From Chloroflexota bacterium (GTDB lineage Bacteria; Chloroflexota; Anaerolineae; Promineifilales; Promineifilaceae): DNA of 61,652 nucleotides. The notes beneath the pieces are model-generated. The model had not been told where the DNA came from. It made no database searches and saw only the letters and a list, made by a program, of their open reading frames with translations. Of this stretch, positions 1 through 61,652 are shown one piece after another; the first letter of the stretch is position 1; each line of letters opens with the position of its first letter. A program made the translations under genes and the position numbers. The DNA lies in contig JAKEFB010000095.1 in the NCBI GenBank assembly GCA_022616275.1, positions 1 to 61,652 of the forward strand, read 5' to 3'.

Positions 1-129
1 AGTCCAGCTGGCAGCCAGACCCGTATGGCCTTGGCCAGTTTGTTTGAGACCTGGAAAGCCCGCGGCTTCAATCCCCTCTTTGAATGCTGGCGCCACTTGG
101 GTTTTGTCTTCGAGCCGGCCACTCCCTGA
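1..129 (+). CDS. 3' end of an unrecognised gene (partial)
   Basis: Frame 1 is open from the first base of the window to a TGA at 127-129 and encodes the last 42 residues of a protein ending FEPATP. The piece contains Trp and Cys residues and a short alternating hydrophobic stretch (NPLFECWRHLGFVF), but I do not recognise the family. The upstream part lies outside the window, so product and true length are unknown. It is followed by 138 bases without coding, so it is probably not in the same transcription unit as the next gene. Confidence 0.5.
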   Translation, partial: SPAGSQTRMALASLFETWKARGFNPLFECWRHLGFVFEPATP

Positions 130-172
130 CCAATTCTGACACAATTCTGAACTGTTACCCGGCGCAACCAAT

Positions 173-201
173 TTGCTTAACACTTCGATAGCGCATAAAA
201 T
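173..201 (+). promoter_or_regulatory. possible sigma70-type promoter for the plus-strand unit
   Basis: A -35-like TTGCTT (173-178, 3 of 6 consensus) and a -10-like TAAAAT (196-201, 5 of 6) are separated by 17 bases and lie about 65 bases before the acyltransferase start, between it and the stop of the preceding fragment. The position is right for the three-gene plus-strand unit; the -35 is poor, so this is a weak call. Confidence 0.35.
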
Positions 202-213
202 GAAAGGTTGAGG

Positions 214-246
214 AGACTTCAAAACTCTTCTGAGACTTTTGAGGTC
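214..246 (+). repeat. imperfect inverted repeat in the 5' leader of the plus-strand unit
   Basis: AGACTTCAAAA (from 214) and CTTTTGAGGTCT (ending about 246) are near-complementary and would form a hairpin in the leader, about 22 bases before the first start codon. The 20-mer at 216-235 is repeated with one mismatch at 61555-61574 near the other end of the window. Confidence 0.4.
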
Positions 247-267
247 TGGTACTAGTTTGGGGTTTTG

Positions 268-1011
268 ATGTCAGTTGCTCTACAGGGAGTGCGTCTTTAC
301 ATCAGTCGCCAGGCATCCGGCCTGGGCCGCTACCTGTTAGAACAAGGCCTGACCTTCCTGGTTGGCTGGATTCCCACCGTTGTGGGCCTGGGCGTACGTG
401 CGTTATTGTACCGCCTGATCCTGGGCATGGACGGTTGGGCGGCTATCGAAAACGGTGTGCGCCTGCGTTTTGCCAGCCACATCCGGTTGGGTCGCGGCGC
501 CTACCTGGACCAGGGCGTTTACCTCCATGCCTGCCCTCAGGGTATTGAGATTGGCCCGGAAACCATCGTCATGCACGGCGCGGTGCTCCACGTCTATAAC
601 TTCCGCAACCTGCCTCATGCCGGCATCAAAATCGGCCGCAACAGTCTGGTCGGTGAATACTGCGTCATTCGCGGGCAGGGTGGTGTAGAAATTGGCGATC
701 GGGTGTATACTTCGCCCTTCACCCAGATCATTGCCGTCAACCACGTCTTTGACGATCCTGACCGGCCATTTGTGGAGCAAGGTATCACCGCCGAAGGAAT
801 CGTCATCGAAGACGACGTCTGGCTGGGCGCGGGCGCCATCATCACTGACGGCGTGCGCGTCGGCAAAGGAGCGGTCGTGGCCGCCGGAGCGGTCGTGACC
901 CAGGATGTGCCTTCCTACACCGTCGTTGGCGGTGTGCCGGCCCGGCCGCTGCGGAAAATTGAAAAGGATGGCGCTTCCCGGCCAGAGCAAGCGGTTTATT
1001 TTGAAGTATGA
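268..1011 (+). CDS. hexapeptide-repeat (left-handed beta-helix) acyltransferase
   Basis: Likely transfers an acetyl or other acyl group to a sugar hydroxyl of a polysaccharide precursor in the cytoplasm. After an N-terminal hydrophobic stretch, the protein shows repeated [LIV]-G-x4 hexapeptide rungs from about residue 70 to 225 (for example [46 protein letters not shown]), the conserved 'AVNHVFDD' loop with its His, and '[13 protein letters not shown]' at the C-terminus typical of the WcaF/NodL group. About 247 residues is a normal length. A TTG at 265 precedes the ATG at 268; I prefer the ATG. Its TGA overlaps the ATG of the following glycosyltransferase (ATGA), so the two are translationally coupled. 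Confidence 0.85.
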
Positions 1012-2204
1012 CGACCTTATCCATTGTTATTCCCGCCTATAACGAAGAACAGGGCATTGCCGCCATCGTCCAGCGCGTCCTGGACGTGCGGCCGGAGCTG
1101 GCCCAGGTTGGCGTCACTCGGCTGGAGCTACTGGTTGTAGACGACGGCTCCGCCGACCGGACGGCCGACGTTGCCGGCGGCATTGACCAGGTCCGCCTGA
1201 TCCGCCACGGCCGCAACCGGGGCTACGGCGCGGCGCTGAAAACCGGCTTTGGCCAGGCCAGCGGCGAGTTAATTGGTTTCCTGGACGCCGATGGCACTTA
1301 CCCGCCGGAGTGCTTCCCCCAATTGTGCCAGGCGGCCCTGAACGGGGCCGACCTGGTCATTGGCTCGCGCCGGGCTGGCGCCGCCAGCCACATGCCCCTG
1401 GCTCGCCGGCTGGGTAACTGGTTTTTTGCCAACCTGCTCAGCCTCGTCGGCCGGCAACGGGTAAGCGACAGCGCCAGCGGGATGCGCGTTTTCAAGCGTG
1501 AGGTGCTGGCCCGCATTTATCCCCTCCCGGATGGCTTAAACCTCACCCCGGTGATGAGCACCCGCGCCATCCACGAGGGAATTGCTATGGCCGAGGTGCC
1601 CATCCCCTACAGCGAGCGGGTCGGCCGCTCCAAGTTGAGCGTCGTCCGCGACGGCTCTATCTTTCTCCACTCCATCATCTGGACTGCCCTTACCTATAAC
1701 CCGGTCCGCATTTTGGGGCTGCTCGGCCTTTCCGGGGTCGCCCTGGCCCTGCTGGTAGCCGCCGGGTTAGTGGCCGCCCGCCTGAGCGGCGTCACCACGC
1801 TGGGACCGTGGGGCGTGGCGGCCGTTTTTGCGGCCCTGGTGGCCGGCGTTACCGGCATCAGCGTCTTTTCCCTGGGTGTGACCTTCAATTACCTGGTCTC
1901 CCTATTTTATAAGCAGCCGGTGCGCCAGGGTTTGTTTGGCCGGCCGATTTTCAAGACCCCCCTGGACCGCCACTTTGGCTGGATGGGAGTTCTGGCCGGA
2001 ACGGCCGGGCTGGGGCTGGCCGCGGCCAGCCTGGCCCTGGGGCTGACCGGCTGGGAGATTGCCCGCCTCTGGCTCTATTTGCTGGCCAGCGCCATGCTTA
2101 TCCTGGTGGGCGCCCAACTGGTAATTTATTGGATACTATTGCGCGTGTTGGACGAGCTGAGCCAGCGCGAAGGGCAAACACAGAAAGATATGAACGTCTC
2201 TTAA
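1008..2204 (+). CDS. family 2 glycosyltransferase with C-terminal membrane domain (DPM1-like)
   Basis: Predicted to transfer a sugar from a nucleotide donor to a lipid phosphate or glycan at the inner face of the membrane. The GT-A domain occupies roughly residues 1-230: 'IVIPAYNEE' near the start, '[12 protein letters not shown]', the DxD-like '[12 protein letters not shown]', and '[12 protein letters not shown]' acceptor-loop motif, as in dolichol-phosphate-mannose synthase relatives. The last ~170 residues hold about four membrane helices, also typical of undecaprenyl-phosphate sugar transferases. The ATG overlaps the stop of the upstream acyltransferase by 4 bases. The donor cannot be told from the sequence. 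Confidence 0.85.
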
Positions 2205-2255
2205 GATCACTACTCAGGCCGGTCTCGACCGCGCCTGGTGGGAGAACATGAACGA

Positions 2256-3920
2256 ATGAACAAAGACGAAAACGACCCCCTCCGAGAAAATCTGGGCACC
2301 CGGCGCATTCCCAAAGTGCGGCTGGCCGATTTCCCCAACGCCGACGACATTGTCCGCCAGGGCTTGTTGGACGACCCCCGGCCGGCCGGGGCGGTGGATA
2401 TTCTCCTGGTCAATCCGCCCACGCCGGACGGCGGTTATTGGATTCGGACGCAGCACCGGGTCGGCCGGCGCACGCGTGAGAATATGGTCTGGCCCCAGGT
2501 CTCCCTGGCCCAGATGGCGGCGCTGCTTCACCCGGCTTATAAAGTGGCCATCGTGGATGCCAATGCCGAGCGGATGGGCTGGCCGGAGTTTGCCCGGCTG
2601 CTGGAGAAGTACCGGCCGCGCTACTACCTGACCCAGGTGACGGCCCCCACCCTGGAAAACGACATGTACGGTTGTTTCCTGGCCAAGGCGCGCGGCGCCC
2701 AGACCATTGCCTTTGGCACTCACGTGACGCCTATCCCTCGCGAGACACTGCGGCCGTACCCGGCCCTGGACTACGTCTTGGTCGGCGAGCCCGACCTGAC
2801 CATTCGCGACCTGCTGGACCATTTGGAGAGCCGCTTTGACCAGCGGTCGCCGGAAATTCAGCGGCTGTTTGAGAAACACGATCCCACCTACCGGCCGGCC
2901 ATCGGCCAGGACGGCGCGGTGGACATGCACGGCATTAAAGGGCTGGTTTGGCGTAAGGGCGACGAGCTGGTGATGAACCTGACCCGGCCGTTCCTGGCCG
3001 ACCTGGACGACCTGCCCATCCCCCTGCACGACCTGTTGCCACTGCCAAAGTACCGCATGCCCCTGATTAAGGGACCGTTTACCTTCATCGTTACCAGTCG
3101 AGGTTGCCCGGCTGGCTGCACCTATTGCATCAAGCACGTCAGCTACCAGTACTCCGCCCGGCTGCGTTCGCCGCGACTGCTGGTCGAGGAGATGCAGCAG
3201 CTTAAGAAATTGGGCATTCACAACATTCACATGTACGCTGACCTCTTTACCGTCAACCGTGACCAGGTGATGGAACTATGCCGGTTGATGATTGCCGAAA
3301 AGCTCAACGTCAGGTGGACGTGCAACAGCCGGGTAGATTACGTGGATGAAGAAATGCTCAACCTGATGGGCCAGGCCGGCTGCTGGCTCATCTCCTGGGG
3401 TATTGAAAGCGGCAACGAGCAAATTTTGCGCCACGCCCGCAAAGGCGCTTACCCGGACAAGGCCGAGCGCGCCCTGCGCTGGGCCAGGAACGCCGGCATC
3501 AAGAACTGGGGCTACTTTATTATTGGCCTGCCCCAGGAAACGGAGGAGACGATCCGGCAGACGATTGACTTTTCCAAACGGCTGCCGCTGGACATTGCCC
3601 TCTTCCACGTGGCCGCCCCTTACCCGGGCACACCTTTTTTCTTTGAAGTGGTCAAAAACAACTGGTTCCGGCCGGGCACGCGCTGGGAGCAGGTGGACAT
3701 GGACAAGGGGACGGTCCTGGACTATCCGGGGCTGCCGGCTGAGCGGCTGCTCTACTGGCAAAAACGGGCCTTCCGCGAATGGGCCTTCCGTCCCGGACCG
3801 ATGATCACGTACTTGAAAATGCTTCTTTCGGACCGATCTACCTTGAAATCGGCCGTTAGCGTGGGGTTGCAGCATTTGAGCTGGGCCTCAACCGACACCG
3901 GACTCCCGGTGTCGTCGTAG
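2256..3920 (+). CDS. B12-binding-domain radical SAM protein
   Basis: Radical SAM enzymes cleave S-adenosylmethionine at a 4Fe-4S cluster; this class also binds cobalamin and often performs C- or P-methylation or ring rearrangement. The N-terminal part carries the B12-domain start 'VDILLVNPPTPDGG' and later 'YVLVGEPD'. The cluster motif is Cys284-PAG-Cys288-TY-Cys291 (CxxxCxxC), followed by 'FIVTSRGC' context, 'SWGIESGNEQIL' and 'YFIIGLPQETEETI', the usual SAM-barrel strands. A GTG at 2238 could start it, but the ATG at 2256 lies about 10 bases after GGGAGA and is preferred (554 residues). It closes the plus-strand unit with two sugar enzymes, so the substrate may be a polyprenyl or sugar intermediate; that is a guess. 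Confidence 0.85.
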   Translation: MNKDENDPLRENLGTRRIPKVRLADFPNADDIVRQGLLDDPRPAGAVDILLVNPPTPDGGYWIRTQHRVGRRTRENMVWPQVSLAQMAALLHPAYKVAIVDANAERMGWPEFARLLEKYRPRYYLTQVTAPTLENDMYGCFLAKARGAQTIAFGTHVTPIPRETLRPYPALDYVLVGEPDLTIRDLLDHLESRFDQRSPEIQRLFEKHDPTYRPAIGQDGAVDMHGIKGLVWRKGDELVMNLTRPFLADLDDLPIPLHDLLPLPKYRMPLIKGPFTFIVTSRGCPAGCTYCIKHVSYQYSARLRSPRLLVEEMQQLKKLGIHNIHMYADLFTVNRDQVMELCRLMIAEKLNVRWTCNSRVDYVDEEMLNLMGQAGCWLISWGIESGNEQILRHARKGAYPDKAERALRWARNAGIKNWGYFIIGLPQETEETIRQTIDFSKRLPLDIALFHVAAPYPGTPFFFEVVKNNWFRPGTRWEQVDMDKGTVLDYPGLPAERLLYWQKRAFREWAFRPGPMITYLKMLLSDRSTLKSAVSVGLQHLSWASTDTGLPVSS

Positions 3921-4012
3921 AAAGTAGCTCGTCGTCATCCACCTGGCCGGCAACGTCGGTGGTATCGGCTACAATCGAGAAAAGCCGGACGAGCCCTGGC
4001 ACTGTGATAAGC

Positions 4013-4047
4013 AAAAAAAAGCTCAACAGGAACTTCCTGTTGAGCTT
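4013..4047 (-). terminator. intrinsic terminator of the tyrosine autokinase gene
   Basis: Left arm aagctcaacaggaa (4019-4032) and right arm ttcctgttgagctt (4034-4047) are perfectly complementary. Read on the minus strand the hairpin is followed directly by eight U (the A run at 4013-4020). It lies 37 bases past the stop at 4084 and separates this gene from the converging plus-strand unit ending at 3920. There is no T run on the plus side, so it is directional. Confidence 0.9.
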
Positions 4048-4083
4048 CTCATGCCCTAAATGCAGCGCCTGGCGAGCTGGCTA

Positions 4084-5778
4084 CTATTTGTCTTCGGCCG
4101 ACACTTTTTGCTTGCGCCAGGGCAATTTAGTCAAAAAGCCATTGCTCCGACTGTGGCCGTTAGTCGAGGGGCTGTTCATCTCCTCAAGGTCAGGTTCCCG
4201 GTGGTAGTAAGAATCCTGGTAGTAATAATAGTGGTAGTAGGCCTCGCTTCGCTGTGAGAGACGGTTCAACGTGACGCCAATCAGGTTAGCGTTTACCTCA
4301 CGGAGCCGTCCGACGGCCCGTTTGAAGTGGGCGCTCCTGGTCTTGCCATAGTCAATGATCAGCATGGCGCTGTCCACCTCGGTGCTCAAAACGACTGCGT
4401 CGGTCACCGCCAGGACAGGTGGGGTATCCAGAATAATATAGGTAAACCGGGTCGAAAGGGTGGCCAGCACTGCTTTCATCTTAGCCGAACCCAATAACTC
4501 GGAAGGGTTGGGGGGCACAGGGCCGCTGGTCAAAACATACAACCCTGATTTGGCGACCGGCTGAATGTAATCTTCCAATCCCCGCCTCTCTAACTGGCCG
4601 GCCGAATCTTGCTCCAGCGTCAACAACAGGTTCGTTAATCCCCGATTTCTATCCAGGTCGAATAGCCGATGCTGAACCGGCCGCCGCAGATCAGCATCAA
4701 GCAACAAGGTGCTGTGCCCGGCCTGGGCCATCACAATCGCCAGGTTGGCCGCTACCAGACTCTTCCCTTCCGCCTGGTTAGCGCTGGTAACGACGATAAT
4801 TCGGTTGGACTTGTCAACGTTGGAAAATTGGATGGCTGTCCGCAAACCCCGAAAGGCCTCGGCAACGGGTGAGCGAGGTTTATTGAGCGTTATCAGGCAG
4901 TCTGGGCTATTCGTTAACTTGAGCCGGGCAATACCAGACAGTGTGGGCAGCCCGGATAGTTTCTCGATGTCGTCGGGCGACTTGATCGTGTCGTCCAAAT
5001 ATTCCAGCAGATAGGCGGCGCCGGCTGCCAGAATAAATCCAATCAGCGAAATGACCAGAATGGTCAATGGCTTGTTCGGCCCGACCGGCCTTTCAGGCAG
5101 GGTGGCTTCTTGAATAACGCTAATCGTATTCCTGGCGCCCTGCTGGGTGCTGGACACTAAAGTGGCGTAATTGGTTTGCAAGGTATTGAGCTTGGTTTCC
5201 AGGGCAGTTATTTGCCCCTGGAGGTCAGAAATTGCCCGGGCGCTAAATGAGGCGGCCAACTCTTGCTGTTTGGCAGTAATCTCGTTCTTGGTTTCTTCAA
5301 TTTTCACCTCCAGGTCATCCAGTTCCTGGTTGATGAAAGCCAAGCGGGCCCGCTCTTCCGCCTGGGCGCTCGTCGGGCTACGTAAGACCAACTGGTTGGC
5401 CAGTTCGTTAGCCACGGCCGTCGCCCGTTCCGGGCTTGTATCCGTCACCTCTATTTTGATCAACTGGGTATTGAGCTGGCTACTCACCACGTATTCCGGC
5501 AACTGGGTGAGCCCCAGGTTCTTCATGGTTGCCTCGCGTATTTGCGCCAGCTTGGCCAGGTCCACGTAAGTTTGGGCCAACTGTTGAGACAATATAATAT
5601 CGCTCCCGCTAGGGTTGGGATTTTCCAAGGTGCTACCAATTAGCAGGGTAGCGCTGGCCCTGTAAATTGGCGGCTGTTGCCGCGTCGCCAGGTAACTGGA
5701 AACAGAGGCCATCAGCGTTGTCGCCAGGATAAGCCACCACCACTTACGCAACGGGGCAATATACGCTTTTAACTCCAT
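4084..5778 (-). CDS. polysaccharide co-polymerase / BY-type tyrosine autokinase (Wzz-Wzc-like)
   Basis: Controls polymerisation and export of polysaccharide through ATP-driven autophosphorylation. The Wzz part has a membrane helix at about 12-30, a coiled coil at about 140-205 and a second helix at about 238-258. The cytoplasmic kinase shows a Walker A at 332-340 (SANQAEGKS, divergent from the usual PGEGKS form), Walker A' at 357-363 (LLLDADL), Walker B at 447-452 (YIILDT), and a Tyr cluster at 514-525 (YYHYYYYQDSYY), which is the autophosphorylation tail. The ATG at 5778 follows AGGAGCGAGC. It forms its own transcription unit with a terminator at 4013-4047. It is normally paired with Wzy-dependent export; no Wza or Wzx is in the window. 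Confidence 0.9.
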   Translation of the reverse strand: MELKAYIAPLRKWWWLILATTLMASVSSYLATRQQPPIYRASATLLIGSTLENPNPSGSDIILSQQLAQTYVDLAKLAQIREATMKNLGLTQLPEYVVSSQLNTQLIKIEVTDTSPERATAVANELANQLVLRSPTSAQAEERARLAFINQELDDLEVKIEETKNEITAKQQELAASFSARAISDLQGQITALETKLNTLQTNYATLVSSTQQGARNTISVIQEATLPERPVGPNKPLTILVISLIGFILAAGAAYLLEYLDDTIKSPDDIEKLSGLPTLSGIARLKLTNSPDCLITLNKPRSPVAEAFRGLRTAIQFSNVDKSNRIIVVTSANQAEGKSLVAANLAIVMAQAGHSTLLLDADLRRPVQHRLFDLDRNRGLTNLLLTLEQDSAGQLERRGLEDYIQPVAKSGLYVLTSGPVPPNPSELLGSAKMKAVLATLSTRFTYIILDTPPVLAVTDAVVLSTEVDSAMLIIDYGKTRSAHFKRAVGRLREVNANLIGVTLNRLSQRSEAYYHYYYYQDSYYHREPDLEEMNSPSTNGHSRSNGFLTKLPWRKQKVSAEDK

Positions 5779-5836
5779 GCTCGCTCCTATGGCAGGTTAC
5801 CCTCTGTAATTAAGGAGGACAGCATTGCCAATCCAA

Positions 5837-5866
5837 AGCATACCATTACTATTGCAGAAACTACAA
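5837..5866 (-). promoter_or_regulatory. weak candidate promoter of the tyrosine autokinase gene
   Basis: On the minus strand, TTGTAG (5866-5861) and TATGCT (5842-5837) are 18 bases apart and about 60 bases upstream of the ATG at 5778, within the 246-base gap between two independent genes. The match to the sigma70 consensus is only partial (3 of 6 and 4 of 6). Confidence 0.25.
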
Positions 5867-5920
5867 AATCCGCTGCTTGCTGACACTCGTTAACACCCGT
5901 CATGGGTACCTTTATTTGGG

Positions 5921-5955
5921 TAAAAAGACCCTAAGGAAGGAACTCTTAGGGTCTT
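5921..5955 (-). terminator. intrinsic terminator of the Kelch protein gene
   Basis: Arms aagaccctaag (5925-5935) and cttagggtctt (5945-5955) form an 11-bp perfect stem with a 9-base loop. Read on the minus strand the stem runs into U5 (GTCTTTTTA). It lies about 70 bases after the stop of the gene at 6025, so it isolates that gene from the autokinase gene. Confidence 0.85.
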
Positions 5956-6024
5956 CTTCAAATTAACTTGAAAGGCCGTTTTCCAGAATACGCTTACCGG
6001 TCATTCGGTAAGGCCGCGCTTGGG

Positions 6025-7164
6025 CTAGGGCAACTGGAAACGTTCAGAGCTTTTCAACGAACCATTACCACTGACGTGTCCACCGGCAATGAACGGTCCC
6101 TCCGGCGGGCCGCCGGCGTAGCCGGCGAACCAGCGGGCCGTGTTCAGATCTCTACTCGCGTTGTTCCAGGGTGTCAATGGGCCGCACCCGCCCGCGCATG
6201 TGTAGGTGGCTACCTGCAGAACAAAGCTAGGCCCAACTGGTGTGCCGCCGCCAAAGACCATAACGCCGTTGTCTGTGCCAACCAGGCCCGGGGCCAGCAG
6301 AGGCAGGGGCAGGTCCGTGCCAGCCGTCCAACCGGAGCCTGGGGTGAATTTCTCGGTTGAGTCCAGCGTGGTACTGCCGTCCGTACCACCGGCCGCATGG
6401 GCGCTAATATTGATCTTCTGGCCGAAACCGGCCCAGTAGCGTGCAACATTCATAGTAAAGCCTGTGTCGGTCCACGTGTTGGTATTCGGGTTGTAGGCCC
6501 AGGTTGTGCCCAACGCTGCAGGGGTGCCGCCGCCGATCACGCCATAACCGCCGAAGAGGTAAAGTATATGGTTAATCACGGCGCAGCCGCTACCCTGGGA
6601 GAAATAATTGTTGCCGCTAACCACGGGGGCGGCGGCCGTGGTCCAGCGGGAGCCAATCGGCTGGCTGGTGTCGTAAATCTGGTGGACGGAGACCAGGGAG
6701 CTGGTGCTATCAAAGCCATTGATCACGTGGACTTTGCCGGCCGTGTCAGTACAAATAGCCGCGTCGGCCACGGCAACCGGCATCGCCTGGGGATCCGTGC
6801 GCCAGCGATTAGTAGATATCTCGTAATGTTGCATTTTGTCGTGCAGCAATGGCCCGATCGTATTAATGACCCCACCCGGAATGAAAATGAAATTGTGGTT
6901 AAGGCCATAACCGCCGCCGTTGACCTGCTTCACGGCCTGGTTCATGGTGGCCAGCACCGTCCAAGTTCCTCCACGCCGGCCCGCTGACTCGCTGCCGGCA
7001 ACCGGCAACTGATCAGCCAGGAGAATACCACCTTCCGGCGTAAACCTGGCATAATCAACAGAGTCAGAAGCATAGGCGGAGCTTCCACCCCCTGAGGCGC
7101 CAAGCACGACCAGGAGCAAAATCGCCAACAAACCTACGGCTAACAATCTTAAGACTTCCTTCAT
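6025..7164 (-). CDS. secreted Kelch-repeat protein
   Basis: Predicted exported beta-propeller protein. The first ~30 residues form a signal peptide (MKEVLRLLAVGLLAILLL then a Gly/Ser/Ala-rich cleavage region ending SSAYA). The mature part has Kelch-type blades: 'IYDTSQPIGSRWTTA', 'YLFGGYGVIGGG', 'TWAYNPNTNTWTDTG', 'GVMVFGGGTPVG', with the paired Gly and spaced Tyr/Trp typical of the fold. A TTG at 7179 could extend it by five codons, but the ATG at 7164 lies 7 bases after GGGAGGA, so it is chosen (379 residues). It is monocistronic with its own terminator. Galactose-oxidase-like folds share this architecture, but I see no evidence for that chemistry. Confidence 0.8.
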   Translation of the reverse strand: MKEVLRLLAVGLLAILLLVVLGASGGGSSAYASDSVDYARFTPEGGILLADQLPVAGSESAGRRGGTWTVLATMNQAVKQVNGGGYGLNHNFIFIPGGVINTIGPLLHDKMQHYEISTNRWRTDPQAMPVAVADAAICTDTAGKVHVINGFDSTSSLVSVHQIYDTSQPIGSRWTTAAAPVVSGNNYFSQGSGCAVINHILYLFGGYGVIGGGTPAALGTTWAYNPNTNTWTDTGFTMNVARYWAGFGQKINISAHAAGGTDGSTTLDSTEKFTPGSGWTAGTDLPLPLLAPGLVGTDNGVMVFGGGTPVGPSFVLQVATYTCAGGCGPLTPWNNASRDLNTARWFAGYAGGPPEGPFIAGGHVSGNGSLKSSERFQLP

Positions 7165-7432
7165 GATTTTTCCTCCCAAATGAATAAATTAATCCGGTGA
7201 TTAGCAACACACACACTAACTTGTGGCGGCCGCTATGACAACTTCCGCTAAGATGAAAGATTTTACACTTTGTTGGCACTGCTTAACTTACTGGCACGAG
7301 TTTAGTTTTCCAGTTCAAGTACAGCGCATCTATTGGCCAGCTTATATTAACACATCCAGCCAAATTTGTAAATTGGAAGGCAGCCTCAGGTAAACATCTA
7401 CTTTTACTGACAACGATTGTAGGACAATTCTT

Positions 7433-8671
7433 TCATGAATGGGCCTGATGAACAACTTGTTGGTAAATTTCTGCCAGCCGGCCGGTAATTGTGGCCCAGT
7501 TGTGGTGCGATTCGACATAGGCCCGGCCGGCTGCGCCGATTGCCTGTTGTCGCTGGGGATCGGCCAGTAACGCCAAGATTGCCCCGGCAAACTCCTCGGC
7601 GCTGCCGGCCACCAGCAGATCACGCCCCGGCACGGCCGCCAGCGAGGCCGCGGCCTGGGGCGTGGCCACAACCGGGGTGGCGCAAGCCATCCCTTCCAGC
7701 ACCTTGAATTGCAGCCCGGCCCCATAGAGCAAGGGCACGACAGCCGCGGTTGCCCGGCGCAAATAGGGCCGGATGTCCTCCACCAGGCCGGTGACGGCAA
7801 CCCCCGGCCGCTGTCCCAGAACCCTTACTTCCGGGGGAGGCGCTTTGCCTACGATAGTAAGCTGCACATCCGGCCGCTGGCGCCAGACGCGCGGCATAAT
7901 TTCCTGGGCCAGGTACAAAGCCATAGTGACGTTGGCGTGGTAGCTCATCTTACCGCTAAAAACCACGCTCGCCGGTTCTCGCCCGGTGGCGGGGTCGGGA
8001 CAGAAATAATCCAGCTCGACGCCGTTTGGCAGCAACGAAACGGCCGGCTGCTTTTCGCCGGGAGGCAGGAGGCCAAGTAGCGCCTGCCGGTCAATGGCCG
8101 AGACAATCGAAACGTGGGCAAACCGGCCGGCCAGCCAGCCCTCGTATCGCTCCGTGCGCGCCAGGTCGAGACGGGCCGCCCAGGCGCCAAAGCGGCTGTG
8201 GCTGCTTGTGGCCGCCTGGCGAAACAGATAGCTGATACAGTCCACGCTGTCCCAGACGACGGGCAACGGCCGCTGGCCGGCCGCCAACCGCGCCTGTAAA
8301 TAAAGCCCGTACTCTGCCCCCCGAAGATGTTCGACGTGAACGACGTCAAAGGCCGGCTGGCCGTCGGCCGAAATGGCCAGGTCGGCCGCTTGCCGGGCCA
8401 GGGCCGGTTGCCAGCAGTACACAGCTTGCAGGGGCTTCCGCGTCGGCAAAGCCTGCAAACAATTCCACAGCGAGCGCCAACGGGGCAGGCGCAGAGCAAC
8501 GACGTGGTGGACCTGCCTGGCCAGGGCGGCTGCGTCGGCTCGTTCGGCCGCATCTGACCAGAGCGTCAGAACAGTTACCTCGTGTCCTAGCGCCGTAAGC
8601 TGCCGGACCAGGTTGTAGGATCGTACCCGGATGCGACTGGGTGGATAAGGAACGACAAAAAGAACGCGCAC
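7433..8671 (-). CDS. family 4 glycosyltransferase
   Basis: Retaining GT-B sugar transferase, last gene of the long minus-strand run. The N-terminus 'VRVLFVVPYPPSRIRVRS' is the acceptor-side Rossmann start, 'SLLPNGVELDYF' marks the linker, and 'VEDIRPYLRRATAAVVPLLYGAG' followed by 'FKVLEGMACATPVVAT' is the donor-site E-x7-E region of GT4 (PEP-CTERM/EpsH-associated subgroup). The frame is open further upstream to 8992 but that would overlap the previous gene by 200 bases; the GTG at 8671, about 8 bases after AGGAAAGG, gives 412 residues and begins at the conserved motif. No clear terminator follows in the 268 bases before the Kelch gene start. Confidence 0.8.
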   Translation of the reverse strand: MRVLFVVPYPPSRIRVRSYNLVRQLTALGHEVTVLTLWSDAAERADAAALARQVHHVVALRLPRWRSLWNCLQALPTRKPLQAVYCWQPALARQAADLAISADGQPAFDVVHVEHLRGAEYGLYLQARLAAGQRPLPVVWDSVDCISYLFRQAATSSHSRFGAWAARLDLARTERYEGWLAGRFAHVSIVSAIDRQALLGLLPPGEKQPAVSLLPNGVELDYFCPDPATGREPASVVFSGKMSYHANVTMALYLAQEIMPRVWRQRPDVQLTIVGKAPPPEVRVLGQRPGVAVTGLVEDIRPYLRRATAAVVPLLYGAGLQFKVLEGMACATPVVATPQAAASLAAVPGRDLLVAGSAEEFAGAILALLADPQRQQAIGAAGRAYVESHHNWATITGRLAEIYQQVVHQAHS

Positions 8672-8790
8672 AACCAGGCCCTTTCCTGGGACCAGAGTTC
8701 GGCTGCCGAACTCCAGCATCCCTGCTCGCAGCAACCCTGGAACCGCGAGCATGTGGTTGGCGAAGCCAACCGCGCTCACCCTGGCCACTT

Positions 8791-10104
8791 TCAATCCTGG
8801 CTTACGAGCGCGCCCCGGCGGACCGGCCGGCCAGGGCGGAGGCGGGCCAGAACATCTACCACGGCCGAACCGGCAAAAATGACCAGGATGGCGTCCACAG
8901 GTAGGCGATAGCGGATTAGCGCCCAGGAAAGCAGGTGGATAACGGTATAGAGGACGGTAAAGAGGACGAGTAACGACGCCGGATCGAGCCAATAGGGGCT
9001 ATCACGCCGCTGGTGGAAAGAACGCCCCAGGCCATAAAGCATAACCGGTAAAAAGAGGCCAAAGCTGGCCACCCGGGCCACATTGCTCAACAGTTCCGAG
9101 CCGGCCGAGGGCCAGAACGTGAAATAGGCCGGGATACGGCTGAAGGAAAGCAAAACGTAGCGTCCGGGATCATCCAGCACAAAGCGCAAACCCCGGCGCA
9201 GCAATTCCTGATCCAGGGCGGCTTCGTCCAGGTGCAGGCGGCGCAATTCGGCCGGGATCAGGTCGCGGTAAGAGCCCATCTCTGGGGGCAGGATAGAAAT
9301 AAAATGCGTGCCGTAGATGGGATGGTTAGCCCAGTAAAAGGCGTAGCCGGCGTTCGTATTCAGCAGCACGAAACGGTCAAAGCGGGCATAATTGTAAAGG
9401 GTAAAAGGTAAGATCGCTGCCAGGACAATAGCCGGAACGATAGCCGTCGCCGCCAGCGGCATTTTGCCGCCGCGCCGGAAGCGGGCCCACCACAACCACA
9501 GCAAGAGGAAAGGAATAACCAACAGGTATAACTGGCGCAACAGCACGGCCGAGCCCAGCGCCAATCCCAGGGCCAGAGCCAGACGTCCCTCCCCGGTCTG
9601 CTCCGGCCGGGCCAGGCGCAGCGTCAGGTAAAGGCTGGCCAGGATGGCCGTGATATAGAACGGCTCGGTCATCAACGTGGCTGTGTAGTAGACAAAATAA
9701 GCGTAAATGGCCGTTACCCCGGCCGCTGCCAGGCCAACCCGGTCGTTGAAAACGGCGCTGCCCAGGCGGTAGGCCAGATAGGGATGGAGAATACCGACGA
9801 TAACCGCCTGGAGTAGCCGCGCTGCCACGGCCTGGGGACCGAAAAGGCTGTATACGGCCGCCAGGTAAAAAGTGTACAGGAAGCTCCAATGGGCGGTGGG
9901 GGTGCCGGCCGCCGTGGCCGGCCACCAGGGGCGGTCAAACGAAAAGCCGTGGCCACCCAACAGGCGCAAAGCCAACGCGTGGTAGGAGACCTGGTCAAAC
10001 GTCCCTGGCAGGGGAGTGACGTCATTGCCCAGATAAAGAGCCGCGCCCAGCCGCAAAACCACGGCCAGCACAATGATCACCAGCAAGCGGCGATTAGTTC
10101 TCAT
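8791..10104 (-). CDS. ArnT/PMT-like membrane glycosyltransferase (GT39/GT83 type)
   Basis: Integral membrane GT-C enzyme expected to move a sugar from a polyprenyl-phosphate donor to an acceptor on the outer face of the membrane. The first helix (LLVIIVLAVVLRLGAALY) is followed by the extracytoplasmic acidic loop 'TFDQVSYHALALRLL' that holds the catalytic Asp in this class, then about nine more hydrophobic helices ending in a basic tail. 437 residues is typical of the PMT_2 family. The ATG at 10104 overlaps the stop of the upstream GT4 gene by 11 bases, which indicates coupling. Confidence 0.8.
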   Translation of the reverse strand: MRTNRRLLVIIVLAVVLRLGAALYLGNDVTPLPGTFDQVSYHALALRLLGGHGFSFDRPWWPATAAGTPTAHWSFLYTFYLAAVYSLFGPQAVAARLLQAVIVGILHPYLAYRLGSAVFNDRVGLAAAGVTAIYAYFVYYTATLMTEPFYITAILASLYLTLRLARPEQTGEGRLALALGLALGSAVLLRQLYLLVIPFLLLWLWWARFRRGGKMPLAATAIVPAIVLAAILPFTLYNYARFDRFVLLNTNAGYAFYWANHPIYGTHFISILPPEMGSYRDLIPAELRRLHLDEAALDQELLRRGLRFVLDDPGRYVLLSFSRIPAYFTFWPSAGSELLSNVARVASFGLFLPVMLYGLGRSFHQRRDSPYWLDPASLLVLFTVLYTVIHLLSWALIRYRLPVDAILVIFAGSAVVDVLARLRPGRPVRRGALVSQD

Positions 10105-11311
10105 AAATAGCGTCCCAGGCGCGATAGACCTTGCGCCAGTTGTAATGAATTTCGACGGTCCGGCGGCCGCTCTTGCCCACGCTGGCCGCCCAGGCTGGCT
10201 CGCTCAACAGCCGGATGACCGCCTGGGCAAAGGCCTCGGGGCTGTCGGCGATCAGCAAGTCCCGGCCGTCCTGGTAGCAAATACCCTCGGCGCCAATAGT
10301 CGTGGAGACGACAGGCAGGCCCCAGCACCAGGCGTCCAGAATTTTGACACGCATCCCGCCACCGGCGTGCAGAGGAACGACAAAGGCCGCCGTTTCCGCC
10401 AGGTAAGGTAACGGATCGGCCACATAGCCGGCCACTTCTACATTCCGCCGTTTACTTTCTGGCTCCCGGACGGCCGCTGGCGGGCTCTTCCCGATAACGG
10501 TAAAGATGGCCTCGGGAACCTGCTCCAGGATGAGCGGCCAGACCTGGTTGGCAAACCAGGTCACGCCCTGGCCGTTAGGCGGCCAGTGCATCCCACCCAG
10601 GAAGGTGACCCGGCGCGCGTTCTCCGGCCGGGGCACAGGCGGCGTGGCCTGGGGGTCTACACAAATCGGTATGGTCAACCCGGTAGCCGGCGCTGCCCCG
10701 CCGGCAGCGTGGGCCAGTGCCGCCCGGTCCTCGTCCGTTACCCAGACGACGTGGTCAAAATGCCGGCAGGCTGCGACTTCGTAGCCGGACATTTTGCGCC
10801 CCTCCAGGGCCAGCAAGGCCCGGCCGATGGGATTGCCCGCCCCGGCCGCCAGCCGTTGGGGAATTAAATAGACGGCGTTATGTTGGTCCAACACGGTCAT
10901 CGGCCGGCGGTTGCCCCGGCGGCCGCTCCTGGCTGCCAGGGCATACTGGGCCATCCATAACTGGTCGGCGTGAATGGCGTCAAATGTATCTTGAGCCAGA
11001 AGGCGCTCTAGAAGGCGACGCATGGCCGCCACATCATCGCGGGCGATCAGAAACGGCTGGCCGGTAAGCAGACTGTACGCCAACCGCCAGGCATCTCGCG
11101 GCCGGGAGCGGGGCATTAGCACGGTGTGTATTGCCTGGCAATAGCGACGCAGGTGGTCTACCTGTTCTGGCCGGTCCCCGGGGCGGTGAAAAGCAACCAG
11201 TGTCACCTGGTGGCCGGCCGACGCCAGGTACTGCAAAACGTGGTAAATACGGACCTTCGGGCCGGCGTCGGCCGGATAAGGGACAAGCTGGGCCAGGAAG
11301 AGGATGCGCAT
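10094..11311 (-). CDS. family 4 glycosyltransferase
   Basis: GT-B sugar transferase of the same subgroup as its neighbours. It starts 'MRILFLAQLVPYPADAG', contains 'VTFLGGMHWPPNGQG' (the typical 'FTGSMdwpPN' element) and 'AAFVVPLHAGGGMRVKILDAW' followed by 'GLPVVSTTIGAEG', the nucleotide-sugar binding region. An upstream in-frame start at 11350 would run into the previous gene; the ATG at 11311 sits 5 bases after the stop of that gene and begins at the motif (405 residues). Its stop overlaps the next gene. Confidence 0.85.
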   Translation of the reverse strand: MRILFLAQLVPYPADAGPKVRIYHVLQYLASAGHQVTLVAFHRPGDRPEQVDHLRRYCQAIHTVLMPRSRPRDAWRLAYSLLTGQPFLIARDDVAAMRRLLERLLAQDTFDAIHADQLWMAQYALAARSGRRGNRRPMTVLDQHNAVYLIPQRLAAGAGNPIGRALLALEGRKMSGYEVAACRHFDHVVWVTDEDRAALAHAAGGAAPATGLTIPICVDPQATPPVPRPENARRVTFLGGMHWPPNGQGVTWFANQVWPLILEQVPEAIFTVIGKSPPAAVREPESKRRNVEVAGYVADPLPYLAETAAFVVPLHAGGGMRVKILDAWCWGLPVVSTTIGAEGICYQDGRDLLIADSPEAFAQAVIRLLSEPAWAASVGKSGRRTVEIHYNWRKVYRAWDAIYEN

Positions 11312-11316
11312 GTCGC

Positions 11317-12243
11317 CTACAGGCCCGGCAGCAGCCGTACCAATTGCCAATAGCGCCCGGCCAGGGCCAGGTGGCGCTGGCGCGCCGGCGGCCGTTCCAG
11401 CCAGGCCAGCGGGCTCAGCGCCAGGCGGGGCAGGGCCGCAGCCAATAAGACGAGCTTATAGCGCCAGGCCGCCCGCCGCCCGCCATTCTTGCGAAAATAG
11501 AACAGCTTGGCCTGGTAAAGGTGCAAAAACATGTTGGTGGCTACCTGTCTGGTACTTTGCCCCTCATAATGGATGACTTCCGCCTGCGGTACCCAATAAA
11601 TCTGCCAGCCCCCCAGGCGAATACGCCGGCAAAGGTCTACTTCCTCGGAATACATGAAGTACTCCTCGTCGAAAGGCCCCGCCTGGTCGAGCGCTTCCCG
11701 GCGCAGCAGAAGGCAGGCGCCCTTAAGCACCTCGACCGCACGCGGCTTGCCTGTATCCCATTCCGACATCGCGTACCGGGCGTAGCGCGGGTAAAGCGCA
11801 TCCAGGTGGAGTAGCAGCCACAACTCCCGGCCGGGCGTGGGGGTCAGGGTGCAGGAAGGCTGCAGGCTGCCGTCGGTATTGAGCAGCCGCGCCCCGGCCG
11901 CACCTGCTTCAGGATGGGCTTCCATAAAGCTAAACAGCGCCGCCAGCGCTCCTGGCCGCACCTCGGTATCTGGATTCAACAGCAGCAGGTAGCGCCCGCC
12001 GCTCTGGCGAATGGCCTGGTTGTTGGCCTGGGCAAAGCCCGCGTTCTGCCCGTTCTCCAATAACCGTACCCAGGGAAAGTGTTCGCGCACCATCGCCGCG
12101 CTGCCATCGGCCGAGGCGTTGTCCACCACAAACGTTTCGACCTTGAGGCCGGCCGTCGCCCGAAGATTATCGCTTACTGATTGCAGGCAACTGGCCAGTA
12201 ACTCCCGCGTATTCCAGTTGACGATGATAATAGATAGGTCCAT
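11317..12243 (-). CDS. family 2 glycosyltransferase (rhamnosyltransferase-like)
   Basis: GT-A fold inverting transferase. 'MDLSIIIVNWNTRELL' is the N-terminal strand, 'FVVDNASADGS' the first Asp site, 'YLLLLNPDTEV' the DxD region, and 'FDEEYFMYSEEVDLCRRIRL' the catalytic ED-x-D loop of the WbbL/rhamnosyltransferase group. The C-terminal 60 residues are basic and amphipathic, suggesting membrane contact. The ATG at 12243 follows the stop of the sulfotransferase gene (12252) by 8 bases; five codons of upstream extension are possible. Confidence 0.85.
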   Translation of the reverse strand: MDLSIIIVNWNTRELLASCLQSVSDNLRATAGLKVETFVVDNASADGSAAMVREHFPWVRLLENGQNAGFAQANNQAIRQSGGRYLLLLNPDTEVRPGALAALFSFMEAHPEAGAAGARLLNTDGSLQPSCTLTPTPGRELWLLLHLDALYPRYARYAMSEWDTGKPRAVEVLKGACLLLRREALDQAGPFDEEYFMYSEEVDLCRRIRLGGWQIYWVPQAEVIHYEGQSTRQVATNMFLHLYQAKLFYFRKNGGRRAAWRYKLVLLAAALPRLALSPLAWLERPPARQRHLALAGRYWQLVRLLPGL

Positions 12244-12251
12244 ACCAGTAC

Positions 12252-13112
12252 CTACCAATCAACATCCGTTTCGTAACCCATCTCCACCAGCCAGTCGCCG
12301 GCCAGTTCCTTAAACCGGCTGCGGTGCGTCGCATTAAAATAATTCTGCCAATCACCGGTAATTCCTTTGCGAAAGTGAGAGGCAGCGTCTTCCTGGCCAG
12401 GTCCTCGCCCCTTTTGCCAGAACCGGCGGCCGATGGTCAGCCGTTCAAAGCGGTTGCGTACGACAATCGCTTCCAGCAACCTTTCAGACAGGGCGATGTC
12501 CAGGCGTTGGAACACCTGGCCCAGCTCCTTCACCGGGTCGGCCAGCAAATCTTCGTAGCGCAGGCAAATGAGTTCCAGATCGCCGGCCAGCCATTGCCGG
12601 GCAAACGTTTTCCAGGCAGCCACGCCGGGCAAAACGGGCAATCCCGCCTGGGCTTCCCGTCCCTCGATTGACAGCATCAAGGCCTCGTCGTTGCTCATTT
12701 GCTTGAACGCCGGCTGCCAGGCGTGGGTCTCGTCCCGCTTAAGGTGAAACATGCGCGAGACGGCCTGGTCGCGCAAATCTCGCACGACGAGGACGACCTG
12801 GATGTGATTGGCCTGCAGCGTTTCTTTTAACTCGGCCGTGTACCAGTCGTGGCCGTGAATCACGTCTCCCGGCCGCACGCCGTGATAGCTGCCGATGTGG
12901 CCGCGAAAGTTGCCCACCGCCCGATAGCCGGGCACGGTGGCCAACAGCCGGACCATCCAGGTTGTGCCCGATTTGGGCACCCCGTTGACCAATACCTTTC
13001 GCCGGGACTGGCTCCGGCCGGGCCCCAGCAGATAGCGCGCCGCAGGCAGGTAATAACTGGCTTCTTCGCGGACGATTCCTGCCAGCGTCGTCACGTCTTT
13101 TCCTTCAATCAC
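12252..13112 (-). CDS. sulfotransferase (PAPS-dependent type)
   Basis: Predicted to transfer sulfate from PAPS to a sugar hydroxyl. The 5'-phosphosulfate loop is 'VNGVPKSGTTWMVRLL' (about residues 42-57), the 3'-phosphate site is 'VVLVVRDLRDQAVSRMF', and the C-terminal 'FRKGITGDWQNYF' is the conserved RKGxxGDW element of the family. 286 residues is usual. Start is a GTG one base after the stop of nothing: the next downstream gene's reading ends at 13114 on the same strand, so genes abut tightly. One of six sulfotransferases in this locus. Confidence 0.85.
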   Translation of the reverse strand: MIEGKDVTTLAGIVREEASYYLPAARYLLGPGRSQSRRKVLVNGVPKSGTTWMVRLLATVPGYRAVGNFRGHIGSYHGVRPGDVIHGHDWYTAELKETLQANHIQVVLVVRDLRDQAVSRMFHLKRDETHAWQPAFKQMSNDEALMLSIEGREAQAGLPVLPGVAAWKTFARQWLAGDLELICLRYEDLLADPVKELGQVFQRLDIALSERLLEAIVVRNRFERLTIGRRFWQKGRGPGQEDAASHFRKGITGDWQNYFNATHRSRFKELAGDWLVEMGYETDVDW

Positions 13113-13113
13113 G

Positions 13114-15303
13114 TCAGGGCGCCTGGCAAACGCCGTCGCTAAGAAACCAGCACTGTGTCAGGGGTGAATTCTTGAAGAAATCGAGCAACAAGTTGGCCAC
13201 CTTGCGCTGCCCTTCGATAAACGGATGGGTGCCATCAGGCGCGTAATCACCTGGCAGCCAGGCCAGCCCGTCGGAGCGTGGATTTTCGCCGTCGGCCCAC
13301 AGATAAGGCCCCCAGGCAATCCAGGGAGCGACCGTATGATAATTCAGGTCGCCGGCGTGTTCGTCAATCACGGCGCCACCGCCGGCCATTTGCCGGATTT
13401 GGGCCTCGATCAGCCACTTGACGGCAAATCCCGTTTCATAAGCGTACGGCTCGGGGTTCCGGTTGTCCGTAGAGTAGCCGGCGTAGATGCGGCTGGAAAT
13501 AAAGACCTGCTGCAAATTGGGGTACCGGCTCTTGAGCGCGCGCAGGATGTTGCCCATGCGTTCCATAAACACGTAAGCGTCTGCCTCTGGCGAGGGCAGC
13601 GAAGGGCGGGTTCCAGCGTCGCCGTTGGCCTGCTTGAGCCAGATGACCTGGACCTGGTTTTCGCTCAAGCCGTTGGGGATAAGCTGGTTATCCCGGATCC
13701 AATTGTAATTATAGGCATTAGGGGCTTCCCAATCAGGAGCGTCCTGGCCGCTCCTGGCCCCATTGATAAGCGCCAGGGCCTCCTGGTTGAGTGCCTGGTC
13801 GCCGGCCGCCAGGCCCATAAAAGTCCAGTTTTGTTCCCGGCCGGGGACGCCAAATTCACGCGCCGCGTTCGACATGCCCACGCCCAACAGAACGTATTTA
13901 CCGGTAGGTGATGGATTCCCGGCCGTATCCAGCGGCTGGATAAGATTAGCCCGCGCCAGGCCCTCCAGGGCGTGTTCCAGGGGCATTTCGTTGCTGCCGC
14001 CGGGATACAAGCCGCCGCTGAAGCCCAGGTAGGTGGCCGGGCCCATGTCAATGAGCGGAATTGGCGTTTGATCGGCGCCATTGCTGGCTGGTGGTGGCGT
14101 CGGCGAGAGGACAATGGCCGCGGCCGTGGCGGTAGGCGCCTCCGGCGTCGGGATAGGCGATGGGACCGGCGTCGGCGGCTCGACCGCAACCGTCTCATCG
14201 GCCAAAAACCAGGGCGTCGTGTGGGGCGAGGTGCTAAAGAAGTCGAGCAGCAGAGCGCCGGCCTTCTGCTCGCCCCGCCGGGAGAGTTGGACACCCTCGG
14301 CTTCAAAATCGGCCGGCTGCCAGGTGAGCCCGTCGGCGCGCGGGTTGGCGCCGTCGGCCCACAAATAAGGCCCCCAGGCAATCCAGGGCGCCACGCGGTT
14401 GTAGTTTAAATTCCCGGCCGGCCCGTCAATTGGGCGACCACCACCTGCCATCTGTTGGATTTGGGCCTCAATTAGCCACTTGACGGCAAAGCCCGACTCG
14501 TAAGCGTACGGCTCGGGATTGACCTGGTTTGTGGCGTAGCCGCCGTAGCTGCGGCTGGAAACAAAGACCTGCTGCAGGTTAGGGTAGCGGGCCTGTAGCG
14601 CCCGAACGATATTGCCCAATTCCTGCAGCAAGAGGTAAGCGTCCGCCTGGGGGTCGGGCAGCGAGGGCTGGTTGGCGGCGTTGCTATTGGCCACCTTAAG
14701 CCAGACAACTTGCACCTGTGCCTCGCCGAGCCCAAGAGGGGTAAGGGCCTGGTCGCGTATCCGATCATAGCTTTCGGCGGCCGGCGATTCCCACCGGGCC
14801 GCATCGCCACCGTAGATGGCCCCATTGACGATGACCAGGTTGGTGTGGTCCACCTCCGGCGATTGGGCGGCCTGGCCGCCAAACGTCTCTGGCTGGCAAT
14901 CGTTGGGCGTCTGGCCGCAAAACTCGTGGGCTGCGTTGGCAATCCCAATGGAAAGCAGGACGTACTTACCATCCGGCGACGGGTTGCCGGCCGGGGTCAA
15001 CGGCTGGACGCGGCCGGCCCGTTCCAGGCCAACCTGGCTGTGTTCGGCCGGCATCTCGTTAACGCCGCCAGGATACAACCCGCCCTGAAAGCCAAGGTAA
15101 CTCCCCGCCCCCAACTCTGGGAGCGGCCTGGCCCTGGCCCCGCCGGCAACTGTCGGGGTGACGATAACAGGTGTTGAGCCCGGGGTGCCCGTGCCGGTCC
15201 CATCCGGCGGGCCATTCTTCTGGTCACAGCCGGTCAGTCCCAAAGCGCATAAGATTAAGAAAAAAACAAGATGCTTAACAAGTTGATACTTGATACCTGA
15301 CAC
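13114..15303 (-). CDS. lipoprotein with two tandem SGNH-like hydrolase domains
   Basis: A lipobox (LGLTGC, about residues 21-26) after a short hydrophobic signal marks it as an outer-face lipoprotein. A Pro/Thr-rich linker (about 370-410) separates two copies of a ~310-residue domain. Copy 2 keeps an SGNH set: 'GVGMSNAAREF' (Ser block), 'NGARSGQDA', and 'DGTHPFIEGQRKVA' (Asp-x-x-His). Copy 1 has 'SIGIANAAHEF' and 'AEGVQLSRRGEQKAG' at the same places, so it lacks Ser, Asp and His. Both share 'NPEPYAYE[ST]GFAVKWL' and 'APWIAWGPYLWADG'. GTG start; the gene begins 10 bases past the stop of the polymerase gene. Substrate unknown; carbohydrate esterase activity is plausible. Confidence 0.7.
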   Translation of the reverse strand: MSGIKYQLVKHLVFFLILCALGLTGCDQKNGPPDGTGTGTPGSTPVIVTPTVAGGARARPLPELGAGSYLGFQGGLYPGGVNEMPAEHSQVGLERAGRVQPLTPAGNPSPDGKYVLLSIGIANAAHEFCGQTPNDCQPETFGGQAAQSPEVDHTNLVIVNGAIYGGDAARWESPAAESYDRIRDQALTPLGLGEAQVQVVWLKVANSNAANQPSLPDPQADAYLLLQELGNIVRALQARYPNLQQVFVSSRSYGGYATNQVNPEPYAYESGFAVKWLIEAQIQQMAGGGRPIDGPAGNLNYNRVAPWIAWGPYLWADGANPRADGLTWQPADFEAEGVQLSRRGEQKAGALLLDFFSTSPHTTPWFLADETVAVEPPTPVPSPIPTPEAPTATAAAIVLSPTPPPASNGADQTPIPLIDMGPATYLGFSGGLYPGGSNEMPLEHALEGLARANLIQPLDTAGNPSPTGKYVLLGVGMSNAAREFGVPGREQNWTFMGLAAGDQALNQEALALINGARSGQDAPDWEAPNAYNYNWIRDNQLIPNGLSENQVQVIWLKQANGDAGTRPSLPSPEADAYVFMERMGNILRALKSRYPNLQQVFISSRIYAGYSTDNRNPEPYAYETGFAVKWLIEAQIRQMAGGGAVIDEHAGDLNYHTVAPWIAWGPYLWADGENPRSDGLAWLPGDYAPDGTHPFIEGQRKVANLLLDFFKNSPLTQCWFLSDGVCQAP

Positions 15304-15312
15304 TTGGCACTC

Positions 15313-16719
15313 TTACACTTCGGCCGGAGCAGGCTCTTGCTCCTTTCGGTAAATTTTGTCCAGCCCCACCAGTCCCCCCAGGAAAAGCCAGCCCACTACA
15401 CTGCCTTTAAAACCGGCCAGGCCGACGTTATAGACAAAAGGCAATATCCAATCGCCTAGCATCCCGGCAAAGAGAGTTCCAGCCAGCCCACCCAGGGCAG
15501 CGTAAACGTAAGCCCGCTCGAAACCGGCCGGTGCCCTGTCCCGCAGGCGCCAGCCTATTCTGGCGAGTTCGTATGCCCACCAGGCAAAGCAGCCTAATCC
15601 CACCAGGCCAGCCTGGGCGATAATGTCCAGGTATTGGTTGTGTGAATTAAACTGCACGTAATAACCGAGAATGTTATAAAGCGGCGTATACCAGTAATAG
15701 TTGGCCGGCCCCAAGCCAAGCAATGGGTTGACGTTGATAATCTCGAGGAGAATTTGCCAGGCTGCCAGGCGTGTTTCCAGGCTATAAAAGTTATCCTGCA
15801 ACACGACCACGTCCAGAATTTCGTTCATGTAGAACAGGGCAAAGCTGCCACAAACCACGCCGAGCACCAGACCCAGGCGCGGCCGCCATAGGTAAATGAT
15901 GACCAGTACAGTGACCACGCCAGGCAACCAGCCCGAGGCCCAGGCGCGCAAACGGAAAAAAGTTAGGAAGAAAGTAAGAAGCACTACTAGCGCCAGCGCC
16001 ACCCGCCAGAATGGATGGAGCCGGTGGTTGAAGAGCGCCTGGCTGAAGGCCAGGGCTACGATCCACGTCAGGAAAACGCTGCTGATGATAGGGTTAAAAA
16101 GCCCTCTAAGCGGCAGGCGATTGGGCGCCAGAAAGGCCAAGAGATGGAGGCTACCCAGCAGCAAAAAGAGCCAGGTAATACGCCGCAGCCACTGTTTATC
16201 TCGTAGCTGGTGAGAGGCTAATAGAAAAGCGCCGGCCGACAACAGAAAGACAGCCAGGCCCCCTAACTGGGCGGTAATCGGTGCCGGGGCTAACGGAAAC
16301 CAGGGCAATTGCCCCAGGGTAAAGGCCAGCGCAGCCGCGAGACTTAATCCCAGAGCAGCCAGGTCGGCCCGCGCCAGAATAAAGCGAAAATGACCTTTGC
16401 GGGCCGTCATGTCGAACAGCCCCAGGGCTATGAAGCCCGGTATGAGAAACACCGGCAGGTTCAGGTTTGTTTTCGTGCCGGTGCTCACCGAAAACGGGAC
16501 AATCACGGTCGAGACAACCAGAGTAGCTATGCCCAGGGAAGGCCAGCGGAGAAGAAGCAGGGCGGCGACCAGCGCCCCCAGCGCGCCCAAGATGAGCACA
16601 GCCTGGGACAGGGAAAAGGTATAGCCGATGGCCAGGGCGAGTAAAGGTAGTCCCACCACCGCCAACAGGCGCAGCTTCAGATAATCGGGGGGCAGACGAC
16701 GCAAAGAATTAGTTAACAT
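15313..16719 (-). CDS. O-antigen ligase/polymerase family membrane protein (Wzy_C type)
   Basis: About 11-12 hydrophobic helices with a large periplasmic loop near the C-terminal third that contains 'NPLLGLGPANYYW' and 'NSHNQYLDIIAQAGLVGLG', the signature of the Wzy_C/WaaL superfamily. It either polymerises repeat units or attaches the finished glycan to an acceptor. A TTG at 16734 would add five residues; the ATG at 16719 overlaps the upstream GT4 stop by 11 bases and is preferred (468 residues). A second member of the superfamily lies at 59264-61183. Confidence 0.85.
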   Translation of the reverse strand: MLTNSLRRLPPDYLKLRLLAVVGLPLLALAIGYTFSLSQAVLILGALGALVAALLLLRWPSLGIATLVVSTVIVPFSVSTGTKTNLNLPVFLIPGFIALGLFDMTARKGHFRFILARADLAALGLSLAAALAFTLGQLPWFPLAPAPITAQLGGLAVFLLSAGAFLLASHQLRDKQWLRRITWLFLLLGSLHLLAFLAPNRLPLRGLFNPIISSVFLTWIVALAFSQALFNHRLHPFWRVALALVVLLTFFLTFFRLRAWASGWLPGVVTVLVIIYLWRPRLGLVLGVVCGSFALFYMNEILDVVVLQDNFYSLETRLAAWQILLEIINVNPLLGLGPANYYWYTPLYNILGYYVQFNSHNQYLDIIAQAGLVGLGCFAWWAYELARIGWRLRDRAPAGFERAYVYAALGGLAGTLFAGMLGDWILPFVYNVGLAGFKGSVVGWLFLGGLVGLDKIYRKEQEPAPAEV

Positions 16720-17887
16720 AGGCCATACTTTCAACCAGGCACAAGAATTCAGGCATAACTACCGTCCAATCATACTTCCGACTGATTAATCGGCAAGCGT
16801 TGTTAGCTAACTGGCGGCATAACTCAGGATCTTGTAATAAACGGAGCACGGCCGAGGCAAATTCTTCTGGGGTGTCGGCTATCAGGAGGTGCTCGCCGTG
16901 GGCCACTTCCAGGCCCTCGGCGCCCTTGCTGGTTGTTACCACCGGCGTGCCCAGGGCCATGGCCTCCAGGATTTTCAGACGGGTGCCGCCACCCAGGCGA
17001 ATAGGCGCCAGGCTGGCGGTGGCCGAGGCAATCAGCGGGCGCACGTCGTCCACAAAGCCGGTCAGCGTCACATTGCCGGCCGGGGGGAGGGGCGCGTGGC
17101 CGGGGTCGCCGGTGATCACTAGCCGCACCGTTGGGGCCTGGGCCTGGATACGGGGGTAGACTTCCTCCAGGAACCAGCTCATGCTGTCGTGGTTGGCAAA
17201 GTAGGATAGCGAGCCGGTAAAAATCAGGCTCTCCGGCTGCGGCCGGCGCTGGACAGCGGCATAGTCAGCCAAATTAACACAGTTGGGAACCAGGTGGACT
17301 GCCTGGTAGCCAGGAACCAGCTCTTGTAGCAACGACTTTTCAGCCTCGGAAACGATGGTGCAGGCCCGGAAACGAGGCAGCAAGCGCCGCAGGTATTGTT
17401 GCAGCTTCAGCACGGTCAGATGGTGGCGCAGCCGCTGCAGCGGCTGCGCCGCCTGGGCTACTTTGCTGGTAAAGACGCCCAACTCCACTTCCTCGTAAAT
17501 GGCTGGCAGGTGGGCAAAAGCTGGCCAGTAAGCGGCCGTGCGCCATTGCGAAGCAATGACCAGGTGAAACGCCTCGTCCTGTAGCAGACGGCGTATCTGC
17601 TCGGCCATGAGCGGTTGGTAGGTATCCAGCACCGAGCGCGGCGCCAGGCTGAACAGGCCGGCCAGGGCACGGGGGCTATTGGGCTGGTACGGTGGCCGCG
17701 GCACGGCGATAACCTGACAGCACAGAGTTCGCAGCGCCGGTGGCGTTTCCGCTGGCAGCCGCCCGGCAAAGCTCAGTAACGTCACCTCATGCTGCCGGGC
17801 CAGGCCCTGCAGCAGGTTATACACGCGCAGCTTGGAGCCGTTGTCAGGCGGATACGGGTACCAGGAAGAGAGAAAGAGGATCTTCAA
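16709..17887 (-). CDS. family 4 glycosyltransferase
   Basis: GT-B sugar transferase. Begins 'MKILFLSSWYPYPPDNG', carries 'HLVPNCVNLADY', 'FTGSLSYFANHDS', and the donor site 'ASLAPIRLGGGTRLKILEAMALGTPVVTT'-region (quoted piecewise: LGGGTRLKILEAM, GTPVVTT). 392 residues. The start is a TTG (17887) with no strong Shine-Dalgarno, but it falls exactly at the conserved N-terminal strand and no other start fits. It overlaps the polymerase gene downstream. Confidence 0.8.
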   Translation of the reverse strand: MKILFLSSWYPYPPDNGSKLRVYNLLQGLARQHEVTLLSFAGRLPAETPPALRTLCCQVIAVPRPPYQPNSPRALAGLFSLAPRSVLDTYQPLMAEQIRRLLQDEAFHLVIASQWRTAAYWPAFAHLPAIYEEVELGVFTSKVAQAAQPLQRLRHHLTVLKLQQYLRRLLPRFRACTIVSEAEKSLLQELVPGYQAVHLVPNCVNLADYAAVQRRPQPESLIFTGSLSYFANHDSMSWFLEEVYPRIQAQAPTVRLVITGDPGHAPLPPAGNVTLTGFVDDVRPLIASATASLAPIRLGGGTRLKILEAMALGTPVVTTSKGAEGLEVAHGEHLLIADTPEEFASAVLRLLQDPELCRQLANNACRLISRKYDWTVVMPEFLCLVESMAYVN

Positions 17888-17952
17888 CCAGAGACGGGGA
17901 CCGCGGACAATGGGGGGATTATTTGCTGGCCGTCAAAGTGGCTACATCTGTA

Positions 17953-18207
17953 TCAATACCAATCGGTATCATAGAGAGCTTCTGAGTCGGCTACGGCATC
18001 TCCGCCAACGGAAACCAGGCCAACCAATTTTAGCAAAGTTTCTGGAGGTTGAGGGCAAACGGCACTCAATGAATTTGATTCTCCATTTGAGTGAGACGCA
18101 GCTAGAAGTTCTACCCAGACTTCCGTTCCTTCTGGTAAGTACACTGGCTCTAATAATTCAAGTACTCCTTGCCGGTAAACTGCCTTCACTCTTTCGTGCG
18201 GTTCCAT
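17953..18207 (-). CDS. AF2212-like (DUF104) antitoxin, apparently without a toxin partner
   Basis: Small 84-residue protein. 'VKAVYRQGVLELLEPVYLPEGTEV' (shown in two pieces: VKAVYRQGVLELLEP, LPEGTEV) is the SpoVT-like N-terminal DNA-binding strand set of the AF2212/VapB-type antitoxins, followed by a variable linker and an acidic tail ending YDTDWY. The ATG at 18207 follows GTGGAGAAG and is preferred over an upstream in-frame start at 18255 that would overlap the GT4 gene. Such antitoxins are normally followed by a PIN-domain VapC gene; here 65 bases later a glycosyltransferase begins, so the toxin is missing. Confidence 0.65.
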   Translation of the reverse strand: MEPHERVKAVYRQGVLELLEPVYLPEGTEVWVELLAASHSNGESNSLSAVCPQPPETLLKLVGLVSVGGDAVADSEALYDTDWY

Positions 18208-18248
18208 TTGACTTCTCCACTTCTTCGTTGGTAAGCACTGTTGATATC

Positions 18249-19448
18249 TTAGCACAGATTATTCATTGGGACATGTTCAAGCACGTCGGTAAAGACGGCC
18301 AACAGCTTCTCCAGGTGTTGCCCCGGCGTGTAGCATTCCTCGGCGGTGCGCCGGCCGTTGGCGCCCATTTCTCTGGCCAGGGCCGGCTGGGCCAACAGCG
18401 CCTCAATGCGCCCGGCCAGTTGGTCCACGTCCTGCGGCGGCGCCAGGTAGCCATTCCAGCCATCCCGCAGCCAGTCGGAGACACCGCCCACGTTAAAGGC
18501 GACCACTGGCCGGCCGTAACCAAAAGCGTCAATGCCCACCATGCCAAATGGTTCTGGCCAGACCGAGGGAAATACCAGGCACGTGGCCCGTTGGTAAGCC
18601 TGCGCCAGCTCGGCCTGGGACTGCCAGCCAAGAAAGTCAACCTGCCCGGCGATGCCCAGCTCCTGGGCCAGCGCTTCGTACGCCGCCCGGCGGCTACCGT
18701 CGCCGGCCACCAGCAGCCGGTATGGCCTGGAGATGCAGGCCAGGGCGTGCAGCAGGTAAGGCAGGCCCTTTTCCTCTTCCAGCCGGCCGACGAACAACAG
18801 GCGGGGACAATCGCCAGCCGGCGTAACCAGTTGAGCGGCATCCGGGAGTTGAGTGAAATGTGGCAGAACCGTGATCCGGCCGGCCGCCAGTCCATTTTGG
18901 ATCAACAACTCTCGCATGTAGTTGCTGGCCACTAGCAGCCAGGAAAGTTCCTGGTGGATGGCCAGGTGTTGCCGGGTGTTCTGCATGATGCGGTAAACGC
19001 TAATTGGGTGGCGGGCGCTGGCGCAGCGACGCAGGTAAATCATCGCTGCGCAGCCCAGGCCGTAAGGCCGGGTACAGATTCGTTTGCCCCGGCGATAATA
19101 CTTGGCCAGGCCCGGACAGAGCGGGTCGAAATCATGCACGTAGGCAACCGTTGGCGCCAGCGGGGCAATGGCGGCAATGAGAGCCGGCCTGTCGGTTGAA
19201 TGGAGATAGATGAGCGCCGGTTGTTCCTGGCCGATGATAGCCCGAATGTGCTGCTGGCGAGCCGGCGGCTCCTCGACAGGAACGTAATGGACGGTCCTAT
19301 TGTCGTCCGGCGCCGTCCGGGGGTGGTGTTCCCAATAGACGACAACGTTTTCGTGGCCGGCACCCTCCAGCAGCGGCAGCAGGTTGAGGAGGTATTGCTC
19401 CGCGCCGCCAACCGGGGCGAACAATTCCGTCAGGTGGAGGATCTTCAT
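18249..19448 (-). CDS. family 4 glycosyltransferase
   Basis: Retaining GT-B enzyme: 'MKILHLTELFAPVGGAEQYL' N-terminus with the GGAE acceptor motif, 'LLFVGRLEEEKGLPYLL', 'ATCLVFPSVWPEPFGMVGID' and 'YGRPVVAFNVGGVSDWL' at the donor site, as in classical GT4 mannosyl/glucosyltransferases. The Cys-rich central loop (FDPLCPGLAKYY, CTRPYGLGCAAMIYLRRC) is seen in EPS GT4 enzymes. The ATG at 19448 begins at the motif; nine upstream codons would enter an 8-bp tandem repeat array and are rejected. Confidence 0.85.
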   Translation of the reverse strand: MKILHLTELFAPVGGAEQYLLNLLPLLEGAGHENVVVYWEHHPRTAPDDNRTVHYVPVEEPPARQQHIRAIIGQEQPALIYLHSTDRPALIAAIAPLAPTVAYVHDFDPLCPGLAKYYRRGKRICTRPYGLGCAAMIYLRRCASARHPISVYRIMQNTRQHLAIHQELSWLLVASNYMRELLIQNGLAAGRITVLPHFTQLPDAAQLVTPAGDCPRLLFVGRLEEEKGLPYLLHALACISRPYRLLVAGDGSRRAAYEALAQELGIAGQVDFLGWQSQAELAQAYQRATCLVFPSVWPEPFGMVGIDAFGYGRPVVAFNVGGVSDWLRDGWNGYLAPPQDVDQLAGRIEALLAQPALAREMGANGRRTAEECYTPGQHLEKLLAVFTDVLEHVPMNNLC

Positions 19449-19463
19449 ATCAGGATTGAGTGT

Positions 19464-19540
19464 GCAAGTCTGCAAGTCTGCGAGTTTGCGAGTTTGCGAG
19501 TCTGCACGTTACCTGCCACTTGCCTACTTGCTACTTGCCT
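19464..19540. repeat. 8-bp tandem array with inverted second half
   Basis: Five adjoining 8-bp units of the form GCRAGTYT (19464-19503) are followed, after about 14 bases, by three ACTTGC-containing units (19518-19540), which are the reverse complement of the GCAAGT core. The two halves could pair. The element fills the whole junction between the GT4 gene (start 19448) and the sulfatase-fold gene, running into the stop codon of the latter. Confidence 0.8.
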
Positions 19541-20909
19541 ACTCAATATAACCCAGGCCGCGCAGGCGCTGAAGCACCGCTGCGTCCAGCTCCAGCTCGC
19601 CAGCAGCCTCGGCCGGCGCCGTCTGGCTGACGTAGTGGAGGTGAGCGGTGACCCGGGCCTGAAAGTTGCGGACAACGTCGGCATACAGGGCGCTGCCGCC
19701 CTGTTGCTCGGCCGGGTCGGCCGCCAGGTCGTAAAGCTCCGGCCGGCCGGGCTGGCGGCTGTCCCAAATCATCTTAAACTTCTCCGTCCGCACGGCAATA
19801 CGGTGCCAGGTGTCGCGCCACATTTCACAAACGGCTTCATTAGCCGGGTACGCCTTTCCCTCTCTGGTCCACAACGGCCGCAGACTGGCGCCCTCCATCC
19901 CTGGTGGCGGCGAGCAGCCGGACAACTCCAGCAGGGTCGGCATCACGTCCAGGGTACGGACCTGGCGCTCGACGCTGTGCGGGCCGGGCAGGCCGGGTAC
20001 GTAAACGAGGAGAGGGACCCGGATGATCTCATCGTACAGATTATTCTCCCAATGCCCCCAGCGGCCGTGTTCCAGGAACTCCTCGCCGTGATCGGCCACC
20101 ACGACCACGGCTGTGTTAGCCAGCCGGCCGGAACTTTCGAGGAAGCCCAACAACCGCCCAATCTGGCCGTCCAGGTAGACCAGGGCCGCTTCATAGAGCT
20201 GGATGTACCGCTCCTGATGCGCTGGCGTAATGGCCGCTCCCTGCCAGTTGGCGGCGTGATAATTGGCCAGGTCTTGCCAGGCCTGGCCAATTTTGGCCGG
20301 CGCTACCAATTCCTCTTCCAGGTGATAGGGCCAGTGAACGTCCATATAATGCGCCCAGGCAAAAAACGGCTGCCTGGTTTTTTCCAGCCAGGCGCAGAGG
20401 TGGTCGGTTACCTCGGCCGCCGGCACGTATACGCGGGCCGGCCGCAGCCGTTTACCCAGCCGGCCGAGGATAGCGTGGGTCAAGGGGTGGCGCAAAAGCG
20501 CCTGGCCGCCCTTGACCGAGCGCAGCCAGGGGTCGGACTCGGCCGGGGCCAGGTCCTGGAAATGGCCGAAGCCCCGATCATAGCCATACTTCTGGCCGAG
20601 GTGGGGATTGGTGGCAAAGCCAGCGGTAGCGTAGCCCTGGGCGGCCAGGGCAGCAACGGGCGACGGCCGCTGCGGGGAGAGGGCTCCCAGGCAACCGCCA
20701 TACATTGAGGCGTAAGTGGAGGTCAGGATGACAGGGAAAGCAGCCTGGGTCCAGGTGCCGCCGGTAATGGCCTGGGTAAAACGGACGCCGGCCGCAGCCA
20801 GGCGGTCCAGGTTCGGCGTTAACGGCCGCGGGCAGCCGTAGCAACCCAGCCGGTCGGCCCGCAGCGTATCAATGGTGAGCAGGAGAAAATTCAGCACAAC
20901 ACACCACAA
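19539..20909 (-). CDS. sulfatase-fold hydrolase lacking the formylglycine cysteine
   Basis: Alkaline-phosphatase superfamily enzyme. Metal site 1 'LLLTIDTLRADRLGCYG' (about 8-24), 'PLTPNLDRLAAAGVRF', the nucleophile region 'GGTWTQAAFPVILTS' where a true sulfatase would have CxPSR, and 'VVVVADHGEEFLEHGRWGHW' with the paired Asp/His ligands. With Thr rather than Cys at the nucleophile position it resembles phospho- or phosphoglycerol-type transferases more than sulfatases. The TTG at 20909 lies 7 bases after GGAGG; a GTG at 20897 is the alternative. C-terminus 'LRGLGYIE' is shared with the two phosphodiesterases at 33.5-36.9 kb. Confidence 0.75.
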   Translation of the reverse strand: MWCVVLNFLLLTIDTLRADRLGCYGCPRPLTPNLDRLAAAGVRFTQAITGGTWTQAAFPVILTSTYASMYGGCLGALSPQRPSPVAALAAQGYATAGFATNPHLGQKYGYDRGFGHFQDLAPAESDPWLRSVKGGQALLRHPLTHAILGRLGKRLRPARVYVPAAEVTDHLCAWLEKTRQPFFAWAHYMDVHWPYHLEEELVAPAKIGQAWQDLANYHAANWQGAAITPAHQERYIQLYEAALVYLDGQIGRLLGFLESSGRLANTAVVVVADHGEEFLEHGRWGHWENNLYDEIIRVPLLVYVPGLPGPHSVERQVRTLDVMPTLLELSGCSPPPGMEGASLRPLWTREGKAYPANEAVCEMWRDTWHRIAVRTEKFKMIWDSRQPGRPELYDLAADPAEQQGGSALYADVVRNFQARVTAHLHYVSQTAPAEAAGELELDAAVLQRLRGLGYIE

Positions 20910-20911
20910 AT

Positions 20912-20950
20912 CGTAACCTCCCGGAGGTTCACAACCTCCGGGAGGTTACG
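20912..20950. repeat. perfect 18-bp-arm inverted repeat
   Basis: CGTAACCTCCCGGAGGTT (20912-20929), a 3-base spacer, and its exact reverse complement (20933-20950). Each arm is itself nearly palindromic around CTCCCGGAG. The TAA stop of the SGNH gene (20946-20948) is inside the right arm, and the GGAGG that serves the sulfatase-fold gene is inside the left arm. There is no U run, so it is not a normal terminator. A related partial motif occurs at about 55483-55546. Confidence 0.85.
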
Positions 20951-22472
20951 GTTCACCCAGGTACCGGGCCACAATCTCGGCCGCCAGTTGGTGGCCCTGC
21001 TCGTTCCAGTGGGTGCCCAGCGACAGATACAGCTCCCGTCCCTGCCGCGCTTCAGCCTGAAAGGAAGGTGTCAGATTGATAAACTCAATACCGTTAGCCT
21101 CCGCCAGCGCCTCCAGGACCAGAGCCTGGTCGTCAATTCGGTCTAAAAATTCGGCTGCGCCCAACCCCCGGCTGTCGGCGGCCACGCTCAAGAAACCTTC
21201 GTCGCCCAACGTTACCCGGCCGCTGCTGCTCGTAATCGGCTCAATCAGCTCCGGCGAAGCCTGGGGTAGGTAGACGTGGACCTTGCTGGGAATGTAGACC
21301 AGGATAAACCTTGCCCCGCTATTCTCGGCCGCTTCCCTGGCTTCCAGCAGCGCCGTCGCTGCCAGGCGGTAATTCTCCGAGGCGACGATCTCGGCCTGGG
21401 AAGTGGCCAGCATGGCCACGTAACCATCCAGGAAGTTGAGACGCAGCAAGCGGCCGTTCGAGGTCAATTCCAGGGGATAGACCGGAACTGCCTGAGTACG
21501 AGCGCTTTTCGCTGCGGCTGGCAAGCCAAGTCGCCAGGCCAACTGGGCGGCGCTCAACCGCGCCCAGGTCAGGACCACCAGGGAGCGGTCCCAGCCCGTT
21601 TCTGACACCCAATATTCGGGTAGCCCCAGGCCCTGGGCGTGTACCCGTTCGTACAGCGCCGCATCGCGTAAATCATTCCCTTCAAAATAAGCGAGAATGA
21701 CAACCCTGGGCGACCTGGGTAGCCCATAGAGCTGGAGCGCCTGGCTCTCCGCCTGGGGACCAAATCCAAAGATAGCCAGGTTCAGTACGCTTAAATCGCT
21801 CTGTTGGGCTAATAAGACCGGCCAGGGTTCCTGCACCTCTGACCCGACGGTGTAAGAATCGCCAAGGACGACGACGTCATAAGTGGCTGACAGCGGCGGA
21901 TCGTTACGGAAACCGTTCTCGTCGGTGATAAAGTGGATGCGGTTGACCTGGGCACTGGCCATGTCCAGGTACCGGAACCGCTCCCGGCCGTTCCAGGTGA
22001 CGACCTCCATCGCTCGGCCCTCAATCCAACCGTTTTGTCCGGGCTTCAATCGCCGACCGAGCTGGATGGGCGAATCGAAGACAAAGACATCCCGGCGTAA
22101 ATATTCGCCGCTGCCGGGCAACTGGTTCATGACCTGGCGAGGAATAAACCCCGGCCGGGCGCGGAAAAAGATCTCCAACCCGGCCGCACCGGCCAGGAGG
22201 ACGGCCAGGAGAATAGCGACCCCAGCCAGGTGCTTTCTCCGCCAGCTGGCCCCTACTCGCCAGGTAAGAGTCAGACAGGCCAGACCAATAGCGGCTACGG
22301 CCGCTACTAGTTGCAACAGGCTTCGCCAGGGCCACACCTGCTGCTCCATAAAGCCAATAACGATAACACCTGCCAGGACAGCCAGTAGCGCCAGCGCCAG
22401 GCGCCCTAGCTCCCCTAGAGCACTCGGCCAGGCAACATTCAGGCCAATAATATTTTTAAAGAGCATGGGCAT
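20946..22472 (-). CDS. membrane-anchored SGNH/AlgX-like hydrolase or acyltransferase
   Basis: Three or four N-terminal membrane helices (about residues 20-110) precede an extracytoplasmic SGNH domain: 'VVLGDSYTVGSEVQ' (block I Ser), 'AIFGFGPQAESQALQLYG', 'ILAYFEGNDLRDA' and the C-terminal 'LGTHWNEQGHQLAAEI' (block V His; the usual Asp three residues before is not evident). 508 residues. Such proteins O-acetylate or de-acylate exopolysaccharides at the membrane surface. The ATG at 22472 gives a good signal-anchor. It is followed by the inverted repeat at 20912. Confidence 0.75.
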   Translation of the reverse strand: MPMLFKNIIGLNVAWPSALGELGRLALALLAVLAGVIVIGFMEQQVWPWRSLLQLVAAVAAIGLACLTLTWRVGASWRRKHLAGVAILLAVLLAGAAGLEIFFRARPGFIPRQVMNQLPGSGEYLRRDVFVFDSPIQLGRRLKPGQNGWIEGRAMEVVTWNGRERFRYLDMASAQVNRIHFITDENGFRNDPPLSATYDVVVLGDSYTVGSEVQEPWPVLLAQQSDLSVLNLAIFGFGPQAESQALQLYGLPRSPRVVILAYFEGNDLRDAALYERVHAQGLGLPEYWVSETGWDRSLVVLTWARLSAAQLAWRLGLPAAAKSARTQAVPVYPLELTSNGRLLRLNFLDGYVAMLATSQAEIVASENYRLAATALLEAREAAENSGARFILVYIPSKVHVYLPQASPELIEPITSSSGRVTLGDEGFLSVAADSRGLGAAEFLDRIDDQALVLEALAEANGIEFINLTPSFQAEARQGRELYLSLGTHWNEQGHQLAAEIVARYLGEP

Positions 22473-22527
22473 ACTTTTCGCGGTGGGCGGCGCTTAGGCG
22501 CCATGGCCGGGGCGACGTACCCGGCGG

Positions 22528-23493
22528 TTAGGTCTGCCGCAATCTTTTCTTCATTGAGCGAAAAGACTGGCCTATCTTGTCATTAAAAGAACTGGGCGTA
22601 AATCGAGATAGAAAATAGAAGGCTTCCAGCACAATTTCTCTATGCCGCCACCGATACTCTTCTTTGAGCCCAACTAACAACCGTCCCAATTCCTCCTCTA
22701 CAGCGCTATCGCCAAGTAACCAGGCCATATAGAGGTCATAGTGCTTAAAAAGCAGGCCGGCCGCTATGTCACGGATTCTCGTGTTATCGCGATTATTCTT
22801 ACGAGTGCGCGGCTCGTCCCAAAACTGGACGCCCAGCCGTGAGCCCCCACCGTGATGGTAAATTACGCCGCCATAAATACCACCTATAACGCGGTGCAGT
22901 TGATTGCGGTTGCTGCGATGGAGTTTATACAAAGGCATTCCCAACTCTAGCGCTTTATCTGTAAAACTGGATAGCGTATCGTGTTTAGCATCTAGTCTAG
23001 GGGCGATGAAATCCCACCGCAACTGGTTCTCCTCAATAAATTTGGTGGTTGTCGCCAGGCAACTGGCATGGATGTATGGGCGGATACCGGCCTGTTCTTC
23101 ATCGCGCCAGACACCGGATAAAGCAGCTCCTTCTCTTAAGCTACTGACTAATGCTTCAAGCCAACCTAAGCGAATTGGATGGGCATCGCTATCTAAAGCA
23201 ACAATGTACTCCATTCCATCTTTGCGGGCCTGTTCATACAACCGTTGTAGAGGTACAGCATGGCTGTGCCGCAGCTTCTCGGTCGGATCCGCTACTGTTA
23301 GCGTCAGGTTGGGAAATCTACCGGCAAATTGTTCGACCCAGGAGTCCTTGACGTTATTATTCCAGATGTAAAGATGATAATCAGGCCCGTCTGTATGGCA
23401 TTGCAACTTATTTAGAGCTAGCTCCAACCACCGGCCGTATTTTGGTTCTTCACCACCATTGACAATCAAAATAGCTACTTGTGTACTACTCAT
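22528..23493 (-). CDS. GT-A-like glycosyltransferase of uncertain family
   Basis: Contains a nucleotide-sugar-type N-terminal strand 'VAILIVNGGEEPKYGRWLEL', 'YHLYIWNNNVKDSW' and a DxD-like 'YIVALDSDAHPIRLGWLEAL' at about residues 95-115, then a C-terminal helical region. This fits a GT2/GT-A-fold transferase, but I cannot name the family. 321 residues, ATG start 3 bases after the preceding sulfotransferase gene's stop. Base composition is clearly lower in GC than most of the window (a sampled 60-base row has 21 G+C), so it is probably acquired. Confidence 0.5.
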   Translation of the reverse strand: MSSTQVAILIVNGGEEPKYGRWLELALNKLQCHTDGPDYHLYIWNNNVKDSWVEQFAGRFPNLTLTVADPTEKLRHSHAVPLQRLYEQARKDGMEYIVALDSDAHPIRLGWLEALVSSLREGAALSGVWRDEEQAGIRPYIHASCLATTTKFIEENQLRWDFIAPRLDAKHDTLSSFTDKALELGMPLYKLHRSNRNQLHRVIGGIYGGVIYHHGGGSRLGVQFWDEPRTRKNNRDNTRIRDIAAGLLFKHYDLYMAWLLGDSAVEEELGRLLVGLKEEYRWRHREIVLEAFYFLSRFTPSSFNDKIGQSFRSMKKRLRQT

Positions 23494-23496
23494 TTT

Positions 23497-24258
23497 CTAG
23501 ACCTCACCATCAGAAAGATGCTCCAGCGCCAGTTCAAGGCGTTGGCAGGAAGAGAGCACGCTCAGTAGCCTTACCAGGGAAGAGACTCGCGTGCTGTTCA
23601 GCAGGTGTGGGTCGAACAACTGATGAATGGGATTGAAAGCTAATTCCAGACCGAAACGTTCCTTGAGCAGGGCAGCAACCTTGCCATTATGGTTAATAAC
23701 GAACTCGATGGGCAAAAGCACTGTGTCTGTCGGGTATAATAATCTAAACTCCTTGATGAGTTCATTATAATGGACCCACAATGATGCCGCCTCGAAAATG
23801 CTCACCTTGAGCAACTTCTTCGTTGATTTTCTTGATCGGCGCAAGAGGGAATCAATAACCAGCGCGCTCGGCCGCCACAGGAGCATCACTTTCATCTCTG
23901 GCAGCAACTCCTTCCATTGCTGCAGAAACAGCACGGAGCGCGGGTCCTTCCAGCCCCACATCGAGTATTTGGCGCTTCTAGTTTGAATCAAGGACCAGGC
24001 GCGATTTAGAGAAACATCATCGAAGCGAAGCGGTTTATCCGACGCCACTTTCCAACCAAGTGATTTTGGATATCGTGACGTAATATAATTCTGGTGCAGA
24101 CGCACGAAATCCAAATCCTCATAATGACCTTTTGGATTACCAACCTCGGTTCCCGAAACGCGGCCGTTATGTAGGACCAAGCCACTTGCCGCCAGCCACG
24201 AAGCGGTCAGTGACGTTCCGGAGCGATGCATACCGGTGATACACAAAGTAGTTGGCAT
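23497..24258 (-). CDS. sulfotransferase family protein
   Basis: 'LCITGMHRSGTSLTASWLA' at residues 5-23 is the 5'-phosphosulfate-binding loop of a large bacterial sulfotransferase family, and 'MKVMLLWRPSALVIDSLLRR' occupies the 3'-phosphate position. 'EVGNPKGHYEDLDFVRLHQ' is also conserved in this group. 253 residues. It is sandwiched with 3-base gaps between two glycosyltransferases in the lower-GC stretch (a sampled row has 26 of 60 G+C), and therefore probably sulfates the residue they add. Confidence 0.7.
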   Translation of the reverse strand: MPTTLCITGMHRSGTSLTASWLAASGLVLHNGRVSGTEVGNPKGHYEDLDFVRLHQNYITSRYPKSLGWKVASDKPLRFDDVSLNRAWSLIQTRSAKYSMWGWKDPRSVLFLQQWKELLPEMKVMLLWRPSALVIDSLLRRSRKSTKKLLKVSIFEAASLWVHYNELIKEFRLLYPTDTVLLPIEFVINHNGKVAALLKERFGLELAFNPIHQLFDPHLLNSTRVSSLVRLLSVLSSCQRLELALEHLSDGEV

Positions 24259-24261
24259 ACC

Positions 24262-25155
24262 CTATTCCTGAAAAACTCCCTGGTGATCTATAACCTTGAC
24301 AACCTTACGAAGATCATTGGCTCTTAGCAACACCGCATGGTCATTGCGGCCGCGTCTATACATGGATGTGTGGATAGGTTGGTGGATAACGCCCACCTCC
24401 CTGGACATCCCGACAACTAAGCCTTGCCGCTTGGCGCGCAGGAAAAAATCGAGATGTTCGCCGTAATATCTGATCTCGTCATTCCAATAGACGTTTTTTT
24501 CGCGCAATGCTTCCGTTCTGGCTAAGAAGAAGTTGGGAATATAATCGCATAAGACGTAGGGCGGTCTATACTCTGAATTTGGCAGGGGATATAAATTCAA
24601 AATATGGTCATTTATTTCAAACCGCCCGTAATAAGTCCAGGGTTTTTCCTTTTCAAACAGACGTTTGAACAGCCCGTGGCGGAGCGTCTGATTTTGGAAA
24701 ATGTGCCAGAGGATCATTCGCCACGATGTGCGGACTTTGCCCCGCAGCAAATTCTTCAATAAGGCACGTTCCTGGTCAGCGATGAGTAAAGGGCGGTTAT
24801 AATAAAGGCCACCTAAGATATCCAGCCCGCCTTCCTCCAGATTCTGCTGCATAAACAACAGATCAGCCCGCTTATCGAAGATAAAATCGTCGTCACACAA
24901 CACGAAATATTTGGTACGTACATTTTCAAGCAGGACATTTCGCCCTTTGGACAACCCACTGTCAAAAGGCAGGACAATGTATTTTTCGATCCAGCGCCCA
25001 TATTTCTTCAAAACAGTAGCTTGATAGCTTTCCTGGCTATCGTCGGCGATTAGAACAGGGCAGGGCAAATCGAGGGTCACAATAGAGGCCAATAAACTGC
25101 CCAGGCAGCTACAGCGGTCAAAGGTCTTAATGATGATAGATACTTCCGTGAGCAA
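24262..25155 (-). CDS. GT2/GT12-like glycosyltransferase
   Basis: GT-A transferase. 'VSIIIKTFDRCSCLGSLLAS' is the N-terminal strand, 'PVLIADDSQESY' the uridine-binding Asp, 'YFVLCDDDFIFDK' the triple-Asp metal site, and 'RYYGEHLDFFLRAKRQGLVV' the catalytic acidic loop. The DDDF plus GEHLDFFLR pair resembles beta-1,4-N-acetylgalactosaminyltransferases (GT12). 297 residues from a TTG start at 25155. Low-GC neighbourhood (a sampled row has 22 of 60 G+C). The acceptor is unknown. Confidence 0.7.
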   Translation of the reverse strand: MLTEVSIIIKTFDRCSCLGSLLASIVTLDLPCPVLIADDSQESYQATVLKKYGRWIEKYIVLPFDSGLSKGRNVLLENVRTKYFVLCDDDFIFDKRADLLFMQQNLEEGGLDILGGLYYNRPLLIADQERALLKNLLRGKVRTSWRMILWHIFQNQTLRHGLFKRLFEKEKPWTYYGRFEINDHILNLYPLPNSEYRPPYVLCDYIPNFFLARTEALREKNVYWNDEIRYYGEHLDFFLRAKRQGLVVGMSREVGVIHQPIHTSMYRRGRNDHAVLLRANDLRKVVKVIDHQGVFQE

Positions 25156-25252
25156 TGAACGTTTCCTTTTGGAGCGTATTTTTCTTTGTATGCTGGTCGC
25201 GGTAACTCTCTGACGATGGCTGGTTTCCGGCCGCGGCCGCCTCTGGGGGCTG

Positions 25253-26338
25253 TTACTTAGCCGCTAATGCGTTCCGCGTTGCCTCTAAGTACGCCCGGCC
25301 GTGCCGCAAATCTGGTTCCAGGTGATTGCCCTCAGCCCATTCATTCCAGGCATTGATAAAGACCACCTTCTCTTGATCTGGCCCGCTGTCGAGGCGACCA
25401 CATACTGTTTGAAGCCACTGTTCGTACAATTCGGGGCTTGAACCCGTCAGGATCGTCCCGCCTGCCTGCTTTCGCGCCGAGTTATCCCATATCGGCGTGA
25501 CGGACGGGAAACGCCTGTAGGATGTCGCCGGTTTTTTAAGGGAGCGTTCGACGAGATGGCGATATTCTAATACATTCATCTCCTGGTACACTGGAGGAGA
25601 TAACCCAAGTCGAGAGGCAATCCGCCAGGCTCGATTACGGCGTAGGGGGTGGCGCAGCAATGTCCAGTCAGGTTGGAATTCAACAGCCGCATCAAACCCT
25701 AACTTCGCTGGGTCGCCACGTTCCCCGGCCGTGCTTTCCACCCGGCATAGGAATAGCTCGCCTATCCCTGCCTTTAAGGCCCCTTCCCGCCATATCGTCG
25801 TCGTTTTCAGCGGATCGGGCAGGATAGAAGCGCGATAAACGAGAAACATCGGTTTTCCGTCGTAACGAATGTACCGGTCGTCTTTGAAGGCCGCAGACAA
25901 AAAACAAAAATGGTTCTTATCGTCCTGCTCGGAGTACTCCTGTCTCATTAAGATGTCTGCCCCCCGGCCGTTCCAGGCACGTGTCCAACTTTCGTTTGCC
26001 CAGCAAAGACAGAAGGGAAAATCAGGCTCGCCCGAGGCTAACACTTCTGTAAAGGGCCGCCCCAGGAGTCGTTTTCCTTGAAACCAGTAATGATAATAGC
26101 AAAAACCATAAATACCGTATTCTCGGGCAAGTTCGGCCTGTGCCCGCCTGGCTTCGGGCAAGCGCAAGTCGTAGAAGCCCAGATCGGCCGGAATATGCGG
26201 CTGGTAGTGGCCCGGAAAGAGCGGCTTGGCCTTGGCAACATTGGTCCACTCCGTGAATCCCTTCCCCCACCATTCGTCGTTCTCGGCAATAGGGTGAAAC
26301 TGAGGAAGGTAAAAGGCGATCAGGCGAATAGAAGACAC
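25253..26338 (-). CDS. WbsX-like glycosyl transferase / GH99-like protein
   Basis: The N-terminus 'AFYLPQFHPIAENDEWWGKG' and 'FTEWTNVAKAKPLFPGHYQP', then 'IYGFCYYHYWFQGKRLL' and 'CLCWANESWTRAWNG', are diagnostic of the WbsX family (GH99-like TIM barrel), and 'VFINAWNEWAEGNHLEPD' closes the active-site face. The family is found in O-antigen and EPS loci; whether it transfers or cleaves glycosidic bonds is unsettled. 361 residues, GTG start. It lies next to the lower-GC stretch but has intermediate composition. Confidence 0.85.
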   Translation of the reverse strand: MSSIRLIAFYLPQFHPIAENDEWWGKGFTEWTNVAKAKPLFPGHYQPHIPADLGFYDLRLPEARRAQAELAREYGIYGFCYYHYWFQGKRLLGRPFTEVLASGEPDFPFCLCWANESWTRAWNGRGADILMRQEYSEQDDKNHFCFLSAAFKDDRYIRYDGKPMFLVYRASILPDPLKTTTIWREGALKAGIGELFLCRVESTAGERGDPAKLGFDAAVEFQPDWTLLRHPLRRNRAWRIASRLGLSPPVYQEMNVLEYRHLVERSLKKPATSYRRFPSVTPIWDNSARKQAGGTILTGSSPELYEQWLQTVCGRLDSGPDQEKVVFINAWNEWAEGNHLEPDLRHGRAYLEATRNALAAK

Positions 26339-26383
26339 TTGATAGTCTAGACTAAATACGCCAAGTAAACTTCCTTACTTGGA

Positions 26384-27226
26384 TTATGCTTGTTCGCGAT
26401 GTGCCCGGCGCGCCAGTCGCTGAACGTTGCGAGTGACGTATCGGGTGAACAGAGCGGCCGACGCCAGGCGGACGCGGGCCAGGGGATGATAAGCCCCGGC
26501 CAGATAATCATAGCCAAAAAAGGTCATAACCTCTGGATGCTCCCTTAAGACGCTGTTGATCTCGGCCACATCTCCGGCCGACAGCCGCGCAATTTGCGCG
26601 GCATTGAGGTTGGTCAGCGGCCGTTCTAGCCAGCCTTCCAGCGAGTGAATCAGGTGGGCCGCCTGGCTGTCTAACCGTTCCAGGCCAGGCATAAACGCCA
26701 GTAACTTATCTACCGCCGCCGCCGGCTTATCGGCCAGCTCTTCATAGGTAATACATATCACCCGCTGCAAAAGCTGGAGATTGCCCATCTGGTACTCGCC
26801 TTCCCGGACCCAGCCCCTGGCGATCTGAGCGTAAGAAGCGTCGCGCCCATAGCCCAGGCCGGTCCGGCCGCGTCTTTTGCTTCCCTCACAATAAGCGTAA
26901 GGGTTTCTGACCATGACGATAAAATGGGCGTTGCTGAAGACCTGCTCGATAGAGTGGGCGCGAACCAGATGAGGCGGGCTCTTTTCCAGCAAAATTGGCT
27001 TGCCCAAATCCCAGAGCTTTTCCCATTCGGCCTTGATTGCCAGCCAGGGCAGGACCGCCTGTTCGTTCCACGGCGTTTTGCGCATCAGGGGTCCGACTGC
27101 TTCAACAAACTGCCCTTCTACCGGCAAGGCCGATACGTTTGGCGACGTTTGCAGCAACCGCCACAGCGCGGTCGAGCCAGAACTGTGTGAACAAAGAACA
27201 AAGAGATAGTGGTGCTCGTTACCCAT
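26384..27226 (-). CDS. sulfotransferase family protein
   Basis: 'LFVLCSHSSGSTALWRLLQT' (residues 8-27) is a Ser-rich variant of the 5'-phosphosulfate loop, and 'AHFIVMVRNPYAYCEGSKRR' is the 3'-phosphate-binding strand and helix. 'RVICITYEELADKPAAAVDK' matches the family's 'YEdL..dP' element. 280 residues, basic C-terminus. ATG at 27226 falls 8 bases after the stop of the preceding GT4 gene. Expected to sulfate a glycan made by the surrounding transferases. Confidence 0.7.
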   Translation of the reverse strand: MGNEHHYLFVLCSHSSGSTALWRLLQTSPNVSALPVEGQFVEAVGPLMRKTPWNEQAVLPWLAIKAEWEKLWDLGKPILLEKSPPHLVRAHSIEQVFSNAHFIVMVRNPYAYCEGSKRRGRTGLGYGRDASYAQIARGWVREGEYQMGNLQLLQRVICITYEELADKPAAAVDKLLAFMPGLERLDSQAAHLIHSLEGWLERPLTNLNAAQIARLSAGDVAEINSVLREHPEVMTFFGYDYLAGAYHPLARVRLASAALFTRYVTRNVQRLARRAHREQA

Positions 27227-27234
27227 AGGAATGG

Positions 27235-28479
27235 CTAGGCATTTTTGCCGGAAACCACTTCACGGAAGTAGCCTTCAATTTCATCTACCATGCGCTGTTC
27301 GGTAAAACAGGCCTCGACCGTTTCGCGAGCCGCCCTGGCCAGCCGGCTGCGCAAGGCCGGGTCGCGGGCCAGCCGGGTAATCTGCCCCGCCAGCATCGTG
27401 GCGTTCTCCGCTTCAAAGGTCAGGCCATTTTCCCCATCCTGCAATAGCTCCGGCGTTCCCCCGGTGGTCGTGCCTATGACCACCAGGCCACAGGCCATCG
27501 CTTCCTGGACGATCCGCGCCAGCGGCTCAGGCCAGACCGAGGGAAACAGCAAAACGTCGTGACTGGCCAGGATGGCTGGCATTTGTTCCCGCGGCGCCTG
27601 GCCAGGCAAGGTGACAATCCCGGCCAACCCCAAGACCTGAATACGAGCCTGCAACAGCTCGACGTAAGCCGGCGCGCCGCCACCGGCAATCGTCAGGGCC
27701 AGGCGCAAGGAGGGGTCTGCCCGCACGGCCTGCCCGACCGCCTCCACGGCCGTATGCACCCCCTTGTCTGCCCGGAGTTGCCCGGCGTAGAGCAGACGCA
27801 GTACTGGCCCGTGACCGTTAGGTGAGCGCGGAACGAAGACGGCCGGATCAACACCATTATGGATCACCTGCGTGTGGCTGAGTGGAACACCTGCCTGCTC
27901 GACCATGAATTGTTGCATATAGGCGCTGACGCAGAGCACATGCTCGAAAGCCGGTTGGTGACGCGGCGCGGCCGGTAACAACCAGCGACGGGCTACCGCT
28001 CCCACCAGTTGCTTGGGCCGGCGCAGCCACGGGCGAGCGGCCGGATCAGACCAGTAAATAGCGTGAACGGCCGGCTCGGCCGGCCAGGAACTGGCCAGGT
28101 AATAGACGACCCGGCCGGGGCAAAGCTGTTCGGCTCGCCAGGCCAGACTAAGGGGCAGGTTCCACATACCATTGATGAAAATGATGTCTGGGACAAAGCT
28201 GGCTACCCGCCGGGCCAACATCCGGCTATTTTGCTGCTCACGCCAACGATAAGTCAGCGTATAGGGGGCATGGTAGTAAAATTGGTCCGGGCTCTCCAGG
28301 TGGAGAGCCCGCTCTACGCCAGGCTCAGGAGCGGTGAGTTCGGCTGCCCGGTGGTTGCTGGTCAATACCCACACCTGGTGGCCGCGTTGCTTCAGCAGGC
28401 CGGCCACGTCGGCCGTCAGTTGCTCCCAACCGCCGATTTCAAAAGGCGGAAAATAGTTGGAAATGATGAGGATGCGCAT
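27235..28479 (-). CDS. family 4 glycosyltransferase
   Basis: 'MRILIISNYFPPFEIGGWEQ' with the GG-x-E acceptor loop, 'VIHNGVDPAVFVPRS', 'LLYAGQLRADKGVHTAVEAV', and 'HDVLLFPSVWPEPLARIVQE' followed by 'CGLVVIGTTTGGTPELL' define a classical GT4 enzyme. The frame is open 34 codons further upstream, but the ATG at 28479 coincides with the conserved start and avoids the preceding sulfotransferase gene; 414 residues. Confidence 0.85.
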   Translation of the reverse strand: MRILIISNYFPPFEIGGWEQLTADVAGLLKQRGHQVWVLTSNHRAAELTAPEPGVERALHLESPDQFYYHAPYTLTYRWREQQNSRMLARRVASFVPDIIFINGMWNLPLSLAWRAEQLCPGRVVYYLASSWPAEPAVHAIYWSDPAARPWLRRPKQLVGAVARRWLLPAAPRHQPAFEHVLCVSAYMQQFMVEQAGVPLSHTQVIHNGVDPAVFVPRSPNGHGPVLRLLYAGQLRADKGVHTAVEAVGQAVRADPSLRLALTIAGGGAPAYVELLQARIQVLGLAGIVTLPGQAPREQMPAILASHDVLLFPSVWPEPLARIVQEAMACGLVVIGTTTGGTPELLQDGENGLTFEAENATMLAGQITRLARDPALRSRLARAARETVEACFTEQRMVDEIEGYFREVVSGKNA

Positions 28480-28523
28480 CTTAGTGCCTGGCCAGGGGCC
28501 AAGACTATCAGTCGTTTGAGTTC

Positions 28524-29366
28524 CTACCACCTCTTGCCAGGCACTGCTACATGGCAAAGCCGCTGCCACATCTCGTCGCACGCCTGCCGGAGGTGCTCAT
28601 CAATGGCCAGGGCTGGGTTGCGCTGGACAGACGAGGCAGAGATTCCGGCCGCCATTTGCGGTTCAAAGCCAATCTCCAGGAAATCGCAAATCGCGGCCAG
28701 CTCGGTCGCCGGATCGGCCACGACCGATTCATAACGCACCAGCCGGACGCGCCGGTCATGGGCCAGACCCAGGTCAAAAAAGAGGCGATTCTGGAAGAGC
28801 CAGTACAGGGCGGCGCCCGATTCCGGCGACAGGTCCGGCCGCCAGCAGGAGCGAAGGTGGGCCTGCGTCTCGGCCGGCGGCCGCAGGTCGGCAAACTCGG
28901 AAAAGTCGTCCTGTACCCACGAATTGACGTGATTGATACGGTCGGCCGGGCCAAACTTTCTCAGCGAGGAGTTCACTACATCGTCGTAATGCCGGCAGGC
29001 AAAGAGAATTTTTGCCTCTGGAAAGGTGTCCAAGAAAACACAGGTGCGGTAGGTATCCAGGATCGGCTTAAACAACGTGATGGGCGCGTGGCTGCGGCCG
29101 ACCAGTTCTTGAATGAGCAACAATTCACGCAGCCGCCAGTCGTGAAATGCCGCCGGGTGGGTTTCATTATAGACCTCCAACTGCCAAGAGCGGTCCAATT
29201 GCAGGACGAGCATGGAAGTCCCCGAACGGCCACAGCCAACCAGGAAGGCTGGCCGGGAAGGTTGGCCGGAGTAGTGCCAGCGCTGCTGGGTCCGTTTCCA
29301 GAGCGCCGTTTTCTTACGGCCAGCCTCGCGCCGCAGATAATGTAGCCTGACCCTAAAACGACTCAC
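28524..29366 (-). CDS. sulfotransferase family protein
   Basis: A basic N-terminal helix (RLHYLRREAGRKKTALWKR) precedes 'AFLVGCGRSGTSMLVLQLD', a clear 5'-phosphosulfate loop, and 'AKILFACRHYDDVVNSSLRK' at the 3'-phosphate site. 'RLVRYESVVADPATELAAI' is the second family element. 280 residues, GTG start. Belongs to the Sulfotransfer_3-like group common in polysaccharide loci. Confidence 0.8.
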   Translation of the reverse strand: MSRFRVRLHYLRREAGRKKTALWKRTQQRWHYSGQPSRPAFLVGCGRSGTSMLVLQLDRSWQLEVYNETHPAAFHDWRLRELLLIQELVGRSHAPITLFKPILDTYRTCVFLDTFPEAKILFACRHYDDVVNSSLRKFGPADRINHVNSWVQDDFSEFADLRPPAETQAHLRSCWRPDLSPESGAALYWLFQNRLFFDLGLAHDRRVRLVRYESVVADPATELAAICDFLEIGFEPQMAAGISASSVQRNPALAIDEHLRQACDEMWQRLCHVAVPGKRW

Positions 29367-29389
29367 GGTTATCGTCCGTCGGCTGGCCT

Positions 29390-30868
29390 CTAGCGCCTTA
29401 ACAGTGCCACCCGGACGGCAAAGATCAGCCCAAGCAGAAGCAAAATTGGGGCCACGCCCAGTAAGAGGGTGTTACCCGGTGATGTGTTCGCGACGGCCGG
29501 TTGGCTATTCTCCCGGAAGGGTACGGGTGTAGGAGAGGGTAGTGGCGCTAACGGTGTCGAAGTAGGCGGCGGCGTGGGCGTCGGCGTGACCGTTGGCGTA
29601 GGCTCGATGGTCAGCTCCGGCGCGTCGGTTAATATGCGCTGCATGGCATACAAACCGCGCTTGGGTTCGCCAGGCGCATCGCCAAAAGTAGCCACCAGTT
29701 GGTTGCCGGCGTGCACCGCCAGCCTGATGTCGTGGGCCGAAATGCGCTCGCCGGACTCGTCGCTACTGTTGAGCCGGATGAGGTAAGCCAGCGAAATCGG
29801 CGACCACTGAATGCCATCCCAATAAGCGTGATATAGCCCGGTGGGCCAGCGGATGTTACCGATAAAGTGGGTCCGGCCAAGCGAATCCACCGCCAGGCCA
29901 TCACCACGTGCCTGGCCCATCAATTCGCCGAAAACATGCTTTGTTTCGCTCCAGCTCTCGCCCCAATCAGTGGAATAGCGATGTTCGCGATGGACTCCTT
30001 CGTCGCCGGCCCAGACAATATTTACCACGCCATCCAATACAGTCATAGCCGGGAACGCCATCCGCAGCTCTTCCGGCGATTCGTCGGCTTCGTCAATAGT
30101 GATCGGGAAGACCCAGTTCTGGCCGCCGTCCAGGGAGTGGGAGTAGCGCAACCAGGTCCCGGCCGCACCCACGGCGATATTCAAGTCAATGTACGTCCAG
30201 GTGGCGTGCAGGCCGTCGTTTTCGTCAAGAACAAACTGTATCACCGAAGGGATCAGGTTCGGGGGGGCATCCGGGTCCAGCCGGTGTAAATTCAACCAGC
30301 TTTCTCCCTTATCCTCTGATCGCTTGTAATACAGGCCCGACCCGGCGCTGGCCGGTTGGGCATAAAGAACGTGGAACACGCCGGCGGAATCCACCAGGAT
30401 TTCAAACAGAAAAGTGGGAATGTCCAGGCGAACGGGTTTCTGCCAGTGGCGCACCGTCAGGGCGTCGTAAGCCGGCGCGCTGGTGTAATACACGGGGCCG
30501 GTCTCGCCTTCGCTCCAGGCCAGGTGCAAGAAGCCATTGCCATCAACCGTAATCGTCACGTGGACGATGGGCAAGCCTGGAGCAGCCGCGTAAACGTCTA
30601 CGGGGCTGGCCCAGGTCGTACCGTTAAAATTGGTATAGAGAATAGCGGCCCGGCCGTCGGCCGAACCGGTTTCAACCCAGAAAACATGCACCAGCCCATA
30701 CTGGTCGCTCACCATGTAAGGCTTGCTGGCCGAGGCGTCCTGGCTCGATAGGCGATAGGGTTCTGACCAGCGATTGTCCATCACCTGGCCGGCCGAAGCT
30801 ATCGGCCGGAACACGAACAACAACAGCACACCGAGAATAAATACACCAGCACTATATCGTCTTGTCAT
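29390..30868 (-). CDS. BNR/sialidase-like surface protein with Pro-Thr stalk and C-terminal anchor
   Basis: Signal peptide (about 1-27, ending ASA), then a six-bladed-type propeller with BNR/Asp-box-like repeats such as 'SEDKGESWLNLH', 'SLDGGQNWVFP' and 'STDWGESWSETK'. A stalk of PTP/PT repeats (about 425-455) leads to a C-terminal membrane helix (TLLLGVAPILLLLGLIFAV) and a terminal Arg pair. I see no catalytic Arg triad or FRIP motif, so sialidase activity is not supported. It has the same layout as the 1021-residue protein at 55561-58626. Confidence 0.75.
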   Translation of the reverse strand: MTRRYSAGVFILGVLLLFVFRPIASAGQVMDNRWSEPYRLSSQDASASKPYMVSDQYGLVHVFWVETGSADGRAAILYTNFNGTTWASPVDVYAAAPGLPIVHVTITVDGNGFLHLAWSEGETGPVYYTSAPAYDALTVRHWQKPVRLDIPTFLFEILVDSAGVFHVLYAQPASAGSGLYYKRSEDKGESWLNLHRLDPDAPPNLIPSVIQFVLDENDGLHATWTYIDLNIAVGAAGTWLRYSHSLDGGQNWVFPITIDEADESPEELRMAFPAMTVLDGVVNIVWAGDEGVHREHRYSTDWGESWSETKHVFGELMGQARGDGLAVDSLGRTHFIGNIRWPTGLYHAYWDGIQWSPISLAYLIRLNSSDESGERISAHDIRLAVHAGNQLVATFGDAPGEPKRGLYAMQRILTDAPELTIEPTPTVTPTPTPPPTSTPLAPLPSPTPVPFRENSQPAVANTSPGNTLLLGVAPILLLLGLIFAVRVALLRR

Positions 30869-30920
30869 AGCTTTTTATACCTGCCCTATCACCGCGCAAC
30901 CAAAGGTTGTCCTCAGCCTG

Positions 30921-32195
30921 TCAAGTTAGCAAAGCGGCCCGGTATAACGCCTCCAGTCGCCGCGTAGACGCTGCCCACGAATGTTGGGCCACGGCCTGCT
31001 GCCGGGCGTTGCTTCCTAGCCGCCGCCGGCCGGCGGGATCGTCGAGCAGATCGACAATTGCCTGGGCCAGTTGCGCACCGTCGCCGGGTGGAGCCAACAA
31101 CCCATTATGGCCATGCTCAATCACTTCGGCAATTTGCCCGGCCGCGGAGGCGACAATGGCCTTACCGGCGGCCATATACTCGTACAGCTTGAGCGGCGAG
31201 AACCACAATTCCTGGGGCAACGAAGGATACGGGGCAACGGCCACGTCGGCCGCTGCCAGCCAGCCAGGAATAGAATCGTGGGCCACGTAGCCGGTAATGA
31301 AGACGGCCTTGGCCAATCCTGAGCCGGCGATCTTCGCCTCAACCCCTGGGCGGGCCGGTCCGTCGCCGACCAACAGAAGTTTAGCATCTGGCCATTTCTG
31401 GACAACACGGGCAAAAGCCTCGACCAGCAACTCCAGGCCGTGCCAGGGCTGGAAACCACCGACAAAAATAACGACTGGCTCGCCATCCAGGCCGAGCCGG
31501 GCGCGTACCGGCCGGGGATCGCCGGCCGGGGCGAAAATAGCCGGGTCCACGCCGTTGGGAATGACGGCAATTTTCTCCGGCGCAACCCCCCACCGGCTGA
31601 CGAAGTGCCGCCTGGCCGCGTCGGAAACACAAATTAACGTGGTCGCCGAGTGAAAGCTCAGGCGGGTGGCCCAGGTCGCCATGGCACCTTGCAGACCCCG
31701 CAGCGGCCGGCCAACCAGGGCGCTCTCCAGCAATAGATCGGCGTCAACGGTCAGCACACGGGGAATGTTCAGCCGGCGGCAGGCCAGCGCCGCCCCCAGG
31801 CCAAACAGGGTATGGTATTCGTGGCACAATTGGTAGTGGGACAGGACGCGCCGGGCGCCTTCATAGAAGCGCAGGCTGTCAAATAGCCCCAGGTAAGGCA
31901 GCGCCAGCTCGCTCTGCAGCCGCCGAAGGCCGCTTTCCACGGCTTTAAAGGGCCGGGTCCCGCTCAGGCCAGCCGGCGCCTTCCACGATTCTTCCGGCCG
32001 GGCCAGGTCGTCAACGCCAACCACAGCCCGGCCCTGCAAAGTTAGCAGCGACACCTGGTGGCCGCCTTGCCGCAGCCCCTGGATAGTGTGCCGGATCAGG
32101 ACGGCCGGGCCGGTGGTGGCCGCCAGGTCAACGCCGACGCTTTGCACGGCATAGGCAATGCGCCATTTCTCGCCGGATGCCTGCCCCAAACTCAT
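30921..32195 (-). CDS. family 4 glycosyltransferase
   Basis: 'IAYAVQSVGVDLAATTGPAV' leads the acceptor domain, 'IAVIPNGVDPAIFAPAGDP' the linker, 'VIFVGGFQPWHGLELLVEAF' and 'ADVAVAPYPSLPQELWFSPL' then 'KLYEYMAAGKAIVASAAG' the donor site (ExF-x-Y variant seen in many GT4). The ATG at 32195 lies 10 bases past the stop of the upstream GT4 gene; 424 residues. An extension to 32303 would only overlap that gene. Confidence 0.85.
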   Translation of the reverse strand: MSLGQASGEKWRIAYAVQSVGVDLAATTGPAVLIRHTIQGLRQGGHQVSLLTLQGRAVVGVDDLARPEESWKAPAGLSGTRPFKAVESGLRRLQSELALPYLGLFDSLRFYEGARRVLSHYQLCHEYHTLFGLGAALACRRLNIPRVLTVDADLLLESALVGRPLRGLQGAMATWATRLSFHSATTLICVSDAARRHFVSRWGVAPEKIAVIPNGVDPAIFAPAGDPRPVRARLGLDGEPVVIFVGGFQPWHGLELLVEAFARVVQKWPDAKLLLVGDGPARPGVEAKIAGSGLAKAVFITGYVAHDSIPGWLAAADVAVAPYPSLPQELWFSPLKLYEYMAAGKAIVASAAGQIAEVIEHGHNGLLAPPGDGAQLAQAIVDLLDDPAGRRRLGSNARQQAVAQHSWAASTRRLEALYRAALLT

Positions 32196-32205
32196 GACAC
32201 GATGG

Positions 32206-33465
32206 TTAGCCCCTATCCCCGTGGCAACTTCGTTGCCTCGTCCCCTGTCCCCTGACCTGGTGATAGACCGCGTCCAGGCCGGCAGCAATGGCCCGCCAGT
32301 CATAACAGGCCTCCACCAACGTCCGGCCGGCCTGGCCCAGCGCCTGCCGGCGCGACGGATCTCTCAGCAGCTCGCACACCCTGGCCGCAAAATCCTGTGG
32401 TTCATCGGCGATAAGCAGGTGCCGGCCGTCTGTCACCTCCAGCCCCTCGGCGCCAATGGTCGTCGAGACCACTGCCTTGCCCATAGCCAGCGCCTCCAAT
32501 ATTTTCAGCCGGGTCCCACTACCCTGGCGCAGCGGCACCACGTAGACGGTCGCCTCAGCTATATACGGCCGGACGTCGGGTACAAAGCCGGTGACCCGAA
32601 TGTTGGGCTGCTGCCCCAGGGCCAGGATGTCCGGCGGGGGCTGGAGACCAACAATATCCATCTGAACGGCGGGAAACTCGCCCCGAATAGCCGGCAGGGT
32701 GTCCCGGCAAAAATAAGTCATGGCCTCGGCATTTGGCGGCCAGCCCATGGCCCCGGTGAAGACCAGGCGTGGTGGGGAGTCCCCGCCGGCCGGCTCCGGA
32801 GCCGGCCGGAAGTAGCCGGTGTCCACGCCGTTCGGAATGAGGCTGATGGGGGTCGCCGGCGCCAGTTGCCGGATGAGTTCCCCGTCCCGGCCGGAAACGA
32901 CAACGCAGTGGTCAGACGATTCGACGGCCAGCTTTTCATAGCGGCGCATCTTGCGCGCCTCCGCTTTTTTTCGCCGGCGGGGCAGCCACTGGGGGATTGC
33001 CCGCCACTCTTGCTCCGCCAGGTCGGCCCAGGCATTATCGGTACACAGCAGCACCGGCGTGACCACCGGCCGGGGCAGGTACTGCCAGACCATAATCTGG
33101 TTCACGTGGATCAGGTCAAAGTGCTGGCTGGCCAGCAAAGTATTGAGCCGGGCCTGCAGCGCGGGACGGTAAATTCTATCTATGACCAGCGGCAGGGGCG
33201 AGCGGCGCTGCTGCAGCCATTGGCGCCACCCGCTGCGGCGCAGCCGCGCCACCAGGCGGTTGTGTTCCGGCGAATGGAAATCCTGAAGCTCCAGCCGGCA
33301 GTGGGGTAGAAGGGCAGCTATTTCTCCGGCCGGCACCCCCCGGCGGTTGATGGCCCACAAGGTTATCTCGTGCCGGGAACTGAGATGGCGCAGCAGGTGC
33401 AACAACCGGATTTCGGCCCCTTTATAAAAGGAGGGGACGTAAGAAGCCAGAACGAGAACACGCAT
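32206..33465 (-). CDS. family 4 glycosyltransferase
   Basis: 'MRVLVLASYVPSFYKGAEIR' start, 'ISLIPNGVDTGYFRPAPEP', 'LVFTGAMGWPPNAEAMTYF', and 'VYVVPLRQGSGTRLKILEAL' followed by 'GKAVVSTTIGAEGLEV' place it in the same GT4 subgroup as the genes at 7.4, 10.1 and 16.7 kb. The ATG at 33465 is preferred over a start four codons earlier. A 7-bp tandem repeat array lies immediately upstream (33488-33530), in place of a normal leader. Confidence 0.85.
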   Translation of the reverse strand: MRVLVLASYVPSFYKGAEIRLLHLLRHLSSRHEITLWAINRRGVPAGEIAALLPHCRLELQDFHSPEHNRLVARLRRSGWRQWLQQRRSPLPLVIDRIYRPALQARLNTLLASQHFDLIHVNQIMVWQYLPRPVVTPVLLCTDNAWADLAEQEWRAIPQWLPRRRKKAEARKMRRYEKLAVESSDHCVVVSGRDGELIRQLAPATPISLIPNGVDTGYFRPAPEPAGGDSPPRLVFTGAMGWPPNAEAMTYFCRDTLPAIRGEFPAVQMDIVGLQPPPDILALGQQPNIRVTGFVPDVRPYIAEATVYVVPLRQGSGTRLKILEALAMGKAVVSTTIGAEGLEVTDGRHLLIADEPQDFAARVCELLRDPSRRQALGQAGRTLVEACYDWRAIAAGLDAVYHQVRGQGTRQRSCHGDRG

Positions 33466-33487
33466 CCAAACTAACACATACAGGCCG

Positions 33488-33530
33488 GACGACAGTCATC
33501 CATCGTCCATCGTCTGTCGTCTGTCGTCCA
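33488..33530. repeat. 7-bp tandem array (CATCGTC/TGTCGTC)
   Basis: Four adjoining 7-bp units, CATCGTC twice then TGTCGTC twice (33501-33528), are preceded by an inverted copy GACGACA (33488-33494). The array fills the gap between the phosphodiesterase stop (33534) and the start of the GT4 gene (33465). Similar arrays occur at 40988-41053 and 42321-42350. Confidence 0.85.
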
Positions 33531-33533
33531 ATC

Positions 33534-35243
33534 CTAATCCACGTAGCCCAGCGCCCGCAGATGTTCCAGTACCTCGGCCGATTCGTCGGCCGAATAGCTG
33601 GCCTCAAAAGGTAAAGCTGTTTCCCGGTCGCCTGGCTGGAAAGTGACCGGCCGGCGGTCTAGAAAGCCACCGGCCAGCGTCTCGCCCATGACCTGGCCAT
33701 CGTAATCTTCGGGGATAGGCACACCGTAAAGATAAAGGAGCGTCGCCGGCAGGTCCATCACCTGCCTTTCTCTGGCGGCCGGCCCCTGGCGGAAGGCCGG
33801 CCCGGCAAAGACAAAAAGACCCTCTTTGCTGTGCCAGCCGGCATCGCCATGCTGCTCCAGAAAATAGCGGTTTAGCGTGGGCCTGGAGATGAGGCCGGGA
33901 TAGATCAGCTTGGCGTTCCAGGGCGTGTCATAGCCGTCGAGAATAATGTCGGGCGCGTGCGCCACGGCCGGGCCTTGATACAGTTGCTCAGGGGTGTAGA
34001 CGGCCGAGAAGAGCGGCCGGCCGTTCTCCGGGTCGCTGATGTCGGCCAGCCGCCGGGCCAGTTCGGCCTGGAGAGCGGCACGCTCCTCGGGCGAGACGAC
34101 GCCAGCCGGCTCGCGGCCGGCCAGGTTCAGGTACAGGTTGCCGGAATACGTGCTTCCTGGAAAGAGGCGGGTGCGGTGGTAATCCAGGTCGTCGGCCAAT
34201 TTGACGTACTGGTGGGCAAAGGGCACCGTCTTCTCCACCTGCCGCCAGAGGCGCCCGGCCGCCGGGCCAGGTAGCCGGAGCAGAACTTCCCGCCGCAGGC
34301 GGCGGCCGGCCTTCTCCACTATTCCGCGCCGCCGCTGCGCCTGAGACGATTGGACCAGGGCGGTGTGCAGTGCGGCGGCGCGTTCGGCCGGCCGGCGTTC
34401 CGGCCGGGCCACGTAGCCGCCGTCCAAGAGCCATTGGTGCAGCAGAAAGTCGCCACGTACTCGTCGCGAACCGTGATCGGAAAAGAGCAGGGTGTGGTCT
34501 GGCCGGAAGGCGCTGAGCAGATGGTCGAGGTCGCTATCGGTGTCGCCAATGGCCGCTTCAATCTGATCCGGACGGGTGGCGTAATGGTTCACGTGGTCCA
34601 GCAGCATCAGGTTGATGACCAGCACGTCCACCTGGTAAAGCTGGGCCAGCCCGCTGGCGATTTGCGCCTGCCGGGCCTGGTGCTCTCGTTCGTCGGCCAG
34701 TAACTTGTCGAGAGACGTCGTCTTGCGCAGCTCTTTCAGCCGGCCGCGCGGCGTGTAATCACCAAAGCGCTCCTGGATCCAGGCCAGCGCCCCGGCCGGT
34801 GAGGCCAGCCCGGCTGGCCCGGCCACATTGGCCACCGACTCCGGTGTGCCAAAACCACAGACGATAAAGCCATCTATCTCTCCCGGCGGATGGGTAAAGG
34901 GAACGTTCACCAGTCCAACCCGTATCCCCCTGGCGTTGAGATGCTGCCAGAAGGGCGTGCCCACCCGCACGGCGCTGCTGGTTGGCTGGAACTCATACGT
35001 TCCCGGCCGGCGCCAGAGCATGTCAAAAACGCCGTGCTTGCCGGGATTCTTGCCGGTGACGATGGAGGCCCAGGCAGTAGGGGTCAGCGCCGGTAGCGTC
35101 GAGTGCAGCGCTCCCCACGTTCCCTCAGCCATAAGCCGTTGCAGCGCCGGCAACCGGCCGGCGGCCAACAATGGCGTCACGTACTCCCAGCAGGCTGCAT
35201 CCAGGCCAACAACCAGGGTCCGTGGTGGTCTTTCAGTCCACAT
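33534..35243 (-). CDS. type I phosphodiesterase/nucleotide pyrophosphatase family enzyme
   Basis: Alkaline-phosphatase superfamily hydrolase acting on a phosphate mono/diester or as a phospho-transferase. 'TLVVGLDAACWEYVTPLLAA' holds the first metal Asp, 'ALTPTAWASIVTGKNPGKHG' the Thr nucleophile, 'TLLFSDHGSRRVRGDFLLH' the Asp-His pair, and 'WHSKEGLFVFAGPAFRQG' the last His. Start: the ATG at 35243 overlaps the stop of the paralogous upstream gene by 11 bases (569 residues). It ends 'LEHLRALGYVD' like its paralog. No signal peptide is seen, which suggests a cytoplasmic substrate. Confidence 0.8.
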   Translation of the reverse strand: MWTERPPRTLVVGLDAACWEYVTPLLAAGRLPALQRLMAEGTWGALHSTLPALTPTAWASIVTGKNPGKHGVFDMLWRRPGTYEFQPTSSAVRVGTPFWQHLNARGIRVGLVNVPFTHPPGEIDGFIVCGFGTPESVANVAGPAGLASPAGALAWIQERFGDYTPRGRLKELRKTTSLDKLLADEREHQARQAQIASGLAQLYQVDVLVINLMLLDHVNHYATRPDQIEAAIGDTDSDLDHLLSAFRPDHTLLFSDHGSRRVRGDFLLHQWLLDGGYVARPERRPAERAAALHTALVQSSQAQRRRGIVEKAGRRLRREVLLRLPGPAAGRLWRQVEKTVPFAHQYVKLADDLDYHRTRLFPGSTYSGNLYLNLAGREPAGVVSPEERAALQAELARRLADISDPENGRPLFSAVYTPEQLYQGPAVAHAPDIILDGYDTPWNAKLIYPGLISRPTLNRYFLEQHGDAGWHSKEGLFVFAGPAFRQGPAARERQVMDLPATLLYLYGVPIPEDYDGQVMGETLAGGFLDRRPVTFQPGDRETALPFEASYSADESAEVLEHLRALGYVD

Positions 35244-36903
35244 AGCCAAGCACCCGTAAGTGCTCCATGATCTCTTCCGTTTCTTCGGCCGAGTAAGCGC
35301 CATTTGGGAACAGTGCGTCGCCGGCGTCGCCGGGCTGGAAGCTAACGGCGCGCTGCTCGGCCAGCGTTTCGGACATCACCTGGCCGTCATAATCCTTGGG
35401 CACGGGTATGCCGTAGAGGTGCAGCAGGGTAGCCGGCACGTCCATCACGTGGCGGTCATTGGCCACGCGGCCGGTGGCAAAGTCTACCCCGGCGAAGGCA
35501 AAGATGCCGTCGCGGCTGTGCCAGCCATAATTAGCCCGGCTCTCGACGAAATAGCGGGTGAACGCTTTCTCCGCTTTGGCCTCGCGGCGGTAGGGTGTGC
35601 AGATGTTCCAGGGCGAGCTGTAGCCATCCAGAACCAGGTCGGGTGCATAGGCCACGGCCGGCCCACTGTACAATTGTTCCCGCGCGTAAACACCGGAAAG
35701 GAGCGGTCGCCCGCTGTCCGGATCTTCAATGCGAGCCAGTTGTTCGCGCAGCTCGGCCGCCAAAGCGTGGCGTTCGTCGGGCGGGACCACGCCGCGCGGT
35801 TCACGGCCGGCCTGGTTGAAGTACAACACACCGGAACAGCGGTTGCCGAAAAAGAGGCGTGTCCGGCTATACTCCAGGTGGCTGCTGAAACGGACGTGGT
35901 CATAAGCCAGGGGGACACCCTTCTCCAGGCGGCGCCAGAAACGTTCGGCGGCGCGCGCCGGCAGACGCGGGACCACTTCGCATAGAAGGCGACGGATAAC
36001 CTTCTCTGGAAGGCCCGACCAGCCCTGGTGTACTTGCAGCCATTGGAGCAACATCCAGTTCAAGGTAGAGGCGCGGCCGGCCGGAGCACGTTTCTGCCAG
36101 GTGGCGTAGCCCTGGTCGCGCAGCCAGGCGCTGAGAACAAAATCACCCTTGAGCCGGCGCGAGCCGTGGTCGGAGATCAGCATCACGTTGTCCGGCCGGA
36201 ATCCCTCCAGGAGCCGGCCCACGTCCGCGTCGGAATGGCAGAGGGCCTGTTCCATCTGGGCCATATTCGGCATTTTATGGTTGGCGTGGTCGGGCAGCAT
36301 CAGGTTAATGACCAGCGTTTGCACCTGGTATTGCTCGGCCAGCTCAATGGCTAATGTCACCAGGTGAGCCTGGTGGGTTATTTCGGCAGCCAGCAGCTCG
36401 GCCGGGTCGCCGTTTCTGAAGAGTCGGGGGTTGACAACTGGCTCGTAACGGCCAAAACGACCCTCAATCCAGCCCAGGACTTCGTCCGGATAAGCCAGGT
36501 CAGTTGTGGCCCCGGCCGCGCCAAAACCGCAGAGCACAAAGCCATCCAACGGGGTAGGGGGATGGCTGAAAGGCACGTTGACCAGTCCAACCCGCACACC
36601 GCCCTCATTCAGCCGGCGCCAGAAAGGTGTACCCCGCCGCACACCGGCGTGGGTCATCGCCAGCTCGTAACTGCCTGGCCGCCGCCACATCATGTCAAAA
36701 ATTCCGTGCTTGCCGGGATTCTTGCCGGTAATAATAGAAGCCCAGGCCACGGGCGTTGCCGCCGGCAGAGTGGATTGCAGCGTACCCCAGGCGCCGGCGT
36801 CCAGCAACTGTTGCAAGTTGGGTAACCGGCCGGCAGCCAACAAAGGCTCCAGATAGGCCCAGCAGGCTGCGTCCAGGCCGACGAGCAGCGTTTTCTTCAT
36901 CAT
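35233..36903 (-). CDS. type I phosphodiesterase/nucleotide pyrophosphatase family enzyme (tandem paralog)
   Basis: Close paralog of the downstream gene: 'TLLVGLDAACWAYLEPLLAA', 'PAATPVAWASIITGKNPGKH' (Thr nucleophile; TPVAW instead of TPTAW), 'VMLISDHGSRRLKGDFVLSA' and 'WHSRDGIFAFAGVDFATG'. Length (556) and order of motifs are the same along the whole protein, so the pair arose by tandem duplication. ATG at 36903 overlaps the TGA of the sulfotransferase gene (ATGA), and a second ATG follows at once. Confidence 0.8.
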   Translation of the reverse strand: MMKKTLLVGLDAACWAYLEPLLAAGRLPNLQQLLDAGAWGTLQSTLPAATPVAWASIITGKNPGKHGIFDMMWRRPGSYELAMTHAGVRRGTPFWRRLNEGGVRVGLVNVPFSHPPTPLDGFVLCGFGAAGATTDLAYPDEVLGWIEGRFGRYEPVVNPRLFRNGDPAELLAAEITHQAHLVTLAIELAEQYQVQTLVINLMLPDHANHKMPNMAQMEQALCHSDADVGRLLEGFRPDNVMLISDHGSRRLKGDFVLSAWLRDQGYATWQKRAPAGRASTLNWMLLQWLQVHQGWSGLPEKVIRRLLCEVVPRLPARAAERFWRRLEKGVPLAYDHVRFSSHLEYSRTRLFFGNRCSGVLYFNQAGREPRGVVPPDERHALAAELREQLARIEDPDSGRPLLSGVYAREQLYSGPAVAYAPDLVLDGYSSPWNICTPYRREAKAEKAFTRYFVESRANYGWHSRDGIFAFAGVDFATGRVANDRHVMDVPATLLHLYGIPVPKDYDGQVMSETLAEQRAVSFQPGDAGDALFPNGAYSAEETEEIMEHLRVLGYVD

Positions 36904-37865
36904 CTGCCTGAAGTAACCCCTACCCAATCGGCTGTGGTCCGGTAAAAAGGCAGAGCAAACGCGTCAACAGTACACCTGATGCTCTCTATCTCTGTGGGCG
37001 TCATCTCTCGCTGCCACTTATCAGCCTGTCCGGCGCTCAACCGCTTGCCAGAGTACAGGCCCAGGGCGTGATTCGTGGAGCTATGAATCACGTATTGTTC
37101 GACCTGCCTGGTCCAGGCCAGGCCAAACGCCTGAAAAAGGTGGCGGAATTGGGCTACCGGCCCGGCACACAGGGCCTCGTAGAAAACAACCTGCCATTCG
37201 GGATGGCAGGCCAGGGCATCGGCCAGGACCCGGTGCCGGCTGGCCCAGATGGCGGCCAATATCTCCAGCGGCGTCTGGGCGCTCTCCAGGACAGCCCGGT
37301 ATGGCTCCAGGGGTCCGGCCCACAACCGCGACTGGTGTAAGATGGCCTGCCTGGAGCGTTCGGCGTCAGTGCCCTGCTTAAGCTCCGACAAGATCGTGGG
37401 GCAGGGATGGCGAATAACCACCAGCACGGCCGGGTCATAGCGGCCAGCCAGCCATTCCAGGCACATAAAGGCAGCGACCTCTTTGACGACGATGCGGTAG
37501 CCCGGCAGCAGGCGGTGCCAGGCGGCGCGGCGCCAGCGCCGGCCGTAGGGCAGGCCACGGAAGGCGGCGTCAAAGGCCTGTTCAAATAACCTGTCGTGGT
37601 CGCCCGGCTGCAAATAGCGAAACCAGGTTTCAGCCCCCCCGTGCCCCATAATTACTGGACTGCCCGGCTCAAAACAGTATAGCGCGCGCCGGGCGGTGGC
37701 AAAAACATTGCCCACCCAGGTAGTTCCGCTGCGGCCATGGCCGGCAATGAGCAGCGGCCGGCGGCCAACCTGCCATTTGTTCAACAGCCCTAACACGGCC
37801 GGGTGCAACATCGTGGCGCCCGGCCCGGTTGCCGGCCAGTTGTCCGCTTTAGCGGGCGCGCTCAT
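36900..37865 (-). CDS. sulfotransferase family protein
   Basis: 'RPLLIAGHGRSGTTWVGNVF' at about residues 37-56 is the 5'-phosphosulfate loop; 'PAVLVVIRHPCPTILSELKQ' is the 3'-phosphate region; 'WQVVFYEALCAGPVAQFRHL' the Y-E-x-L element. 321 residues, ATG start. The stop overlaps the following phosphodiesterase start. It lies directly after the Wzm/Wzt export genes. Confidence 0.8.
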   Translation of the reverse strand: MSAPAKADNWPATGPGATMLHPAVLGLLNKWQVGRRPLLIAGHGRSGTTWVGNVFATARRALYCFEPGSPVIMGHGGAETWFRYLQPGDHDRLFEQAFDAAFRGLPYGRRWRRAAWHRLLPGYRIVVKEVAAFMCLEWLAGRYDPAVLVVIRHPCPTILSELKQGTDAERSRQAILHQSRLWAGPLEPYRAVLESAQTPLEILAAIWASRHRVLADALACHPEWQVVFYEALCAGPVAQFRHLFQAFGLAWTRQVEQYVIHSSTNHALGLYSGKRLSAGQADKWQREMTPTEIESIRCTVDAFALPFYRTTADWVGVTSGR

Positions 37866-37889
37866 GGTTTTCAGCCAGTTCGGGTTGAA

Positions 37890-39119
37890 TCACCCCTCAA
37901 CCGCAATCCGGCCGACGCGGGGCACGAAAACGCCGCCACGTTCCCGAGAACTCAGGCCCAGCCCTGTTACCTGGAACCATTGCGAATGCCCCTGGCTTAA
38001 GGGAACGTCCATACCGCCCAGGATACGGGCTTCGACGACGTACGCTCCCCCGGTGAGCTGCAAGGGATCTACGACCACCGAGATAGCGCCAGCTCCCGCC
38101 AGGGCTTCTAATTGATGGCCGTAATCGGCCGTGCGGATCATGGCACTGGTAATACCATCGGCGCGCACAAAGTGGAGCACCAGGTTAGGAGTGGGAATAG
38201 GCTCGTGGGCCTGGAAGGACACCCGCACCTCGACCGGATCGGACCAGTTCAATTCCTCTATCTTTGCGCCGTTCAAGTCGCAAAGCTCAACCCGGGTAAT
38301 GTCCACCGCCGAACCTCCAGGCTCGCCGTTGCGGGCCACGATTCGCGCCCGGCTTTGGCTTTGCTCCTCGTGGTACCAGTGCTCGTAGGCATTGATGGCC
38401 TGGACCACGTCGCCCTGGGTGTGGACCCGGCCGTTGGCCAGAAAAATGCCCTGGTCACAAACATTTTTGACCATATAAAGATTGTGGGAGACGAACACAA
38501 TCGTCGTCCCCATCTCCTGCAGCTCCCGGATGCGCTCAATGCAGCGCTGGCGAAATTGCGAATCACCCACGGCCAGCACCTCGTCTACCAGGAGAATGTC
38601 TGGTTCCACGTGGGCGGCCACGGCAAAGCCCAGCCGGACCTGCATGCCGGAGGAATAGCGTTTGATAGGTGTATCTATAAACTTTTCCAGCCCGGCAAAG
38701 CTGACGATCTGGTCGAAGAGACGCTTGACCTTTTTCAGAGGCATACCCAGGATAGCCGCGTTCAGGTAGATGTTCTCTCGGCCGGTCAGGTCCATGTGGA
38801 AGCCGGCGCCCAACTCGATGAGCGAGGCCACGCGGCCGCTGGTAGCCACCCAGCCGGAAGTAGGTTGGGTAATGCGGGCCAGGAGCTTAAGGGCCGTGGA
38901 CTTGCCGGCTCCGTTGGGCCCAATGAGACCCAACGCCTGGCCACCGGGCAGTTCAAAGCTGACGTCGCGCAGCGCCCACAGGATATTCCCCGCTGCTTTG
39001 GTTCCCGGCCGCCCCAGCAACCGGCCGGTCGTGCGGCCCAGGAATTCGCGCAGGTTGGTCTGCCCGGCGCCCAGGCGGTATCGCTTGGAGACGTTGTCAA
39101 AGCGTAAAGCGGTAGTCAT
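37890..39119 (-). CDS. wzt: ABC transporter ATPase for polysaccharide export, with C-terminal glycan-binding domain
   Basis: Energises export of a lipid-linked glycan with the permease encoded just upstream. Walker A 'GPNGAGKST' (67-75), signature 'YSSGMQVRLGFAVA', Walker B 'DILLVDEVLAVGD', H-loop 'VFVSHNLYMV'. Residues from about 265 form the Wzt_C immunoglobulin-like domain ('VEVRVSFQAHEPIPTPNL', 'AYVVEARILGG'), which in O9a-type systems recognises a terminal modification of the finished chain. The ATG shares one base with the upstream TGA. The presence of Wzt_C predicts that the exported chain carries a non-reducing-end cap. Confidence 0.92.
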   Translation of the reverse strand: MTTALRFDNVSKRYRLGAGQTNLREFLGRTTGRLLGRPGTKAAGNILWALRDVSFELPGGQALGLIGPNGAGKSTALKLLARITQPTSGWVATSGRVASLIELGAGFHMDLTGRENIYLNAAILGMPLKKVKRLFDQIVSFAGLEKFIDTPIKRYSSGMQVRLGFAVAAHVEPDILLVDEVLAVGDSQFRQRCIERIRELQEMGTTIVFVSHNLYMVKNVCDQGIFLANGRVHTQGDVVQAINAYEHWYHEEQSQSRARIVARNGEPGGSAVDITRVELCDLNGAKIEELNWSDPVEVRVSFQAHEPIPTPNLVLHFVRADGITSAMIRTADYGHQLEALAGAGAISVVVDPLQLTGGAYVVEARILGGMDVPLSQGHSQWFQVTGLGLSSRERGGVFVPRVGRIAVEG

Positions 39120-39910
39120 CAGATGATATCTGCAAAGGACGTTTCTAGACGCTTGAGGACCAGGTAGCCGGTGAGAAAGATGATCAAAGAGAGGATAGTG
39201 GCCACCGGCAGGTAGCTGCCCGGCGGCTGGCCATAGAGCAAGACCCGGCGATAAGCGTCAATGAGAACGGCCATGGGATTCAAGACCAGGTAATACGGCC
39301 GGATGCTCTCGTGGACCATGCTCACCGGGTAAATAATGGGCGTGACAAACAGCATCACCTGCAGCAGCAGCGGGATCAAGAAACGGACGTCGCGAAAGCG
39401 AACGGTGACGGCCGCGCTAAAAAAGGAAATACCCAGCATCAACAAAATCTGCACGGCCAGCAAGAAGGGCAGCCACAAGACCATCCACGTCAGCGGCACG
39501 TCGTAAATAAAAAGCATGACCACAAAGACGGTCGAGGCCACCAGGAAATCAAAAAGGCCAACTCCCACTTTGGCCATTGGCAAAATCTCGCGTGGAAAAT
39601 AAGTCTTAACGACCAGGTTCAGGTTGTTAATCATGCTGGGCGCCCCCTGGTTGATGGCGTTGGTAAAAAACGTCCAGGGTAGCAAAGCCGAATAATAGAA
39701 GATGGGATAAGCCACGCCGCCCGTCTCAATCAAGCCCCGCAAGAAAGTGGCCACAATCGTAAAGGCCGTCATCAGCGCCAGCGGCTGGAGGATCGCCCAG
39801 GTCGCACCAAAAAACGATTGTTTGTAGCGCACGGTAACTTCGCGAACCGTCCAGATCCACAGCAATTCGCGAAAACGGTAAAGTTCTTTCAGCCCGATAA
39901 CCATAGACAT
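39119..39910 (-). CDS. wzm: ABC-2 type polysaccharide export permease
   Basis: Membrane partner of the ATPase downstream. 'LWIWTVREVTVRYKQSFFGA' and 'TWAILQPLALMTAFTIV' are the N-terminal amphipathic and first membrane helix of the Wzm/TagG family; six helices are evident in 263 residues. 'FYSALLPWTFFTNAINQGAP' is also conserved in the family. An ATG two codons further in is an alternative start. Coupled to the ATPase gene by a one-base overlap. Confidence 0.92.
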   Translation of the reverse strand: MSMVIGLKELYRFRELLWIWTVREVTVRYKQSFFGATWAILQPLALMTAFTIVATFLRGLIETGGVAYPIFYYSALLPWTFFTNAINQGAPSMINNLNLVVKTYFPREILPMAKVGVGLFDFLVASTVFVVMLFIYDVPLTWMVLWLPFLLAVQILLMLGISFFSAAVTVRFRDVRFLIPLLLQVMLFVTPIIYPVSMVHESIRPYYLVLNPMAVLIDAYRRVLLYGQPPGSYLPVATILSLIIFLTGYLVLKRLETSFADII

Positions 39911-39914
39911 CCAG

Positions 39915-39979
39915 AAGTGCCTGGCACTGAGTGAGACACCTTTATTAGACCAGGTCGCTCTACTCAGTGCCAGGCACTT
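39915..39979. repeat. perfect 18-bp inverted repeat in the gap upstream of wzm
   Basis: AAGTGCCTGGCACTGAGT (39915-39932) and its exact reverse complement (39962-39979) are separated by 29 bases. The element fills the 75-base junction between the preceding gene (stop at 39986) and the permease start (39910). The core AGTGCCTGGCA(CT) also appears near 28484 and 28534. No U run follows, so termination is not implied. Confidence 0.8.
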
Positions 39980-39985
39980 GGTCAG

Positions 39986-40966
39986 TTAGAAAATCTCCCG
40001 CTCGCGCATCATCTGGAACATCTCCTGGGCGACCGGCTTAAAACGCTCCAGCGGCCAGTGGGCAAAGTCTACCTGCTCCTGCACCCCTTCTCGCTTCAAA
40101 ATCCGGTCAACGTCTACCACTGAAAAGTCGAGCTGGCGCGACAGGTCGTAGAGGGCCAGGTTGAATTCTCTGCGCCGCACCATATTGGAGCTACCGACAA
40201 ACTGAAAATTATGCGTTAAGTCACCTGGCTCGATGCCCAGGACGTTAAAGACGAGAATATAGGCGCCGGTGTGTTCGCGAACCAGTTGAATAATCCGGGT
40301 GAAGTTAGCCATAGACTCTTCGGCGCTGAGCCGGCCCACCTTCTCGAAATTTTTATTAAACCACATCACCGACAACATATCATTCAGAACCCGGTCCATG
40401 GACTGGTTCAGCCACCAGCCGCCGGGATCAACCAGAAAGCCGTGCTCGCGGTGGCGGTAAAGGGTGCGGGCAAAATCCGGTCCAATAGACAGGACGACCA
40501 CCGTCTTGGGAAATTCCTCCAGGCCATGAATGCCTGGAACGGTAAAAGTTTCGTGGAACAACACCGGCCGGAAATAGCCCGGCTTAAGCCGTAGCTTTTC
40601 CAGCGCAAGATTGAAGGACTCTTGTGGAATTTCTTCCAGGGATTGCAGGAGCAGGCTGGAATGGGAGCTGGAGGCGCCTATGCCGGACTTATAGATACAG
40701 CAGGTGCCATTTAACACCGGCTCGATAAACGGCTCGCAGGCAAAGGCGGCCGGAACGTCGCAGCCACCGCGCAGGTAAATGCCAATGCGCCTGTTATTGC
40801 GCCGGCCCGACCAGAAGGTGACGTAATTGCGTCCTTGCTGCCTTTTCTGAAAAGCAGCCCTGACGTTTTGGTACTGCCGCCGTAGAAACCGCTCCAGGAT
40901 CGGATTGGCGCCGGCGATAGTCCGCCCCATTTGCAGCCCCTTTTGCCATATACCGCTACTTTCCAT
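39986..40966 (-). CDS. SGNH-like protein of unknown function
   Basis: I do not know the family by name. The protein looks like an alpha/beta hydrolase-type SGNH relative: 'RIGIYLRGGCDVPAAFACEP' where block I would be, 'TVVVLSIGPDFARTLYRHRE', 'YILVFNVLGIEPGDLTHNFQ', 'SVVDVDRILKREG' and, near the C-terminus, Asp-x-x-His in 'DFAHWPLERFKPVAQEM'. It shares the middle part (GFLVDPGGWW versus GYLLYPPPGW; N-L-A-L-x-[ED]-L-S-R-Q) with the next gene upstream, so the two are paralogs. 326 residues, no signal peptide. Position between the halopyrrole genes and the exporter suggests acyl transfer or hydrolysis on the modified glycan; this is inference. Confidence 0.5.
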   Translation of the reverse strand: MESSGIWQKGLQMGRTIAGANPILERFLRRQYQNVRAAFQKRQQGRNYVTFWSGRRNNRRIGIYLRGGCDVPAAFACEPFIEPVLNGTCCIYKSGIGASSSHSSLLLQSLEEIPQESFNLALEKLRLKPGYFRPVLFHETFTVPGIHGLEEFPKTVVVLSIGPDFARTLYRHREHGFLVDPGGWWLNQSMDRVLNDMLSVMWFNKNFEKVGRLSAEESMANFTRIIQLVREHTGAYILVFNVLGIEPGDLTHNFQFVGSSNMVRRREFNLALYDLSRQLDFSVVDVDRILKREGVQEQVDFAHWPLERFKPVAQEMFQMMREREIF

Positions 40967-40987
40967 AGGTGTTTTCCTTACTACATT

Positions 40988-41053
40988 CTGACGACAGCCG
41001 ACTGACGACAGCCGACAGGAGAGTCTATTGAGTCGTCCGTCGTCCGTCGTCCA
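40988..41053. repeat. 14-bp and 7-bp tandem arrays in inverted arrangement
   Basis: Two adjoining 14-bp units CTGACGACAGCCGA (40988-41001, 41002-41015) are followed after 18 bases by CGTCCGT twice plus CGTCC (41034-41052). GACGAC and GTCGTC cores are reverse complements, so the halves can pair. The element fills the gap between the paralogous genes at 39986 and 41059. Confidence 0.85.
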
Positions 41054-41058
41054 ACTTC

Positions 41059-42303
41059 CTAAATGGACCCTTCCAACGAATTGGCCACGACCCGGAAAGA
41101 GGGAGCCGCGGCAACGGCCTGCTCGTCCAACTCGGCCGGCTCAGCCTCTTTGGCGCTCAAGACCGCCAGTAAATCCTCAACAGTGCAATACGCTTCCTCG
41201 GCCACGTATTTCTTGCGTAGAAATCCCTCGTTGGCGGAGACCACCCGCACCAACCAGGCCCAGTCGCGGGTATTCGTCTCGGCCGCCTGGAGTTTTTCTG
41301 GCTGGCCGGCGTTCAGGCGCTTCAGGCGCTTGAACTCTTCTACTCTAAGGTCGAATAAATTATCACCGATGCTCACCCATTCCCCCTCCTGTTTGTGCCA
41401 CCTGATAATCGAACCACCTTGAAACTGCCGTTCCAACTGGGGCAATACCAATTTCCAAAGCAAGGCTTGTTGTTCAAAAAAGCCGCTGTCTTCCACAATG
41501 CGCAGAAATTCGCGGCCGATGGCCTGGTACGCTTCCGGGGAGTATTCAAACACCCGCCGGACGTGAGCCCGGCCGCCCAGCTCGGCGAGAAGGCGATCTA
41601 CGTCAACCAGGGAGATACCCTCTTGCCGCGAAAGCTCGATCAAGGCTAGGTTGAACCGGTGGGCGCGCAGCGCCAGCGTATCGGCCACCTGGTAATAGTT
41701 GTGGCTGGTATCGTCTGGATCGAATGAAGCGCAACCATAAACGATCACCTGGGCTTTCAATTCATCCTTCAAGTAACGCACCAGGCGAGTAAAGCTCTGC
41801 CGGAACTCCGCTACGGTAATGTGGCCCCGTGGCGTGAACTGCTCCTGGAACCAGCGCCGCTGTGCTGGCGACCAGCGTTGCTCCCAGCCGGGCGGGGGAT
41901 AAAGCAGGTAGCCGGCCTGGCGGTGCTGCCAGAGTTCGTGGGCTATTTCGGGTTGGAGGGAGAGGGCAACCACGTCCACTGGCCCCTCCAGGAGACGGCT
42001 TTGAAACTGGGCGGCGATAAAGTCATCGTCAAGCCCCTGCTGGCGCAGCTCATCAGGTAAAGAGACGCCCTCCAGTTGCTGTAACAAGAGGTCGGCCCGC
42101 CAGCACGGTTCGTGAGTGATCTGGACGGCTACCGTCCCATCGTACTTCTCACCGACCCAATCCCGGAAAGCATGGTCTAATACCGTCCCGCCCTCCGGCC
42201 GGGCCAGCAGCGAAGCCACGAGGTCCTCGTTGCCCTTAAGAAAAAGGCGCACGGTTTGCCCGCCGCCAACTTTGGGCTGTGATACCCGTTCTTCTACTAT
42301 CAT
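41059..42303 (-). CDS. SGNH-like protein fused to a lipoyl/biotinyl-like domain
   Basis: Residues about 55-275 resemble the downstream paralog ('TVAVQITHEPCWRADLLLQQ', 'VIVYGCASFDPDDTSHNYY', 'NLALIELSRQEGISLVDVDR') but the C-terminal Asp-x-x-His is lost ('VFEYSPEAYQAIGREF'). Residues 296-319 (GSIIRWHKQEGEWVSIGDNL) and 354-383 (VVSANEGFLRKKYVAEEAYC, TVEDLLAVL) match the two half-repeats of a lipoyl/biotinyl hammerhead fold, separated by an insertion and without the usual modified Lys in the turn. 414 residues, ATG start, 7-bp repeat array just upstream. Function unknown. Confidence 0.5.
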   Translation of the reverse strand: MIVEERVSQPKVGGGQTVRLFLKGNEDLVASLLARPEGGTVLDHAFRDWVGEKYDGTVAVQITHEPCWRADLLLQQLEGVSLPDELRQQGLDDDFIAAQFQSRLLEGPVDVVALSLQPEIAHELWQHRQAGYLLYPPPGWEQRWSPAQRRWFQEQFTPRGHITVAEFRQSFTRLVRYLKDELKAQVIVYGCASFDPDDTSHNYYQVADTLALRAHRFNLALIELSRQEGISLVDVDRLLAELGGRAHVRRVFEYSPEAYQAIGREFLRIVEDSGFFEQQALLWKLVLPQLERQFQGGSIIRWHKQEGEWVSIGDNLFDLRVEEFKRLKRLNAGQPEKLQAAETNTRDWAWLVRVVSANEGFLRKKYVAEEAYCTVEDLLAVLSAKEAEPAELDEQAVAAAPSFRVVANSLEGSI

Positions 42304-42320
42304 ATTCGCACTATCACACT

Positions 42321-42350
42321 ATCGTCCATCGTCCGTCGTCTGTCGTCCGC
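42321..42350. repeat. 7-bp tandem array (RTCGTCY)
   Basis: Four 7-bp units, ATCGTCC, ATCGTCC, GTCGTCT and GTCGTCC (42321-42348), fill the gap between the acyltransferase stop (42351) and the start of the next gene (42303). Same family as 33488-33530 and 40988-41053. Confidence 0.85.
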
Positions 42351-43436
42351 TTATCCAAACACATAACGATAACCCACTCTCGTGACTGGCCACTTGACGG
42401 TCAGCGACATCAACAGCAGCGGCGCGCCCAGCCCGACGACGAATAATATCCCCTGGTACAGGAACGGTTGTCCCAGAATCCAGGGCGCCTTGTTGTAAAT
42501 GATCGAAGAAGCGACGTACATGGCCGGGCTGTTAGCCAGGTAAATGCCCAGCGACTTGATACCTAATTCGGTCAACTGGCTGCTATAAGGTAATCTGGCT
42601 TTGTCAAAGGCGATGAAGGTGAGCAGCACAGCCAGCGAGAAAAACTCCCGGGCCAAACCGGTGAAGTTTGGGCCGAGCCAGACGCCCGGCGTCGCCAGGC
42701 GGTTGACCAACGCATATTCGACTACGCTCAACAGGCCAAACAGAATCATCGCCGCCAACAGCAGCCAGCGAAAACGCAGCAGCCACGGTTTGAACTGGGC
42801 CAGGTGCAGACTAAAGACCATACCAAAGACAAACCAGAAGAGACGGCCGGGAAAGAACCAGATTGGTGTGGCCCGCAGAATCAGTTGCCGGCCGGGCAAG
42901 GCAACGTCCAGAATGGCCAGGTATTGTACGGCTTGCAAGACCAGGTGCAGCAGGAGGGTGCTAACGAGCAACAGCTTCCACCGTTTCTTGGCCAGGGGAA
43001 CGAGAAGCGGCGACAGCAAATAAAATTGAATAATCAGTGGGATGTAGTAATAGGCCCGTAGCGCTTCCCCTATCGAGGCCGGCGGCCGCATGAGCAGCGC
43101 GAAGTGAATAACCGTCCAGATGAAGCAAGGGACCAGCAACACCTTGATCCGGCTGGCCAGGGCCTCCCTGTTCAGTCGCGACTGCTGGCCGGTGGCCAGG
43201 AAGGCGATGAAAAAGCCCGAAACAAAAATGAAGGCCGGAATTGCGAAGCCGGACAGTTGCCGCACGGCCAGCATGATGGTGTAGGTAAGCGAGCCCAACT
43301 GGTCGTAATTAGGCGTCTCAACCGGCCGGTAGCGGTCGGTCCACAGGAACATGGCCTGAAAGCCGTAAACGACGGCGTGAAAAACCGGCAGGAAAAAGGC
43401 CGCCAGGCCATTCAGCAATAACAGTCGCCGGGCCAT
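42351..43436 (-). CDS. acyltransferase family 3 integral membrane protein
   Basis: About ten membrane helices in 361 residues, with the family hallmarks: a conserved His at the end of the first helix (FLPVFHAVVYGF), 'IPAFIFVSGFFIAFLATG', a long basic cytoplasmic loop with 'RIKVLLVPCFIWTVIHF', and 'QFYLLSPLLVPLAKKRW'. Members (OafA, NolL, Oac) esterify sugars at the membrane, usually with acetate but in some antibiotics with larger acyl groups. It lies 45 bases after a free-standing carrier protein gene, which suggests that it, or a partner, uses a carrier-bound acyl group. ATG at 43436. Confidence 0.85.
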   Translation of the reverse strand: MARRLLLLNGLAAFFLPVFHAVVYGFQAMFLWTDRYRPVETPNYDQLGSLTYTIMLAVRQLSGFAIPAFIFVSGFFIAFLATGQQSRLNREALASRIKVLLVPCFIWTVIHFALLMRPPASIGEALRAYYYIPLIIQFYLLSPLLVPLAKKRWKLLLVSTLLLHLVLQAVQYLAILDVALPGRQLILRATPIWFFPGRLFWFVFGMVFSLHLAQFKPWLLRFRWLLLAAMILFGLLSVVEYALVNRLATPGVWLGPNFTGLAREFFSLAVLLTFIAFDKARLPYSSQLTELGIKSLGIYLANSPAMYVASSIIYNKAPWILGQPFLYQGILFVVGLGAPLLLMSLTVKWPVTRVGYRYVFG

Positions 43437-43481
43437 TGAGTCACTCTGTTGATCATCACGAGCGGCGTGACGTCAGGGTTA

Positions 43482-43730
43482 TCAGGCTGCGGAACGCTGC
43501 TCGACCAGCCGCTTGATGGCCTCAATCGAACAGAAATTTTCCAGGACCACATCTTCCGGCTGTATCTGGGCCCCCAACCGCTGTTCAAGGTAATTGATCA
43601 GCATGAGAATGCCCAACGAGTCAATCACGCCGGCCTCGATCAGGTTCTGGCCATTCAATTCAAGCCCGGGTTTGTCCTGTAGAAACTCTTGAGTAATAAA
43701 CTCTTTAATTAATTGTTCGATATTGTTCAT
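43482..43730 (-). CDS. free-standing acyl/peptidyl carrier protein (carrier 1)
   Basis: 82 residues, acidic four-helix carrier. The phosphopantetheine attachment site is Ser38 in 'GVIDSLGILMLINYLEQ'. Start ATG follows AGGAG. It lies between a flavin halogenase gene and the membrane acyltransferase gene, which fits a role as the second carrier that hands the finished acyl group to a sugar transferase, as CloN1 does in clorobiocin assembly; that role is inference. No ketosynthase or other fatty-acid genes are nearby, so a housekeeping ACP is unlikely. Confidence 0.85.
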   Translation of the reverse strand: MNNIEQLIKEFITQEFLQDKPGLELNGQNLIEAGVIDSLGILMLINYLEQRLGAQIQPEDVVLENFCSIEAIKRLVEQRSAA

Positions 43731-43754
43731 GAGATATTCTCCTAATATTGCTTA

Positions 43755-45080
43755 TTAATCATACTCCACATCAGTAGCCACCCAGATTGGCGCGCGCTCC
43801 GGCCGGTAACGAGAGCCAATTGGTACTGAATACTCGCCAGGCTTGTCATAGCCGCGTTCCCGCTTCAGCAACCTGCGCATCTCCAACAAGGCTTCAGAGG
43901 GCTGCCGCTCGTGCAACCGGCCGGCAAAAATGTCCAGCATCAGCTCCCTATAACGTTGGTGCATAAAGAGGGCAAAGGCTAATGGATATTCCCAGAAGGT
44001 ATCTATCATGTCCTCCAGCACGTCAATCCCCTTCTCCAGGAACAGCTCGTGCTCGGTAAAGGGGTTGGCCGCATCGCGGTTGGCCCCATTCAAGTAGCCC
44101 TTAATGACCTGTGCCGCCCGTTCTCCTTCCCACATGCTCAGGTACAGGCCAAACGAGAAAATGGGGTCAATAAAGCGGTGGGCATCACCCAGACACATAA
44201 AGCCTTTGCCAGTAAAGCCCTGGACCTGGTAGGAGTAGTTGGGGATCACCCGCACATCTTCCACCAGCTCAATTTCCGCCAGCCGCCGCTGGCACTCCGG
44301 GTTGATTTCCTGCAGTTCGCGCAGCAGGAAATCGCGCTTACTTTCTTTCTTGTCCAGGAAGTAAGCCGAGGGGATAACCACACCCACGCTGACCGTCTCG
44401 TCGTCCAACGGAATGAACCAGGACCAGTGGTACTTCTGCTGGTAGAAGATCAAGGTGTCGCCGTACTTAGGACCTTCATCACGTATGGCCCCTACTACCT
44501 GGGAGAAGATGGCAATCTGCTTGTCATAACTGCCAAGGTACTTCGGGCCGGTGACGCCGGCGTTGGCCAGGAAGGTATTCTGGCCGGAGCAGTCGAGCAC
44601 TACATCGGCCGCTACCTCCACCATGCTGCCATCGGCCAGCCGGACTTCCACGCCCCGCACAGCCCCGTCGTCGCCGACCAGCGGCCGGGTAGCCCGGCCG
44701 GGCAGCAGCGTTGCACCTCGCGCCACCGCTTCATCCAGCATCATTTTGTCGAAGTCCTGGCGGTGCACCTGCCAGGTAGATTGAGGATAGAGTTCCCAGT
44801 TATTATCACGAGCCATCACCGGCACAAACCAGGAGGTCTTGCCACTAGGGCCATAAACCGTCAGGCCGCGCTTAACCGGGTGCCGGCGGCTGAGCATCTC
44901 GGCTTCCAGGCCCAGCCGGCGGAGAACCCCCCCGGCCTCGCCGGACATAGATTCGCCAATGTGGTAGCGCGGAAACTCTTCCTTCTCGACAATGATGGAT
45001 TGGATGCCCTCATGCTTGAGGAACATCGCCGCCGTCGCGCCGCCAGGCCCTCCGCCCACAATCACCACATCTGTATTCAT
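43755..45080 (-). CDS. flavin-dependent halogenase 1
   Basis: Uses FADH2, O2 and halide to make a lysine-bound halogenating species that attacks an aromatic ring. FAD site 'VVIVGGGPGGATAAMFLKHE' (5-24); Lys70 in 'HPVKRGLTVYG' at the place of the chloramine lysine; halogenase signature W-x-W-x-I-P at 219-224 (WSWFIP); F-x-x-P-x-x-S-x-G at 303-311 (FIDPIFSFG). These separate it from ordinary FAD oxidoreductases. Strong SD GGGAGGAAG at 45082-45090. It is most similar to the halogenase at 50861-52183. 18 bases after the adenylation gene. Carrier-bound pyrrole is the likely substrate. Confidence 0.85.
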   Translation of the reverse strand: MNTDVVIVGGGPGGATAAMFLKHEGIQSIIVEKEEFPRYHIGESMSGEAGGVLRRLGLEAEMLSRRHPVKRGLTVYGPSGKTSWFVPVMARDNNWELYPQSTWQVHRQDFDKMMLDEAVARGATLLPGRATRPLVGDDGAVRGVEVRLADGSMVEVAADVVLDCSGQNTFLANAGVTGPKYLGSYDKQIAIFSQVVGAIRDEGPKYGDTLIFYQQKYHWSWFIPLDDETVSVGVVIPSAYFLDKKESKRDFLLRELQEINPECQRRLAEIELVEDVRVIPNYSYQVQGFTGKGFMCLGDAHRFIDPIFSFGLYLSMWEGERAAQVIKGYLNGANRDAANPFTEHELFLEKGIDVLEDMIDTFWEYPLAFALFMHQRYRELMLDIFAGRLHERQPSEALLEMRRLLKRERGYDKPGEYSVPIGSRYRPERAPIWVATDVEYD

Positions 45081-45098
45081 ACTTCCTCCCTATTGAAC

Positions 45099-46694
45099 TC
45101 AGCTTGCGCTCTGAGCCAATAGCGGCCGGTCAATCTTCCCGGTCGAAGTTTTCGGCAGTTCGCTGCGAAATTCCACACTTTCCGGCACCATGTAGCGTGG
45201 CAACTGGCGACCGCAGTGAACGATGATATCTTTTTCCGTCAAATCATGGCCGTTACTGGCCACGACAAAGGCCCGCAGCCGGCTACCGATCAATTCGTCC
45301 GGCACGGCAATCACGGCCGCTTCCTTCACGCCGCTGTGGCTATAGAGCGCGGCCTCGATCTCGCCTAATTCAATCCGGTAGCCGCGACTTTTGACCATGT
45401 GATCGCGCCGGCCGATGTACAGCCAGTTCGTCCTATCCTCGTCCAGGGTGACAATGTCTCCGGTGCGGTAAGCGACTTCATCAAAATGCTGCTGGAAGGA
45501 ATTGTGGACAAAGTTCCTGGCCGTCTTCTCCGGGTCGCCCCAGTAACCCTGGGCCACGCACGAGCCGCGCACCCATAACTCCCCCTCCTGCCCCGGCCGG
45601 GTGACCCGCTGCTCCTGGTCGTCCACGGCAAAGACTTCCATGTTGGCGCAGGCCACGCCGATGGGCACCGGCTGTGTTCGCTCCGGGGCCAGGTCGTGGG
45701 GTTGGACCTTGTAATAGGTGCAGACGTTCGTCTCCGTCGGGCCATAAAGGTTGTAGTAATCGGCCTGGGGAACGGCGGCCACCAACCGGCGCAGGTATTT
45801 GATGGGAAAGACCTCGCCGGCGAACAGGACCAGGCGCAGGAAAGAGAAGTCGTGCGTTTCCAGCCTGCCGTATTGGACCATCAGCGACAGGATGGAGGGT
45901 ACCAGGTACGTAACCGTAATGCGTTCATCCTGCAACAGTTGCGCCAGTTGCACTGGAATGACCGAAAGTTTCTCCGGCACCAGCACCACCGTCCCGCCGG
46001 CCTGGATGGTTACGTACATGTCAAAGGTGGACAGGTCAAAATGCAGCGGGGCGTGGCCGGTCACCCGGTCGGCGGAGGAAATTTGGAACGTTTCCGCGCA
46101 CCAATTGATGAAAGTAAAGATGGTGCGGTGGGAAATCATCACCCCTTTGGGCTCGCCGGTCGAGCCGGAGGTGTACAAAATGTAAGCCAGGTCAGTCTCA
46201 ATCGTTGGGCCTGGCGGCAACGGCCGGTCGTCCTGCGCACACACCTCCTCCCAGGTGATCAGGCGGGCCAGCGCCGGCGCAGCCGCCTCTGCTGCGCCCG
46301 CGCCAGCCAGCACGGCCGTGGCCAGAGGCGTGCCGGCTTCAAAGAAATCTTGTAGAGAGGCCAGTTTCTCGCTGGACGTTAACAGCACCTGCACGTCGCA
46401 GTTGCGGGTGATGTAGGCCAGCCGGGCCGTCGGCGCGCTGGGGTCCAGCGGCACGTACACGCCGCCGGCCTTGAGAATGCCAAAAACAGAGATGATCGCA
46501 GCCAGCGACTTATGAACGTAGATACCTACCCGGTCGCCCCGCTGCACCCCGGCCGACCACAAAGCGCGGGCGACCTGGTTGGTCAGTCGGTCCAACTGGC
46601 CATAGGTTAACCCCTCGCCCTGGAAGCGGGCCGCCTCCGCCTCCGGCCGCCGGGCCGCGCTCTCAGTCAACAACTGCTGCAACAGGTAAGCCAT
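45099..46694 (-). CDS. stand-alone adenylation enzyme, predicted L-prolyl-carrier ligase
   Basis: Activates an amino acid with ATP and loads it on a carrier protein. A3 'YILYTSGSTGEPKGVM' (171-186), A5 'NLYGPTETNV', A7 'YRTGDIV', A8 'GRRDHMVKSRGYRIELGEIE', A10 Lys520 in 'TSTGKIDR'. Reading the ten specificity positions against GrsA gives D220 L221 F224 S267 L290 A292 L316 V324 C325 K520. The code I remember for the L-proline enzymes PltF and RedM is DLLYLALVCK; 8 of 10 agree. 531 residues, no fused carrier or condensation domain. It is next to the dehydrogenase that would oxidise prolyl-carrier to pyrrolyl-carrier. Confidence 0.88.
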   Translation of the reverse strand: MAYLLQQLLTESAARRPEAEAARFQGEGLTYGQLDRLTNQVARALWSAGVQRGDRVGIYVHKSLAAIISVFGILKAGGVYVPLDPSAPTARLAYITRNCDVQVLLTSSEKLASLQDFFEAGTPLATAVLAGAGAAEAAAPALARLITWEEVCAQDDRPLPPGPTIETDLAYILYTSGSTGEPKGVMISHRTIFTFINWCAETFQISSADRVTGHAPLHFDLSTFDMYVTIQAGGTVVLVPEKLSVIPVQLAQLLQDERITVTYLVPSILSLMVQYGRLETHDFSFLRLVLFAGEVFPIKYLRRLVAAVPQADYYNLYGPTETNVCTYYKVQPHDLAPERTQPVPIGVACANMEVFAVDDQEQRVTRPGQEGELWVRGSCVAQGYWGDPEKTARNFVHNSFQQHFDEVAYRTGDIVTLDEDRTNWLYIGRRDHMVKSRGYRIELGEIEAALYSHSGVKEAAVIAVPDELIGSRLRAFVVASNGHDLTEKDIIVHCGRQLPRYMVPESVEFRSELPKTSTGKIDRPLLAQSAS

Positions 46695-46718
46695 CTTTTA
46701 CACTCGCTCTTAGGATGC

Positions 46719-47864
46719 TTACAGCCCCAGTAGCCGGGCAATAATCGTCCGCTGGATATCCGAGGTACCCGAGTAAATTGTGCCGCCAATGGCATCACGC
46801 AGGTCGCGCTCAATCTCCGATTCAGACATATAGCCGTAGCCGCCATGCACGCTGATGCTGTCCAGGCCGGATTGAACGAAAGATTCGCTCAGATAGAGCT
46901 TGGCAATGGCCGCCTCCATCGTCGCCGGCTCATTCATCTTTTTCAGCCAGGCGACTTTATAAAGGATCAGCCGGGTCGTTTCCAGGCGCACTTTCATGTC
47001 GGCAATCCGGTTGGCGACCGACTGGAATTTGCCGATAGGCTGGCCAAATTGCCGGCGCTCGCGGGCGTAGCGCACGCACAATTCCACCTGGCGCTCCATT
47101 GCCCCCACGTGGCTGGCCAGGATGCAACTTCGCTCCCACTCCATCGAGCTATTGAAGATACTCGCGCCGGCCCCTTCGCGGCCGAGGCGGTTTTCCTCGG
47201 GGATAAAACAGTCCTGGAAGACCAACTCGCTCAATGGCGCTGTGCGCAGGCCCATCTTTTCCATGTCGCCGCCCACGCTGAAGCCAGGCGTGCCCTTGTC
47301 CACCAGAAAAGCGGTAATTCCCCAACGGCCCTTGCTGGGGTCTACGGTGGCAAAAACCAGGGCCATGTCGGCCACCGGGCCGTTGGTCACAAACATCTTG
47401 CTGCCGTTCAGTACGTAGCCGCCGTCTACCCCCTCGGCGCGGGTGCGCAGGCTGTAAGCGTCCGAGCCGGAGTCCGGTTCAGTCATGCCGTGGGCGCCGA
47501 TCAGCTCGCCGCTACACAGGCCGGGCAGGTACTTCTCTTTTTGCGCGGCCGTGCCAAAGGTGAGGATGGGCAGTTGGACGCTCCACATCTGGGCGTTGAG
47601 GGCGAAGATCAGGCCGTTGTCGCGGCAGCCATAACCCAGGCCCTCCATCACCAACATCGTCGTCAGGATGTCGGCCGCGCTGCCACCGTACTCCTCGGGC
47701 ATGGGCAGCCCCTGCAGGCCAAAACGGGCACACTTCAGCCAGTTTTGCCGCGAAAAGTCGCTGTGCCGGTCTCGCTCCAGCAAGCCGCTATTCAGCTCTT
47801 TCTGAGCAAACTCGATGGCTGCCTGTTTGAAGGCCAGTTGCTCTTCGCTCCAGGAAAAATCCAT
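46719..47864 (-). CDS. acyl-CoA-dehydrogenase-like oxidase, predicted prolyl-carrier dehydrogenase
   Basis: FAD enzyme of the acyl-CoA dehydrogenase fold, 381 residues. 'LIGAHGMTEPDSGSDAYSLR' and 'YVLNGSKMFVTNGP' form the flavin site; 'RERRQFGQPIGKFQSVANRI' and 'DSISVHGGYGYMSESEIERD' are further family signatures. At the medium-chain catalytic position the sequence is 'YSGTSDIQ' (Ser, not Glu), while Glu244 in 'MEWERSC' takes the isovaleryl-CoA dehydrogenase place; the same Glu244 is reported for the prolyl-ACP oxidase AnaB. PltE/RedW/CloN3 do this four-electron oxidation of prolyl to pyrrolyl on a carrier. Only two bases separate it from the carrier gene upstream. Confidence 0.88.
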   Translation of the reverse strand: MDFSWSEEQLAFKQAAIEFAQKELNSGLLERDRHSDFSRQNWLKCARFGLQGLPMPEEYGGSAADILTTMLVMEGLGYGCRDNGLIFALNAQMWSVQLPILTFGTAAQKEKYLPGLCSGELIGAHGMTEPDSGSDAYSLRTRAEGVDGGYVLNGSKMFVTNGPVADMALVFATVDPSKGRWGITAFLVDKGTPGFSVGGDMEKMGLRTAPLSELVFQDCFIPEENRLGREGAGASIFNSSMEWERSCILASHVGAMERQVELCVRYARERRQFGQPIGKFQSVANRIADMKVRLETTRLILYKVAWLKKMNEPATMEAAIAKLYLSESFVQSGLDSISVHGGYGYMSESEIERDLRDAIGGTIYSGTSDIQRTIIARLLGL

Positions 47865-47866
47865 TC

Positions 47867-48112
47867 TTAGTTTAATTTGCTGGCAATCAGCGCCTTCAAA
47901 CTTTGCAAGCTGTCGAAGTTGTCGGGCACAACCTCATGGTCTTCAATGCTCAAGCCGAAACGCTCCTCAATAAAGAGAATCAGCCGGATCAGGCTCAACG
48001 AGTCTATAATACCGCTGTCAATCAGCGACGTCTCGGGAGCTATCTTCATCTGGCGGTTGCCGATCAGCAACTCGTCCACGATAAACCGTTCCAGCGTAGT
48101 CTCAATATTCAT
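47867..48112 (-). CDS. free-standing peptidyl carrier protein (carrier 2)
   Basis: 81 residues; attachment Ser38 in 'SGIIDSLSLIRLILFIEE'. SD AGGAGGAT (48117-48124). The gene is 13 bases after a halogenase gene and 2 bases before the dehydrogenase gene, so it is the best candidate for the PltL/CloN5-type carrier that holds proline, pyrrole and halopyrrole. It differs clearly from carrier 1 outside the Ser helix, so the two are not recent duplicates. Confidence 0.87.
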   Translation of the reverse strand: MNIETTLERFIVDELLIGNRQMKIAPETSLIDSGIIDSLSLIRLILFIEERFGLSIEDHEVVPDNFDSLQSLKALIASKLN

Positions 48113-48125
48113 AATTATCCTCCTA

Positions 48126-49478
48126 CTATTTGGGGAACATATCGGCCATGTTAGCGTGACACGAGGTTGCCTGGAGAGTGGGACGTGTGAGAACTAACTG
48201 TTTATACAGCTCATAAACACGCGGCTGCCGCAAAAGGTCTATTACCTTACCATAGTCGTCGTAGCGGTCGAAAAAATCCCCTGCCAGGAGATAGTGTCCC
48301 ACAGCCATTGCATTTTGATGCTCTTGATAAACTAACTCCGAAGCCGATTCCATTTGGGCAAAATTGATGACGTTGGGGGTATAGAAAAATTGAATGAGCT
48401 TAAAGACCATTTTGTAAGCCCCTTCGATTTTTCGATAAGCTGCCTCCAGTGGTTCTAACGCGCCACGTTCCAGATCCAGTTTCTGGTGGATGCCTTCAGA
48501 AACCAGCCAGGCGCCATTCATGGCCAGGTAAATACCACTGGAAAAAATAGGGTCTATGAAGGTGGCGGCGTCCCCGACGATGGCAAAATTCTCGCCGTAT
48601 TTGGTTTCGCTATAGTAGGAATAATCACCTTCGATTACCAGTGGTTGAATCATTCGCGCTTCGGCCAGCAGCCGGCCGGCAAAGGGCGAATAAGACAACT
48701 CCTGTTCGTAAAGCGCCTGTTTCCAATCCTCGACGCCCTCGGCCTCAAATTTTGCCCGCTGGGAACGGATGTATTCGTTGTTTAAGACGACGCCGACCGT
48801 CAGGCGATCTAGCCCCAGGGGGAAGATCCACAGCCAGCCCTTTTTCTCACCACCCAGGTAAATGATCAGAGACAACCCCTCCTCAAGGCCCCCGATCAAC
48901 TCAGCGCCGCTATAGTGGCTCCACAAAGCTGTGCGATCCAGCTCGGCAAACTTTTTTCGGATGCCTCTCGAAGAGGCCAGGAAAGCGTTGCGGCCGCTGC
49001 CATCTAAGACGAACCGCGCCAGGTGACTCTGGCGCTTGCCGTCTGGACCAACGGCCCGTACCTCGACCAGGCCATCGGGTCTTTCCAGGTTAACGGCGTC
49101 TACCCGGGTCTCTTCGATGGCCACGGCGCCAAATCGCCGGGCGTTGTTGAGCAACATTTGGTCAAACTCGCTGCGAAGGACCTGGAAGGAAAGATAGCTG
49201 GGATCGTGAATGACGTGATTGAAGCACCAGGTGGTCGAGGCGACTCCCTCCTTATCAATGAAGCGCACGCCTGGTTTGCGGACAAAGCTGGCCTTCATCT
49301 GGTCCAGGAGTCCTAACTGATCAAAGAGCTTGTAACAGAAGGGCAGTAATGACTCGCCCACGTGATCGCGGGGAAATTTCTCCTTTTCCAATAGCAGCAC
49401 CTGGCGGCCTTTCATCGCCAGAAAGGCGGCGGCCGTAGAACCGGCCGGCCCCCCACCAATAATAATGACATCATTCAC
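48126..49478 (-). CDS. flavin-dependent halogenase-like enzyme 2 (variant motif)
   Basis: 'VIIIGGGPAGSTAAAFLAMK' (4-23) binds FAD; Lys68 in 'ASFVRKPGVRF' is at the halogenase lysine; the W-x-W-x-I-P motif reads WLWIFP (215-220), with Phe for Ile; 'FIDPIFSSG' is at 307-315. 450 residues. A GTG start follows GGAGAAGAATT. Because of the Phe it could be a halogenase with altered specificity or a related oxygenase. It is more like halogenase 3 than 1 or 4. Confidence 0.75.
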   Translation of the reverse strand: MNDVIIIGGGPAGSTAAAFLAMKGRQVLLLEKEKFPRDHVGESLLPFCYKLFDQLGLLDQMKASFVRKPGVRFIDKEGVASTTWCFNHVIHDPSYLSFQVLRSEFDQMLLNNARRFGAVAIEETRVDAVNLERPDGLVEVRAVGPDGKRQSHLARFVLDGSGRNAFLASSRGIRKKFAELDRTALWSHYSGAELIGGLEEGLSLIIYLGGEKKGWLWIFPLGLDRLTVGVVLNNEYIRSQRAKFEAEGVEDWKQALYEQELSYSPFAGRLLAEARMIQPLVIEGDYSYYSETKYGENFAIVGDAATFIDPIFSSGIYLAMNGAWLVSEGIHQKLDLERGALEPLEAAYRKIEGAYKMVFKLIQFFYTPNVINFAQMESASELVYQEHQNAMAVGHYLLAGDFFDRYDDYGKVIDLLRQPRVYELYKQLVLTRPTLQATSCHANMADMFPK

Positions 49479-49549
49479 AATTCTTCTCCAATTTGCGCTC
49501 AGGAAAAATGGACAGGAGTTTGCACTCCTCCAGGCTGCTCGAAGGCAGG

Positions 49550-50818
49550 CTAATCTATCGGGATATCCGACAACTGTCCTTTGAATACGTGATTGTCGCT
49601 TGCTTCCACGGTGCGGATATATTTTCTCATTTCGTCCAGCACAGGCACTTCGCTGCGGTCAAAGACCTCGCCCTGCAACAGCCGCAGGACCTCCAGCCGG
49701 TGTTGCTTGGAGCTGATGAAATAGGTGAAGAGCGGGAGCAGCTTATAATAGAGGCGGATAAATTCGTACCAGATTTCGGTCCCGGCGCGCAGCTTGTGCT
49801 CGTATGGCTTTAAAGCGGCTTCGCTGAAGTCGCCGGTCTCAAAAGCGTACTGGATACGCTCAAAGGAGTACTTGGCGCTGTAGAGGGCCACGCTGACGCC
49901 CGAGGAAAAGATAGGGTCCACAAAACGGGCTGCATCGCCGATCATCACAAAACCATTGCCGGCGAAGGTATCCATTTTGTAACTGTAGTCTCCTTCGAGC
50001 TTAAAGTCGTTGATGCGCCGGGCATTTTGCATGGCGGCGGCCAGGTCAGGATTAGAGTTGATAAATTTGAAGAAATAGTCGGCCGGCTCCAGGTGCGCCT
50101 GCCGAAATACTTCGCGTTCAGCCACAATGCCCATCGAAGTAATCTCTTCCGTAATCGGGATTTGCCAGGCCCAACCGCGCTGGACGGGCAGGAAGTAGAC
50201 GTGGATGAAGTTGGCTGAAGGGCTATTGCCTTTGGCCACGTTTTCAAACCAGGCGTGAACGGCAAACTGGTCGAAGATGGGATCATTCTTCTTCACTTTC
50301 AACTGGCGGCCGAGCAACGTCTGGCGGCCGCTGGCGTCTACGACCAGGCGGGCAGGCACATCTATTTCCTGGTCGGCTATCCGGATACGGACGCCGCAGG
50401 CATAGTCGTTGTCGTCAAATAAGACCCTGGTTACGGTGACGCCCTGGTAGACCTTCGTGCCCAGGCTCTCGGCGTGCTTGAGCATTAACAAGTCAAGCTT
50501 GCTGCGGTCTACGTGATAGGTGTAATCCTGGGTAATACCTGCCTGGGGGAATTCGTTGAAGCAGATAGCTGCTTCCCCTTTGGCCGTCATAGGATGCCAG
50601 GATGCGCCATATTTGCGGATGAAGCCTTCTCTTTCCATGACAGGCAAGAACCCGATTTCCTCGAATACCCGAACGGAGGACATCACCATAGATTCGCCAA
50701 CGTGCGACCGGGGATGGTTGGTTGCCTCAAAAATCGTGTTTTTGAAGCCGGCTTTAGAGAGGTAGCTGCCTAACGTTGATCCGGCCGGGCCGCCACCAAT
50801 GATAATCACATCATTCAT
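49550..50818 (-). CDS. flavin-dependent halogenase 3
   Basis: 'VIIIGGGPAGSTLGSYLSKA' (4-23); Lys69 in 'EGFIRKYGASW', the GFxxKxG lysine of phenol/pyrrole halogenases; WAWQIP at 216-221; 'FVDPIFSSG' at 299-307. 422 residues. The GESM box after the first helix is retained. Preceded by a 42-base gap from halogenase 4 and a modest SD (AAGGA). Confidence 0.85.
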   Translation of the reverse strand: MNDVIIIGGGPAGSTLGSYLSKAGFKNTIFEATNHPRSHVGESMVMSSVRVFEEIGFLPVMEREGFIRKYGASWHPMTAKGEAAICFNEFPQAGITQDYTYHVDRSKLDLLMLKHAESLGTKVYQGVTVTRVLFDDNDYACGVRIRIADQEIDVPARLVVDASGRQTLLGRQLKVKKNDPIFDQFAVHAWFENVAKGNSPSANFIHVYFLPVQRGWAWQIPITEEITSMGIVAEREVFRQAHLEPADYFFKFINSNPDLAAAMQNARRINDFKLEGDYSYKMDTFAGNGFVMIGDAARFVDPIFSSGVSVALYSAKYSFERIQYAFETGDFSEAALKPYEHKLRAGTEIWYEFIRLYYKLLPLFTYFISSKQHRLEVLRLLQGEVFDRSEVPVLDEMRKYIRTVEASDNHVFKGQLSDIPID

Positions 50819-50860
50819 CTTTGCAGTTCGTTCCTTATGGTTCGGTCGTTTTGTGTCGGC

Positions 50861-52183
50861 CTAAATGGGCGGCCGTTCCTCCCACAGTGGCGCGCGCTCT
50901 GGATGGTAGCGCGACCCGATGGGCAAGGAATAAATGTCTTCCGAATCGTAGGTTCGCTCGCGCTTTAGCAGCCGGCGGAAACCTTCGACCGCCTCTGAAG
51001 GCTGGTTTTCGTAAATGCGGCCGGCAAAAACGTCAACCATCAGTTCGCGATGGCGGGCATGGACCAGGTAGGCAAAAGTAAAGGGGTGCTCCCAGAAACC
51101 ATCCAGGGTATCTTCCAGAACGTCTATCCCTTTCTCGCACAAGACCTGGTGCTCGGCAAAGGGGTTATCGGCATCGCGGTTAGCGCCCTCCAGGTAAGCT
51201 CGCACTCGAGGCGCCGCGTATTGAGCCTCCTTCATCGTCACGTACAGGCCAAAGGAGAAAATCGGATCAATGAAACGATGGGCATCGCCGATGCAGATAA
51301 AGCCCTTGCCGCAAAAACGCTTGACCTGGAAGGAATAGTTGGGAATAGAGCGGGTCTCTTCGATCAACTCAAGTTCAGGGATACGCCGCTTTAGTTCCGA
51401 GTGGAGTTCGTACAATTCTCGTTTCAGGAACTCGGCCTTGCTCTCTTTCTGCTCCAGGAAATAAGCGGCCGGGCTGACCACGCCCACGCTAACCACTTCG
51501 TCGTCCAGGGGAATCCACCAGGCCCAGTGGTACTTCTTTTGGTAAAAAATCAGCGTGTTGTCCGGTTGCGTATCCCGCGTCTCGCCGTCGTCGCGGATGC
51601 CGTTGGCGATCTGCGAGAAGATGGCAATCTGCTTGTCGTAGTGGCCCAGGTACTTGGGGCCGGTCACGCCGGCCTGGGCCAGAAAGGTTTTCTGGCCAGA
51701 ACAGTCGAGCAACACTTCCGATTCAATATCCACCAGGCCGCCATCGGCCATTTTGACCTGTACGCCGCGCACCGCCCCCTCGTCGTCCAGCAACGGCCGG
51801 GTAGCCTGGCCATGAATCAGAGTTGCCCCACGAGCCACCGCCTCCTCCAACATCATCCTGTCAAAATCGCTGCGCCGCACCTGCCAGGTAGTCTGGTCCA
51901 TGAGGTTGTAGCTGGCGTCGCGGGCCATCACCGGAACGAACCAGGAATGCTGGCCGTAGACTTTTACGCCGTGCTTGATTGGGTGCCGGCGCTTGAGCAT
52001 CTCGTCGCCCAGCCCTAATTGGCGGACAACGCCGCCACACTCGCCGGTCATGGACTCGCCAATGTGGTAGCGGGGAAAGGTTTCTTTCTCAATAATAACC
52101 GGCTTGATACCTTCTTGGATCAAGAACATAGCGCTGGCCGCTCCCCCAGGACCGCCGCCAACAATAGCTACGTCTGTCTTCAT
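50861..52183 (-). CDS. flavin-dependent halogenase 4
   Basis: Paralog of halogenase 1 along the whole length ('FPRYHIGESM', 'GPKYLG.YDKQIAIFSQ' in both). 'VAIVGGGPGGAASAMFLIQE' (5-24); Lys70 in 'HPIKHGVKVYG'; WAWWIP at 220-225; 'FIDPIFSFG' at 304-312. 440 residues. First gene of the halopyrrole group in transcription order and preceded by a perfect Shine-Dalgarno, AAGGAGGTGA, that overlaps the stop codon of the sulfotransferase gene, so its translation should be strong and coupled. Confidence 0.85.
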   Translation of the reverse strand: MKTDVAIVGGGPGGAASAMFLIQEGIKPVIIEKETFPRYHIGESMTGECGGVVRQLGLGDEMLKRRHPIKHGVKVYGQHSWFVPVMARDASYNLMDQTTWQVRRSDFDRMMLEEAVARGATLIHGQATRPLLDDEGAVRGVQVKMADGGLVDIESEVLLDCSGQKTFLAQAGVTGPKYLGHYDKQIAIFSQIANGIRDDGETRDTQPDNTLIFYQKKYHWAWWIPLDDEVVSVGVVSPAAYFLEQKESKAEFLKRELYELHSELKRRIPELELIEETRSIPNYSFQVKRFCGKGFICIGDAHRFIDPIFSFGLYVTMKEAQYAAPRVRAYLEGANRDADNPFAEHQVLCEKGIDVLEDTLDGFWEHPFTFAYLVHARHRELMVDVFAGRIYENQPSEAVEGFRRLLKRERTYDSEDIYSLPIGSRYHPERAPLWEERPPI

Positions 52184-52187
52184 TATT

Positions 52188-52197
52188 TCACCTCCTT
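52188..52197 (-). promoter_or_regulatory. perfect Shine-Dalgarno of halogenase 4
   Basis: On the minus strand AAGGAGGTGA, complementary over its full length to the 16S 3' end, lies 4 bases before the ATG at 52183 and overlaps the TAA (52196-52198) of the upstream sulfotransferase gene. Most genes of the locus have much weaker sites; carrier 2 (AGGAGGAT) and halogenase 1 (GGGAGGAAG) are also strong. Confidence 0.8.
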
Positions 52198-53047
52198 AAG
52201 TCCAGTCAGGATTTTCTTCGTAACCCAGTTTCAAAAGGAGTGGGTTATACTGTTCCTTGAAATAGCGAATGTGCTCAACCTTGAAGTGATTGCGCCAATC
52301 CCCCGGTGAACCTTTTCGATAGTGGCTGGCCTGGTCTTCCTGGCCCGGCCGGCGCCCACCACTTTTCCTGTCGAATTCATTTTGCCAGATAATTCCCAAC
52401 AGCCTTTCCGCCGGCAAGCGTTCCGGCAGGCCTGCCAGCGAAATCCGGCCCCGGCTGAGGCGCTGCAGGCGCCTGGCCAAAGCGTAACTGAGCCATCGCC
52501 TGGCGGTAAAACGCTGCTCGTCAAGGAGGCCTAGAAAGTCGAAGATTTTTAAAAATTGCCGGTAAGGATCGGCCGTCAGCGCCTCCATTTTGACCTGCAA
52601 GAAATTGGGGTCCTCGTACTTCCATGAATCCATTTCATTCATATACTTTTCGACAAACTGCATATCCAGCAGTAATCCTTCGTCTGTGGATAGGCTTTGC
52701 AATCTCTTCCGATGTTCGACAAGCTCCGGCCAGTTTTTCGTCTCGTGGCTGTGCAGGTGGGAAAAGTATGCCGAGACACAAATATCGCGAGGGTCCCTGA
52801 CAACATGAAAGCCGCGAACGGCTTTCAGTTGCTTGACACATTCGTAATCCGCGTTGGTATACGCTAAAAAATCTATCTTACCGTGCGCCACGAAAGCTGG
52901 CAAGTTGCCATTAAACATATCCGGGTGCCAGACGACGGCGCGGCGCAGCCCCAACTCGCGGCAAACGGGCCGGAGAATGCCATTCACCCAGCGCGTGGCG
53001 CACTTGTGGTGGCCCATGAAAGCTAACAAGGGGCGCTCTTTGCTCAT
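52196..53047 (-). CDS. sulfotransferase family protein
   Basis: 'LLAFMGHHKCATRWVNGIL' near the N-terminus is a Lys-Cys variant of the 5'-phosphosulfate loop; 'GFHVVRDPRDICVSAYFSHL' is a textbook 3'-phosphate strand and helix; 'SHYRKGSPGDWRNHF' is the RKGxxGDW element. 283 residues from the ATG at 53047 (8 bases after GGAGACG); the frame is open to 53203 but that part is translated from a dispersed repeat and the previous gene. Located immediately before the halogenase genes. Confidence 0.82.
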   Translation of the reverse strand: MSKERPLLAFMGHHKCATRWVNGILRPVCRELGLRRAVVWHPDMFNGNLPAFVAHGKIDFLAYTNADYECVKQLKAVRGFHVVRDPRDICVSAYFSHLHSHETKNWPELVEHRKRLQSLSTDEGLLLDMQFVEKYMNEMDSWKYEDPNFLQVKMEALTADPYRQFLKIFDFLGLLDEQRFTARRWLSYALARRLQRLSRGRISLAGLPERLPAERLLGIIWQNEFDRKSGGRRPGQEDQASHYRKGSPGDWRNHFKVEHIRYFKEQYNPLLLKLGYEENPDWT

Positions 53048-53058
53048 ATAATTCGTCT

Positions 53059-53101
53059 CCGTCGCTGATCCAGGCTTCGCCCTGGACACGCGTCCGTCGT
53101 C
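53059..53101. repeat. 43-bp dispersed repeat, copy 1
   Basis: Matches 61192-61234 with 4 mismatches over 43 bases. It contains a small hairpin (TCCAGG...CCTGGA) and ends CGCGTCCGTCGTC, related to the 7-bp arrays. It lies between the SGNH gene stop (53106) and the sulfotransferase start (53047), 11 bases before the ATG. Confidence 0.85.
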
Positions 53102-53105
53102 TACC

Positions 53106-54233
53106 CTAGTGAAACGGCCACAACGCCATAATCTGCTCGGCCGCCAGGCGATGGCCGGCCGCGTTCGGGTGCATCCATACGTCGGCAAAGAGGGCATTCT
53201 CATACCCTTCGCAGGCGCCGGCCCCGGCTTCGGCGCCTGCGTCCGCTTCGGCGCACGCTTGCTGGAAAACAGGCAACATATCTACCATGGTAACGCCCTC
53301 GGCCGCCGCCCGCTGGCTAAAGACACGCTGGGGTACGTCGGGATGAGCCGCGCTGTTAACCTGGAAGGCCGTGGGAAAGACGACGACGAGGAAGGGAATG
53401 TTCCGCGCTTCGCTGGCGGCGGCCATCTCGGCCACATAGCTCCAGACCTGGTCGTAGACGGGATTCTCCTCGCGCAAGGGATAGTAGCGTCTGGCCTCTT
53501 GGGGTGGGTTCAACTCCGGGATCGCCTCAGGTCCAACGCGCCGGGCCAGCAGAAAACGGAGCTGGGTCGTCAAAAAGGGCCAGCCGTAAGTATTATCTCG
53601 TAGCCAGTTGAAAAGGGCATTCTCCTCGCTAATAACGGGGGCAATGGTTATGTCGTTGACGACGGTAACGCTCAGCACAATGGCATCTGGCTGGTAGTCG
53701 AAGCCCTGGTCTAACAAGAAGTTGCGGGTCGCCTCAAGCGTCCAGCCAGGCACGCCGGCGTTGACCACTTCCACCTGTTGCCCTTCAACGCGGCCGGTGA
53801 GCAGTTGCTCCAACTGTTTGCCGTAGGTCTCCTCCTGTTGTACCCGCCAGCCAAAGGTAACCGAGTCGCCAACGGTCAGCAGGCGGTAAACGCCGGCCGG
53901 CTTGGGCCAAGCCACCTCCTCGGTCCGCAGCCCACGCGAGTTAATATGCACCGGGATGTTCTCCCATAAGTACCCCTGATGGGGACGGAACAGATAGTAC
54001 GGCCGTTCTGGTTCCCCATGAAGCTCTAGCTCCAGGCGGCGCGAAGCGACCAACGTCCAGCCCAGCTCGCCCTGGGCCGTCTTTCTTTCCCAGATGTAGC
54101 CAGCCAATTCTACGCCACCTAGTAAGACGACGAGCGTGATGAAGGAAATCAACACGCCGCCGAGAATGCCCTGCCTGGATTTGGCAGGCTGCCTGGTTTC
54201 GGTTGTAGGTGATGGCGATGAGATCGTGCTCAT
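53106..54233 (-). CDS. membrane-anchored SGNH/GDSL hydrolase
   Basis: One N-terminal membrane helix (GGVLISFITLVVLLGGVELA), then 'INSRGLRTEEVAWPKPAG' and 'RLLTVGDSVTFGWRVQQEET' (block I), 'VNAGVPGWTLEATRNFLLDQ' (block II), 'DAIVLSVTVVNDI' (block III, Asn-Asp) and 'DVWMHPNAAGHRLAAEQI' (block V). 375 residues, ATG at 54233. Exposed SGNH enzymes of this layout add or remove acyl groups on exopolysaccharide. Adjacent to a second, similar gene. Confidence 0.8.
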   Translation of the reverse strand: MSTISSPSPTTETRQPAKSRQGILGGVLISFITLVVLLGGVELAGYIWERKTAQGELGWTLVASRRLELELHGEPERPYYLFRPHQGYLWENIPVHINSRGLRTEEVAWPKPAGVYRLLTVGDSVTFGWRVQQEETYGKQLEQLLTGRVEGQQVEVVNAGVPGWTLEATRNFLLDQGFDYQPDAIVLSVTVVNDITIAPVISEENALFNWLRDNTYGWPFLTTQLRFLLARRVGPEAIPELNPPQEARRYYPLREENPVYDQVWSYVAEMAAASEARNIPFLVVVFPTAFQVNSAAHPDVPQRVFSQRAAAEGVTMVDMLPVFQQACAEADAGAEAGAGACEGYENALFADVWMHPNAAGHRLAAEQIMALWPFH

Positions 54234-54250
54234 ATACCTGGCATCAGATT

Positions 54251-54271
54251 TAAAAAGTCTTGGAGACTTTT
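54251..54271 (-). terminator. weak hairpin with U5 between two SGNH genes
   Basis: Arms aaaagtct (54253-54260) and agactttt (54264-54271) with a 3-base loop; on the minus strand the descending arm runs into U5. Only three G-C pairs, so it could at most attenuate transcription between the two SGNH genes. Confidence 0.4.
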
Positions 54272-54279
54272 CAACTCTT

Positions 54280-55464
54280 TCAAGGAGCGGGCGGCAGCTC
54301 GCTGACGAAGTGGTACAGTTCTTCACCGGCCAGGCGATGGCCAAGCTCGTTCATGTGAAAATCTTTCTGGTAGTAAAGAGCTGGGCCCCCCTGGAGCATG
54401 TGAGCGCGAAACGGTTCCAGCAAATCCAGGAAGGGTACCCCTTCGGCCGTCAGAAAGGCGGCCAGTTCGTCGTTGGGCCGCTGGCAATACCAGCTTTCCC
54501 CCTCGGCCGGGGGAATCACCTGAGGCGCGGCCGGAATGACCAGGACGACAAAACGGGCCCCACTGGCCTCGACCTCCAGGCGCATTTGCCTGAGCAAGAC
54601 CCTGGTAATAGCCCAGGCTTCTTCAATTTTCGGCGCGTACTGCTCAACGCAAATGTCCAGACGCCGCCGGGGCGCCGGGGCGCTTGCCTCTTCAGGCGCC
54701 GGTTCGGCCCGCCGGCCGCCGGCCAGCTCAACCAGGGGGCGCAGCGCGGCCGGCACGTCCCGGCGCAGGTTCAGCGTTTGGGCAATGAAACGAGGCAACT
54801 GAAAGTAACGTTTGAAGAAGGAACTCACGCGCACAGACCAGTTGTCTGCCCCCTCGACCGGATAATTCTTGAGAACCAGGGCGCCGGTGTCATCCAGCTC
54901 AAAATAGGGCTTGTGCCGGTTGCCCCCCGTGCTTACTTCTAACTCATAGCTGTTGTTGTAAATGTCATTGGCCAGGTAGACGCCCAGGATGACAATGTCT
55001 GGCTGGTATTTGCTGGCCTCCTGCCGAAAGAAAAGGAGTTCATTATCGGTACCATAGCCGTTGACGGCGGCGTTGATAACCATCCAGTCGTTGTTTCCAC
55101 CGGCGTTATTTAACTGTTGTTCCAGGATTTTGCTGAAGGTGTCCTCTAGCGGCACTTGCATACCGGCCGTCAACGAATCACCCAGAAAGAGAATCCGTTG
55201 TTGGCCTAGCTCTTTCTCGTAGGCCGTCTCCTGGTCCCGCAGCCCCCGGCTGTTTATCTCGACATAGACATTGCATTCGCCGTAACAGGATTCCCACCCG
55301 GCGGCATTAGGGATATTCCGCCAGCCATAGAGTGGGTGCGGCTCCCAAAAGCCACCGGTTCCCAGATGTAGAACCCGGGCTATCACTTCTAGAATTAGCA
55401 ACGCCATCACCAGGCCGGTAACTACCAGCGCCGCTCTCTTCAACAGACCAACAACCATTTTCAT
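54280..55464 (-). CDS. membrane-anchored SGNH/GDSL hydrolase
   Basis: N-terminal helix (AALVVTGLVMALLILEVIA), 'INSRGLRDQETAYEKELGQQ', 'RILFLGDSLTAGMQVPLEDT' (block I), 'VINAAVNGYGTDNELLFF' (block II), 'DIVILGVYLANDIYNN' (block III) and 'DFHMNELGHRLAGEEL' (block V). 394 residues; the ATG at 55464 is preferred over a TTG one codon earlier. Same domain order as the downstream neighbour, so probably an old duplication. Confidence 0.8.
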   Translation of the reverse strand: MKMVVGLLKRAALVVTGLVMALLILEVIARVLHLGTGGFWEPHPLYGWRNIPNAAGWESCYGECNVYVEINSRGLRDQETAYEKELGQQRILFLGDSLTAGMQVPLEDTFSKILEQQLNNAGGNNDWMVINAAVNGYGTDNELLFFRQEASKYQPDIVILGVYLANDIYNNSYELEVSTGGNRHKPYFELDDTGALVLKNYPVEGADNWSVRVSSFFKRYFQLPRFIAQTLNLRRDVPAALRPLVELAGGRRAEPAPEEASAPAPRRRLDICVEQYAPKIEEAWAITRVLLRQMRLEVEASGARFVVLVIPAAPQVIPPAEGESWYCQRPNDELAAFLTAEGVPFLDLLEPFRAHMLQGGPALYYQKDFHMNELGHRLAGEELYHFVSELPPAP

Positions 55465-55560
55465 CAATAAAGACGGTTATCCTCCCGGAGGTTCAAGCGA
55501 TGGTCGCCGGGCGGCCTGGCGCAATCGCCAACCTGTGGGAGGTTGCGACATACTGATATT

Positions 55561-58500
55561 TCAGCGCCGGCCGAGACGTAGCGCGCGCATACCAAGGAGA
55601 AAGGCCACAGCCACCACCAGAATGGCCGGAATGAAGCTAAGAGCCAGACTAACCAAGGAATTGTCCCCACCCAAAGCCCGCCGTACCGGGCTGCCGCTTG
55701 GGGCCGCCTCGGTTGGCAAAGCAACAGTCGGCGAAGGTGTCGGCAGGGGCGTAGGAGTTACAGTCGAGGTTGGCCGCGGCGTGGGCGTCAACGTCGGCAA
55801 CGGTGTTGGCATCATTGCCGGCAACTCCAACAACCGGCCGGTATAAGACAACGTATTTTCTTCGGCCCCGGTCGCCGCATAGACAACGGCCACGTTGCCA
55901 TTGGCGGCAATGGCCGCGGCCAGGGCATAAACGTCACTGGCTGGGTCCGTGGTCAGGGCTGCCTCTTCGCCGATCACCCATTTTCCGTTTTCCCACATCC
56001 AGTGCTGGAGCACATTTCCCTTCGCGCCTAACAGGTGCAGCCGGCCGGCGCTGTCAAGCGTCAGCCAGATCGGCCCGCCGGGCTGCCCAAAACCGGTAGC
56101 GCTCGCCGCAGTGGTCCAGGTATGGCCGCTGTCCTGCGAAAGCTGGTACCACAGAGCCAGCGTGTCATTATTCCCGTTCAACCACAACCGGTGTAGTGAC
56201 CGTTCGCCAAAGGCGACGACCTCGCTCCAGCTCGCCGGCTTTTCAGCTACCAGTTCCGGCTCAGACCAGTTCTGGCCCTGGTCTTCAGAACGGGCGTAAA
56301 AGAAGGCCAGTGGCTCGCCATTAAAGGGCGCCTGATAGCGCGCCCAGACCAGATGTAGGTCGCCGTTGCCGGTCATGGCCAGACGCGGCCGGTCAACCAT
56401 CGCCCAATCGGCGGCAACGCCGTCAAAGACAGTGACCGTTGGCGACCAGGTACTACCGCCATCTTGGGAGTAGACCAGGTAGATACCCCGCCCCTCGTTC
56501 AGAGGTACAACGTAGCTAACGTAAATTGTCCCCCTGGGGCTGACCACAATATCGGGCGACTGGGCCACCAGGCCTGGCTCGGAGATAACCTGGGCCAGGG
56601 TCCAGTCGGAGGGCGTGAGGGCTCGCGCCGCCTCGGCCCAACTAAAGTAAATCTGGCCGGAAACCGTACCACTCCAGACAACCAGTAAATGTCCCTGGCC
56701 ATCCACTGTCGCCGCCGGCTGCCCCGAGCCGCCCTGGAGGGCGCGCAATACCTCCGTTGGCTGAGACCAGCGCAGATTATCCCGACTGGCGTAAGTGATA
56801 GCCGCCCCTTCATTTTGGACCCAAAAGGCGTGTAGCAGGCCGTCGGCGTCTGCCACCAGGTCCAACGACGGTACCGTGTTCGGGCCAGCGCCGATCAGGA
56901 CTGGGGGCTGCCAGGTAGGTGGCGGCGGGAACCAGTCCACCGGCCGGCCCAGGGGACGCGAGGTCAGCCAGATGTCTTTACCGGCGGCCGCGTCGCACCC
57001 AACGACGAACAGGGTGTTACTTTCCAACAAGCTGGCCTGGTGGCATTGGTAGGTAACCTCCAGGTAAGTTTCCTGGTTTTCAAAACCGCTGAGCAACGCC
57101 TGTTCTTGTGGCTCACTCCACGCTTCCCCGTTCCAGGCCAGCAAGTAGACCTTTTTCTCGGTAATCTCATCTACCAGGGCCAGCAATACCAGTAGGCCGT
57201 CGGGACTGACCAGGAACTGGTCCGTATCGTGGCAGCCGCGTGGTGTATCAAAACGGAGCCGTTCCCCCCAGGTAAGTCCACCATCTGTTGACTGGCGATA
57301 GTACTCAGAACAGGTTGCTTCGTCGTGGCCCGCCCGCCAGACTAGCACGGCGTTATCGCCAAGCGCTCCAACGGCAATATTACCGGGGTTGGCCGCTTCG
57401 GCAGTATCCTCCGGTTCGCGGCCGTCAACCTGGAATGGCTCACCCCAGCTCTGGCCGCCATCGCCAGACCTGGCCACCAGCACCCGGCCCAACGGCCGGT
57501 TGTCCCAGGCGATAAGAACCTGGTCTGCCTCGCCGCTACGGGTGGCAATGATACGCACGTGGGCCTGGTCTTGGGCCAGGGAACGAAAGTAACGCGATTG
57601 GTAGATTTGCGCCGGCGTTGACCACTCGCTTTCGCCGCTGGCCAACTGCCGGTAATAGATTCCGGCCGGGGCTTCTGCCGTATCCAGCGGCCGGACATAA
57701 GCCAGGTGAAGGGGCTCACCTGCGGCAATCACCACGTCCAGTTGCAGGGCTGACTCGGCCAGGTTTTGCCGGCTACTCCAGGCAGAAAAGTTGGCAAAGT
57801 CGGCAGCGTCTACGGAGCTGTAATAGATCTTTAGTTCTTCGTCAATCCAGAAGGCGTGGATGCGGCCGGTTGGGTCGGCCACCAGGTGCGGTACAAATAG
57901 AGGGGTGGGATCGTCCTCTTTTAAATCAGGGTAATACCTCCGCGTTCCAAAAGGTGTTTCAACGGCCGCCGGGATACTCCATTCCTGGCCATCGCCGGCC
58001 ACGTAGACAAAGCCCTCGACATCGTCTTTCCAGATGATGTGAAACTGCCCATTGGCGTCAACGACCACCTGGGGTTCGTTACTGGCTCCCGAAAGGGAAA
58101 GATTGATAGGCGTGGTCCAGGTATTCGTCTCGACCGGAGGATCCGTGGCCGCCCCCGGCGTAGCTGTTACCACACTGGCTACAGGCGTTGGACAAAGTGG
58201 ATTGGGGGTTGGGTTCCAGGTCGGGCCAGGCGTTGGCGCCTCTTCACCGGCCAGCAGGGGAGCTTCGACAACAGGCACCTCTGTGGTGTCACCCTGCACG
58301 TTTACGGCGTTGTTGGCCACCCAACCCAGGCTGCCATCGGCCATCTGGACCTGCCACCACTCGGCCGAACCGGCCCGGCCGGCGATAGGCCGCACTTCCA
58401 GGAACGCCAGGACGCCAATCACCTCGTAATCAACACCGGGGCCACTGCGCACATTAACCGGGCCGGCCGAACTTTGGATAGTAGGTGCGCCGCACGGCTC

Positions 58501-58626
58501 GGCCGTGGGCAGAAACTGGTCTTCCTGGGCGACAACGGTGGCGCCGGGGAAAACCCAGAAGGCAATTCCGGCCAGGAGAATCAAGCCGAGAATCCCGATG
58601 GTTAGCTTGTAAGCTACCTTAAGCAT
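55561..58626 (-). CDS. large surface protein: SH3b domain, BNR-type propellers, Pro-Thr stalk, C-terminal anchor
   Basis: 1021 residues. Signal peptide ([18 protein letters not shown], about 9-26); bacterial SH3 domain at about 48-115 ('[17 protein letters not shown]', '[19 protein letters not shown]'); two stretches of BNR/Asp-box-like blades ('[12 protein letters not shown]', '[12 protein letters not shown]', '[12 protein letters not shown]', '[12 protein letters not shown]', '[12 protein letters not shown]'); a PTPLPT/PTP stalk (about 945-985); a membrane helix and final Arg-Arg. Likely binds or inspects glycan at the surface. The 3' neighbour upstream (SIS isomerase) overlaps its start by 8 bases. 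Confidence 0.8.
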
Positions 58627-59182
58627 ATTGCAACCTCTGGCGTAAAGCCGTACAAATCAAATGTTCCAGTATCAAATGGACATCCTCTATTTGTTCAATG
58701 CAGTTATTAGGCACCTGGACATTCAGCGCCACGATCCTCCCCAACCGGCCGCCGTCGAAGCCAGTAAAGCCGATGGTCTTTGCCCCTACCTGGTTAGCCA
58801 GCTCAATGGCCCGCAAGACGTTGGGCGAGTTGCCGCTGGTAGAGATGCCGATAACCACGTCGCCCGGCCGGACAAAATTGGCCAGTTGTTCGGCGAAGAC
58901 GTTTTCATAGCCCTCGTCATTGGCGTAGGCCGACAACACCGCCATGTTGTCCGTCAGTCCCAGGACGCGAAATGCCGGCCGGCCATTGTGCCTGGTGTTC
59001 TTAGCCAGGTCACAGACAAAGTGTGAAGCCGTCGAGGCGCTGCCGCCGTTACCCATGATAAACACCTGCCGGCCTTCTAGCCGGCTCTCGTGCAGAATAG
59101 CAATCACTTCCTCAATCAGGGCCAGGGGCAGACGATCTAACGTCTCTTGCAACCCGGCAATATAGCCAACCACGCTGTCCAT
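58619..59182 (-). CDS. gmhA: SIS-domain phosphoheptose isomerase (GmhA-like)
   Basis: Converts sedoheptulose 7-phosphate to D-glycero-manno-heptose 7-phosphate, the first step to ADP- or GDP-heptose. '[20 protein letters not shown]' (40-59), '[20 protein letters not shown]' and '[19 protein letters not shown]' carry the phosphate-binding Ser and active-site Glu/His of GmhA; 187 residues is the family length. SD GGGAGGAAGG before the ATG. The following heptose kinase and nucleotidyltransferase are not in the window. Other SIS isomerases (for example DiaA) share the fold. Confidence 0.8.
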
Positions 59183-59202
59183 CCTTCCTCCCTTGAAAAG
59201 AT

Positions 59203-59262
59203 TACAGATGACAGGGAACAGGGAACAGAATTCTCTGTCACCTGTTCCCGGTCACCTATCCC
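59203..59262. repeat. low-complexity intergenic repeat with inverted arms
   Basis: The gap between the isomerase start and the polymerase stop contains ACAGGGAACAGGGAACAG followed by CTGTCACCTGTTCCC; GGGAACAG (59221-59228) and CTGTTCCC (59242-59249) pair. Similar words (GGGGACAGGGGAC, GGGGATAGG) lie at 32215-32262. Confidence 0.6.
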
Positions 59263-59263
59263 C

Positions 59264-61183
59264 TCACTCTAGCCGCGTCTCCATCACTGCCGCCCGTTCG
59301 GCCAGGTCACTGCGGCCCTGGGCGGCCCACCACCAGGTGTAGATATTCATCTCTTGCCTGGCCTCGGTAATGGGTTGCAACGGGGTAAGCGCCTTATCAA
59401 ATTCGCCAACCCAGGCGTAGCTGTAGCCCAGCGCTTTTCGCAGGCCCCGGTGGTTCGGGTCCAGCCGGTAGGCGGTTTCCAGGTGCGCAATGGCCGTGGC
59501 GAAATCACGCCGCAGCATCGCTATCAGGCCCAGGCGATGGTGCGCCGTCCGGTTCTCCGGATCCAGCGCCAGGGCCTGGTTAAATAGCGCCTCGGCCGGA
59601 GCCAGCGCGGCCACGTTTCGGCCGTCGTCCCATTCGTTGGTTGGCCAGTCGGCCAGCTCCACCCGGGCCATCTCTACTGCGCCCAAATTGGCATACCAAT
59701 CAGCCAGGATAGCCCGGTCGTTTATCAGGAACAAAATGACAATGGCAACCAGGATAACTGCTGCGCCCACCAGCGCCGGCCGGGTGGCCGCTGGCGAAGA
59801 AGCGCTTCTTCGCTGGCGCTTCCTTTTCTCTTCCCAGCCGTTGAGCCGGGTAACGGCCACGGCCATGCCGGGCAACAGAAATAGGAACAGCGCCGCCCGG
59901 CTACCATACAGGGGATCGTCAATCATCCCGTGCAGGATCATAGCCACCAGGCTGCTGGCCACCGCCCAGCGCAGCAGCGACCAATGCCGTGGTCGCTTTT
60001 CACCTAGCCGCTGCCGGTACAGCAGCCACAGGCTGCCGCCCAGGACAATAATCAGCGCCAGCAAGCCCAAAGGCCCCTGCTCGAATGTTACGTCCAGGAA
60101 AAGGTCGTGGCTGTGACCTAAAATAAAAGTTGGCAGCATCAAGATATACTGGGAATAGGCGCCGGGAAAGGCGCCCAGGCCGGCGCCTATAAAGGAGAAG
60201 TCCCCTACCAGGCGAAGCGTGTTGCTCACTATTTCCACCCGGCTGCCGGCGTTGGGCGGTCCCGGCAGGCGGTTGGCCAGGGCCAGGGGCCCGCCAGGAT
60301 AAGTCGCGACGAAGACGAGAGCCACGACGGCCAGGGCCATGAAGGAAAAGCCAAAAATGACCCCCGGCCGCTGCCTTAACTGGCTGGCTACGGCTCTGCT
60401 AAGCCCCCACAACAACCACAGCCCCAGGGCGATGCCCAGGGCTATCCAGCTACCGCGCGAGGTGGTCATGAGCAACGTCAGTAGCAGAAAACCAACCACT
60501 ATCCCGCCAAACACAATAGCCGCCAGGTTAGTGCGCCGCCGTTCTCTGCGCCGCCAGCCGCGCAGCCCGACGGCCAGTGGAAAAGGAATGAGTACCTCGA
60601 TCAGGCCGGCGGCTACATTGGGGTGTATGGGATCCAGGTTCAGCGCCGGCCGGACGGCCATCCAACGCAGGCCGGCCCGGTTGACGGCTGCAACCTTGGC
60701 CGGGTAAAGTTGCCAGTCGTGGGTGAGTAAGAAATAAAGCGCGGTGGCCAGACCCAATAGACCCAGGAGAACGGCCAACGTCCAGAGATTACGCCAGGGC
60801 TGGGCCGCTAAGGCGTAGAAAATCAAGACCGCCGCGATCAGCAGCCAGTACTTGGCCCAGGCTGCCTGCTGGTTGTAGGACAGCCACAGGCTGCCGGCGG
60901 CCGTGGCCAGGAATAGCGCCAGGGGGAGGTCAAGTGACGTCGTCTGGAACGGGGCCAGCCCGGCCGCCAGCCGGATCAGCCAGGGAGCCAGAGCCAGCAG
61001 CAACGGCCGCCAGCCCATTTGTGGCTGGAGATACCACCAGGCAGCGCTAACCCCTGCGCAGCCCAGGGCAGCCAGAGCAAACCAGCGATCATAGACGAGG
61101 CTACCGGCAAACCACTGCCGGATGGCGTTCAACTTAAGATTGCTTAACAATAACTTTGCCCTTGTGACGGCAGGCAAGGCCAT
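59264..61183 (-). CDS. O-antigen ligase/polymerase family protein with C-terminal TPR
   Basis: About 12 membrane helices (to about residue 470) including the periplasmic-loop motif 'GHSHDLFLDVTFEQGPLGLL', then a cytoplasmic or periplasmic tail of tetratricopeptide type ('LFNQALALDPENRTAHHRLG', 'AIAHLETAYRLDPNHRGL'). TPR-bearing Wzy_C proteins include PglL-like ligases, so it may ligate glycan to an acceptor rather than polymerise. ATG at 61183 (639 residues) is chosen; 13 upstream codons would lie in the 43-bp repeat. First gene of the 44-gene minus-strand run. Confidence 0.82.
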   Translation of the reverse strand: MALPAVTRAKLLLSNLKLNAIRQWFAGSLVYDRWFALAALGCAGVSAAWWYLQPQMGWRPLLLALAPWLIRLAAGLAPFQTTSLDLPLALFLATAAGSLWLSYNQQAAWAKYWLLIAAVLIFYALAAQPWRNLWTLAVLLGLLGLATALYFLLTHDWQLYPAKVAAVNRAGLRWMAVRPALNLDPIHPNVAAGLIEVLIPFPLAVGLRGWRRRERRRTNLAAIVFGGIVVGFLLLTLLMTTSRGSWIALGIALGLWLLWGLSRAVASQLRQRPGVIFGFSFMALAVVALVFVATYPGGPLALANRLPGPPNAGSRVEIVSNTLRLVGDFSFIGAGLGAFPGAYSQYILMLPTFILGHSHDLFLDVTFEQGPLGLLALIIVLGGSLWLLYRQRLGEKRPRHWSLLRWAVASSLVAMILHGMIDDPLYGSRAALFLFLLPGMAVAVTRLNGWEEKRKRQRRSASSPAATRPALVGAAVILVAIVILFLINDRAILADWYANLGAVEMARVELADWPTNEWDDGRNVAALAPAEALFNQALALDPENRTAHHRLGLIAMLRRDFATAIAHLETAYRLDPNHRGLRKALGYSYAWVGEFDKALTPLQPITEARQEMNIYTWWWAAQGRSDLAERAAVMETRLE

Positions 61184-61191
61184 TGGATCGT

Positions 61192-61234
61192 CCGTCGCTG
61201 GTCCAGGGTTTGCTCTGGACACGCGTCCGTCGTC
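61192..61234. repeat. 43-bp dispersed repeat, copy 2
   Basis: Second copy of the element at 53059-53101 (39 of 43 identical). It sits 8 bases before the ATG of the polymerase/ligase gene, the same relation to a start codon as copy 1. The internal hairpin is GTCCAGG...CTGGAC. Confidence 0.85.
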
Positions 61235-61652
61235 CAGCCCGACGAGGGCATATAGGCTCTGTTAGAAAGCGTTCAGGTCAGGGAGGTGAAGTATGTCAAC
61301 AATGGGTGGCTGGCACGCTCCGCCCATCTGACACGTTTAAGGGGACTTAATACGCGACAGTTTCTTTTGTTACACGACAAATGGCCTCTTGCGCCAGCAG
61401 ATGTCCTTATACAAGGACACTAACACAAGCAGGCCATCTTAAGCTACCTGCAAGTTTATGCTCTTTCCCGCAACGAGGCAAGTTTAAAACTTTGGCAGCT
61501 ACGCAGATTTTTAAAGTTTTTACCTATTGGATGGTGCAGGTTTTAGCCTGCCAAACTTCAAAACTCTTCAGAGAGCCTGAGCAGTTACAAATTTAGGACT
61601 CGCGCTTAACGGCAAAATGAGTTATCATGCTAATGTTACTCAAGTACTATTC
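61235..61652. other. 418-base non-coding leader region upstream of the long minus-strand run
   Basis: No convincing gene. AT content is higher than in the genes. It holds the nested hairpin at 61381-61437, an isolated TTGACA on the minus strand (61299-61294) without a good -10, and a 20-mer (61555-61574) shared with 216-235. It is the place where a promoter for the polysaccharide run would be expected, but I cannot identify one with confidence. Confidence 0.5.
61381..61437. promoter_or_regulatory. nested stem-loop, possible leader regulatory structure
   Basis: Outer stem ATGGCCT (61381-61387) with AGGCCAT (61431-61437), continued by CTTG with CAAG across a one-base bulge; inner perfect hairpin TGTCCTT (61402-61408), ATAC loop, AAGGACA (61413-61419). 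The inner palindrome could also be an operator. It is about 200 bases upstream of the first start codon of the run. Confidence 0.5.

Follow-up and report, generated by a model that had tools for sequence, protein, structure and literature searches.

The window, a stretch of 61,652 nucleotides (GCA_022616275.1, contig JAKEFB010000095.1, positions 1 to 61,652, forward strand), comes from a Chloroflexota bacterium (GTDB lineage Bacteria; Chloroflexota; Anaerolineae; Promineifilales; Promineifilaceae) whose draft genome has a contamination of 5.5%. Its features, from high to low coordinates, are:

52196..61222, minus strand: sulfotransferase, two GDSL proteins, BNR protein, SIS-domain isomerase and O-antigen-ligase-like gene, part of the same polysaccharide locus
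50861..52183, minus strand: HalA, Bmp2-like flavin halogenase
49550..50818, minus strand: HalB, PltA/Mpy16/ChlB4-like flavin halogenase, predicted dihalogenation
48126..49478, minus strand: HalC, variant flavin halogenase
47867..48112, minus strand: CP1, free carrier protein
46719..47864, minus strand: dehydrogenase of the PigA/RedW/PltE type, predicted to act on prolyl-carrier
45099..46694, minus strand: stand-alone A enzyme, predicted to activate L-proline
43755..45080, minus strand: HalD, Bmp2-like flavin halogenase
43482..43730, minus strand: CP2, free carrier protein adjoining the AT3 gene
42351..43436, minus strand: AT3 membrane acyltransferase without the canonical arginines, predicted to transfer (halo)pyrroloyl
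39986..42303, minus strand: two related proteins (31% identical), no Pfam family, between AT3 and Wzm
37890..39910, minus strand: Wzm/Wzt polysaccharide ABC exporter, Wzt with a PF14524 carbohydrate-binding end
11317..37865, minus strand: glycosyltransferases, sulfotransferases, sulfatase and an O-antigen-ligase/polymerase-like gene (Wzy_C), the host polysaccharide locus, in an order kept in relatives

The original prediction, which placed an A enzyme, a dehydrogenase-like oxidase, two carriers and four flavin halogenases at 43482-52183, describes the content of this minus-strand block correctly; as read from the sequence, these features are far beyond chance. Its boundary was drawn too early: intergenic gaps from 52183 down to 37890 are all 92 nt or less, and the unit continues from the halogenase block through the AT3 gene to Wzm/Wzt. 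That AT3 gene, absent from the original prediction, supplies a mechanism for the gene arrangement. The window contains two Wzy_C-type genes by Pfam, which finds no thioesterase, NRPS or PKS genes among the window genes scanned. The block has no flavin reductase gene; two PF01613 genes lie elsewhere in the genome. Among the ORFs searched, the two proteins at 39986-42303 have only each other as relatives.

The front end of the block resembles known routes from proline to a pyrrolyl carrier. The A enzyme matches PF00501 (314 bits) and PF13193 (80 bits), and it is free-standing, like PltF, which is also its nearest kin: when 19 A enzymes are combined in a profile, PltF (6o6e) is the best single-A-domain structure at 453 bits, the next single-A chain scoring 356. 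Chain 8xjz reaches 528 bits, a score not resolved into domains. LgrA reaches 633 bits as the sum of two domains (290 and 333), which rules out linear gramicidin synthetase as the nearest relative. The adenylation code reads DLFSLALVCK; we take LALVCK-type codes to denote pyrrole-bound proline, and none was found in print in the literature searched. The same code occurs beside NRPS genes in Acidobacteria and is therefore uninformative on genomic context. Like the exosortase-linked EPS ligases of TIGR03098, the A enzyme is an AMP-forming ligase in a polysaccharide locus, but its 373 bits fall under the 592-bit cut-off of that model, and TIGR01733 scores higher. The dehydrogenase has three acyl-CoA dehydrogenase domains, and its best PDB match is the prolyl-ACP dehydrogenase 4irn (477 bits, E 3e-142); PigA and RedW are its leading NCBIfam models, both formally under cut-off (457.5 vs 500 and 417.5 vs 650 bits). 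Its E244 is invariant in 21 relatives. Both carriers show the phosphopantetheine serine in the motif I-D-S-L and match PF00550 (CP1, 28.0 bits; CP2, 21.6 bits, only just over the cut-off of 20.8).

All four halogenases match PF04820 (74-100 bits, cut-off 21), share the Lys of a K-x-G segment, and carry the motifs WSWFIP, WLWIFP, WAWQIP or WAWWIP together with F[IV]DPIFS[FS]G. The possibility that they are plain reductases is ruled out: the top matches of all four are halogenases, and a non-halogenase entry, 3nix, beats some halogenases, but not the top ones, for HalA and HalC. The four are all present as predicted; they are not, however, equivalent. HalB is closest to 7fco (394.6 bits), 5buk (394.5) and 5dbj (383), with the next match at 175, and its S/V/W triad is of the Mpy16 type, so that nearest relatives and triad both point to a PltA/Mpy16-like dihalogenase. 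ChlB4, whose substrate is of the salicyl type, equals Mpy16 in score, and thus relatives plus triad do not fix the HalB substrate. HalA and HalD, 66% identical to each other, have Bmp2 (5bva) as their best solved relative (240 and 267 bits; next kind 142 and 144), a likeness to the Bmp1-4 tetrabromopyrrole pathway. Unlike Bmp2, with its tetrahalogenase triad Y302/F306/A345, they carry F/V/L and F/L/L; also unlike the Bmp pathway, in which a thioesterase is a partner, the block has no thioesterase family by Pfam. The role of the triad positions is treated in PMC8407142. HalC falls outside the pyrrole-halogenase group and has no clear kin (8zop, 173 bits; CndH, 3e1t, 165; CmlS, 146).

The product originally proposed, a halogenated pyrrole-2-carboxyl thioester, is backed by the nearest characterized relatives (4irn, PigA/RedW, PltF, Mpy16/PltA and Bmp2), and the synthesis of a (halo)pyrrole-2-carboxyl thioester is strongly suggested. 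Neither sequence-level objection foreseen in the original prediction applies: the A enzyme falls close to PltF, and halogenases head the matches of each FAD protein. The placement of HalC, the 3nix scores of HalA and HalC, the ChlB4 likeness of HalB and the lack of a flavin reductase in the block do count against this product. The A enzyme would very probably load L-proline onto a free carrier, and the dehydrogenase would, with similar assurance, oxidize prolyl-S-carrier to pyrrole-2-carboxyl-S-carrier. HalB would then dihalogenate the ring, and HalA and HalD may add more halogen (chlorine or bromine). The likeness to pyoluteorin (PltF/PltE/PltL/PltA) and marinopyrrole (Mpy16) biosynthesis lies in the PltF-like A enzyme and in HalB; unlike those pathways, this one has up to four halogenases and a polysaccharide context, with no PKS or NRPS seen among the window genes scanned.

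If the block makes a pyrrolyl thioester, where does the acyl group go? The AT3 protein, the sole PF01757 match in its genome (68 bits, cut-off 31), lies in a polysaccharide locus, as acyltransferases of surface-polysaccharide O-acylation do, yet it departs from its family in two arginine motifs, R-X10-H, whose Arg is essential, and RXXR. The R-X10-H motif has been described as absolutely conserved in AT3s (PMC9833829). The His is kept in 32/32 AT3s of the window type, but R or K at H-11 is found in none of the 32 (N in the window protein) as against 34/37 controls, most of which were taken from near the top of a longer AT3 list. Likewise, RXXR at TMH3 is present in 0/32 (two have RXXK), whereas 29 of the 37 controls have RXXR and six more RXXK. 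Nine further control stretches yielded three profile-readable AT3s, each with RXXR, of which two have R and one has G at H-11; the other six gave none. In a tree, the AT3s of the window type form a separate branch; motif counts and tree cover ORFs of at least 250 aa, shorter ones, including the truncated AT3 of locus L123, being set aside. Compared with solved structures, the AT3 sequence gave two matches only, both to a potassium channel at an E of about 0.3. OafA/OafB and OatA, the polysaccharide AT3s, share with this protein PF01757, the His of R-X10-H and the first Arg of RXXR; unlike them, it has lost the Arg of R-X10-H and the RXXR motif and sits with a carrier-loading pathway. The AT3 donors demonstrated so far are acyl-CoAs, according to a review (PMC9558356). 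Of the three arginines with a proposed role in acyl-CoA binding, window-type AT3s have lost two, a pattern that would fit a carrier-bound donor. Their loss could instead reflect a bulky acyl group. A literature search for a carrier-fed AT3 gave none among the papers listed.

The AT3 gene also keeps company with the dehydrogenase. Among 95 distinct dehydrogenase loci (those scoring above 560 bits with the profile, which excludes L067 among others, with L039-L046 set aside as weaker; repeated copies of a contig, recognized from the final 300 dehydrogenase residues, count once), 22 have an AT3 within 10.5 kb, and all 34 AT3 copies are on the strand of the dehydrogenase. In 16 of these 22 loci, polysaccharide genes lie within 10.5 kb; having at least two such genes is associated with AT3 (table 13/8 and 9/65; Fisher p 1.2e-5, optimistic because the species are related). 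Window-type AT3s occur in 12/21 family genomes with the dehydrogenase, being absent from the other nine, vs 1/32 without it (p 1.1e-5, optimistic for the same reason). Several Anaerolineae families have polysaccharide loci that combine dehydrogenase, A enzyme, carrier and AT3; a layout peculiar to one genome is thereby ruled out, and the unusual context noted in the original prediction holds as far as the literature searched, in which no such system was found. The order of the polysaccharide locus is conserved in relatives, six of which have it without the pyrrole module, and the module occupies two different places in it. No halogenase was seen in 7/16 loci combining dehydrogenase, AT3 and polysaccharide genes, and thus the pyrrole looks constant and the halogens optional. 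(A second "HAL" of L161, at 31 bits, was not counted; that of L052, at the end of a contig, is a fragment of 113 aa.) The AT3 also follows the cassette in two NRPS loci, G167 and G407, and therefore appears to track the pyrrole, not the sugar genes; in six of the 22 AT3 loci the retrieved stretch lacks polysaccharide genes, and at least two of these six are NRPS loci, so in some loci something other than a polysaccharide may be the acceptor.

These observations argue, somewhat better than evenly, for a pyrrole-decoration module in a surface-polysaccharide locus, in which a carrier-fed AT3 would O-acylate the polysaccharide with (halo)pyrroloyl. In this model, the carrier would present the acyl group to AT3, which would move it across the membrane and esterify a sugar hydroxyl of the polysaccharide built by the locus and exported by Wzm/Wzt; the transfer of (halo)pyrroloyl to polysaccharide by AT3 is proposed with moderate confidence. 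In outline, the scheme resembles D-alanylation of teichoic acid by DltABCD, in which an A enzyme, a carrier and a membrane acyltransferase modify a surface polymer; unlike in the Dlt system, the acyl group would be remade on the carrier, and by Pfam the block has AT3 only and no MBOAT (DltB). A closer precedent is clorobiocin, in which a second carrier takes over the pyrrole-2-carboxyl group and an acyltransferase places it on a sugar hydroxyl (PMC11218499). CloN1-CloN7 of the clorobiocin/coumermycin pathways comprise, as here, a proline A enzyme, a carrier, a dehydrogenase and a second carrier (PMC11218499), CP1 and CP2 being the two carriers here, where the transfer is proposed. There, CloN7 acts with CloN2 as the transferase, and a small antibiotic receives the acyl group; here, Pfam finds in the block no acyltransferase family other than PF01757 AT3 and no soluble CloN2/CloN7-type enzyme, and the ring is predicted to be halogenated.

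Most known pathways of this kind yield small molecules, and a secreted halopyrrole (Bmp- or pyoluteorin-like) made merely beside polysaccharide genes would agree with the NRPS-size A proteins found within 10.5 kb of the dehydrogenase in 35/95 loci and with the module plus AT3 in the NRPS loci G167 and G407. This reading is unlikely: the module runs without a break into Wzm/Wzt, a polysaccharide setting is shared by several families, and Pfam finds neither thioesterase nor NRPS or PKS among the window genes scanned. The clorobiocin precedent would allow another acceptor, a non-polymeric product of Wzm/Wzt export (glycoside, glycolipid or lipid-linked oligosaccharide), acylated as aminocoumarin sugars are. 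The analysis used cannot separate polymer from oligomer, but the carbohydrate-binding end of Wzt and the two Wzy_C-type genes suggest a polymer, and we regard this acceptor as quite improbable. As AT3 acetylases are common in polysaccharide loci and acyl-CoA is the demonstrated donor, the AT3 might be an ordinary acetyl-CoA-dependent O-acetylase unrelated to the adjoining pyrrole genes; its separate branch, the loss of both arginine motifs, its co-occurrence with the dehydrogenase and its place beside the cassette in NRPS loci make this very improbable.

Should the carrier-fed AT3 model be true, the family would gain a branch recognizable from sequence and with it a direct test of mid-membrane arginine function in AT3. 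In the literature searched, no bacterial surface polymer bearing a pyrrole ester was found, either with or without halogen. A broader proposal, which we put at slightly less than an even chance, is that Anaerolineae surface polysaccharides bear pyrrole-2-carboxylate esters, halogenated in some lineages, through an undescribed carrier-dependent AT3 branch without acyl-CoA-binding arginines; that this branch also serves NRPS products; and that a second set of ligase, carrier and AT3 at these loci delivers another acyl group, which would make carrier-fed AT3s a general route for unusual acyl groups onto the cell surface. A second ligase, present in relatives, lies closer to TIGR03098 than the window A enzyme does, at 469 bits.

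The pyrrole genes lie on the minus strand of one entire contig of a draft Anaerolineae (Chloroflexota) genome (8.53 Mb, 98.25% complete, 5.5% contamination). In transcription order they run sulfotransferase, HalA, HalB, HalC (three of four flavin halogenases), the free carrier CP1, dehydrogenase, A enzyme, the fourth halogenase HalD, the second carrier CP2, the membrane acyltransferase AT3, two family-less proteins, and the polysaccharide ABC exporter Wzm/Wzt; from the sulfotransferase through Wzt, no gap exceeds 92 nt. The original prediction listed the genes of the halopyrrole pathway correctly but drew its boundary so that AT3 fell outside:

39986-42303, minus strand: two proteins that resemble each other (31% identity), match no Pfam family and separate AT3 from Wzm; the ORFs searched included no other relatives
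42351-43436, minus strand: AT3 (PF01757)
43482-52183, minus strand: halopyrrole genes as originally delimited

The enzymes argue strongly for a route from proline to a (halo)pyrroloyl-carrier. The best solved relative of the dehydrogenase is the prolyl-ACP dehydrogenase 4irn (477 bits; next 364); E244, which we take to be the catalytic base, is invariant in 21 relatives, and PigA and RedW are the leading NCBIfam models, both scoring below their own cut-offs. The A enzyme has the specificity code DLFSLALVCK, and a profile of 19 A enzymes finds PltF as its top single-A-domain chain (453 bits; next 356). HalB groups with ChlB4, Mpy16 and PltA (383-395 bits; next 175) and carries the triad S/V/W, reported to halt Bmp2 at dibromination (PMC8407142). 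HalA (240 bits; F/V/L) and HalD (267 bits; F/L/L) are Bmp2-like; comparison with solved structures found no clear kin of HalC. Outside this block the genome has two flavin reductase genes. Halogenase-like proteins that read DPIFSHG and lack WxWxIP adjoin the cassette in two other loci (L103:7059, L150:2695).

How common is this arrangement? The dehydrogenase is present in 46 of 397 genomes sampled from the class (E<=1e-90), at least 50% identical in 22 of the 46 (source genome counted), and in 21 of 53 family genomes (E<=1e-120); a GTDB contig scan gave at least 80 loci, and the merged set holds at least 95 distinct ones. In the Anaerolineae layout, glycosyltransferases accompany the dehydrogenase, A enzyme and carrier, with between one and three AT3s, no halogenase or up to several, GT2, GT4 and Wzy, and, in the loci examined for it, an NDP-sugar epimerase; elsewhere the layout is mostly dehydrogenase, A enzyme and carrier, often with NRPS-size proteins (35/95 loci overall, among those listed). 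Among the same listed loci, AT3 lies within 10.5 kb of the dehydrogenase in 22 of 95, always on its strand (34/34 copies), and polysaccharide genes (one or more for a glycosyltransferase, Wzm, Wzt or Wzy) fall within the same distance in 16 of these 22 and are absent there in six. Full halogenases, between one and four per locus, are present in seven of the 16 (window, L047, L113, L051, L054, L186, L161), the window's four being the highest number among the loci listed; in another seven the stretch retrieved contains none (L095, L098, L114, L117, L120, L126, L128). The pyrrole thus appears to be the fixed part and halogenation optional. The remaining two are L052, with a halogenase fragment at the contig end, and L129, a short contig that lacks both A enzyme and carrier and bears an AT3 of a different type.

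The dehydrogenase of L129 (record titled Actinomycetes) is 72% identical to the window's and that of L109 (titled Gammaproteobacteria) 81%, reflecting either gene transfer or mis-binned contigs. In L115 (2842-6160), Wzm and Wzt come immediately after a 76% identical dehydrogenase; this 9.2-kb contig yielded neither an A enzyme nor a carrier.

The polysaccharide locus also exists without the module (Wzm, Wzt, GT4, Wzy, GT2 and the genes after them), in G114, G407, G405, G398, G204 and G181 (stretches of 12 to 40 kb, some stopping short of Wzm/Wzt); the pyrrole cassette of G407 is on a separate contig, in an NRPS locus. Where present, the module sits either immediately upstream of Wzm (window, L113) or downstream of Wzm/Wzt, between glycosyltransferases and the GT4-Wzy end (G170, G359, G341, G194, G374, G397). 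With its presence or absence and two positions, the module behaves as an optional polymer modification does.

If the pyrrole is made on a carrier, what would pass it on? Layout and motif loss point, with moderate confidence, to AT3, which is predicted to deliver the (halo)pyrroloyl group onto a polysaccharide hydroxyl. Thirty-two AT3s from 20 loci that carry the dehydrogenase were set against 37 others from the same taxonomic family, these controls being drawn mostly from the upper part of the match list. The His of R-X10-H is retained in all 32, but its Arg position (H-11) is never R or K (25 N, 5 M, 1 L, 1 S), versus 34/37 controls; RXXR is likewise absent (0/32, 2 RXXK) versus 29/37 controls (6 more RXXK). 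Judged by these canonical motifs, the AT3 branch of the window pathway fails. R96, the first Arg of RXXR, is retained in all 37 AT3s of module type (the 32 and five further). In a quick tree the controls fall together on one side (SH-aLRT 99), and a branch with support 83 has all 37 module-type AT3s to one side. Module-type AT3s occur in 12 of 21 family genomes with the dehydrogenase versus 1 of 32 without, the exception, G401, carrying on a 4.2-kb contig a fragment with the order AT3-carrier-AT3-GT2-GT4. In the NRPS loci of G167 and G407, too, they come after the cassette, so AT3 tracks the pyrrole, whatever the acceptor.

The nearest precedent is clorobiocin (PMC11218499), and the AT3 donors reported in a review are acyl-CoA, not carriers (PMC9558356). 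Literature searches, largely at title and abstract level and with subscription journals mostly outside, found neither a pyrrole-decorated polysaccharide nor a carrier-fed AT3. The pyrrole chemistry and the type of surface acylation are known; their combination here would be new.

In the NRPS loci L100 (G407) and L049 (G167), the pyrrole module, with halogenase and AT3, adjoins sulfotransferases and condensation-carrier-thioesterase proteins, which suggests that pyrroloylated peptides are made. The same polysaccharide loci also hold a second ligase-carrier-AT3 set (L070, L072, L074, L079, L097, L222; e.g., L072:4336-11336), comprising a TIGR03098-like ligase (469 bits), an AsnB-like amidotransferase, a NadE-like protein, a carrier and an AT3; ten AT3s of this group lack RXXR, and at H-11 seven have S, two have R and one is cut.
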